Shown here: piece after piece, positions 1-32,638 of the stretch
How the letters are laid out: each line of letters begins with the position of its first letter
Numbering within the stretch: the stretch's first letter is position 1
IMG/VR virus record: IMGVR_UViG_3300020160_002656
Coordinates: 1-32,638 of that record
DNA: 32,638 nt
Reading direction: 5' to 3' (one strand)
From: a virus
Notes under the pieces: model-generated
The model's input: the letters and a program-made list of their open reading frames with translations, nothing else
Told to the model about the DNA's origin: nothing
Databases searched by the model: none
Position numbers and translations under genes: made by a program

Positions 1-1
1 C

Positions 2-1195
2 GCGACCGACTCCCTGATCCCTTACGCCCGCAACGCGCGGACCCATTCTCCGGACCAGGTCGACCAGATTGCCGCGTCCATCCGCGAGTTTGGATTCACG
101 AACCCCATCCTGATCCGCGAGGACGGCTCGATCATCGCGGGCCATGGTCGTCATGCCGCCGCGCGGAAGCTTGGCTTGGCTGAAGTCCCGACCATTTGCC
201 TCTCCCACCTGACGCCGACCCAGGTGAAGGCCTATGTCCTGGCCGATAACAAATTGGCCCTGAACGCCGGCTGGGACGACGCGATGCTCGCGCTCGAAAT
301 GCAGGAGCTGAAGGACGAGGGGTTCGACCTTTCCCTCATGGGGTTCAGCGCCGGCGAGGTCGACGCGATCTTCGCGGAGTGTACCGTCGATGGTTTGACC
401 GATGAGGACGACGCTCCCGATGTTCCCGAGGATCCGCAGACGCGACCTGGGGATGTATGGATCTGCGGCCGGCACCGTGTCATGTGCGGAGACGCCGCCA
501 GCTCTGAAAGTATTACCCAATTATTGCAGGGCAGGAAGGCCGACCTTTGGATAACCGACCCACCGTACAATGTCGCGTATCAGGGCGGCACAAAGGAAAA
601 GCTGACCATCCAGAACGACTCCATGTCCGCGGAGGACTTCCGCGTTTTTCTCCGAGGCGCTTATTCCGCGGCCGATCAAAACTTGAAAGAGGGCGGCTCG
701 TTTTACATCTGGTACGCCGGTGTCGAGAGCTACAACTTCATTGGTGCCGGCCTTGATATCGGCTGGGATCCGAAGCACATCCTTTACCATATCTGGAAAA
801 AGGACGCGCTCGTCCTGGGGCGCTCCGACTATCAGTATATCCATGAGCCGTGTCTCTACGGCTGGAAGTCTGGCGCCGCGCACTCCTGGGAGAGCGACCG
901 CTGTCAGACGACCGTTTACGAATGCAAACGCCCGCGGCGCTCCGGCGTCCACCCGACGATGAAACCTGTCGAGCTGTTTGCCTACCAGATTGGCAACTCG
1001 TCGAAGAAGGGCGAGGTCGTCCTGGACTCCTTTGGCGGCTCCGGGACGACGATGATCGCTTGCGAGGAAATCGGACGGTCCGCGCGGCTGATGGAGCTCG
1101 ACCCGAAGTATTGCGATGTCATCGTCCGGCGCTGGATGGAATTCACCGGCAAAACCGCGACGCTTGAGAAGGACGGACGGCCCTTCGTCGCCTGA
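2..1195 (+). CDS. ParB-domain-containing DNA methyltransferase (5' partial)
   Basis: A two-domain phage DNA methylase whose first codons lie left of the window; the frame is open from base 2. The N-terminal part is a ParB/Srx-like domain (residues SLIPYARNARTHS, then the GHGR motif at 140-151). The C-terminal part is an N6-adenine/N4-cytosine methyltransferase with the catalytic DPPY at 557-568, an HPTMKP block, and the SAM-binding FGGSGTT near 1031; the order catalytic-then-SAM fits the beta class. Such fusions often sit just upstream of phage terminases, as here, and are thought to modify phage DNA before packaging (inference). The stop overlaps the next start (TGATG). If the window closes into a circle, the frame continues back to an ATT codon at 32625. 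Confidence 0.92.
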   Translation, partial: ATDSLIPYARNARTHSPDQVDQIAASIREFGFTNPILIREDGSIIAGHGRHAAARKLGLAEVPTICLSHLTPTQVKAYVLADNKLALNAGWDDAMLALEMQELKDEGFDLSLMGFSAGEVDAIFAECTVDGLTDEDDAPDVPEDPQTRPGDVWICGRHRVMCGDAASSESITQLLQGRKADLWITDPPYNVAYQGGTKEKLTIQNDSMSAEDFRVFLRGAYSAADQNLKEGGSFYIWYAGVESYNFIGAGLDIGWDPKHILYHIWKKDALVLGRSDYQYIHEPCLYGWKSGAAHSWESDRCQTTVYECKRPRRSGVHPTMKPVELFAYQIGNSSKKGEVVLDSFGGSGTTMIACEEIGRSARLMELDPKYCDVIVRRWMEFTGKTATLEKDGRPFVA

Positions 1196-1806
1196 TGCCG
1201 ATCTCGCAGACCCAGCTTGCGGAACGATGGGAGCTGTCGAAGGGACGCATCTCACAGCTTGTCACCGCCGGTATGCCTCTCGACTCTTTCGAGGCCGCGG
1301 AGAAATGGCGCGCCGAACGCCACGCGGAGACTGGCATCGCTCCGTCGAATTACCGCCTGGACCCTGGCGAGGTCCCGCGCGTCGAGGTCCCTGCCGATGC
1401 TCCGCCGTCGGCTGATCCGAAGGCCGCGCCGACGCTTGAGACTTTCGAGACCATCCTGGAACGCCAGCGCATCCTCGTCCAGCTCTCGCGCAATCAGTAT
1501 ATTCAGGCCGTCCGCGCCGGCTCTCCCCAGCAGTCGAAACTTTACGCGTCGTATGATAAAACGGTCAACACGCTGACCAAATTAAAAGCCGAGTCCGACC
1601 GTCTCGCCGTGATCAGCCGTGAGTATATCCGCGCGGCCGACGCGACTGACGAAATGCGCCGGCTGATGAGCGAGGTCGTCAACCGTTTGGACAAGCTTGC
1701 GCTGGATGTTGCCGAGTCCTGCAACCCCGAAAACCCCGCGCGCGCCGTGAAGGTGCTCGAGGCCTGGACCCGAAAGGTCCGCGAGGAATTGTCCCGAGAT
1801 GGATAA
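1195..1806 (+). CDS. terS: terminase small subunit (probable)
   Basis: 203 residues. The N-terminal 30 residues (SQTQLAERWELSKGRISQLV) form a helix-turn-helix that resembles the Nu1-type DNA-recognition domain of small terminases. A proline-rich linker follows, then a long helical region (about residues 75-200) suited to oligomerisation. It would recognise the packaging site and load the large subunit. Its start overlaps the upstream methylase stop and its end overlaps the large terminase start by 8 bases, so the three genes are translationally coupled. The call rests on the helix-turn-helix and on position; sequence similarity of small terminases is always weak. Confidence 0.75.
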   Translation: MPISQTQLAERWELSKGRISQLVTAGMPLDSFEAAEKWRAERHAETGIAPSNYRLDPGEVPRVEVPADAPPSADPKAAPTLETFETILERQRILVQLSRNQYIQAVRAGSPQQSKLYASYDKTVNTLTKLKAESDRLAVISREYIRAADATDEMRRLMSEVVNRLDKLALDVAESCNPENPARAVKVLEAWTRKVREELSRDG

Positions 1807-3616
1807 GGCCGAGCTTCGCGCGATCGGGAAGAAGGTCCTCAAACCTTCCGAGTCCGGCGACATCGTCGAATGGCTCGAGGCGAATGTCGAGGCCATCCCC
1901 GACTCTCCGATGCCTGGTCCCTTTCGATCTGAAAGGACGCCATGGATTGCGTCGGCCCTTCGCATCATGGCGGATCCCGAGACAAAGATGGCCTGTCTCC
2001 TGGCGAGCATCCAATCCGCAAAGTCCCTTGCGGCGCGCCTGTTCACCTGCCACATCATCGCGAACGCTCCAGGCCCTTGCATGGTCCTACAGAGCAACGA
2101 CCCCGAGGCCAAGGATTTTGCGATAAGGTACCTGCGGCCGATCTGGAACAACTGCCGGCCTGTCCGTGAAAGGTTCAAGGCCGACGACATGGAACGCTCG
2201 ACGACGGCGGACTTCGACCGCATGACGCTTTACTGTCGCGGCATCTGGAATGAGTCCAACCTTCAGCGCCTGTCCCTTCGTTATGTCATCGTCGACGAAT
2301 GCTGGCTTGCCCCTCCCGGCCACCTGGCAGAAGTCTCCGCGCGCGTCACGGCTTTCGGCTGGATGGGCAAACGCATTTTCATGTCCCAGGGCGGCCGCGA
2401 ACAGCAGGAGTTTCATCAGCTGATGTCGCAGACCGACGAGCGCGATTGGAATTTCCGGTGTCCTCAATGCGACCACCTTCAGCCCTGGAAATGGTCCCAG
2501 GTCCGGATGCCAGAGTCCGCGAAAGTCGCCGGCAAATGGGACCTGCTTAAAGTGTCGTCCGGCACGACCTACGAGTGCGCCGGTTGCAAATGCCACCTGC
2601 CCGACACCAACGCGACCAGGCATGAGGTAAACCTGCGCGGCGAGTTTGTCGCGACGAAGGCCGCCACCCACGCCGGCTATGTCGGACTCCATTGGAACGC
2701 TCTCGCGACGATGTCCTGGGGCGAGCTCGCTGTCATGCGCCTGAAAGCGGAAGAGGCCCTCGAGGAATATGGGGACGAGGAACCGATGCGGATCTGGGTC
2801 CAGAAAAGGTTGGCCGAACCTTACCGCGAAAGCGCCGACGAGGTTAACTTTGAGCTCACCGGCGGAGACTTTAAAATGGGCGAGGATTGGCAGGAGGAGG
2901 GAGGGTTCGTCAACGGCCGTCCTGTCCCCTGGTCCCAGCTCAACGACGAAATGCGCGCGGCTCCGGACTTCGTCCCTCTCCGGTTCATGGGCATCGATGT
3001 TCAGAGGCGAGGTTTCTATTGGGTCGTCCGCGCTTTCTCCGGCGACGGCCGATCACGCCTGATCTCCTGCGGCTACTGTTTCACCTGGGGCGAGGTGTCC
3101 GATGCCCAGAAAAAGCACCGCGTCCACGCGGCAAACACTTTCGTCGACTCAGGCGACCAGCAGGACGAGGTCCTGGCGGCTTGCGCCACCCACGGATGGG
3201 TCGCCACCCGCGGCGATCAGAGAAACGACTTCCCCTGGAAAATCAGGACGCCGATCGGCATGAAGTCCGAGCTCCGTCCCTACTCCCCGCCGGTCGTCGA
3301 GGCCGTCGGCCAGAAGCGGGTCAAACGGTTTTATTTTTCCAACCTGCGCCTGAAGGACACCCTTAACCTGTTGATCCGCAGGGGGCGCCATCTTCGTCCG
3401 AAGGACGCGCCCGAGGAATACCTGACGCAGATGCAGTCCGAGAAGCGCGTCGTCTCCGTCTCCGGCCGTCCTATCTGGGAACAGATTGGCGACCGCGATA
3501 ACCACTTCTGGGACTGCGAGGTCATCTGTATGCTCCCTGCCCTGGCCTGGAAGCTCACCGGCCGAGCCGAGCAAATCGTCGACGCCGAGGCCGGCGATCA
3601 AAAGCATGAGGATTGA
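1799..3616 (+). CDS. terL: terminase large subunit, GpA family
   Basis: 605 residues, normal for lambda GpA-type packaging motors. The ATPase half has a deviant Walker A (ASIQSAKSL, residues 69-77; lambda gpA is also non-canonical here), Walker B YVIVDECW (D166/E167), and a four-cysteine zinc site (C221, C224, C260, C263). The nuclease half carries the expected acidic residues D400 (FMGIDVQ), D450 (FVDSG) and D572 (NHFWDCE), the last in a block typical of GpA. The protein cuts concatemeric DNA and drives it into proheads through the portal. It overlaps terS by 8 bases and is followed by a 132-base spacer before the next block. Confidence 0.95.
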   Translation: MDKAELRAIGKKVLKPSESGDIVEWLEANVEAIPDSPMPGPFRSERTPWIASALRIMADPETKMACLLASIQSAKSLAARLFTCHIIANAPGPCMVLQSNDPEAKDFAIRYLRPIWNNCRPVRERFKADDMERSTTADFDRMTLYCRGIWNESNLQRLSLRYVIVDECWLAPPGHLAEVSARVTAFGWMGKRIFMSQGGREQQEFHQLMSQTDERDWNFRCPQCDHLQPWKWSQVRMPESAKVAGKWDLLKVSSGTTYECAGCKCHLPDTNATRHEVNLRGEFVATKAATHAGYVGLHWNALATMSWGELAVMRLKAEEALEEYGDEEPMRIWVQKRLAEPYRESADEVNFELTGGDFKMGEDWQEEGGFVNGRPVPWSQLNDEMRAAPDFVPLRFMGIDVQRRGFYWVVRAFSGDGRSRLISCGYCFTWGEVSDAQKKHRVHAANTFVDSGDQQDEVLAACATHGWVATRGDQRNDFPWKIRTPIGMKSELRPYSPPVVEAVGQKRVKRFYFSNLRLKDTLNLLIRRGRHLRPKDAPEEYLTQMQSEKRVVSVSGRPIWEQIGDRDNHFWDCEVICMLPALAWKLTGRAEQIVDAEAGDQKHED

Positions 3617-3729
3617 CTTTCGTCCTGGCCCTGACAGCTTGTCCATGCGCTTCCGATCTTCCGGGCATGGGATTTTGGAAGTGGCACCCCTTCGCCGTCC
3701 ATCGCAGGACGGATTGACGGGGCCTGCCT
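3617..3729. other. intergenic spacer between packaging and head blocks
   Basis: A short non-coding gap before the first intact repeat element. It holds a weak hairpin (CGTCC/GGACG around 3697-3713) without a T-tract, and a 16-codon reading frame at 3667-3717 starting MGFWKWHPF that is too short to call. No convincing intrinsic terminator is seen. Confidence 0.5.
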
Positions 3730-3749
3730 TTGACTCCCGCGTAGGTTCA
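3730..3749 (+). promoter_or_regulatory. late block element, copy 1
   Basis: TTGACTCCCGCGTAGGTTCA, whose last base is the A of the ATG of the gpW-like gene. The same 20 bases recur at 7147, 8657 and 10358, and with a changed 3' end at 15452. TTGACT resembles a -35 box but no -10 box lies 16-18 bases downstream, so an ordinary sigma-70 promoter is not supported. It is probably a phage-specific promoter or another block-level control site (inference). Confidence 0.75.
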
Positions 3750-4015
3750 TGGCGAGTCCCACCGGCTGTTTCCTTATTCTTTCCCAGGCGCGCATCGAAG
3801 CTATCGCGGAGAAGGCGGGCGACCTTTTGCTCGAGGGAAAGACCATGATGAGTTATTCTGACAGCGGCACGAGCGTGTCCAAATCCTTCCCGATGTCCGT
3901 CCAGCAGACGCTCATCGAGTGCCGGTACGCTCTCCAGATTAAGGACCCGGAACAATACGGATCTATCGACCGCGTCCGCGTCTATAACGGCCTTTGGAAT
4001 TTCCGCGGCCTTTAA
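3749..4015 (+). CDS. gpW-like head-tail joining protein
   Basis: 88 residues. The N-terminal helix (ARIEAIAEKAGDLLLEG) followed by a short beta segment with serine-rich turns (SYSDSGTSVSKSF) and a second helix matches the helix-beta-helix plan of lambda gpW, and the position between large terminase and portal is that of lambda W. gpW-type proteins plug the filled head and prepare it for tail attachment. The chosen ATG overlaps the repeat element, leaving essentially no leader; a later ATG pair at 3845 would remove the first helix and is less likely. Family assignment is by pattern and synteny only. Confidence 0.65.
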   Translation: MASPTGCFLILSQARIEAIAEKAGDLLLEGKTMMSYSDSGTSVSKSFPMSVQQTLIECRYALQIKDPEQYGSIDRVRVYNGLWNFRGL

Positions 4016-4021
4016 TAATTC

Positions 4022-5599
4022 ATGGCTCCTAAAAAAACGACCATCAAAAAGGCCATTCGCGAAGCTGTCCGCGATGTAAAAGCTTACGCTAAAAAGCGCG
4101 GTTTGAAGGCGCGCGCCGACGCCGGCGGCGGTAGCTCCGGTATCTTCTCTCAGTTCGAGGGCGCCAAATATTCCAATAAGCGGTCCTGGATCAACACGCC
4201 ATGGCCGGCCGACCAGAAGCGGACGATGACCGTGTTCGACCGGCAGGAGCTCACGCGCAAAATGCGCTGGCTCTCCGTCAACGCCGGCCTGGTCCGACAG
4301 ATGATTTCGGACAATGTCCTTTATGCGATCGCGGACGGCCTGAAGCCCCAGCCGGCGTCCGGCTCCTATTCCTGGGACCAACTGTCTTTCGCCTATTTCA
4401 TGGATTGGGCAAACAAGCCCTGCGAAATCACCGGCCGTTACAATTTCTGGGAATGCCAGCAGATCGTCTGCCGGAAGGTCGATGTCGACGGAGAGATTTT
4501 CGTCCTCAAAACTTACGGTCCTGGCTCCGCGACGATGATTCAACTCATCGAGTCTCACCGCGTAGGCACTTCGGCGTCGGCCGCCGGCTCTCCCGATGGG
4601 ATGTGGGACGGTATCCAATTCAACCGGTTCGGCGCCGTCGTCGGCTACAATGTCATCCGATCTGACGGAACGACGCGGCTCATCGGCGCCAACTCGATGC
4701 TCCATGTCTACCACCCTGAACAGGTCAGCGGCGCGCGCGCCTATTCCCCCCTTCAGCACTCGATCAACAACCTGATTGATATTCTCGAGATTTTGTCCCT
4801 CGAGAAAGTCGCAGTCAAAACGAGCTCCGACATTACCCGGACGATCACCCGAGAAAATCCTCAGTTTGACGGATCCGCCGCCGACTTCGAGGCCTTCGGT
4901 ATGCGCCCGCAGGACTACCCGCAGGGCGTCTATACTAATCCGGAACAGGTCGGCTCGTTCATCGGCGGGAAAATACTTTCTCTCGCTCCTGGGGAGAAGC
5001 TCGAAAGTTTCCAAAGCCAGCGCCCCAACCAAAGTTTTAACGGCTTTATTGAACAGCTGGAGAAGGACTCCTGCGGCGGCGTCCTGCCGTATGCGTTTAC
5101 CTCTGATCCCACGAAGGCCGGAGGCGCGGCCATCCGTCTCGTCGTCTCGAAGGCCGAGAGGCACTTCGGCTCCCGCCAGCACATGATCATGACGCGTATG
5201 CTGACGCCCATCTGGGGCTATGTCATCGGCAACGCGATTGCGCGCGGTGATCTCCCTCCGAACGACAATTGGCACAAGGTCAATTGGGTCACTCCGCGCC
5301 GCGTGACCGTCGACGCCGGCCGCGAGTCCACGGCCAACCAGACCGACATTTCGATGGGACTCAAAACCATCAGCGATCACTACGCCGAGCTTGGGATGGA
5401 CAGCCGAGAGGAAGTCCGCCGCCGCGCGGCCGACGCGCGCATGATCATCGACACCGCGCAGGAGTTTAATGTCCCGCCGTCGATGATTTACAATCCTCAG
5501 AATGTCCCGATCGCGGATGTAAATTCTACCGCCGCCGCCTTCGGCACTCCGCCGCCTGGCAAACAATTCACCCCTATGTTCCCCGAAGAGAACCCCTAA
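4022..5599 (+). CDS. portal protein, lambda GpB family
   Basis: 525 residues, about lambda portal length. A basic N-terminus (KKTTIKKAIREAVRD) precedes the conserved start of this family: the RSWI block, LTRKMRWLSVNAGLVRQ, and DNVLYAIADGLKPQP. Mid-protein residues such as DGEIF, IESHRV and HVYHPEQVSGARAYSPL are characteristic. The dodecameric portal forms the head vertex through which terminase loads DNA. It follows the gpW-like gene by 6 bases and precedes the head protease by 9, as in lambda W-B-C. No Shine-Dalgarno sequence precedes its ATG (TTTAATAATTC). Confidence 0.93.
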   Translation: MAPKKTTIKKAIREAVRDVKAYAKKRGLKARADAGGGSSGIFSQFEGAKYSNKRSWINTPWPADQKRTMTVFDRQELTRKMRWLSVNAGLVRQMISDNVLYAIADGLKPQPASGSYSWDQLSFAYFMDWANKPCEITGRYNFWECQQIVCRKVDVDGEIFVLKTYGPGSATMIQLIESHRVGTSASAAGSPDGMWDGIQFNRFGAVVGYNVIRSDGTTRLIGANSMLHVYHPEQVSGARAYSPLQHSINNLIDILEILSLEKVAVKTSSDITRTITRENPQFDGSAADFEAFGMRPQDYPQGVYTNPEQVGSFIGGKILSLAPGEKLESFQSQRPNQSFNGFIEQLEKDSCGGVLPYAFTSDPTKAGGAAIRLVVSKAERHFGSRQHMIMTRMLTPIWGYVIGNAIARGDLPPNDNWHKVNWVTPRRVTVDAGRESTANQTDISMGLKTISDHYAELGMDSREEVRRRAADARMIIDTAQEFNVPPSMIYNPQNVPIADVNSTAAAFGTPPPGKQFTPMFPEENP

Positions 5600-5608
5600 T
5601 TTTACGCC

Positions 5609-7150
5609 ATGCGAAACCTGTCCAAAGATTACAAAAGCCAGCGCCCCCTGCTGATCAACCCTTCGCAGGCCGAGGCCTATCTCGAGCGCGCGGCCGGCGT
5701 CGAGCTCCCCTTGGGCGCCAAACTATCCGACATGGGAGATATGCTGGCCGCCATTTTTGGCGCCAAGGCCACGCTCCAAAAGTATCCGCCTTTCGCCGTC
5801 GTCCCTGTCCACGGTGTCATCGGACGCAACCTGTCCGATCTTGAGGCCATGTGCGGCTGTTGCGATGTCCAGGCCGTCGAGGAAATGATCGAAGAGTGCG
5901 AACGCGACCCCTCGATTAAAACCATCATCCTGGACTTCGACTCCCCCGGCGGCACTTCCGTCGGCGTCCCCGAGCTCGCCAACCGCGTCAAGGCCTGCTC
6001 GAAGGAGGTCATCTCTTTCACCGGCTCCGAGTGTTGCTCCGCGGCTTACTGGATTGCTTCCCAGGCCTCCCAATTTTACGCGACGCCCTCGAGCTCCGTC
6101 GGATCCATCGGCGTCTATATCGCTTATCCCGACCTGTCCAAAGCTTACGAGATGGAGGGCGTCCGCATGGATGTCATCCGCGCCGGGACCTATAAGGGCG
6201 CCGGCATCCCTGGCACCTCCCTCGATGCCAACCAGCGGAAAATGCTCCAGGACGAGGTCGTCTCCATCTGGGACGATTTCAAGGCCGCGGTGAAGTCCGT
6301 CCGGTCTTTCGTCGAGGATGCCTCGATGGAAGGTCAGACCTTCTCCGGCAAAAAGGCCGCCGAAGCTGGACTTGTCACCTCCCTGGTCAACGGCTTTGAC
6401 GAGCTTATGACCTCCCTGAACGCCGCCGTCGCCGCGCAGATGGAAGCCGACGAGGAAAATGCCGACCGATCTGCCGGCGGTTCCGAACATGGAGAGCTCG
6501 TCGGCCACGACGACGACGAGGATGAGGATGAGGAAGGAATGAACCGCATGGCCTCGTCCCGCGCCCTTGGCTCCCTGTCCGCCTTGATCATGAGTCACCT
6601 GTCCGCCAAATCTGAGGAAGCCCCGGCGTCCCCAGGCGAGGGCGTTGAGCCCCAGCCGAAGGCCGACGAGGAGGACGAGGATAAGGAAAACGGCGAGGAT
6701 CCGACCGCCCCCCAGACCAAATGCGTCATTTCCGACTTTGACGGCACAATCCGCGAGCCCTCGTCCGGGAAACTTATCACGGCCGTTGCCGGCCACCTGC
6801 GCCGGATGGCCGCTGAGGGGAAGGTTGTCCACATCGTCACCGGCCGTCTCGAGTCCGCCCGCGCCGAGACCGAGGATTATCTGAAATCCAACGAGGTCCC
6901 CTTTGCCAGCTTGCGGATGAAATCCGACGCGGCCGAAGCCACGCCTGGTTACAAGGTTACCGCCGTCCGCGCGATCGAGGCCGAGGCCGGCCTGGTGAAG
7001 CACATCGTCGAAAATGACCCCGACTGTTCCAGGGCTTATTCCGACGCCGGTTATTCCTGCATCCACCCGGACTCCCTGTCCGCGGCCGAAGCGGAAAGCG
7101 ACGCGTCGAGCCGCCCCCTGGACACCGATCCTAAACAGGCGCGCGCTTGA
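5609..7150 (+). CDS. S49 head maturation protease fused to HAD phosphatase-like domain
   Basis: 513 residues. Residues about 55-275 are an S49 (SppA/lambda C-like) serine protease: LDFDSPGG at 108-115, nucleophile Ser144 (ECCSAAYWIASQ) and general-base Lys196 (AGTYKGAG), spaced as in bacterial SppA. It would trim the portal, scaffold or coat proteins during head maturation. After acidic linkers (DDDEDEDEE near 301-309; DEEDEDKE near 353-360) comes an unexpected C-terminal domain, residues 370-490, with HAD-fold motifs: DFDGT (376-380), IVTGR (409-413), a candidate lysine K438 or K449, and ENDPD (468-472). It resembles the phosphatase half of polynucleotide kinase/phosphatase enzymes. The stop codon lies inside the second repeat element. 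No separate short scaffold start is obvious inside the gene. Confidence 0.9.
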   Translation: MRNLSKDYKSQRPLLINPSQAEAYLERAAGVELPLGAKLSDMGDMLAAIFGAKATLQKYPPFAVVPVHGVIGRNLSDLEAMCGCCDVQAVEEMIEECERDPSIKTIILDFDSPGGTSVGVPELANRVKACSKEVISFTGSECCSAAYWIASQASQFYATPSSSVGSIGVYIAYPDLSKAYEMEGVRMDVIRAGTYKGAGIPGTSLDANQRKMLQDEVVSIWDDFKAAVKSVRSFVEDASMEGQTFSGKKAAEAGLVTSLVNGFDELMTSLNAAVAAQMEADEENADRSAGGSEHGELVGHDDDEDEDEEGMNRMASSRALGSLSALIMSHLSAKSEEAPASPGEGVEPQPKADEEDEDKENGEDPTAPQTKCVISDFDGTIREPSSGKLITAVAGHLRRMAAEGKVVHIVTGRLESARAETEDYLKSNEVPFASLRMKSDAAEATPGYKVTAVRAIEAEAGLVKHIVENDPDCSRAYSDAGYSCIHPDSLSAAEAESDASSRPLDTDPKQARA

Positions 7151-7166
7151 CTCCCGCGTAGGTTCA
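7147..7166 (+). promoter_or_regulatory. late block element, copy 2
   Basis: Identical 20-mer TTGACTCCCGCGTAGGTTCA. It overlaps the stop codon of the protease gene (TGA 7148-7150) and ends 10 bases before the ATG of the scaffold-like gene. Identity is kept although the neighbouring codons differ from those at the other copies, so it is not a by-product of coding. Confidence 0.75.
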
Positions 7167-7176
7167 TCACCAGCCC

Positions 7177-7638
7177 ATGACTCTCGAGCAATCCCTGCAG
7201 GCCCTTAAGTCCGCCTTCACCAGCAAATCGTCGGAGGCCGAAAAGCTTGCCGCTGAAATGTCTGAGCTTAAGGCCAAAAACGAAACCATGACGGCCGAGT
7301 TCGCCGCTGTTTCCGAGAAGCTTGCCGCGTCCGCCGCGCTTGCCGTCGAGCGTGACTCCCTGGCCTCAAAGGTCGACGATCTCACGAAGGCCCTTGCCGC
7401 CGCCCAAGAGGTGAAGTCCCAGGCCGTCGCCCAAATCGAAAGCGTCGGAAAAGAGTCCGCGAAAATTGCCGCCGCTGTCGGCGTGTCTCCTGTCGAAATC
7501 TCCGCCGCCGATCAGTCCGCGCAAAAGTCTCCCGAGGAAATCTGGACCGAGTATTGCTCGATGTCCGACCCCGCCGCAAAGCTCGCCTTTTACAATAAGA
7601 ACCGGGCCGCGATCATCTCGCACCTGGGCGTCAAATAA
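7177..7638 (+). CDS. coiled-coil scaffold-like protein
   Basis: 153 residues, Ala/Glu/Lys/Ser-rich. Residues 1-100 are continuous heptad-like coiled coil (SLQALKSAFTSKSSEAEKLA and on), then a linker and a compact C-terminal stretch with EEIWTEYCSM and AFYNKNRAAI. Size, composition and position between head protease and coat protein suggest the capsid scaffold or a capsid-assembly cofactor; this is inference because scaffolds diverge quickly. The first gene of a two-gene block after the second repeat element, it is separated by 31 bases from the coat gene. Confidence 0.6.
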   Translation: MTLEQSLQALKSAFTSKSSEAEKLAAEMSELKAKNETMTAEFAAVSEKLAASAALAVERDSLASKVDDLTKALAAAQEVKSQAVAQIESVGKESAKIAAAVGVSPVEISAADQSAQKSPEEIWTEYCSMSDPAAKLAFYNKNRAAIISHLGVK

Positions 7639-7669
7639 TTTTCAACCCCCCATCCCAACTCCCTAACCC

Positions 7670-8587
7670 ATGAGCAACTCCGTCCTCAACCAGGGCTTGG
7701 CTCCGCAGTTCGTCGCCGCAGAAACCCTGCGCACGCTCATCCCGGTCCTCGCCCCCCTGAACAAAATCGTGACCACCGACTTCAGCGCCTATGTCGCTGA
7801 AAAGGGCCAGGTCGTCCACACCCGCTACGCCGACGCTTTCACCGCGTCGACCTACAACCGCGCCACCGGCTTCGTTGCCGAGGACGCCGTGTCGAACGAT
7901 GTGGCGATCACCCTGTCCGACCATAACTATGTCATGACTTCGTTCACCGACACCGAAGTCGCGACGATCTCCCTTGATATGCTTCGCCACGTGTTCATCG
8001 CTCCGATGGCCAACGCCACGGTGACGAGCATTTTCAACGGTGTCATCGGGCAGACGACCGCCGCCGCTTATCCTGGCACTCCTTTCTACTCCGGCACCAA
8101 GGCCAATTTCAACCGCCTTGCCATCGCCGCCGGCGCGACGAACATGACGAAGGCCAACCTGCCTTTCAGCGATCGCTCGCTCCTGCTCACTCCTGACGCT
8201 TTCGGCCAGCTCCTGCAGGACGCTTCCGTCGCTCAGTACCTGTCCATCGGTGACACCTCCGTGATCCGTGACGGCAAGGTTGGCCGTCTCCACGGCGTCG
8301 ACATCTACGAGGTCAACACCTGGTCCGCGGCTCCTGCCGGCGAGCACCTTAATGGTATCGCGTCCTGTCGCGAGGGCCATGTCGTCGTCACGCGCGTCCC
8401 TGCCGCGCCGACCACCGGCGGTGGCGAACAGATTACCGTCCAGGACACGGACAGCGGCTTCGCTTTCTCGCTTCGCTCCTGGTACGACTGGACTGCCGGT
8501 CTGTCGAACCTGTCGGCCTCCTGGATCATCGGCCAGAGCGTCGGCAATCCGAACGCCGCCCTGCGCGTCGTTATCTCCGACCTCTAA
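7670..8587 (+). CDS. major capsid protein, P22-coat-like
   Basis: 305 residues. The opening (SNSVLNQGLAPQFVAAETLR) and the central block DHNYVMTSFTDTEVATISLD, followed by FSDRSLLLTPDAFGQLL and RDGKVGRLHGVDIYEVN, are the arrangement of P22-coat-like HK97-fold capsid proteins. The gene is followed at once by a strong terminator, consistent with a highly expressed block end. Its leader is AC-rich with no Shine-Dalgarno sequence (CATCCCAACTCCCTAACCC before ATG). It carries the only ACGT tetranucleotide found by eye in the window (7989-7992, a His-Val codon pair). Confidence 0.88.
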   Translation: MSNSVLNQGLAPQFVAAETLRTLIPVLAPLNKIVTTDFSAYVAEKGQVVHTRYADAFTASTYNRATGFVAEDAVSNDVAITLSDHNYVMTSFTDTEVATISLDMLRHVFIAPMANATVTSIFNGVIGQTTAAAYPGTPFYSGTKANFNRLAIAAGATNMTKANLPFSDRSLLLTPDAFGQLLQDASVAQYLSIGDTSVIRDGKVGRLHGVDIYEVNTWSAAPAGEHLNGIASCREGHVVVTRVPAAPTTGGGEQITVQDTDSGFAFSLRSWYDWTAGLSNLSASWIIGQSVGNPNAALRVVISDL

Positions 8588-8615
8588 AACTCACCCGCCA
8601 CGCGCGGGAAGAGCT

Positions 8616-8646
8616 GAGGCCCCCTTTCGAGGGGGCCTCTTTTTTT
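8616..8646 (+). terminator. rho-independent terminator after the coat gene
   Basis: A 10-bp perfect stem GAGGCCCCCT/AGGGGGCCTC closed by a TTCG tetraloop and followed by seven T. It sits 28 bases past the coat stop and just before repeat element copy 3, so it closes the scaffold-coat block. This is the clearest intrinsic terminator in the window. A smaller CCCGC/GCGGG hairpin precedes it at about 8594. Confidence 0.93.
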
Positions 8647-8656
8647 GTCCAGGCCT

Positions 8657-8676
8657 TTGACTCCCGCGTAGGTTCA
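8657..8676 (+). promoter_or_regulatory. late block element, copy 3
   Basis: Identical 20-mer, 10 bases after the coat terminator and overlapping the ATG of the connector gene by its last base. Placement directly behind a terminator is strong circumstantial evidence that it restarts transcription. Confidence 0.82.
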
Positions 8677-9017
8677 TGGGATCCATCCAGAACGAATGGG
8701 CCGCAGACGCCGCCGAAATCCTAAACGAAATACCCAAGGCCGTGACGGTCCGCCGTGGCTCTGGTCCCTCCACTTCTTTCAATGTCCTAATGTCGGCGCC
8801 GATGGTCCAGCAGGACCTCGAGACCGGCGGCTTTCTGAATTCGACAAGCTACGATGTTAAATTCCTGAAGGCCGACGCCGATCTCAACCCAGGCGTCGTC
8901 GTCTACGGCAACCTGGTTTCATTTAACGGCGGCGACTACCGCATCGTCGCGATCAACGACCGCCCTCCGTCCGCCTGGATTATCGTCCGCGTCCAGACAA
9001 AGGCCGGCCCCGCCTGA
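8676..9017 (+). CDS. probable head-tail connector protein
   Basis: 113 residues, small and predicted mainly beta after an N-terminal helix (WAADAAEILNEIPKAVTVRRG). The order coat - small beta protein - Z-like protein - U-like protein is that of lambda E-FII-Z-U, so an FII/stopper-like joiner is the best guess. The C-terminal part (VVVYGNLVSFNGGDYRIVAIND) has the small barrel look of such proteins. The ATG abuts repeat copy 3; the stop overlaps the next ATG (TGATG). No family motif proves the assignment. Confidence 0.6.
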   Translation: MGSIQNEWAADAAEILNEIPKAVTVRRGSGPSTSFNVLMSAPMVQQDLETGGFLNSTSYDVKFLKADADLNPGVVVYGNLVSFNGGDYRIVAINDRPPSAWIIVRVQTKAGPA

Positions 9018-9913
9018 TGGCGATCACCGCCAACAAGGGCGTCGTCGTCGACGACTCCGCGCTGATGGCGCACCTGCAGGACTTCTCAAAGCTCATGGGC
9101 AAGGAGTTGTCCGTCGTCATCCGCGACCAGGCGGCGGCCTTCTGCCTCGACATGATTAAATATACCAGGCCTTACAAAACGAAGGGCAAAGGTATGGATA
9201 AGGACGCAAAAGATAAAGGTATCAAAAATGTCCGGGACTCCGTCTTTCATATTTTCAGGCCTCTCGCCCTGGCAACTTCGGAGCAGGTTGCCGCCATCGG
9301 ACGGTTCGATGTTTTTAAAATGTGGGAGAAGCGCAACGGCGGATCTGCCGACGGTGCCAAATCAAAAAAGGTCAGGTGGGCAAAGTTTCAGCAGACTTTC
9401 GGCGGCGGGAAGTCTCTCCCTTTCATCGAGTCCGGCGACAAGGCCGCGCTCGGATCCATCCACACCTCTTTACGGCGCGACGGCGGCAGGGGTTCCCTGA
9501 AGTCCTCCGCGGCCGAGTCCGACGAGCCGTTTGCGATCGTCGCCCGCGAGAAGGACATTGAGAATTACGCAAAAATGAAGGCCCTCGATGTCGGCCTTTT
9601 AAAGTCAGCTTATTACCACGCCGCCCTCCGTATCCGCGCGGACATAAAGGGCGCGGCCTGGGTAAAGCATCCAGCCGGCGCGAGCAACGCGATCGGGGAC
9701 GATAAAACGAATGTCCCGCTTCAGCCCTTCGTCGTCGTCGGAAACCTTAAAGGTCGACGCGGCATCACCGATTCGCTCGTCCAGGCCGCGCTCAACCATC
9801 GCGCTTATGCGATGCGCAACGCCATGGCCCGCGAGCTTAATAAAAATAAGGTGTCCTGGTGGTCCGCCACCGTGACCGGGCGCCTGTCTAAAACCTACCA
9901 GCACTTTACCTGA
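9017..9913 (+). CDS. minor tail / tail completion protein (Z-like position)
   Basis: 298 residues, basic, unusually Lys-rich for this genome (TRPYKTKGKGMDKDAKDKGIK near residues 48-68). The N-terminal helix with DQAAAFCLDMIKYTRPY and the C-terminal RAYAMRNAMARELNKNK resemble tail-completion proteins of the lambda Z/HK97 gp10 type, which are usually shorter. It lies between the connector and the tail terminator, coupled by overlap upstream and 4 bases downstream. The function is inferred from order; a different neck role is possible. Confidence 0.5.
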   Translation: MAITANKGVVVDDSALMAHLQDFSKLMGKELSVVIRDQAAAFCLDMIKYTRPYKTKGKGMDKDAKDKGIKNVRDSVFHIFRPLALATSEQVAAIGRFDVFKMWEKRNGGSADGAKSKKVRWAKFQQTFGGGKSLPFIESGDKAALGSIHTSLRRDGGRGSLKSSAAESDEPFAIVAREKDIENYAKMKALDVGLLKSAYYHAALRIRADIKGAAWVKHPAGASNAIGDDKTNVPLQPFVVVGNLKGRRGITDSLVQAALNHRAYAMRNAMARELNKNKVSWWSATVTGRLSKTYQHFT

Positions 9914-9917
9914 TCTT

Positions 9918-10361
9918 ATGCCGTCCCCCACCGTTTATGGCATCCGCACGATCGCGGAGCAGTCCCTTAAGGCCTGGTTTGATCTGAACGCCGCGATGCT
10001 CCCCGGCGTCGAAATCAACGCCGGCCAGACCGACGAGGTCCGGACCGTCCCCATCATCATCCTCCACGCCGAGACCGCACAGGCCCACCGCGACCTGGGG
10101 GCCACCCCCCTTGGCAATTTTGAGCTCACCGTGAAGGTCTATGTCTATTCTTCGGCCGACGACTCTACCCTGGCCCAGCACCGGGAACGCGTCGAGAACG
10201 CCCAGGCCATCTTGCAGGATGTCGCCGGCCTGCAATCCGCCTGGACCGAGGGCCAGCTTTACGCGGCTTGGATTGTCTCCGACGATGAGGGGGTTGCCGA
10301 TCGCCGGTATGGGAATGTCCTGACCTATACCCTCGTCGCCGTCTACCCGCCGGCGGCTTGA
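9918..10361 (+). CDS. tail terminator protein (gpU-like)
   Basis: 147 residues. An N-terminal helix (TIAEQSLKAWFDLN) followed by PGVEINAG and alternating beta strands (VPIIILHAE, FELTVKVYVYSSADD), a helix (HRERVENAQAILQ), and a final strand pair (VLTYTLVAVYPP) match the alpha/beta layout of lambda gpU. Such proteins cap the tail tube at its final length and bind the head connector. The gene closes the third block: its TGA is inside repeat copy 4. Confidence 0.65.
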   Translation: MPSPTVYGIRTIAEQSLKAWFDLNAAMLPGVEINAGQTDEVRTVPIIILHAETAQAHRDLGATPLGNFELTVKVYVYSSADDSTLAQHRERVENAQAILQDVAGLQSAWTEGQLYAAWIVSDDEGVADRRYGNVLTYTLVAVYPPAA

Positions 10362-10377
10362 CTCCCGCGTAGGTTCA
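10358..10377 (+). promoter_or_regulatory. late block element, copy 4
   Basis: Identical 20-mer overlapping the stop of the tail terminator gene (TGA 10359-10361) and ending 13 bases before the next ATG at 10391. Here, as in copy 2, the element stands off the start codon, so it cannot simply be a start-codon context sequence. Confidence 0.75.
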
Positions 10378-10390
10378 AGCCCTCTCGACC

Positions 10391-10729
10391 ATGTCGCTCC
10401 CTCAAACCTACGGCCAACCTCATGTGTTCGCCCTGTATGATATCTCGTCGTTCATCACGCTTCAGTCCGACGGCATCAGCCAAAAGCCGGCCCTCGATGT
10501 TGAGGTCATGGATGAAACCGGCCGCGTCATCACCGACCGCCTGGACGACCTTCGCATTGAGACGACCCTTTCCGGCGTCCTAAAGACCGGCGCAACGATT
10601 CCTGAAATTGGCGATCGGCTTACTTACGACGCGATCAGTTATATCGTTAAGGATATTTCCGACGACGGCGTGAACAACGGTTTCCGCAAGGTCACCCTGA
10701 AGCTCGTCAAGTACCAGGAGATTGCCTGA
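10391..10729 (+). CDS. small tail protein, tail-tube candidate
   Basis: 112 residues, predicted nearly all beta after residue 30 (VEVMDETGRVITDRLDD, RIETTLSGVLKTGATIPEIG, DRLTYDAISYIVKDI, FRKVTLKLVKYQEI). It lies in the place of lambda V, between tail terminator and chaperone/tape measure, so it may be the tube subunit, though it is about half the usual length. It is the first gene after repeat copy 4. No recognised family signature; a baseplate or completion role remains possible. Confidence 0.45.
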   Translation: MSLPQTYGQPHVFALYDISSFITLQSDGISQKPALDVEVMDETGRVITDRLDDLRIETTLSGVLKTGATIPEIGDRLTYDAISYIVKDISDDGVNNGFRKVTLKLVKYQEIA

Positions 10730-10748
10730 CCCGAAAGGGCGCACCGCC

Positions 10749-11333
10749 GTGGCTGACCGGTGGACTTTGGCGGCGACCATCCTCCCTCCGACCATGGAGG
10801 TTTGCGGTCGTCGTCTCCTGCCTTTTTGCCTTCGTCACCGAGTTGCGCTCGAGGCGATCGACTCTCCGATCTTGTCTTTCAGCCGTCCCTTCGGCGCGGC
10901 CGATGTAATCAACGCGGTTCGGATCCTTTCGACGCATGACATGGACCAGGCGCGGCGCCCTGTCTCGCTCCTGGACGGTTATCACTTCCACTCCATGCGC
11001 CTCAGTCCCCGGCGCCTGAAGCGCGAGGCCTCGAAGCTTGCGACCTATTTCCTGGCTCAGTCCCTTTGGCCTCGATTCTGGGAAAAGGAGACGAAGTCCA
11101 ACAGCGGCGGCTTGCCCTGGCACCTGTCCGTCGTCGCTTGTCTCGTCCGGAACGGTCACTCGACTCAGGAGGCCTGGACCATGCCGGAGGCCGAGGCCAT
11201 CTGGCTCCATGTCGCGCACTCCCGCGCGGCCGGGGCGGATGTCTCCGTCGTCTCCGACCGGGAATGGGAAGCCATGGAGAGCTACCGAAAAAGCGAAATT
11301 GCAAAGTCCGCCGGCGATCGGTTGAGTAACTGA
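10749..11333 (+). CDS. tail assembly chaperone-like protein
   Basis: 194 residues from a GTG start; TTG at 10722 or ATG at 10794 are alternatives. Features: a CGRRLLPFCLRHRVALEAIDSP block, a mid helical region, and a C-terminal WHLSVVACLVRNGHSTQEAW followed by MPEAEAIWLHVAHSRAAG, all predicted helical. Position directly before the tape measure is that of tail assembly chaperones (lambda G/GT). No slippery sequence or overlapping second frame was seen, so only a single chaperone form is predicted. The start is uncertain because the frame overlaps the previous stop. Confidence 0.55.
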   Translation: MADRWTLAATILPPTMEVCGRRLLPFCLRHRVALEAIDSPILSFSRPFGAADVINAVRILSTHDMDQARRPVSLLDGYHFHSMRLSPRRLKREASKLATYFLAQSLWPRFWEKETKSNSGGLPWHLSVVACLVRNGHSTQEAWTMPEAEAIWLHVAHSRAAGADVSVVSDREWEAMESYRKSEIAKSAGDRLSN

Positions 11334-11334
11334 C

Positions 11335-12561
11335 ATGGCCGACGATGTAAAAATCAAATTCGGGGGCGACTTCTCCGCCGTCGGCAAGGGCGCAGGAGAA
11401 GCCGCGGCCCAGGCCGGCACAGCCCTAAAGGGACAGCTTGCAAAGTTTGGGGAGGAAATGCTGACCCGCGTCGGCGCGGCTGTCGCCCTCACCGCGCTTT
11501 TTGACAAATTCATCGACCAGCTGTCGGCGGCAAATAACTATTTCAAAGAGCTTAACGACGCGATCGATAAGTTCGGCGGCGGCGGAGAGGAATTCCAGCG
11601 CGTCGCCGGCCTTGCAAAATCCGTCAGCGTCCCGATGGAGGTCGTCGCAAAGTCGATGGGCATTTTTTCAAAATACATCGGCTTGGCCTCAAAGGACGCA
11701 AAGGGTCACGGCAAAGTCCTCCGCGAGCTTGGCTTTGATAATGAGCAGATTTCTTCCGGCACGATCTCAGCGACTGACGCTCTCGCGGCCCTTGCGAAAC
11801 AATTGAAGGAAACCGGGAACGAGAACCTCGTCGCCGCGAATGCCACGCTGATCTTCGGGCGCGCCGGCGCCGAGCTCATGCCGGTGATCCAGAAGGGGTC
11901 CCGCGAAATTAAACAGCAGGCCTCCGAGCTGACCGTCTATTCCGAGGCCGAGCTCCAGGCCGCCGAAGCCGCTGAACGCGCGGCGGCTCGTCGTCAGGCC
12001 GCTTGGCAAAAGTTTTTCCGGTGGCTGTCCCTGCAGATGGATGAAAATACCACTAAGGTCGTCGTCATGGAAACTGCGGCCGAAACCACAAAAGAGTTTG
12101 AAAAGAAGGGCCTGGACACGAAGTCGTCGGAGGGCCGGCAGAAGCTGATGTCCGAAATCATCGAGCGCCTTCAGGCCAAAGGCGTAGGCCTTGAGGCCCA
12201 ACTTGTCGCCTTTGAGAAAATCAAACGCGAGCTTGCAGGATCCGTCGGCGTGACCGACGAAAAACGCGCCGAGCTGGAGGTTGAGCTTGCCGAAATGAAA
12301 GCGGCGATCGAAAAGGTAAAGAAGGGCGATGAGGCGAGCAAAGCGGCGGCTGTCGCTTCCGCCGGCGGCGGTCCTACTGCTCTCTCCGCGTCCTCCCTTC
12401 AGGCGATCGGCGGCGGCGACATTAATTCCATCTATGCCGGCGTCTCTATTCAGCAGGCCCAGCTCGACGCCCAGGTGACGACCGCCAACAACACGACCGT
12501 CCTGGCAAACCAGGCGAACACTCCCGACCGATCTGCCGGCCCGACGACTGTCGCTAAATAA
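11335..12561 (+). CDS. tail tape measure protein (short)
   Basis: 408 residues. The start (VKIKFGGDFSAVGKGAGEAA) and the segment EEFQRVAGLAKSVSVPMEVV, with a FGRAGAELMPVIQKG block at about residues 177-191, are typical of tape measure proteins; long helices rich in Glu, Lys and Ala follow (residues 190-345), then an Ala/Ser/Gln-rich tail. It has a hydrophobic stretch (LTRVGAAVALTALFDKFI, near 44-61). The tape measure fixes tail length; by the common rule of about 0.15 nm per residue the tail would be near 60 nm. It starts one base after the chaperone stop. Confidence 0.8.
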   Translation: MADDVKIKFGGDFSAVGKGAGEAAAQAGTALKGQLAKFGEEMLTRVGAAVALTALFDKFIDQLSAANNYFKELNDAIDKFGGGGEEFQRVAGLAKSVSVPMEVVAKSMGIFSKYIGLASKDAKGHGKVLRELGFDNEQISSGTISATDALAALAKQLKETGNENLVAANATLIFGRAGAELMPVIQKGSREIKQQASELTVYSEAELQAAEAAERAAARRQAAWQKFFRWLSLQMDENTTKVVVMETAAETTKEFEKKGLDTKSSEGRQKLMSEIIERLQAKGVGLEAQLVAFEKIKRELAGSVGVTDEKRAELEVELAEMKAAIEKVKKGDEASKAAAVASAGGGPTALSASSLQAIGGGDINSIYAGVSIQQAQLDAQVTTANNTTVLANQANTPDRSAGPTTVAK

Positions 12562-12566
12562 AAACT

Positions 12567-13436
12567 ATGCCCAACCCATCCCCCACCCGCATCGACTTTG
12601 GCAACCCTCTTGCCTCTCCCGGCGAGCGCCAGCCCACCGGCTCGATGAGCGTCGACTCTTATGGGCTTGTCCAGGCCCAGCTGACCTTTGCCTTGGACTC
12701 TGATCCGAACAACTTAGCCCAGGCCATCCTATGGTACTCTCCTGGGGTCGACTATCCGGACAACCTGGGGTTCCCTCTCGTCTCTTACAAGTATCAAATG
12801 TCCGCGTCGAAGGGCGGCGTGACGATGATCGTCGTCGACTACATGGGCGTGTTCCGCGAGTCCGGCGTCACGGATCCGCAGTTGACCGGCGTCGCGAACA
12901 CGACGGCCCAGCCCATCGAGACTCACCCTAATTTCACCGAGGTCACCGACGACACGATCGGCACCGGCTCCCCGACTCAGCTCCTGGGCGGGAAGCCCCC
13001 CATCAACCTTGCGCCTGGAACGAACCCCATCTTCAACGAGGTTCAGAATTCAAACGGCGTCGTCACTTACACTTTCGCAGGATTCGGCGTGTCCGACACG
13101 GTAAACTACAAGGCCGGCATCCGTCAGTTTCTCCGGCCGATGGTAAATGTCCGCGGCATGATTTTCCTTAACCCTGCGAATGGTTACCGCGCGGCGGCGA
13201 TGATCAACGGCGTCGGTCGAACCCTTTTCGAGTCCGATGTGACAAAGCTCATCGCTCCGACTGACGCTGTCGGCGCCCTGGCAGGGACGGACTGCCTGCT
13301 GACTTCGGCCAGCATCGAGTGCATCGGCAACCCTGATAACTATGCCGGCATAAAAGTGTCTTATGATATCATGGTCGGCGGCGAGCTTGGATGGGACCAG
13401 GATATTTACGGCGAGTTCCAGAATTCCATTTTCTAA
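12567..13436 (+). CDS. tail protein of unknown role
   Basis: 289 residues, rich in Gly, Asn, Thr and Pro, predicted beta; no transmembrane or catalytic motif is seen. It follows the tape measure by 5 bases and precedes a long distal tail protein, so it is probably a distal tail or baseplate component. Repeated Asn-Gly-rich turns (NPANGYRAAAMINGVGR) and a YDIMVGGELGWDQDIYGEF ending give no family assignment. An unusual alternative is that it is the true major tube protein, displaced downstream of the tape measure. Confidence 0.6.
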   Translation: MPNPSPTRIDFGNPLASPGERQPTGSMSVDSYGLVQAQLTFALDSDPNNLAQAILWYSPGVDYPDNLGFPLVSYKYQMSASKGGVTMIVVDYMGVFRESGVTDPQLTGVANTTAQPIETHPNFTEVTDDTIGTGSPTQLLGGKPPINLAPGTNPIFNEVQNSNGVVTYTFAGFGVSDTVNYKAGIRQFLRPMVNVRGMIFLNPANGYRAAAMINGVGRTLFESDVTKLIAPTDAVGALAGTDCLLTSASIECIGNPDNYAGIKVSYDIMVGGELGWDQDIYGEFQNSIF

Positions 13437-13438
13437 AG

Positions 13439-14974
13439 ATGGACGACCTTGGCTTTAACGGCGCCGGCTCCAGGTTCAACGCGCGGTTTGAGTCCGGCTC
13501 TCCCATCCTGGCAAAACAGCTTAACGACCTTGCGGCCGGCCTGCAGGCGTCCCTGCCTATTCCCTACCTGGGCGCCGGCCCCAGCGTCAGCTTCACCCCC
13601 GGCGGCTCCATCATCGTCGACAACACCGAGAAGCTGACGCGCACCACCCCTTCCGCCGATCTGGTCCAGCAGTTCGAGATGGCCGCCGTCGTCGTCGACG
13701 GCAACGCTCGTCTCCGCATCGCCAAGGGGTCCGTCGGCTTTTCCCAGAGCAATATGCCGCGCGTCCGGCTTGGAGGCCACAGCGACCAGCGGCAGGGCTG
13801 GATTGGGAAGGTTGCCGTCTATGGCTCCGGCGTCTCCCTGACTTCCGGAACCGGCGACCCGACCTGGATGGACGGCGGCGGCTATTATTCCTTCGCGTCC
13901 CCAGGGACTTATTATGTCACGATCGGAAAGTTTGATATCAGTCAGTCGAACGACGACACCGACTCCGAGCTGTTGAACGCCGAGGCGCCCTGGGTGTCCA
14001 TCTTCAAGTCCGGCGACGACATTGAGGACATTATTTTTTCCGAGACCGGTCCTTCGCTTTATGTGAACAAGACCAATGTCCAAAAAATGACCGGCTACGA
14101 CGCGGCGTCGACCGGCTTGTCCGGGGATTGGGGTAATTGTCACACCACCTGGTTCAACCCTGTTAAGTGGGGCTATGCCGTGAAGCTCATCGGCATCGTG
14201 ACGGCGACGAACGACCCGGCGCTTGGCATGATTCTCTCCCTCGATCAGCACCTCGTCGGCCCGCTTGATCTTCAGGTCCCTATCCATTTTAACGGCACCA
14301 CCCTTTGCAATCAGTCTGATCTCACCGAGGCCGAGGATCCGTATAACCTGAACAAAAACTCCACGCCCAAATGGGCCGACATCGTCAACTCCGCGACTCT
14401 TTCGGGAATGGACTCCCTCGTCGCCGCAAACGACGATTGGTATGAGGAATTCGTCGGCCCTGCCGACTGGACAGAATTGAATTACAGCTACCTCGTCCCG
14501 GCCAGCTGTGCCGCGCAGGACGACAACGCCTGCGAGCATCCTTTCCAATTCCACCCCTTCGTCGTCCCGAGCGGGGCCGGCGACCTGTTCCGCGCCAATG
14601 TTTGTTCCGGCATGGTCAACAACCTCGTCCCCTGGGACGATGTCGGCCCTGGCCGCTTGAAGCTCCCGGCGACCATCGACTTCCTGATCAACCAGGACAC
14701 TTATATTTACCTGCGCCTTGGCACCGAGGCCTACGCGTCGAACAACCCGATCTTCCCGGTAACCGACGACACCGACGAATATTACCCGACGATCGTTCAG
14801 TCGCAGACCGCGCTCGTCGACACGGACGAGTATTGCTATATCCTGATGGGCGTGGCTCGAAACATTGGCGACCCGGAAAACTTCACCGTGGACCAGACCA
14901 TCTCTGGCTCCGTTTGGGCCGAGCGTCTCAAGGTTGCCGACAACACCGCAACTTATTATTGGGCCGGCGTCTAA
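13439..14974 (+). CDS. distal tail / baseplate protein
   Basis: 511 residues from the ATG at 13439, 2 bases after the previous stop; the frame is open 48 bases further upstream but that would overlap the preceding gene. The N-terminal 80 residues (FNARFESGSPILAKQLNDLA, GAGPSVSFTPGGSIIVDN) resemble the linker segment that many phages place at the start of distal tail or fiber-attachment proteins. The rest is Asp/Thr/Tyr-rich, predicted beta, ending NTATYYWAGV. It is probably a structural tail-tip component that presents the receptor-binding proteins encoded next. Confidence 0.6.
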   Translation: MDDLGFNGAGSRFNARFESGSPILAKQLNDLAAGLQASLPIPYLGAGPSVSFTPGGSIIVDNTEKLTRTTPSADLVQQFEMAAVVVDGNARLRIAKGSVGFSQSNMPRVRLGGHSDQRQGWIGKVAVYGSGVSLTSGTGDPTWMDGGGYYSFASPGTYYVTIGKFDISQSNDDTDSELLNAEAPWVSIFKSGDDIEDIIFSETGPSLYVNKTNVQKMTGYDAASTGLSGDWGNCHTTWFNPVKWGYAVKLIGIVTATNDPALGMILSLDQHLVGPLDLQVPIHFNGTTLCNQSDLTEAEDPYNLNKNSTPKWADIVNSATLSGMDSLVAANDDWYEEFVGPADWTELNYSYLVPASCAAQDDNACEHPFQFHPFVVPSGAGDLFRANVCSGMVNNLVPWDDVGPGRLKLPATIDFLINQDTYIYLRLGTEAYASNNPIFPVTDDTDEYYPTIVQSQTALVDTDEYCYILMGVARNIGDPENFTVDQTISGSVWAERLKVADNTATYYWAGV

Positions 14975-15447
14975 TGGCCTACCAAATCGGAGGACCGAAC
15001 GGAGGGGACCCTGGGAAAGCTCCGACCTGGGCCTCCCTGCGATCGCCACTTGTTCTCAACGCTTTCATTTGGAACGCGTCCTATACTCAGTTCTCTCGTC
15101 AATGGCCGGAGAGTGAGGCCAGCCCCCCTAAGTTTTTTAAATGGGAGAGTGGCTCTCTTTTCCGCGTCCAGAGGTTTGCGAGTCCGGCTTATTTCGGCAT
15201 CTCAAATAATGAGGGTCCTGACCCGAGCATCGTCTATACTGCCTGGAATGTCGGCCTGCAGTATCCTTCCAGGACCGTGGACAACCATGACTTTCTTTCC
15301 CTCGTCGGGGAGGCCTTGGACACGGACATCGGCACCTTCATCATCACCGCCGCCGCGCACGATCCGAACCAGGGCGGGCAGACGCTTTCCGATCAACCTC
15401 CCGGCGGGACTGAGATTTACGCCATCGGGAACCTGACCGGCTTTTGA
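14974..15447 (+). CDS. small tail-tip protein, unknown
   Basis: 157 residues starting at an ATG that overlaps the preceding stop (TAATG). Aromatic-rich in the middle (FIWNASYTQFSRQWPESEAS, FFKWESGSLFRVQRF), with no transmembrane segment. It ends just before repeat copy 5. Translational coupling to the distal tail gene suggests stoichiometric assembly with it. No family recognised. Confidence 0.6.
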   Translation: MAYQIGGPNGGDPGKAPTWASLRSPLVLNAFIWNASYTQFSRQWPESEASPPKFFKWESGSLFRVQRFASPAYFGISNNEGPDPSIVYTAWNVGLQYPSRTVDNHDFLSLVGEALDTDIGTFIITAAAHDPNQGGQTLSDQPPGGTEIYAIGNLTGF

Positions 15448-15451
15448 CGCT

Positions 15452-15471
15452 TTGACTCCCGCGTAGGTCTA
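15452..15471 (+). promoter_or_regulatory. late block element, copy 5 (variant 3' end)
   Basis: TTGACTCCCGCGTAGGT is preserved, then CTA replaces TCA; the last base is the A of the ATG at 15471. The conserved core is therefore the first 17 bases. It follows the previous stop by 4 bases and opens the fiber/lysis block. Confidence 0.72.
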
Positions 15472-15785
15472 TGAGCTCCCCCACGATCTCCTGGAAGCGC
15501 GGCAGTACCTTCGCCGCCCAGGTCATCTACACTCCCGGCGCCGGCGACCCTGCGACCCTTGATGGCGTCCTCGTCGAGTCGTCCGTCATGGACCACGCCC
15601 GCCAACGCTACCCGCTGACCGTGACCATGCTTCCCGGCTTTCTTGGCTTCAATGTCTACTTTGACGGCGACAGCTCCGATTGGGCCGCCGGCACCGCGGC
15701 CATCGACTACCGTTGCACCCTCGACGAGGTCGTCTTTTATTCGACGACCGCGCGCTTCACCATCGAGCCCCAGGTCACCCTCTAA
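15471..15785 (+). CDS. small fiber-associated protein
   Basis: 104 residues, predicted beta-sandwich (ISWKRGSTFAAQVIYTP, YPLTVTMLPGFLGFNVYFDG, TARFTIEPQVTL). Its position immediately before the collagen-like fiber and its start in repeat copy 5 suggest an N-terminal fiber attachment or baseplate upper domain protein. The stop overlaps the fiber start (TAATG). No firm homology. Confidence 0.55.
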   Translation: MSSPTISWKRGSTFAAQVIYTPGAGDPATLDGVLVESSVMDHARQRYPLTVTMLPGFLGFNVYFDGDSSDWAAGTAAIDYRCTLDEVVFYSTTARFTIEPQVTL

Positions 15786-17179
15786 TGGCTACCCTCACCA
15801 CCACCATCTCCTACGGCGAGCCGGCTGGCTCGATGGTAGCAACCTTGGGCGCTCCTGGCCCCGCGGGACAGGCGGCTACCGTCACCGTCGGATCCACGGC
15901 GACCGGTGACCCTGGCTCCGACGCGTCCGTCGTCAATGTCGGCACCAGCTCCGCCGCCATCCTGGACTTCACTATCCCCCGCGGCGACGCCGGCGGTCAA
16001 GGGCCGCAGGGTATTCCTGGCACTCCTGGCACTCCTGGCGCTCCTGGCGCCGCGGCCACCGTTGCCGCTGGCACCACGACCACCGGCGCTCCTGGCTCCG
16101 ACGCGTCCGTCGTCAATGTCGGCACCAGCTCCGCGGCCGTCTTTAACTTCACGATCCCCCGCGGCGATGTCGGCGCTCAGGGTCCCCAAGGCGTCCCCGG
16201 CGTCGTCTCCGCCACCTCCCCTTTGAGCTACGACTCAGGGACGCAGAATATCAGCATCGACCTTTCGTCCTACCTGACGACCGCGTCGGCCGCGAGCACC
16301 TACCAGACGCTTTCAGGAATGTCGTCTTACCTGACGACCGCGTCGGCCGCCGCGACCTATCGCGCGTTGACGAACACCACTTTTGGTTATGTTTTCATCA
16401 GCGCGGCGAACCAGGGCTATATTTATGTAAACCCAAACCCTGCACAGTTTGAAACCACCCAGGGCGTCTATCAGTCAAAGGGTCTTTTGATCCGCGACGC
16501 ATCGACCAATGTTCCGATCGCGAGGTTTGAGAAGGACCTGGTGCAGATCCCTCCGGAGGGCATCACCTTCAGCGACTCAACCGTTCAGACTTCCGCAGGC
16601 GTGTCGCTATCCGTCCTGGCTGACTATGCACAGCTCGCCGGCGCGTCGTTCACCGGGAAGATCAACTGCACTTCCGTCGATGGCGCGGCCGGCGTCAATG
16701 TCGGTATCGGCGGAACCTCCGCAAGCGCGACCGTAGCCGGCGACCTTTGGATTGCCACCGGCGGCGCGAACCTCAATTTCCGAGACGGAACAGGCGCGTG
16801 GAAGGTGTTAGCTTCACTTCAGAACGGCAATGTGTTCACCGCCGTCCAGACTGTCGATGTCACCAGCACCAGCACCGCCCTGCGCGTCACTCAGAAAGGG
16901 ACAGGGAGTGCCTTGGTCGTCGAGGATTCAGCCACGCCTGACACATCGTCCCTCGTCGTCGATCCGAACGGCAATGTCGGCATCGGTGTCGCGTCCGGTT
17001 ACACCTCGACCGCAAAGCTCGAGGTTGTCGGCAACGCGAAGGCCAGCACTTTTTCCAACGGCACCGGCCCGACCTTTGCCGTCGTCCAGACTTCCGCCCA
17101 CACCGGCGGAGGCGACACCCTGGACCTGATCATCACCGTCGCCGGCGTCAACTACCGCGTCGGCCTTCGCCCCGCTTAA
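15785..17179 (+). CDS. collagen-like tail fiber
   Basis: 464 residues. Collagen-like Gly-X-Y runs (GQGPQGIPGTPGTPGAPGAA near residues 75-95; GAQGPQGVPG near 132-141) are separated by a duplicated 60-residue module whose DNA is nearly identical (15911-15953 and 16091-16133). A second duplication, SYLTTASAA at about 166 and 182, follows. The C-terminal half has repeats typical of trimeric receptor-binding fibers (VNVGIGGTSASATVAG; VDPNGNVGIGVASGY). Likely the host-recognition fiber. The start at 15785 overlaps the preceding stop; longer in-frame starts upstream lie inside the previous gene. Confidence 0.85.
   Translation: MATLTTTISYGEPAGSMVATLGAPGPAGQAATVTVGSTATGDPGSDASVVNVGTSSAAILDFTIPRGDAGGQGPQGIPGTPGTPGAPGAAATVAAGTTTTGAPGSDASVVNVGTSSAAVFNFTIPRGDVGAQGPQGVPGVVSATSPLSYDSGTQNISIDLSSYLTTASAASTYQTLSGMSSYLTTASAAATYRALTNTTFGYVFISAANQGYIYVNPNPAQFETTQGVYQSKGLLIRDASTNVPIARFEKDLVQIPPEGITFSDSTVQTSAGVSLSVLADYAQLAGASFTGKINCTSVDGAAGVNVGIGGTSASATVAGDLWIATGGANLNFRDGTGAWKVLASLQNGNVFTAVQTVDVTSTSTALRVTQKGTGSALVVEDSATPDTSSLVVDPNGNVGIGVASGYTSTAKLEVVGNAKASTFSNGTGPTFAVVQTSAHTGGGDTLDLIITVAGVNYRVGLRPA
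15911..16133 (+). repeat. internal direct repeat in the fiber gene
   Basis: Two copies of a block of about 43 bases beginning CCTGGCTCCGACGCGTCCGT (15911 and 16091), exactly 180 bases (60 codons) apart, identical by eye over that span. They encode PGSDASVVNVGTSSA. Recombination between copies would change fiber length in frame. Confidence 0.9.
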
Positions 17180-17182
17180 CCC

Positions 17183-17323
17183 ATGACCTACATCCTTATC
17201 TTCTTCGCCGGCGTCGTCGCCGGTGCCATCGCCGGCATCCTGGCCTACCGAAATAACCAGGCCCGCGCCCGCGACCTCGAGGCCCGCGGGAAGTCCGTCC
17301 TCGACGCGCTGAAGGGCCGCTGA
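17183..17323 (+). CDS. 46-residue single-pass membrane protein
   Basis: A short gene: MTYILIFFAGVVAGAIAGIL then AYRNNQARARDLEARGKSVL and DALKGR. One N-terminal transmembrane helix (residues 3-22) followed by a basic, helical tail gives an N-out/C-in or reverse single-pass topology. It lies between the fiber and the spanin candidate with 3- and 4-base spacings, which supports expression. Possibly a lysis accessory, for example a small holin or antiholin (inference). Confidence 0.65.
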   Translation: MTYILIFFAGVVAGAIAGILAYRNNQARARDLEARGKSVLDALKGR

Positions 17324-17327
17324 TCTC

Positions 17328-18107
17328 ATGCGCCTGGACCTGCCGGCTTGCTTCATCCCTGCCGTCCTGGTCCTGGCCGCTTGCTCGAGCTCCGCGCCTG
17401 CAAAGCTCGACGCTCCGCCGCCCGCCCCCTCGTCGTCGGATCTGGCGCAGGTTGAGCAGGGCCTCGACACGATCGACTCCCGCGTCGCCGCCGCCGTCGT
17501 CGTCGCTCGCGAGCTCAACAAGGCCGGCCAACCTGCAAAGGTCGACGCCGAGCTTTCTGTCGCGTCGGCTTACCTCCCTTCCCCTGCCGAGGGCGACCTT
17601 GCCTTTGCCCGCCAGAGGTCCGAGAAGGCCTCGACCGCCGAGTATGACGCCCAGCTTAAAAAGGCCGCCGAAAAGCAGAAGGCGATGGAGGCCGCTTGGC
17701 TTGCCCTCGAGTCCCAGGCCGCCGCGAACCGGAAGGCCGTCGTCGACCGCGACGCCCGCATCTCTGATCTGACCGCCGAGCTGGACCGCGCGCGCCGTGA
17801 CGCCTCCGAGTCCACCTGGACCATCACCGGGGCCGCGCTTGCGGTGATCGGCGCCCTTTGCACCGCGTTTGTCGGACCGCGCGCCGGCGTCCCTCTCCTA
17901 TTGTGCGGCGCCTTTGCCGGCTCCGTCCCTTTCATCATCGAGTCTCCCTGGTTCAGCTGGATTGCCGCCGGCACCGCGGCCGTCGTCTCCTGCATCGGCA
18001 TCTGGTTCATCTTCGACCTCGTCCGCGACAGGGTCAACGCGCCCTCCGATCCTGCGGAGGTTAGACCCGCCCAATCTCCGCACGACGATGGCCCGCCGAA
18101 AGAATAA
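17328..18107 (+). CDS. lipoprotein with coiled coil and three C-terminal TM helices; spanin candidate
   Basis: 259 residues. Signal peptide with lipobox LAAC (residues 16-19; lipidated Cys19), a Pro/Ser linker, a coiled-coil region (about 95-160: FARQRSEKASTAEYDAQLKK and on), then three hydrophobic helices (about 164-182, 187-204, 209-232) and a hydrophilic tail. An outer-membrane lipid anchor at one end and inner-membrane helices at the other is the plan of unimolecular spanins, which fuse the two membranes at the end of lysis, though known ones have one C-terminal helix. It sits in the lysis cassette. Alternative: an inner-membrane retained lipoprotein with another role. Confidence 0.65.
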   Translation: MRLDLPACFIPAVLVLAACSSSAPAKLDAPPPAPSSSDLAQVEQGLDTIDSRVAAAVVVARELNKAGQPAKVDAELSVASAYLPSPAEGDLAFARQRSEKASTAEYDAQLKKAAEKQKAMEAAWLALESQAAANRKAVVDRDARISDLTAELDRARRDASESTWTITGAALAVIGALCTAFVGPRAGVPLLLCGAFAGSVPFIIESPWFSWIAAGTAAVVSCIGIWFIFDLVRDRVNAPSDPAEVRPAQSPHDDGPPKE

Positions 18108-18393
18108 GCCCCAGGCGGTCTTTTACAAAGAGCCGCACTTCACCTTCCGTAAACTTGGCCGCGCTAAACCGTCCCACGCCCCCAACTGCAAAACGCCTTT
18201 CGGGTATTGTTGGAAGGGCTACGGCGACATTCACCTGGATCCGCGCCAGCCGGAACATGAAATGATTGACACCGTCGTCCATGAGCTCGTCCACGACGCG
18301 CTCCCCTTTCTCGCAGAAGAGGCCGTCGAACCTATCAGCTCCCGCATCGCGTCGGCAATGTGGCGACTTGGCTATCGCCGCACGATCCGATGA
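18088..18393 (+). CDS. small HExxH putative zinc metallopeptidase
   Basis: 101 residues. The ATG overlaps the preceding gene by 20 bases. The helix DTVVHELVHDALPFLAEE (residues 61-78) contains HELVH (65-69), the zinc-binding and catalytic motif of gluzincin-type peptidases, with Glu77/Glu78 as candidate third ligand. Upstream are a basic N-terminus and FGYCWKGYGDIHLDP. It is far shorter than SprT-type proteases, so it may be a minimal domain. In the lysis cassette a role in wall or protein cleavage is conceivable; substrate unknown. The stop overlaps the holin start (ATGA). Confidence 0.65.
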   Translation: MARRKNKPQAVFYKEPHFTFRKLGRAKPSHAPNCKTPFGYCWKGYGDIHLDPRQPEHEMIDTVVHELVHDALPFLAEEAVEPISSRIASAMWRLGYRRTIR

Positions 18394-18767
18394 GCGCCTC
18401 ACCTGTCGAGCCCGACGCGCTCTCCGGTCCCTTTAAAGATGGGCTTGTCGCATCTACCCTGGGAGGTCTCGCGATGACGGCCCGCCTGCTTTTGTCGACC
18501 GAACCTGTCTCCGCCGGCTGGGTCATCCGTCGAGTCCTTGCCGCGGCGATCACGGCCGCGTTTGTCGGCTACGCGATAGCCGACCACATCCAGAGTCCTG
18601 GTTTGAAAATGGGCGCCGTCGGCGCGTCCGGATATGCCGCGCCAGAATGTCTGGATTATTTAATGCGAGCCATCAAAGCTCGCGCGGAGAAGGAGGTCGG
18701 ATCCATCGAGAGGTCCGTCAAACCAGATGCAAAAAAGACGCCCGCAAAAAAACGACGCCGCCGGTGA
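18390..18767 (+). CDS. holin
   Basis: 125 residues with three hydrophobic segments (about 18-35, 44-64, 71-88) and a strongly basic C-terminus (KKTPAKKRRRR), the usual layout of class I holins. The pattern RRVLAAAITAAFVGYAIADH and MGAVGASGYAAPECLDYLMR resembles a widespread phage holin family whose members end the last helix with a Gly-x-x-Gly-Pro/Ala-Glu-Leu-like block. It would open the inner membrane at lysis time. It is coupled to the HExxH gene by ATGA overlap and overlaps the next membrane gene by 41 bases. Confidence 0.8.
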   Translation: MSASPVEPDALSGPFKDGLVASTLGGLAMTARLLLSTEPVSAGWVIRRVLAAAITAAFVGYAIADHIQSPGLKMGAVGASGYAAPECLDYLMRAIKARAEKEVGSIERSVKPDAKKTPAKKRRRR

Positions 18768-19080
18768 TCCGACGAACCTTTGGCTTGCCGTCTCCCTGCT
18801 GACTGCTTTTGCCGGCGTGTCCGCCCTGGCATCGGCTTTCATCGCCGGCTATGTCCTCGACCAGCTTCAGAGCACCGAGGCGCTTGCGCTGATCGTCACC
18901 GATGGGGGCCTTCGATCTGACTCCGCGGATCTGGACCGCAACCTGTCCTGGGCGACCCTTGCGCTGAAGGCCGTCCGCGACCTGGGGTGGGCATTGGCCG
19001 TAGGGTGCTTGGGGGTGGGCATCGCTGTCCTGGCCCGCTTTTGCCGCCCAAGGGCCGCCACGCGCCTCCCAGGGGGGTAA
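18727..19080 (+). CDS. two-TM membrane protein downstream of the holin
   Basis: 117 residues; transmembrane helices near 18-43 (LWLAVSLLTAFAGVSALASA) and 83-107, joined by a soluble loop with Asp/Ser. The start overlaps the holin gene by 41 bases in another frame, so the two are tightly coupled. It could be an antiholin or second holin (inference). It ends at the structured spacer that separates the late and early regions. Confidence 0.6.
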   Translation: MQKRRPQKNDAAGDPTNLWLAVSLLTAFAGVSALASAFIAGYVLDQLQSTEALALIVTDGGLRSDSADLDRNLSWATLALKAVRDLGWALAVGCLGVGIAVLARFCRPRAATRLPGG

Positions 19081-19154
19081 AACAGGGCGCCCTGGGGCCG
19101 ATTAACCCCCTATTTCCCCTGGTTTGCCGCCCCCTCACTTTTTTTATCTTTTTT
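19071..19154 (+). terminator. structured late/early boundary, possible terminator
   Basis: An outer stem AGGGGG (19071-19076) / CCCCCT (19106-19111) encloses the perfect palindrome CAGGGCGCCCTG (19083-19094). A T-rich tract (19139-19154, seven T then six T) follows 28 bases later. The gap between stem and T-run is too long for a classical intrinsic terminator, so termination is only possible, not shown. Confidence 0.35.
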
Positions 19155-19155
19155 C

Positions 19156-19195
19156 TGCAATTTGCTTGCATGGTCCCCCTGTCGTCCCCTATTGT
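19156..19195 (+). promoter_or_regulatory. early promoter with dyad operator, copy A
   Basis: TGCAA-N5-TTGCA inverted repeat (19156-19170) whose right arm is part of a -35-like CTTGCA; TATTGT follows 19 bases on as a -10 candidate. The ATG at 19224 is 28 bases downstream through an AC-rich leader. The same dyad recurs at 19432. Confidence 0.55.
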
Positions 19196-19223
19196 CCTTT
19201 TACTCAACCAACCAACGCTCCCA

Positions 19224-19424
19224 ATGACCTCCCTCGACTCCCTCAACGAACCCCAGCAGAACGAACTCCGGATGCTCCTTCGCTCCGCCGCAAAGATGAT
19301 CGCCGGCGTCCGCGAAAAGCTGGCCGACGACCAGCCCCTCTCGACCCGCGACTTCGCCGCCCTGTCCTCCGCGATCGTCGACCTGCAGATTGCCGTCGAG
19401 GACTACACCCCGGACGCCGAATAA
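19224..19424 (+). CDS. small helical early protein
   Basis: 66 residues, predicted all helical (NEPQQNELRMLLRSAAKMIA, FAALSSAIVDLQIAVEDY), acidic. It stands alone with its own promoter-like leader and a similar arrangement to the following gene, so it is probably an independent early transcript. Likely a small host-interaction factor; no family recognised. Confidence 0.7.
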   Translation: MTSLDSLNEPQQNELRMLLRSAAKMIAGVREKLADDQPLSTRDFAALSSAIVDLQIAVEDYTPDAE

Positions 19425-19431
19425 TTTGCCC

Positions 19432-19470
19432 TGCAAAAAACTTGCAACCGCCCTCCCCCTCGTCCACTCT
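19432..19470 (+). promoter_or_regulatory. early promoter with dyad operator, copy B
   Basis: TGCAA-N5-TTGCA (19432-19446), identical arms and spacing to copy A; CTTGCA then CACTCT after 18 bases. The leader to ATG 19489 is AC-rich. The right arm overlaps the -35-like box, so a bound dimer would block or recruit polymerase. Confidence 0.55.
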
Positions 19471-19488
19471 TTCCCTACCAACCCAACC

Positions 19489-19728
19489 ATGAACGCTCCC
19501 TCCGAAAAGTCTGAAAGCCAACTCAACTACGAGCTCGTCTCCGCCCTGGCGACGCTCCGCGCGATCTGCTCCGACACCCAGGACGCCGCGCGCGCCGTCT
19601 CTCGCGGCGCCGACTATGCCGGCGACGGTTCCTGCGTCCTGTCCGCCGCAACGATGGACCTGCGCTACGCGATCGACCGCGTCGTCGAAGCCGAGCGCGC
19701 CCTGGCTCGTTTCTACTCCGGCGAATAA
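19489..19728 (+). CDS. small helical early protein
   Basis: 79 residues, predicted helical (LNYELVSALATLRAICSDTQ, ATMDLRYAIDRVVEAERALA). Organisation (own leader, two long helices, similar size, GAATAATT at the 3' end) parallels the gene at 19224, suggesting related function, but sequence similarity is not clear. No known family. Confidence 0.7.
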   Translation: MNAPSEKSESQLNYELVSALATLRAICSDTQDAARAVSRGADYAGDGSCVLSAATMDLRYAIDRVVEAERALARFYSGE

Positions 19729-19747
19729 TTCCCGCTTTTACGATTAG

Positions 19748-19777
19748 CTTGCATAAGTCCTGCCCTTCGACTACTCT
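19748..19777 (+). promoter_or_regulatory. early promoter-like element, copy C
   Basis: CTTGCA (19748-19753), 18 bases, then TACTCT (19772-19777). Only the right arm TTGCA of the dyad is kept; the left arm is changed to ACGAT. It precedes the gene at 19797 by 20 bases. Confidence 0.45.
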
Positions 19778-19796
19778 CTCTACCTTCCCGCCACCC

Positions 19797-20141
19797 ATGA
19801 ATGCTCAAAAACAAAAGTTCCACGCCGCCGGCCTGAAGGCCTTTAAGGTCACCTCCACCCGCGACTTCCCTGGTGTCGCAGTCTGGTACTTCCGGACCCG
19901 CGCCGACGCCGAGGCCTTCGCGATCGGCAACCCCGCCTGCGATCCGAACACCGGTTTCCTCCGCGGCCGCACGGACTACATCGACTATGTCGCCGTCCAG
20001 GTCCTGACGCGTCAGGCCATGCGCGATCGCCGCGCCGACGAAGCCGCGGCCGCCGCCCGCGACAAGGCCCGCGCCGCCCGCCCGCGCCGCACCGACCTGC
20101 CTGACTCCATCGAGCCCACCGAGCTTGGCCTCAACTACTGA
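19797..20141 (+). CDS. small basic early protein
   Basis: 114 residues. An alpha/beta N-terminal half (KAFKVTSTRDFPGVAVWYFR, ADAEAFAIGN) and a charged helical C-terminal tail rich in Arg and Ala (DEAAAAARDKARAARPRRTD). The ATG at 19797 is preferred over an upstream ATG at 19749 because it follows the AC-rich leader. Unknown function. Confidence 0.7.
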   Translation: MNAQKQKFHAAGLKAFKVTSTRDFPGVAVWYFRTRADAEAFAIGNPACDPNTGFLRGRTDYIDYVAVQVLTRQAMRDRRADEAAAAARDKARAARPRRTDLPDSIEPTELGLNY

Positions 20142-20176
20142 GGCCGGCTTGCTCGTCTCTCCCTAACGATTCGACC

Positions 20177-20380
20177 ATGAGAACCACAATCACGGCCCCG
20201 GTCGTCCGCGCCGCGCGCGACCTTCTCTCCGCCCCGCTTGGCTTGGACACCTGGTTTTATGTATCCAGGTTCAGGCGCCTCATGTCGAAGCACGGCAACC
20301 GTTGCCCTGCCTGCGACTTGAAGTTGTTTTCCCTTGCCAGGGGTATCGTCGCTTTCTCACAGTCCGCCGTGTCCCGATGA
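20177..20380 (+). CDS. small protein with CPAC motif
   Basis: 67 residues, basic, with a single Cys-x-x-Cys (GNRCPACDLK) that could bind half a zinc site. The stop overlaps the next small frame by ATGA, and it is followed closely by further small genes, so it belongs to a compact early operon. No family recognised. Confidence 0.5.
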   Translation: MRTTITAPVVRAARDLLSAPLGLDTWFYVSRFRRLMSKHGNRCPACDLKLFSLARGIVAFSQSAVSR

Positions 20381-20463
20381 GCTACGATCTTTTCGCGGAC
20401 GCCATCCTGCTCCCGGCCTGTCTCTCCTGGCTCCTTTACTCAATGCTCACCTATCGCGACTGA
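20377..20463 (+). CDS. 28-residue hydrophobic peptide
   Basis: MSYDLFADAILLPACLSWLL then YSMLTYRD; one transmembrane-length segment. It starts in an ATGA overlap with the preceding stop and ends one base before the next ATG, filling an otherwise unexplained gap exactly. Coding is likely from this fit but unproven. Confidence 0.4.
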   Translation: MSYDLFADAILLPACLSWLLYSMLTYRD

Positions 20464-20464
20464 T

Positions 20465-20698
20465 ATGCCGAAGCTCAACGCCGATATTCGCCGCCGCGCC
20501 GCGGTCGAGTACCTTCTGTCGCTTGAACCGGGAGCGGACCTTTCCTCTCTCGTCGTCGACGATGAGACCGTGACGGCTCCCGGCGGCTACTCCTTCTGGC
20601 TTTTGACAAAAGGAGAGGCCCGCGACGCTTGGCTTACTCACGACAACTTGAGAAGCTTCCGCCTTTATGGTTTCACCTGGATTGTCTTTCCTCTCTAA
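20465..20698 (+). CDS. small hypothetical protein
   Basis: 77 residues with a mixed alpha/beta pattern (DIRRRAAVEYLLSLEPGADL; GGYSFWLLTKGEARDAWLTH; YGFTWIVFPL). Its TAA overlaps the methyltransferase ATG (TAATG), so it is translationally coupled to that gene. Unknown function. Confidence 0.6.
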   Translation: MPKLNADIRRRAAVEYLLSLEPGADLSSLVVDDETVTAPGGYSFWLLTKGEARDAWLTHDNLRSFRLYGFTWIVFPL

Positions 20699-21876
20699 TG
20701 AGCGACCCTCGTCCCATCGCTTTTAAAGTTCGCACTCAGGGTAGGTGCGACGGATCTAAAGGAGGAAAGCTCCGCGACGGAACGCCTGGGGGCGTCGGCG
20801 CCCTTTGGTATCATGAAAAGGTTTTCACCATAGCTTGCCACGCTGATCAGTGGCTACTTGCCGGCAAAGGCACCGGCGGCTATCGGTACCCTTCCCCGAC
20901 TCCCATGCACAACCCCATCCGTTACCTTTCAGTTTGTTCAGGCATGGAGGCCGCGACCGTAGCTTGGCACCCGCTTGGATTTGTGCCTATTGGCTTTAGC
21001 GAGATTGCCGAGTTTCCTTCCGCGATCTTAAAGCACCGCTTTCCCTCAACCCCCAACTATGGCTCACTCATCGACTACCAATCTTGGCCTCTCGAACCAG
21101 GTTCAATTGACCTTCTTGTCGGAGGCACCCCCTGTCAGTCCTTCTCCGTCGCCGGACTCAGGAAGGGACTGGATGACCAGCGTGGTAACCTGGCGCTCGT
21201 CTTTCTTGGACTTGCGGACAAGCTTAAGCCCCGCTGGATTGTCTGGGAAAATGTCCCAGGGGTCCTTTCATCGAGCGGAGGACGGGACTTCGGTTCCTTC
21301 ATCGGGGCGATGGAGGACATCGGGTATCAGTTCGCATGGAGGGTCCTCAATGCTGAACACTTCGGAGTCGCCCAGCGTCGTCGTCGTCTCTTTCTTGTCG
21401 GATATCTTGGAGACTGGCGACCTGCCGCCGCGGTACTTTTTGAGCCAGAAAGCTTGCGCGGGGATCCTTCGCCGGGCAAACGCGCGCGGGAAAAGTCTCC
21501 CGCCGGCGCTGATGTCGGCTTTACTGAAGGCCGCGGCTCCTGGTGGGACGGAGGCCAAGTAAGCCAAACCCTCGACGCTGTCCTTTCTAAAGGGCAGACC
21601 ATGCCTGAAAAAAATCGATTTCCCGCGGTGCTCCAACCGTCAGGATTTTCCTCGTCCATGGCTGTCCGCAAGATCACCCCCTTGGAGGGGGAGCGCCTTC
21701 AAGGGTTTCCTGACAACTGGTCCCGCATCTCCTGGAAGGGCAAACCTGAAGAGGATTGTCCGGACGGCCCTCGTCTAAAAGCCATAGGCAACTCAATGGC
21801 CGTCCCTGTCATGCGCTGGATTGGCTCGCGCATCTCCGCCGTCGACTCTATCCTTTCCTCCCATGCCCAACCCTAA
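20698..21876 (+). CDS. C5-cytosine DNA methyltransferase
   Basis: 392 residues. Conserved blocks: SVCSGMEAATVAW (motif I, SAM), TPCQSFSVAG with catalytic Cys146, WENVPGVL (motif VI), QRRRRLFLVG (motif VIII), a variable target-recognition region, then LQGFPDNW and IGNSMAVPVM (motifs IX-X). It would methylate phage DNA, probably against host restriction. An extra N-terminal stretch of about 70 residues (IAFKVRTQGRCDGSKGGKLR and on) precedes an internal ATG at 20907 (MHNPIRYLSVC), which is where such enzymes normally start; the long form is chosen because of the TAATG overlap. The recognition site cannot be read from sequence. Confidence 0.92.
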   Translation: MSDPRPIAFKVRTQGRCDGSKGGKLRDGTPGGVGALWYHEKVFTIACHADQWLLAGKGTGGYRYPSPTPMHNPIRYLSVCSGMEAATVAWHPLGFVPIGFSEIAEFPSAILKHRFPSTPNYGSLIDYQSWPLEPGSIDLLVGGTPCQSFSVAGLRKGLDDQRGNLALVFLGLADKLKPRWIVWENVPGVLSSSGGRDFGSFIGAMEDIGYQFAWRVLNAEHFGVAQRRRRLFLVGYLGDWRPAAAVLFEPESLRGDPSPGKRAREKSPAGADVGFTEGRGSWWDGGQVSQTLDAVLSKGQTMPEKNRFPAVLQPSGFSSSMAVRKITPLEGERLQGFPDNWSRISWKGKPEEDCPDGPRLKAIGNSMAVPVMRWIGSRISAVDSILSSHAQP

Positions 21877-22207
21877 AACCAAAAAGTCCACCCGCGCCGC
21901 GCGCCTGGAAGCCGAGCTTACCGAGCTCGAGCTCCGCCGGCAAATCGACCTCGTCGTCGAGGCCTCTCCCCGCGAGCTTGATCGCTACAGTTTGTGGGCC
22001 TGCACCTGGAACCCAGCCGGCAAACCGGGGCTTCACATGAGGTGCCTTGATCAGTCCTCGACCGCGCGCGGCTTTGCCTGGTCGACCTCGACCGCGTCCG
22101 TCTCCGTTTTCTTTAAGTATCACCGGTGCCACCACCTCGTCGAGCGCCGCGTCCGCGGATCCGCGACGACCTGGAAGGTCCACGCCAACCCCTCGATGCC
22201 TTTCTGA
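21863..22207 (+). CDS. small Cys/His-containing hypothetical protein
   Basis: 114 residues. A Lys/Arg-rich helical N-terminus (KTKKSTRAARLEAELTELEL) and a C-terminal half with scattered Cys and His (LWACTWNP, MRCLDQ, YHRCHH) that might form a metal site. It overlaps the methyltransferase end by 14 bases. No family recognised. Confidence 0.55.
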   Translation: MPNPKTKKSTRAARLEAELTELELRRQIDLVVEASPRELDRYSLWACTWNPAGKPGLHMRCLDQSSTARGFAWSTSTASVSVFFKYHRCHHLVERRVRGSATTWKVHANPSMPF

Positions 22208-22209
22208 CC

Positions 22210-22485
22210 ATGCTCACCGTCGTCCGCCCTGGCTCCATGCCGCGCTTCTGGTACCTCAACCCATGGGCCACCGCCCGCTACCTCCACTCCGCCGCTGTCG
22301 CGCTCAAGGCCTACGCTGATCGCGTCGACCGCGCCCTCGACCTGCAGGCCCGAGTCATCTCCGATCAGTCGGCCGAGATTGTCCGGCTCCGTCGTCGCGT
22401 CACCGATCTGCACGACTCCATCGTCGCCGGCCGAGCCATCATCTCCGACGCTGAACCCTTTGAGGAGCTCGACGACCATGCCTGA
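22210..22485 (+). CDS. small coiled-coil protein
   Basis: 91 residues; residues 25-75 form a likely coiled coil (AVALKAYADRVDRALDLQAR and on) with an acidic C-terminus. It starts 2 bases after the previous stop and overlaps the next start by 8 bases. Unknown function. Confidence 0.55.
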   Translation: MLTVVRPGSMPRFWYLNPWATARYLHSAAVALKAYADRVDRALDLQARVISDQSAEIVRLRRRVTDLHDSIVAGRAIISDAEPFEELDDHA

Positions 22486-22768
22486 CGAGGTCTTTCGGTT
22501 TTCCCATGTCCACTCTTTCGTCACCATGCTTTACGAGTGCTATGAGCTGAACGAGAGGATCCTGGCCGGCGACATCATCTCCGCAAAGGCCGCACTCCCG
22601 AAGGCCAGAAAGCTTTGCCTAAAATATTCGCGCCTGATGGCCGGCGAGGGTGCGTCGAATATCCACCTGGACCCTTATGTAGCTTCCGGCGGTTGGCTTG
22701 GCTTGTCCTGGTCCTACTCGATCGGTGACTTCTCCGTCCAGGGGGCGCAGACCCCTCGTCGTCCATGA
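22478..22768 (+). CDS. small hypothetical protein
   Basis: 96 residues, mostly helical (FVTMLYECYELNERILAGDI, ALPKARKLCLKYSRLMAGEG) with an aromatic Gly-rich C-terminal part. The stop overlaps the exported lysozyme-like gene by ATGA. Function unknown. Confidence 0.55.
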   Translation: MPDEVFRFSHVHSFVTMLYECYELNERILAGDIISAKAALPKARKLCLKYSRLMAGEGASNIHLDPYVASGGWLGLSWSYSIGDFSVQGAQTPRRP

Positions 22769-23193
22769 GGGGGTTCACCGTCGTCGCGCTCCTTCTCCTG
22801 GGGTGCTCCGCCGAAGCCCAGCACGACCGCCGGCTCCTGCAGGCCATCGGAACCGTTGAGTCCGGCATGGACCGGCTTGCCGTCAACGGATCCGCCCGCG
22901 GCGCCTACCAGGTGAAACCTGCCGCCTGGACCGACGCCTGCGCCCAGCTTAAGGCCGAGGGGCGACCTGCCTATCCCCTGACCCGATGGCGGGACGCTGT
23001 CGCCCAGGACATGATCGCCGCGGCTTACCTGCGCGTCATCCGCCGGCATCTCCGCGCCGCCGGCCACGCCGATCCGTCTCCCGAGCTCCTGGCCCTTTGT
23101 TGGAACCTGGGGCCGACCGGGGCGGCCGACCGCGGCTACCGTCCGAACGACTACGCCGTCCGCGTCTCAAATGTTTTCCGGCTTGCAAGGTGA
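22765..23193 (+). CDS. exported lysozyme/transglycosylase-like protein
   Basis: 142 residues. The signal sequence FTVVALLLLGC carries a lipobox-like LLGC (Cys14); a signal-peptidase I site AEA-Q is also possible. The mature part has the goose-type/soluble transglycosylase pattern: catalytic Glu32 in AIGTVESGMD, RGAYQVKPAAW (45-55), and a final ALCWNLGP block with a downstream Tyr and Arg-Val. It would cut peptidoglycan. It lies in the early region about 4 kb from the holin, unlike most endolysins, so it may act during entry, on superinfection exclusion, or as a signal-exported endolysin. Confidence 0.75.
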   Translation: MRGFTVVALLLLGCSAEAQHDRRLLQAIGTVESGMDRLAVNGSARGAYQVKPAAWTDACAQLKAEGRPAYPLTRWRDAVAQDMIAAAYLRVIRRHLRAAGHADPSPELLALCWNLGPTGAADRGYRPNDYAVRVSNVFRLAR

Positions 23194-23221
23194 CTGCATC
23201 GGCAGGATAAACCTACCCCTC

Positions 23222-23701
23222 ATGCCCGACGACCCTTCTCCCTCTTTCATGATTGTCGCCGTCGACCCTGGGGTGAACGGCGCGATCGTTTGGAAGCACA
23301 AGGGCGTCGTCACCGCCGTCCGGATGCCGCCGACCGACTTCGCCGTCGTCGAGCTCCTGGCCGACCTTTCCGCCAGGTCCCCGCTGATCGAGATTTTCAT
23401 TGAGCTCCCGCCGCTTTACACCGGCCGCAATATCCCCGGCTCCGCCATCGCGAAACTTTACGGCAACTACGCGCTCATCTACGGCGCCGCTGTCGCGCTC
23501 AAATTCAAGGTCCGTCCTGTCCGCCCACCCGAATGGCAGAAGGCCCACCCTGTCGGCAAAAAAGGCGACCTGACCACGACCCAATGGAAAAACAAATTGA
23601 AGGCCCGCGCCTGCGAGCTCTTTCCTGATCTGCCGGTGACCCTTTGCACCAGCGACGCGCTCCTGCTCCTGGATGCCGCCATGCGAGGCATGGTAAACTG
23701 A
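23222..23701 (+). CDS. RuvC-like Holliday junction resolvase
   Basis: 159 residues from ATG 23222; an ATG at 23171 would overlap the previous gene more. RNase H-fold residues are visible: Asp15 in VAVDPGVNGAIVW, Glu61 in IFIELPPLY, and Asp145/Asp151 in SDALLLLDAAM, with the family-typical KLYGNYALIYGAA and PPEWQKAHP segments. It would resolve branched recombination intermediates before packaging. It belongs with the ERF and RecE-like genes downstream. Confidence 0.82.
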   Translation: MPDDPSPSFMIVAVDPGVNGAIVWKHKGVVTAVRMPPTDFAVVELLADLSARSPLIEIFIELPPLYTGRNIPGSAIAKLYGNYALIYGAAVALKFKVRPVRPPEWQKAHPVGKKGDLTTTQWKNKLKARACELFPDLPVTLCTSDALLLLDAAMRGMVN

Positions 23702-23717
23702 CCTCGACTTTCCCTTA

Positions 23718-23936
23718 ATGAAAAAGCCCAAACCCACCACCCTGGCCGCCGAGTCCGTCGTCAAGCAGATCCCTGGCACGAAGTATGTCATCCTGCCCGA
23801 CAACACGGTAGCTCGTCGTCTCACCTCTCGCACCGTTTGCGGGAAGGTCTATTTCAACTTGATCATCGACGACAAATACCTGACCGTCTCCGTCGATAAG
23901 CTCCCCGATCTTCTCCAGGCCCGCGCCGGCGCCTGA
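23718..23936 (+). CDS. small hypothetical protein
   Basis: 72 residues, basic N-terminus then a beta-rich body (TKYVILPDNTVARRLTSRTV, GKVYFNLIIDDKYLTVSVDK). The pattern faintly recalls the DNA-binding lead domain found before homing nucleases, but no nuclease follows, so no function is claimed. It lies between the resolvase and the annealase genes. Confidence 0.55.
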   Translation: MKKPKPTTLAAESVVKQIPGTKYVILPDNTVARRLTSRTVCGKVYFNLIIDDKYLTVSVDKLPDLLQARAGA

Positions 23937-23952
23937 TTGCTCTCCCACCACC

Positions 23953-24558
23953 ATGCCCAAAGACCAACCCACCGCAACCACCGCGCGCCAGGACCTCGTC
24001 GCGTTTCTCAACTCCATCGGCAATGTCCACGCCGATCGCGTCAATCCTGCCTTCCGGTCGAGGTACGCCTCTCTCGCGGAGGTCCTGGACACCGTCAAGG
24101 GTGTCGCCGTGAAACACAACCTGGCCGTCCACCAGACGCTCCAGAGCTACGACGGTCAGGTCCGCGTCTCGACCGTCTTTCTGCACAACGACGGCACCGA
24201 GTACCTTGCCGGCTCCCTGGCCGTGAAGTCCGACGGCCTGACGCCCCAACAGCTTGGATCCGCGCTCACTTATCTCCGTCGTCAATCCCTGCAGACCGCC
24301 GTAGGCGTCTCGACGGATCTCGACGACGATGGGGCGTCCGCGTCCGGCGCTCGTCCTGCTCCTGCCGCGGCGCCGGCAAAACCTGCCGGACCCTGGTACT
24401 CTTTCCTCTCCGCCCTGGAAGCCGAACGCGCCCACGCCTATTGCGTCTCGAAGGGCTGGCTCCCGCCGTCCGCGGCCGACCTGTCCGAGCTTCCCGCTGA
24501 TCGCGTTGAGCTCATCCTCTCCAACAAGCCGGCCTTTATGAAGGCCATCGGCCGATGA
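23953..24558 (+). CDS. ERF-family single-strand annealing protein
   Basis: 201 residues. The core is typical of ERF recombinases: NPAFRSRYASLAEVLDTVKG, HNLAVHQTL, LHNDGTEYLAGSL and the signature QQLGSALTYLRRQSLQTAVG followed by the acidic DLDDDG (residues about 30-130). After an Ala/Pro linker comes a small C-terminal helical domain. It anneals complementary single strands, working with the RecE-like nuclease and SSB encoded 2-3 kb on. The leader is AC-rich (CTCTCCCACCACC before ATG), no Shine-Dalgarno. Confidence 0.92.
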   Translation: MPKDQPTATTARQDLVAFLNSIGNVHADRVNPAFRSRYASLAEVLDTVKGVAVKHNLAVHQTLQSYDGQVRVSTVFLHNDGTEYLAGSLAVKSDGLTPQQLGSALTYLRRQSLQTAVGVSTDLDDDGASASGARPAPAAAPAKPAGPWYSFLSALEAERAHAYCVSKGWLPPSAADLSELPADRVELILSNKPAFMKAIGR

Positions 24559-24752
24559 GCTCGCGCCTGAAATGGGGCGACGCAAAGTCCGCGGCTATCG
24601 CGGCCCAGGCCCAGGGCCTCACGGCTCCGACCGCGGCGCGGCAATTCGGCGTTAAGGTCAATTCCATCTATCGCGCCGCTGTCCGGTGCGGCTTTCGGTT
24701 CGTCTCCCCCAATGCTCCCGCTGTCTACCGCCATGTCCGACGCACGATCTGA
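24555..24752 (+). CDS. small helix-turn-helix protein
   Basis: 65 residues. GLTAPTAARQFGVKVNSIYR (residues 21-40) is a good helix-turn-helix, the rest is basic. It starts in an ATGA overlap with the ERF gene and overlaps the next start by 20 bases. Probably a small DNA-binding regulator; target unknown. Confidence 0.6.
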   Translation: MSSRLKWGDAKSAAIAAQAQGLTAPTAARQFGVKVNSIYRAAVRCGFRFVSPNAPAVYRHVRRTI

Positions 24753-25047
24753 AGACCTTGCCCGCCTGCAGGCCGAGGTCGATCGTCTCCGTGCCTCGTC
24801 CTTCGTGACTGCCGTGCCTGTCGATGAGTACGAGAAACTCAAGGCCGAGGTCGAGCGTCTGGACACCCTCTGCAAGCAACTGATGGCGCAACACTCCGAC
24901 ATTTCCTGCGAGAACATCATGCTCCGCGAGGCCGGCGACGACCTTTGGTATTGTATCCGCCACCGCGACTTCGACCCGGACGCCATCTCGACCTGGCAGG
25001 AAGTCCGAGGCGGTGTTCCAAAGGGAGGCCACTTCCCCGATGCCTGA
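24733..25047 (+). CDS. coiled-coil hypothetical protein
   Basis: 104 residues. Two coiled-coil helices (EDLARLQAEVDRLRASSF; YEKLKAEVERLDTLCKQLMA) and a short C-terminal segment. An ATG at 24712 is an alternative start. It overlaps its neighbours on both sides by a few bases, as throughout this operon. Unknown function. Confidence 0.55.
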   Translation: MSDARSEDLARLQAEVDRLRASSFVTAVPVDEYEKLKAEVERLDTLCKQLMAQHSDISCENIMLREAGDDLWYCIRHRDFDPDAISTWQEVRGGVPKGGHFPDA

Positions 25048-25294
25048 ACGACCTGCCACCCCTCCCGCGCTGATGGCGCACATGGCCGCAAAGATGCCGC
25101 GCCGATCTCACGCACTTTTCCTGGTGATTGACGGCCGCGTTGAAAACCCAGAGTTTGTCGTCCACGACCTGGACTCCTATCGCGAGGAGCTTTGGAAATG
25201 GAAAAGGAAAGAGGTCCGCGCCGACGGCCGGCACATCGAATTTTGGGCCAAGCACGACTCCGAATTCTGCCGGTTCAACCCTAACGCCGTATGA
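25040..25294 (+). CDS. hypothetical protein, tandem paralog 1
   Basis: 84 residues. The core HALFLVIDGRVENPEF, EELWKWKRKEVRADGRHIEF and WAKHDSEF has the same order of hydrophobic strand, helix with Trp-basic residues, and Arg-x-x-x-Phe/His-Asp ending as the next gene. The ATGA overlap with that gene supports duplication in place. Function unknown. Confidence 0.6.
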   Translation: MPERPATPPALMAHMAAKMPRRSHALFLVIDGRVENPEFVVHDLDSYREELWKWKRKEVRADGRHIEFWAKHDSEFCRFNPNAV

Positions 25295-25542
25295 CTCCCC
25301 TCCGACCCCAGCCCCCCATTCCCCCCGGCATCGTCAAACGCTCCGCCCAGGTCCCTCAACCCTTCGCCCTTTTCCTTTTGCTCGACGGCATCCCTTACTG
25401 CGAAATTGCAGAACGCCGCCGATCTGACTTTGAGTCCGCGCTCGTCTCCTGGCGCCGCGTGAACCTCCCGACGCTCGTCCGGTCCCAGGTCCGGTACTTC
25501 GTCCGTCACAAAGACCTTGCGCTGACGGAGGTCCGGCCGTAG
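25291..25542 (+). CDS. hypothetical protein, tandem paralog 2
   Basis: 83 residues. FALFLLLDGIPYCEIAERRR, FESALVSWRRVNLPTLVRSQ and VRYFVRHKDLAL line up with HALFLVIDG, the W-x-(W/R)-(K/R) helix, and IEFWAKHDSEF of the previous gene. The N-terminus is Pro-rich and replaces the partner's AxMAAKMPRR segment. Function unknown. Confidence 0.6.
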   Translation: MTPLRPQPPIPPGIVKRSAQVPQPFALFLLLDGIPYCEIAERRRSDFESALVSWRRVNLPTLVRSQVRYFVRHKDLALTEVRP

Positions 25543-25552
25543 TCCTTTGCCC

Positions 25553-25894
25553 ATGCCAAACCGCGACGCCATCCGACGCCAGCTTGCGATCATCGACGAC
25601 GCGCTTGGCTCTTTGGAGTTTTACTGCGAGACGGAAATTGTCGGGGACGATTGCCGGCACCTGCTCTCCGACATAAAAGGCGCCCAGCGCCAGCACTCCC
25701 GAACCGACGCCGATAAGGTCGAAGAGTCATGGGATGTTAAACCCATGTATGATCGCCTGAAGCTCGTCCAGGGTTCGCTCCGCGTCCTGCGGAACAACCT
25801 CGACCTCTCCGACGCCGCCGTCGAGAAAGCCCTCGACGCTTGTCGCGAGGTTTCCTCATCGCTCGAGCAGGACGACGAGGACGACGACCTTTAA
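25553..25894 (+). CDS. acidic helical hypothetical protein
   Basis: 113 residues from ATG 25553 (TTG at 25547 is possible). Predicted helical, with Cys24, Cys33 and Cys94, ending in an acidic tail EQDDEDDDL. It directly precedes the RecE-like nuclease by 19 bases; the acidic tail could mimic DNA or bind a basic partner (inference). No family recognised. Confidence 0.6.
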   Translation: MPNRDAIRRQLAIIDDALGSLEFYCETEIVGDDCRHLLSDIKGAQRQHSRTDADKVEESWDVKPMYDRLKLVQGSLRVLRNNLDLSDAAVEKALDACREVSSSLEQDDEDDDL

Positions 25895-25913
25895 TTTTCA
25901 CCCACCAACCACC

Positions 25914-26714
25914 ATGCCCACCATCCCCGACAGAAAAACCTACCAGGCCCTGGCCGCGCTCAACTTCAGCGGCTCAAAAGAGCTTCTGAAATCCGGCGCT
26001 CACTTCCAGAGCTACCTCACCCGCCAGCATGAGGAAACCAAAGCCCTGCGCCTTGGATCTCTCACCCACGCGCTCGTCCTGGAACCGGACACCGTCGACG
26101 CCCGCTATGCCGCCGCGCCTGAATGCGATCGTCGGACGAAGGACGGGAAAGCCAGCTATGATTCCTTTGTCGCGGCCGCCGCCGGAAAGACCGTCGTCAC
26201 GGCTGACGAGTTTGAGCTCGCACAGAATGTCGCCCGGTCGATGCGGCGCGCGCGCGAGTCCCTGGCTGTTAGTTTCGTCGCGACCGAAGTCATGCTCTCC
26301 GTCGAATACAACGGCACCATCCTTAAATCAGCGATCGACGCTGTCGGCTCCGACGGCTACCTGTATGACCTAAAAACGGCCGAGTGCGCTTCCGCGAGGG
26401 GGTTCCTTCAGTCCGTCCGATCCTACAGCTATAACTTGCAGGCCCACTTTTATCGCACCGTCTATCAGGCCGCCACCGGCGAGCGTGTCCGCGGCTTTAG
26501 GTTCATCGTGGCCGAAAAGTCTGAGCCATGGGCCTGGGCCATTTATGAAATCGGTCCGGAACTCATGACCTTCGCCGCCCTGGAATTCGAGGACGCCGTC
26601 GTCAAGTATCGCTCCTGCCTTGAGCTCGACGCTTGGCCTGGTTATCCGTCCGAGGTTCAGGTCGTCGATGTAAACGCAAAGTCCGCCGCGTCCACCCCGA
26701 TCAATTTCGCCTGA
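25914..26714 (+). CDS. RecE/exonuclease VIII-like PD-(D/E)XK nuclease
   Basis: 266 residues. Family pattern: LRLGSLTHALVLEP (46-59), ATEVML with Glu125, KSAID with Asp142, YDLKT giving D152-x-K154, and NLQAHFYRTVY with Gln176. These are the metal-binding and catalytic residues of phage PDDEXK exonucleases that make 3' single-stranded tails for an annealase. The ERF gene two kilobases upstream is the likely partner. The AC-rich leader (CACCCACCAACCACC before ATG) has no Shine-Dalgarno. The TGA overlaps the next small ATG. Confidence 0.9.
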   Translation: MPTIPDRKTYQALAALNFSGSKELLKSGAHFQSYLTRQHEETKALRLGSLTHALVLEPDTVDARYAAAPECDRRTKDGKASYDSFVAAAAGKTVVTADEFELAQNVARSMRRARESLAVSFVATEVMLSVEYNGTILKSAIDAVGSDGYLYDLKTAECASARGFLQSVRSYSYNLQAHFYRTVYQAATGERVRGFRFIVAEKSEPWAWAIYEIGPELMTFAALEFEDAVVKYRSCLELDAWPGYPSEVQVVDVNAKSAASTPINFA

Positions 26715-26845
26715 TGTTCCCTTTCCAAAAAGACCCGGCAAAAGAAATTGCCGAGGTGACGGCAGGATGCATCGGCGCTCTCACCACGCTCGTCTACCGC
26801 GTCGCGATCGGCGCGGCCGCCGTGAAGGTCCTTTTCTTTCTCTGA
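26714..26845 (+). CDS. 43-residue membrane peptide
   Basis: MFPFQKDPAKEIAEVTAGCI then GALTTLVYRVAIGAAAVKVL and FFL. The first half is charged, the second is one transmembrane helix (about residues 19-43). It starts in a TGATG overlap with the nuclease stop. Possibly anchors or modulates the recombination complex, but no evidence for that is seen. Confidence 0.5.
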   Translation: MFPFQKDPAKEIAEVTAGCIGALTTLVYRVAIGAAAVKVLFFL

Positions 26846-26858
26846 TCTCCCCCCACCC

Positions 26859-27350
26859 ATGAACGCACCCAACAACGACCGCCCGCCCCTGAAGAACATC
26901 GACAAGGCCGGGACCTACTCCTTGAAACTCATCCGTCCGAAGGACGAGGCCAGGTTCAAAAAGAACGCGCGCGGCTTTTCGTCCGTCTCGCTTTTCTTTT
27001 TGGACAACGACGGCAACTGCCTCACCAAAAACTTCAGCGTCGAGTATGGCAAAGGTTTGGCGATGGTCATCGGCAAATTCTCCGGCACCTACGCCCCGAC
27101 TCCGTCCGACCAGATGTCGATCGAGCAACTGATCAAATTCTGCGACCCTGCTTTCGGCAAAGTCGCGACCGTCGAGCTCGAGGTCACGGAGAACGGCGAA
27201 TGGCAGGGCAAGCCGCAGTATCGCTATTCGTTTAAAAAGATCACCGGCCGCGACACGAAGCTTTACGGCTCCGCGCCGTCGTCGTCCCCTGCCGCCGAAG
27301 CCACCCCGCCCGCGGATCCCTTCGCCCCAGGCCAGGATGTCCCCTTCTGA
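26859..27350 (+). CDS. single-stranded DNA-binding protein (phage SSB-like)
   Basis: 163 residues. An OB-fold-like core of beta strands (SLKLIRPKDEARFKKNARGF, VSLFFLDNDGNCLTKNFSVE, KVATVELEVTENGEWQGKPQYRY split by turns) followed by an Ala/Ser/Pro linker and a C-terminal DPFAPGQDVPF tail. The acidic tail ending in Pro-Phe is the partner-binding tip of bacterial SSB. It coats single strands for the nuclease, annealase and helicase. It overlaps the kinase start by 14 bases. Confidence 0.75.
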   Translation: MNAPNNDRPPLKNIDKAGTYSLKLIRPKDEARFKKNARGFSSVSLFFLDNDGNCLTKNFSVEYGKGLAMVIGKFSGTYAPTPSDQMSIEQLIKFCDPAFGKVATVELEVTENGEWQGKPQYRYSFKKITGRDTKLYGSAPSSSPAAEATPPADPFAPGQDVPF

Positions 27351-27933
27351 TCTCACGCCGGTCCTGGTGCTCATCACCGGGGCCGCGCGGTCCGGGAAGG
27401 ACACCCTTGCCGACGGCCTTATCTCCGGTGCCGCCAGCCCTGTCCACCGCTTAAGGTTCGCTGACCCCCTCAAGGACGCCGCGGACGACTTCATGGCCTG
27501 CCTTGGCCTGGACCGTCACGGCTCTTTCCTGAACGACGGTTTCAAATCCCGGCACCGGTCTTTCCTGGTTTCCGCCGGCACATTCGCGCGCTCCCTCGAT
27601 GTCGATGTATTTGCCTACCTGCTCGTCCGGCGCGCCGAGGCCTTCGCGATCGGCGTCGCTCCTGTCGGCTTGCGGCCTGTCGTCGTCGTCTCCGATTGGC
27701 GCTATCTCAACGAGCTTAAGGTTGCCAGGTCCGTCCTGGGAACCGCCGGCTGGCGCATCGTCACGGTCGATGTCGTCACCTCCGGCAATATGCCAGCCAA
27801 CGAGGAAGAGGCGCTGTCCCTGGCGGAGATCCGCCGCGACATGGTCACCGACCTGTCCTTTGTTTTCGCCCCCGACTCCGCCGCGGCGATCAAACGCGAG
27901 GGCATCGAGCTTGCGCGATCCCTTGCCATCTGA
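27337..27933 (+). CDS. deoxynucleoside monophosphate kinase-like P-loop protein
   Basis: 198 residues. The P-loop GAARSGKDT at 15-23, RFADPLKDAADDFM (39-52), and SDWRYLNEL match phage deoxynucleotide monophosphate kinases (T4 gp1-like). It would phosphorylate dNMPs to feed phage DNA synthesis. It overlaps SSB upstream; an unknown gene follows after 7 bases. Confidence 0.8.
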   Translation: MSPSDLTPVLVLITGAARSGKDTLADGLISGAASPVHRLRFADPLKDAADDFMACLGLDRHGSFLNDGFKSRHRSFLVSAGTFARSLDVDVFAYLLVRRAEAFAIGVAPVGLRPVVVVSDWRYLNELKVARSVLGTAGWRIVTVDVVTSGNMPANEEEALSLAEIRRDMVTDLSFVFAPDSAAAIKREGIELARSLAI

Positions 27934-27940
27934 CCCCGCG

Positions 27941-28297
27941 ATGGTCTGCCTCTCCGAGACGCTGAAGCGGCAGGCCTTTGTCGCTCGCGCCGAGCTCCTG
28001 GGGCTTTCCCTTGCCCGCGCTGAATTCCTGTCCCGGTGTTCCTACACTCAGGTTGCAAAGCTTGAGGCCAACCGGTCGAACCTTATTCCGTATGACCCTG
28101 CCGTCCTGATCCGCGAGGCCTTTCGCATCGGCATCGGCTTTCGCGACACCGCCAGGATGATGGGCATGACCGCCTCCGAGCTTAAGTCCTACGGATTGCC
28201 TTTCCCGCGGCGATCGAAGTATCGTCCGCCTGTCCGCGGCACCGGCTACACGCTTTTCCCGCCTGAACCAATCCGCACCGATGTCTGCCGCCGCTAA
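27941..28297 (+). CDS. hypothetical protein with possible helix-turn-helix
   Basis: 118 residues. The N-terminal helical part (ARAEFLSRCSYTQVAKLEAN) and a later FRDTARMMGMTASELKSYGL both have helix-turn-helix-like spacing; the C-terminus is basic and Pro-rich. It overlaps the next gene by 17 bases. Function unknown; DNA binding is a guess. Confidence 0.55.
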   Translation: MVCLSETLKRQAFVARAELLGLSLARAEFLSRCSYTQVAKLEANRSNLIPYDPAVLIREAFRIGIGFRDTARMMGMTASELKSYGLPFPRRSKYRPPVRGTGYTLFPPEPIRTDVCRR

Positions 28298-29054
28298 AGC
28301 CCCCATCCGATTCGTCGCCGCCGGTGACAACCATGGCGACATGGCCGACCCTGATGCCGTCGACGCCCTGCGAGAATTCTGCTCCGACTATCGGCCCCAG
28401 CACCGCATCCACCTGGGCGACTGTTTCGATTTCAGGTCCCTTCGCCGCGGAGCCGGCAACGATGCCGAAGCCGCTGAGTCCCTTCGCTCTGATCTCGATG
28501 AGGGTATCCGTTTTCTCCGGATGTTCCGTCCGACCGTCTACCTCAAAGGCAACCATGAGGCGCGCGCGGCGAACCTTTCTCACAGCTCCGGTTCCGCGCT
28601 CGTCCGCGATTACTGTCAGGACCTCGACGCGACGATCACTTCGGCCGCAAAGCAGGCCGGCGCAAAGGTCGTCCTGGATTATCACGCCGAGGCCGGCGTC
28701 TATCGTTTAGGTCCTGTCGCTTTTATTCATGGCTACGCTCATGGCCTTAACGCCACGGCGCTTCAAGGGTCCCACTATGCCTCTCGCGGCGGCGCCCTTA
28801 TCCACGGCCACACTCACACGCTCTCCCAGGTCAACCTGACGAAGCATGGAGGCGGCGCGGCTTTCTCCGCCGGTTGCCTTTGTCGAAAAGATGCGATGAG
28901 CTATGCCAGCGCGCGGTTGGCAACGAGCAGATGGGGTTCAGGATTTGCGGCTGGATGGGTCGACGGCGACGATTGGAAGGTCTTTCTGGTCCACCGCGTC
29001 GGCCGCCGGTGGATCTGGCAGACCGATCTCAAACTATACACCCCGAAGCCATGA
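28281..29054 (+). CDS. calcineurin-like metallophosphoesterase
   Basis: 257 residues with the complete metal-ligand set: GDNHG (15-19), GDCFD (46-50), GNHE (90-93), IHGYAH (149-154), HGHTH (175-179). Possible substrates are cyclic nucleotides, nucleotide ends or DNA; the site chemistry does not discriminate. In a replication operon, DNA end processing or removal of a host nucleotide signal is plausible (inference). It overlaps the next ATG by 4 bases. Confidence 0.85.
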   Translation: MSAAAKAPIRFVAAGDNHGDMADPDAVDALREFCSDYRPQHRIHLGDCFDFRSLRRGAGNDAEAAESLRSDLDEGIRFLRMFRPTVYLKGNHEARAANLSHSSGSALVRDYCQDLDATITSAAKQAGAKVVLDYHAEAGVYRLGPVAFIHGYAHGLNATALQGSHYASRGGALIHGHTHTLSQVNLTKHGGGAAFSAGCLCRKDAMSYASARLATSRWGSGFAAGWVDGDDWKVFLVHRVGRRWIWQTDLKLYTPKP

Positions 29055-29344
29055 AAAAAGGGCGCCTGCTTTATTCCCGCGACGACCTCGACGATGTCCT
29101 GAAGTCTGTCCTGGCCGAGATTCATAAGACCGAGGAAAAGCCGGCGCCAGGGTTCCTGACCAGAGGCCAATGGTCTGTAAAATGGAAAATGTCGCCGGCC
29201 GTTGCCGAGCGTTATCTTCGAGTCGCCGTGAGGTCCGGCCTGCTCGTCGAGCGCGAGTATCGCGTGATCACGCGCGGCCGTCTCCGCATCATGAGCCACT
29301 TCGGTCCGCCCACCCGCCCGCGTCGTCGAGGCAAACCAACTTGA
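29051..29344 (+). CDS. winged-helix-like protein
   Basis: 97 residues. WSVKWKMSPAVAERYLRVAV and RSGLLVEREYRVITRGRLRI form a helix-turn-helix and a beta-hairpin wing (residues 41-80), with a strongly basic tail PRRRGKPT. It precedes the helicase gene by 33 bases and might be its loader or origin-binding partner (inference). Confidence 0.6.
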   Translation: MKKGRLLYSRDDLDDVLKSVLAEIHKTEEKPAPGFLTRGQWSVKWKMSPAVAERYLRVAVRSGLLVEREYRVITRGRLRIMSHFGPPTRPRRRGKPT

Positions 29345-29377
29345 CCCGGCGCGCTCCTGCGCCCAAACCAGCCAACC

Positions 29378-30706
29378 ATGCCCAACCCTCCCGCATCCCT
29401 CGACGCGGAACGCCACCTCATCGGCGCCACCCTCCGAGACGCCGTCCCTTTTCCTGCCGGCCTTCTCCCTTCCGACTTCTACTGTCCGAAGCACCAGGAT
29501 ATCGCCGCCGCCATTTTGTCCCTGGAAGCCGAGGGCGTCTCCGCCGATGAGCTCACGGTGTCCATGCGCCTGCGCGACCGAAAGTCCGTCGTCGACGCTT
29601 TCTATGTCTCCGAGCTTACTTCCGCCGTCGGCGCGTCCCTGCTCAACCCTGCCTGGACCGCCGAAATAGTCAGGGCCTCGTCGCTCCGGCTGATCGCGTC
29701 GACCGCGGCCAGAGTTGCCGAGCTTGCCGCGGATCCGTCCGCCGACCCTGCCGCGCTGTCCGCGTATGCCGAGGGTTCCCTCCGATCCGTCGAGGCCAGG
29801 TCCACGCCGAAGCCAGGGCCTCGTCGAATGATGCCCGATGAGCTTATGGCCTTTGACCGGTCTAACGACCCCGACTGCGTCCTGGGGAACCGATGGCTTT
29901 GCAGGGCTGGCTCCGCGTTGATCGTCTCGCAGGCCGGCGTCGGCAAGTCCTCCCTGATGATGCAGGCCGCTATCAATTGGTCCATCGGCGGCCGACGCGA
30001 CTTCTTCGGCATAAAGTCCAACCGCCCACTCCGCGTCGCCATCCTGCAGGCCGAGAATGATTTGGGGGATGTCGCGGAGGCCTTTCAGGACCAGGTTGCC
30101 GGCGCAAAGCTCTGGCCCGACGAACGCGCCGCCCTCGACGAGAACCTTGCCATTTATCGGGACACAACATCCGTCGGCCCTGCTTTCCCTGGCTTGCTCC
30201 GCGATCTTATCCGCCTGCACCGCGCCGACCTAATCTTCGTCGACCCCCTTCTCTCGTTTGCCGGTATCGATATTGCCGATCAGGAGCAGGCGTCCCGCTT
30301 TCTCCGCCACGATCTGAACGCGGTCCTGCAGGAGACCGGTTGCGTCCTTATCGCGATGCACCACACCACGAAGCCCCGCGCCGCCAAGGACAAGGAGGGC
30401 CAGACGATCGCTGACCTGGCCTATTCCGGGGCCGGCTCGTCGGAGTTTGTTAATTATTTCAGAGAGGTTGCCGTCCTCGTCCGTCAACAGGGCGACGCGC
30501 CTGTTTTCAAATTCGGCCTGACGAAACGCCGCGGCCGCGCCCGCCTGAAGGACCTCCATGGGGACTTCGCCGGCGAGATTGCCATCCGCCACTCCCGCGT
30601 CCCTGGGGAGATCCGATGGGAGTATGCCACTCCTGACGAGCTCACGCCGCCCCCAGGCGCCGATCCCAGCCCCGCCAAGGCCCCGCCACGGCGCCAGGAC
30701 TGGTAA
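29378..30706 (+). CDS. DnaB N-terminal/RepA-type replicative helicase
   Basis: 442 residues. Residues 5-100 resemble the DnaB N-terminal domain (SLDAERHLIGATL, HQDIAAAILSLEAEG, DELTVSMRLRD, YVSELTSAV). The rest is a RepA/AAA_25-like RecA-fold ATPase: Walker A SQAGVGKSS (184-192), Walker B LIFVDP (285-290), sensor-like MHHTTKP (327-333). It would unwind the fork in phage DNA replication. The leader is AC-rich (CCCAAACCAGCCAACC before ATG). It is the last gene before the non-coding island. Confidence 0.85.
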   Translation: MPNPPASLDAERHLIGATLRDAVPFPAGLLPSDFYCPKHQDIAAAILSLEAEGVSADELTVSMRLRDRKSVVDAFYVSELTSAVGASLLNPAWTAEIVRASSLRLIASTAARVAELAADPSADPAALSAYAEGSLRSVEARSTPKPGPRRMMPDELMAFDRSNDPDCVLGNRWLCRAGSALIVSQAGVGKSSLMMQAAINWSIGGRRDFFGIKSNRPLRVAILQAENDLGDVAEAFQDQVAGAKLWPDERAALDENLAIYRDTTSVGPAFPGLLRDLIRLHRADLIFVDPLLSFAGIDIADQEQASRFLRHDLNAVLQETGCVLIAMHHTTKPRAAKDKEGQTIADLAYSGAGSSEFVNYFREVAVLVRQQGDAPVFKFGLTKRRGRARLKDLHGDFAGEIAIRHSRVPGEIRWEYATPDELTPPPGADPSPAKAPPRRQDW

Positions 30707-31380
30707 ATCGGCCCGACACCCGCCCCACATCCCTGACCACCTTCACATCCCTGGACCACCTGTCCTGGCCTTTCCGTCCTTTTTTGCCCTTTGGCTCGTC
30801 ATGGTCGACATCCTTTGACACCCCCCCCTCAAATGGCCGGCTTAATTGGCCGATCTCACGCCCAGGGGACTGCCCTGTCAAATGCCCTTCATTCCCTCCA
30901 CATTTTTTTATTCCATCGGCGGCCAACAGCTCGTCCGAGCTTCCCATTTTTCTGGCCCACAGGCCGGTACATATCCCCCAAAATCCCCACAAATAATCCG
31001 CCAATAATGGCCCTTTTTCTCACACTTTCCCGACCACGATCACCACAGTTTGGAGAAATCAGCCCATTTAGCCCTGTTTTCTCGTTTTTTGCTCATAAAA
31101 ACCGCATTATATCCTTCCCACAAATTGATAAAAATCCATCGATTTGGGGCCGTTTTCATCGACATATTGCCGTGATCATGACGGCCGTTTTCCCAGCTTT
31201 CCCGCCGGACAAGGCCTTTAGTTGCGCCGTCGTCATGGCCTGTTTCAGCCCTCAACAACGCCGGCCACCGGCGGATCCATCGGCCCGCCGGCGCCGGTGA
31301 TCGTCTACACCTCCCGACCCCCTTCATCCCCCTTCACTCCATGCCCACCTTTCCCGCCTTTCCTGGCCCCCTTTCAGGGC
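30707..31380. other. non-coding, AT-richer island (possible origin or RNA locus)
   Basis: No convincing gene. From about 30890 to 31200 base composition shifts to T/A-rich runs unlike the rest. Present are: direct repeats CACATCCCTGACCACC/CACATCCCTGGACCACC (30726, 30744); an imperfect inverted repeat CAAATTGAT/ATCGATTTG (31121-31129/31138-31146); and two GGCCGTTTTC copies 35 bases apart (31148, 31183). No DnaA box was found. Position directly after the helicase suits an origin, but this is inference. Confidence 0.6.
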
Positions 31381-31406
31381 GGTATAATTCCTGGTATAAT
31401 TCCGTA
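31381..31406 (+). promoter_or_regulatory. tandem -10 boxes
   Basis: GGTATAATTCC occurs twice in tandem (31381-31391 and 31393-31403), each with a perfect TATAAT; the second is an extended -10 (TGGTATAAT). No good -35 was seen. The two would start transcripts just before or inside the hairpin cluster and feed the gene at 31494. Confidence 0.6.
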
Positions 31407-31463
31407 CTCTCTCTAAAGAGAGAGGGGGTACTTCGCTCACCCCCCTCTCGCTCCGCGAGGGGG
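31407..31463 (+). promoter_or_regulatory. overlapping hairpins in the leader of the next gene
   Basis: Hairpin A, CTCTCTC/GAGAGAG (31407-31413/31418-31424); hairpin B, GAGGGGGT/ACCCCC with TC after a bulged C (31422-31429/31439-31447); hairpin C, CCCTCTCGC/GCGAGGGGG with a TCC loop (31443-31463). A and B share bases, and so do B and C, so they are mutually exclusive: the geometry of an attenuator or riboregulator, with no T-tract. Inference only. Confidence 0.5.
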
Positions 31464-31493
31464 TTCGCTCGTCCCTGCTGACGCCATCCCCCC

Positions 31494-31853
31494 ATGCCTC
31501 GTCGTCCCCTTTCCCGCGCCCAGCTCAGGCAGGTCCACCAGGCCCGCAAATGGGCCGAGCTATGGAGGGCGGATCCTGCGAAGATGGAGGCCTGCCGAAA
31601 GGCCGCCACCGTTGCCGCGGCCCAGGCCAAGGCCCGCAAAAACGACCGGCTCCGAGAGCTCGTCTCCCTTTGGCCGGCAACGATCGCGCCTGCCGATCTG
31701 AAGGCGCTCGTCCTCGAGCTCTCCCTGGCTCCCTCTCCTTATCGCCGGCGGCGCAGTTACAATCCGCGCTCCATTTTGAACCGTCTCCGGCGCTGTCTCA
31801 TGCTCTCCTTTGACCATGCCACCGGCCTGTGGACAAACCGTTGCAGGCCATGA
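31494..31853 (+). CDS. small basic hypothetical protein
   Basis: 119 residues, strongly basic and helical, with segments ARKWAELWRADPAKMEACRK and LRELVSLWPATIAPADLKAL. The 5' leader holds the hairpin cluster, so it is likely controlled. It could be a DNA- or RNA-binding regulator, but no family is recognised. It ends 2 bases before the promoter of the next gene. Confidence 0.6.
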   Translation: MPRRPLSRAQLRQVHQARKWAELWRADPAKMEACRKAATVAAAQAKARKNDRLRELVSLWPATIAPADLKALVLELSLAPSPYRRRRSYNPRSILNRLRRCLMLSFDHATGLWTNRCRP

Positions 31854-31854
31854 A

Positions 31855-31884
31855 TTGAAAACCTGCAAAGTCCCGGCATATCTA
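31855..31884 (+). promoter_or_regulatory. sigma-70-like promoter, apparently leaderless
   Basis: TTGAAA, 18 bases, TATCTA. Transcription would begin about 6-7 bases further on, at or next to the GTG start (31890), so the message would be leaderless. Confidence 0.6.
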
Positions 31885-31889
31885 TCCTG

Positions 31890-32594
31890 GTGTCCTGGCT
31901 CCACGCTCACGCTCCTATCGACCCGAAGGTTGCCGCGGCTTATCGCAAATGGTGGGCAGGCCTGACGCGTGAAGAGAAGAAGTCGCTGATCGCTTCCGGC
32001 GCTTTCAAAGCCGACGACCCTGCCGGCACCGTGTCGTCCAGGTCCCGCGTGAACGACACCGTATTCGACTTCTCCGAGGTCGAACGCCGCGAGTTGTTCC
32101 GATCTCACGGCCGCGACTGGGACCTGCCGTTGACCGACGAACAAAAGCTCACCCCTCCCGAGGCCCTGGCCGCCGCCGAAGAGCAGGCCAACGACCCGCG
32201 CATCCGTCACCTGGACCTGGCCTCCATCCGTCTCCGGGCCACCCTCCACTTCATCCTGCGATCAATGGAACGCTCGTCGGATCCGTCGATGAAGCTCGAC
32301 GCCGAGGTCGTCCGTATCGTCGTCGGTGAAGGCCAGCCGCCGAAGATGGCCGAGCTTGCTCGTCGTCACGGCGTGACGAAGTCTGCCGTCTCGCAACGCT
32401 GTTGCACCTTGCTCCGTCAACTTGGCCTTGAGCCGTCATGTTTCATGCGACCCAGGGACGAGGTTCAGTCCATGCGCGTGTCCGCGATCCTCCGCGCCGA
32501 GGGCATTGAGCTGTCCCCCGACTCTCTGGCTGTCCAGGCCCGCAACCGCCGGCACCGCGGGCGTCCATCCTCTCCCCCCCCACCCCCCCGGTAA
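31890..32594 (+). CDS. sigma-region-4-like transcriptional regulator
   Basis: 234 residues from a GTG start. The middle region (AEVVRIVVGEGQPPKMAELA then RRHGVTKSAVSQRCCTLLRQ, about residues 135-175) is a helix-turn-helix of the sigma-70 region 4/HTH type. The ends are charged; the tail is Pro/Arg-rich. A likely phage transcription factor that could drive the late blocks (inference). It is followed by a short palindrome and the degenerate sixth block element. Confidence 0.65.
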   Translation: MSWLHAHAPIDPKVAAAYRKWWAGLTREEKKSLIASGAFKADDPAGTVSSRSRVNDTVFDFSEVERRELFRSHGRDWDLPLTDEQKLTPPEALAAAEEQANDPRIRHLDLASIRLRATLHFILRSMERSSDPSMKLDAEVVRIVVGEGQPPKMAELARRHGVTKSAVSQRCCTLLRQLGLEPSCFMRPRDEVQSMRVSAILRAEGIELSPDSLAVQARNRRHRGRPSSPPPPPR

Positions 32595-32618
32595 GGAGTC
32601 TCCTTGACTGTGACATAG
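32593..32618 (+). promoter_or_regulatory. palindrome and degenerate late block element (copy 6)
   Basis: AAGGAG-T-CTCCTT (32593-32605) overlaps TTGACTGTGACATAG (32604-32618), which keeps TTGACT-N6-TAG of the block element. If the window is circular, the methyltransferase-terminase operon begins just after it. Divergent in the N6 block, so lower confidence. Confidence 0.45.
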
Positions 32619-32638
32619 TAGCGCATTGCGGCCGCGAC

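Follow-up and report, generated by a model that had tools for sequence, protein, structure and literature searches.

A 20-bp element repeated at the structural gene boundaries of a phage family, a probable late promoter with a co-evolving phage-encoded factor

Results

Element copies in the window

The window, by which we mean the whole stretch of DNA analyzed here (32,638 nucleotides; IMG/VR record IMGVR_UViG_3300020160_002656), contains a 20-bp element, TTGACTCCCGCGTAGGTTCA, in four exact copies at positions 3730–3749, 7147–7166, 8657–8676, and 10358–10377, all on the + strand. A fifth copy (15452–15471, + strand) has two mismatches to this sequence, TTCA being changed to TCTA at bases 18 and 19. 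The first-pass annotation had described the four exact copies and the fifth variant correctly, apart from counting three changed bases in the latter. Scanning the window with up to three mismatches gave no further sites, and no copies are expected by chance (0 copies in 100 shuffles).

The final base of copy 1 is the A of the ATG of an 88-aa gene (3749–4015), which is followed by the genes for the portal (4022–5599) and the head maturation protease (5609–7150). Copy 2 contains the TGA of the protease gene and is followed, 10 nt on, by an ATG at 7177; its block consists of a coiled-coil gene and the major head protein gene. Copy 3 ends on the A of the ATG of gene 8676–9017 and precedes three genes of the head/neck region, and copy 4, which contains the TGA of gene 9918–10361 and lies 13 nt before an ATG at 10391, precedes a long series of tail-region genes; for genes without an assignment, the labels “head/neck” and “tail” are inferred from gene order. 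Copy 5, whose final base is again the A of an ATG (gene 15471–15785), opens the tail fiber region. The collagen-like fiber gene of the window contains two tandem 174-nt copies that are 78% alike (15848–16201).

In copies 2 and 4, the TTGA at 7147 and 10358 supplies the stop codon of the upstream gene, whereas copies 1, 3, and 5 are intergenic, a correction to the overlap with different codons or stops that the first-pass annotation gave for each place. Likewise, the proposed distance of 0–13 bases to the start codon holds as 10 and 13 bases for copies 2 and 4, while the other three end inside the ATG. The terminase block (about 176–3616) is without a copy; the element thus opens the five blocks after the terminase rather than every structural block.

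The phage and its relatives

The window covers nearly all of a phage genome of some 33 kb. From gene 31890 around the circle to copy 1, the distance differs by no more than a few hundred bases from that in relative G015, and the sequence of relative G022 (31.8 kb) runs circularly through its terminase gene. Among named phages, Verrucomicrobia phage P8625 (KP792622; 24% identity in the terminase) and Akkermansia phage Moulinsart (27% identity in the portal) are the closest, which makes a verrucomicrobial host probable. A near-identity search of the phage collection with the window gave no match, and a pattern search for a host or prophage among 84,980 bacterial and archaeal species genomes found no relatives of the 31890 protein or the major head protein. 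The comparisons below are based on about 100 relatives taken from IMG/VR.

Outside the structural region, three sigma-70-like sites at 19166, about 19440, and 19749 (TTGCA(T/A), a spacer of 17/18, and TATTGT, CACTCT, or TACTCT) precede small early-region genes that lack Shine–Dalgarno sequences; no consistent set of such early promoters was found in relatives. Positions 27947–28297 encode a small conserved protein, possibly with a helix-turn-helix, that is present in most relatives. The region 30707–31493 consists of about 790 bp without a conserved gene in front of gene 31494, with a tandem GGTATAATTCC at 31381–31403 and G/C-rich hairpins at 31417–31463, and is a possible promoter and origin region.

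Conservation and concerted spelling of the element

Nearly all near-complete relatives have orthologs of the genes that follow the five copies, each with an element of the same build just upstream. In all 17 dereplicated phages, a few of which are represented by truncated contigs, the element stands at the same five boundaries and only on the gene strand. The strict pattern TTGACTnnnGCGnnnnnnYA gave five sites in most complete genomes, all on the gene strand, and none on the reversed control; in one genome, there is a sixth site, the core of which does not fit. The motif search in related phages that the first-pass annotation had proposed thus yields an element that is conserved at gene starts and not scattered randomly within genes.

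The core of the element (bases 7–15), which is G+C-rich in most relatives, is spelled differently in different phages. The window shares CCC GCG TAG with G008, whereas the core reads CCC GCG TTG in G001 and G013, GCC GCC TAG in G010, CCT GCG TAG in G014, GCC GCG TTG in G016, GTG GCG GAG in G017, CCC GCG GAG in G018, CCC GCG CTA in G025, TGGACTGCCGCCC in G019, TTGACTnnnnCGCAA in G020, and TTGACAACATCGCAT in G022. Among the 17 dereplicated phages, copies within one phage differ on average at 0.64 of the nine core bases, while copies of different phages differ at 3.32 bases when taken from the same boundary and at 3.33 when taken from other boundaries. Shuffling the phage labels within each boundary gave a within-phage value of 3.17 (SD 0.10), and none of 2000 shuffles was as low as the observed value. 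The 12 bases upstream show the opposite trend, with 8.73 mismatches within a phage and 7.16 between phages at the same boundary. Common descent of the copies is therefore traceable by genome, not by boundary position.

Because the cores are alike within a phage while their flanks are unrelated, the pattern points to a shared, co-evolving reader and not to copying of DNA; a recent duplication or gene conversion, which should have brought the flanking bases with it, is ruled out as the source of the likeness. Concerted spelling of this kind is the mark of sites that are read by a co-evolving trans-acting factor.

The major head protein of the window (7670–8587) is about 95% identical to that of the TTG-type phages of the G001 group, whereas the neighboring genes are only about 50–78% identical. 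Although it adjoins this gene, copy 3 has the spelling of the window, and the gene appears to have been exchanged recently in a way that left copy 3 in that spelling. In the G005 contigs L120 and L121, bases 7–9 are GCG in copies 1, 3, and 5 but CCC in copies 2 and 4; in this phage, these bases may be loosely read, or there may be two promoter classes.

Start base and spacing to the start codon

Across relatives, the kept positions are bases 1–15 and, after bases 16–18 that vary even inside one phage, a YA at bases 19–20. At boundaries 2 and 4, where this dinucleotide lies outside any start codon, 102 of the 107 distinct copies have YA, and at boundaries 1, 3, and 5, the ATG starts exactly at base 20 (128 of 133 copies). 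The distance from the element to the ATG is accordingly bimodal, being 0 at the latter three boundaries and mostly 10–17 at the other two. RNA polymerases usually prefer a pyrimidine followed by an A as start site, and the conservation of YA makes its A, the 20th base of the element, the probable RNA start. The first-pass annotation had placed the start inside the GG, which is not kept in relatives, while YA at bases 19–20 is kept in almost every copy; its expectation of near-leaderless messages gains support, as the proposed start base coincides with the first base of the ATG at copies 1, 3, and 5.

Conservation up to 60 bases upstream of the intergenic boundaries 1, 3, and 5 revealed nothing strong except an adjoining T. 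At boundaries 2 and 4, a C adjoins the element, and the protein-coding sequence there holds some further positions constant. As had been noted for the window at the outset, no sigma-70 −10 hexamer lies 16–18 bp after TTGACT at any of the five copies, and none is conserved in relatives. If TTGACT acted as a sigma-70 −35 box, transcription would start about 17 bases past base 20, and since this is beyond all five ATGs, a sigma-70 reading is excluded for the expression of these genes.

Terminators

The strong terminator that the first-pass annotation had placed before copy 3 was confirmed. It is an intrinsic terminator at positions 8616–8646 (+ strand), with a 10-bp stem (8616–8639) followed by TTTTTTT, and separates the major head protein gene from copy 3. 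Of 32 nonredundant relatives, 28 have a terminator-like hairpin with a T-run in the 120 nt preceding copy 3, compared with 5% in shuffles. With a terminator behind the major head protein gene, transcription should restart at copy 3. No terminator was found upstream of copies 2 and 4 and, in most relatives, none upstream of copy 5. Upstream of copy 1, a hairpin that is more stable than shuffles (z below −1.5) occurs in 86% of 36 nonredundant sequences, usually without a long T-run. In many relatives (e.g., L028 near 8960–8997), the terminator is separated from copy 3 by a conserved GACCCCTCTGGC stretch, which is absent in the window.

Candidate factors

The first-pass annotation had likened the extent of the element to that of phage-polymerase-style promoters and had suggested the product of gene 31890 as a possible factor. 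A T7-style polymerase finds no support, as the single-subunit RNA polymerase family (PF00940) was absent from all 13 genomes searched (the window and 12 relatives), whereas the identical search found T7's own polymerase with an E-value of 9.9e-110. The longest ATG-started ORF in the window encodes 605 aa and is the terminase, and the window ORFs that were scanned gave no match to an RNA polymerase family. Sigma region 2 (PF04542) was found in none of the 13 phage genomes and in 10 of 14 control genomes, although a diverged region 2 such as that of T4 gp55 could escape Pfam.

Gene 31890 (31890–32594, + strand) encodes a 234-aa protein. The N-terminal half varies, and the C-terminal domain, which is conserved, carries a helix-turn-helix near residues 153–177, weakly like sigma-70 region 4 and AlpA. 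In the AlphaFold model, pLDDT is about 90 in the C-terminal domain and 71 overall. The best VIA-align match of the model is AlpA (Z 5.3, RMSD 4.5, 81 aligned residues), and many chains of sigma-A region 4 follow at Z 4.5–5.2, with one match at Z 5.2 having an RMSD of 3.4 and 27% identity over 60 aligned residues; Z scores of about 5 are weak and can reflect merely a common arrangement. Similarly weak are the Foldseek matches (E 0.2 or worse) and a match to Pfam Sigma70_r4 in one of 14 members (E 0.24). Searches of sequence libraries gave nothing significant, and a sequence search of solved structures gave nothing. By our reading of the alignment, the positions with which sigma-70 region 4 contacts the −35 box are mostly not kept. 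Nearly every near-complete relative has an ortholog, with identity falling to 35% in G022, a phage that carries five element copies of its own; no homolog was found in P8625.

Residue 159 lies in the helix-turn-helix region. Two separate branches of a tree of 49 sequences have V, A, or T at this residue in place of R, Q, or K, and where the motif is known, these two branches are the ones with T instead of A at base 14 of the element; phages without T at base 14 have R or Q. Over the whole protein, this link is no better than background, with about 19 such columns among 27 proteins and, within the 31890 protein, one seen where 0.7 are expected; the association of residue 159 with base 14 is thus a lead, not proof. 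When motif distances were compared with protein distances for 27 genes in a Mantel-type analysis, a few outlier phages and shared ancestry dominated the outcome, and gene 31890 did not stand out. Among the additional TTG- and TCA-type contigs scanned for residue 159, none contained the gene.

Immediately upstream lies gene 31494 (31494–31853, + strand), the conserved 119-aa product of which is modeled (pLDDT 92) as a helical hairpin plus a winged-helix-like domain. Structure comparison gave winged-helix-like matches at Z up to 5.5, a level that is uninformative. The protein may be a second factor or a partner of the 31890 product. That the latter is a reader is plausible, given its conservation and its C-terminal helix-turn-helix with weak likeness to sigma-70 region 4, but unproven; we regard it as an even question whether the factor is the 31890 product, alone or with that of 31494.

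Discussion

The concerted spelling of the copies, together with their presence at the same boundaries in relatives, supports the earlier proposal of a late promoter that is read by a phage factor and is not of the sigma-70 type. Across the family, the element is probably a late promoter working with a co-evolving phage-encoded factor. From the comparisons we infer a promoter function, a start base, a factor, and a polymerase that would act as follows. A phage DNA-binding factor, most likely the 31890 product and possibly together with that of 31494, would bind, at about −19 to −5, the two-part core TTGACT-nnn-GCG-nnn and direct RNA polymerase to the A of YA; the polymerase would be that of the host, given that the search for a T7-type polymerase gene yielded none. 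The start A would be the A of the AUG at copies 1, 3, and 5, giving leaderless mRNA, and copies 2 and 4 would give a leader of roughly 11–18 nt. Transcription from copy 2 to the terminator at 8616 would form a short unit for the major head protein, with copy 3 restarting transcription behind it. The proposed factor leaves DNA melting without explanation, as no sigma region 2 was found by the Pfam model.

The element could instead act in RNA, either as a processing site cut at the pyrimidine-A or as a translation-start signal bound by a phage protein, which we consider unlikely. Copies 2 and 4 do lie inside continuous gene runs, start codons are nearby, and YA is a typical endoribonuclease cleavage step. 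Processing is difficult to reconcile with a terminator directly before copy 3 in 28 of the 32 relatives, which would leave little RNA to cut, and the bimodal ATG distance (0 versus mostly 10–17) is unlike a translation signal, for which a fixed Shine–Dalgarno-type core is also missing.

Slightly lower still do we rate an operator or stoperator, that is, a repressor site that blocks or roadblocks transcription between the gene blocks. The stoperators of cluster A mycobacteriophages are asymmetric, have one orientation, and lie at gene boundaries, all of which applies to the present element. These stoperators are mentioned in earlier work (PMC3203893). Any co-evolving DNA-binding protein would fit the concerted spelling, but a repressor site leaves unaccounted for the YA rule, the exact zero spacing to the ATG at three boundaries, and the expression of the genes behind the copy 3 terminator, and no integrase is among the families found in the window.

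A promoter for an alternative sigma factor of the host, acting without a phage factor, is about as improbable as a repressor site. It would suit the finding of neither a T7-type polymerase nor a recognizable sigma region 2 in the 13 genomes searched; however, the element is without −35/−10 spacing, and since its spelling is homogeneous in each phage and differs between relatives at many positions, the host factor would have to change equally fast.

A loading site for a Q/AlpA/GafZ-type antiterminator, for which the top VIA-align match of the 31890 model to AlpA, the terminators in the late region, and the likewise sigma-like helix-turn-helix of GafZ from the Caulobacter gene transfer agent (PMC11150451) might be adduced, is very improbable because such sites are flanked by the −35 and −10 boxes of a sigma-70 promoter (PMC9371919, PMC11150451), whereas here there is no −10 or other conserved upstream element and the element abuts the start codon.

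A late promoter of the proposed kind has its closest counterparts in AR9 and T4, with which it would share a short single block, a start base within the consensus, late genes, and the lack of a sigma-70 −35/−10 pair. T4 late transcription uses its own recognition factor, gp55/gp33, and the promoter TATAAATA, which at about −10 is found in the element of no relative. In the AR9 late promoter, AACA-(6N)-TA/G, the TA/G is the start within the consensus (PMC5312081). AR9 differs in having a multisubunit phage polymerase and leaders of 26–491 nt (PMC5312081), whereas the messages of the window would be leaderless, and the window's phage family differs from both systems in its mostly G+C-rich core, its lack of a T7-type polymerase, and a spelling that varies between related phages. 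T7-type promoters are similar in being about 20 bp long, ending at the start base, and occurring in several copies of one orientation, but they differ in that no single-subunit RNA polymerase gene is found here and in that the inferred start is YA, not GG.

The SAS/ESAS repeats of cluster K mycobacteriophages (PMC3203893) are also asymmetric, lie within a few bases of start codons, mostly in one orientation, and sometimes contain the upstream stop codon, and the consensus of the extended repeats differs between subclusters. The SAS is, however, a 13-bp GGGATAGGAGCCC with a Shine–Dalgarno-like core, occurs in 11–19 copies in the nonstructural half only, and has a proposed translational role (PMC3203893); the window element, which has a different sequence and is found at structural genes only, does not belong to it. 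Q, AlpA, and GafZ resemble the proposed system in that a phage-type DNA-binding regulator with a helix-turn-helix works together with host RNA polymerase at late or structural genes (PMC9371919, PMC11150451), but their elements are inside a sigma-70 promoter, and that of the window has no surrounding −35/−10 pair.

Phage P8625 (KP792622) also has repeated promoter-like sequences close to gene starts, which differ in resembling sigma-70 promoters with an extra GTATCC. Upstream of 5448, 10772, 15594, and 17541 in this genome (L115), TTGACA- or TTGCAA-type boxes are separated by a spacer containing GTATCC (or GTATC) from a TATTGG-, TATCTG-, or TAATAC-like box that lies shortly before the ATG. To judge from their layout, these sites look like P8625's own late promoters with a site for an extra factor.

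More tentatively, and with less than even confidence, the element may represent a new promoter architecture, in which a phage protein with a sigma-region-4-like helix-turn-helix recognizes TTGAC at a distance of only 19 bp from the start base, in place of a −35/−10 pair, host RNA polymerase starts leaderless mRNA, and reader and site have changed together several times within one phage family. A phage late promoter with its own factor is known; the single short block, the leaderless start, the finding of no phage polymerase, and the repeated concerted change would be new. Late transcription signals of Verrucomicrobia phages are not described in the literature searched, where the motif of the element gave two chance matches only. 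If confirmed, this would be a compact leaderless late promoter that works without a T7-type phage polymerase, and its five sites, respelled together and repeatedly in one phage family, would offer a natural experiment on regulator–site co-evolution.
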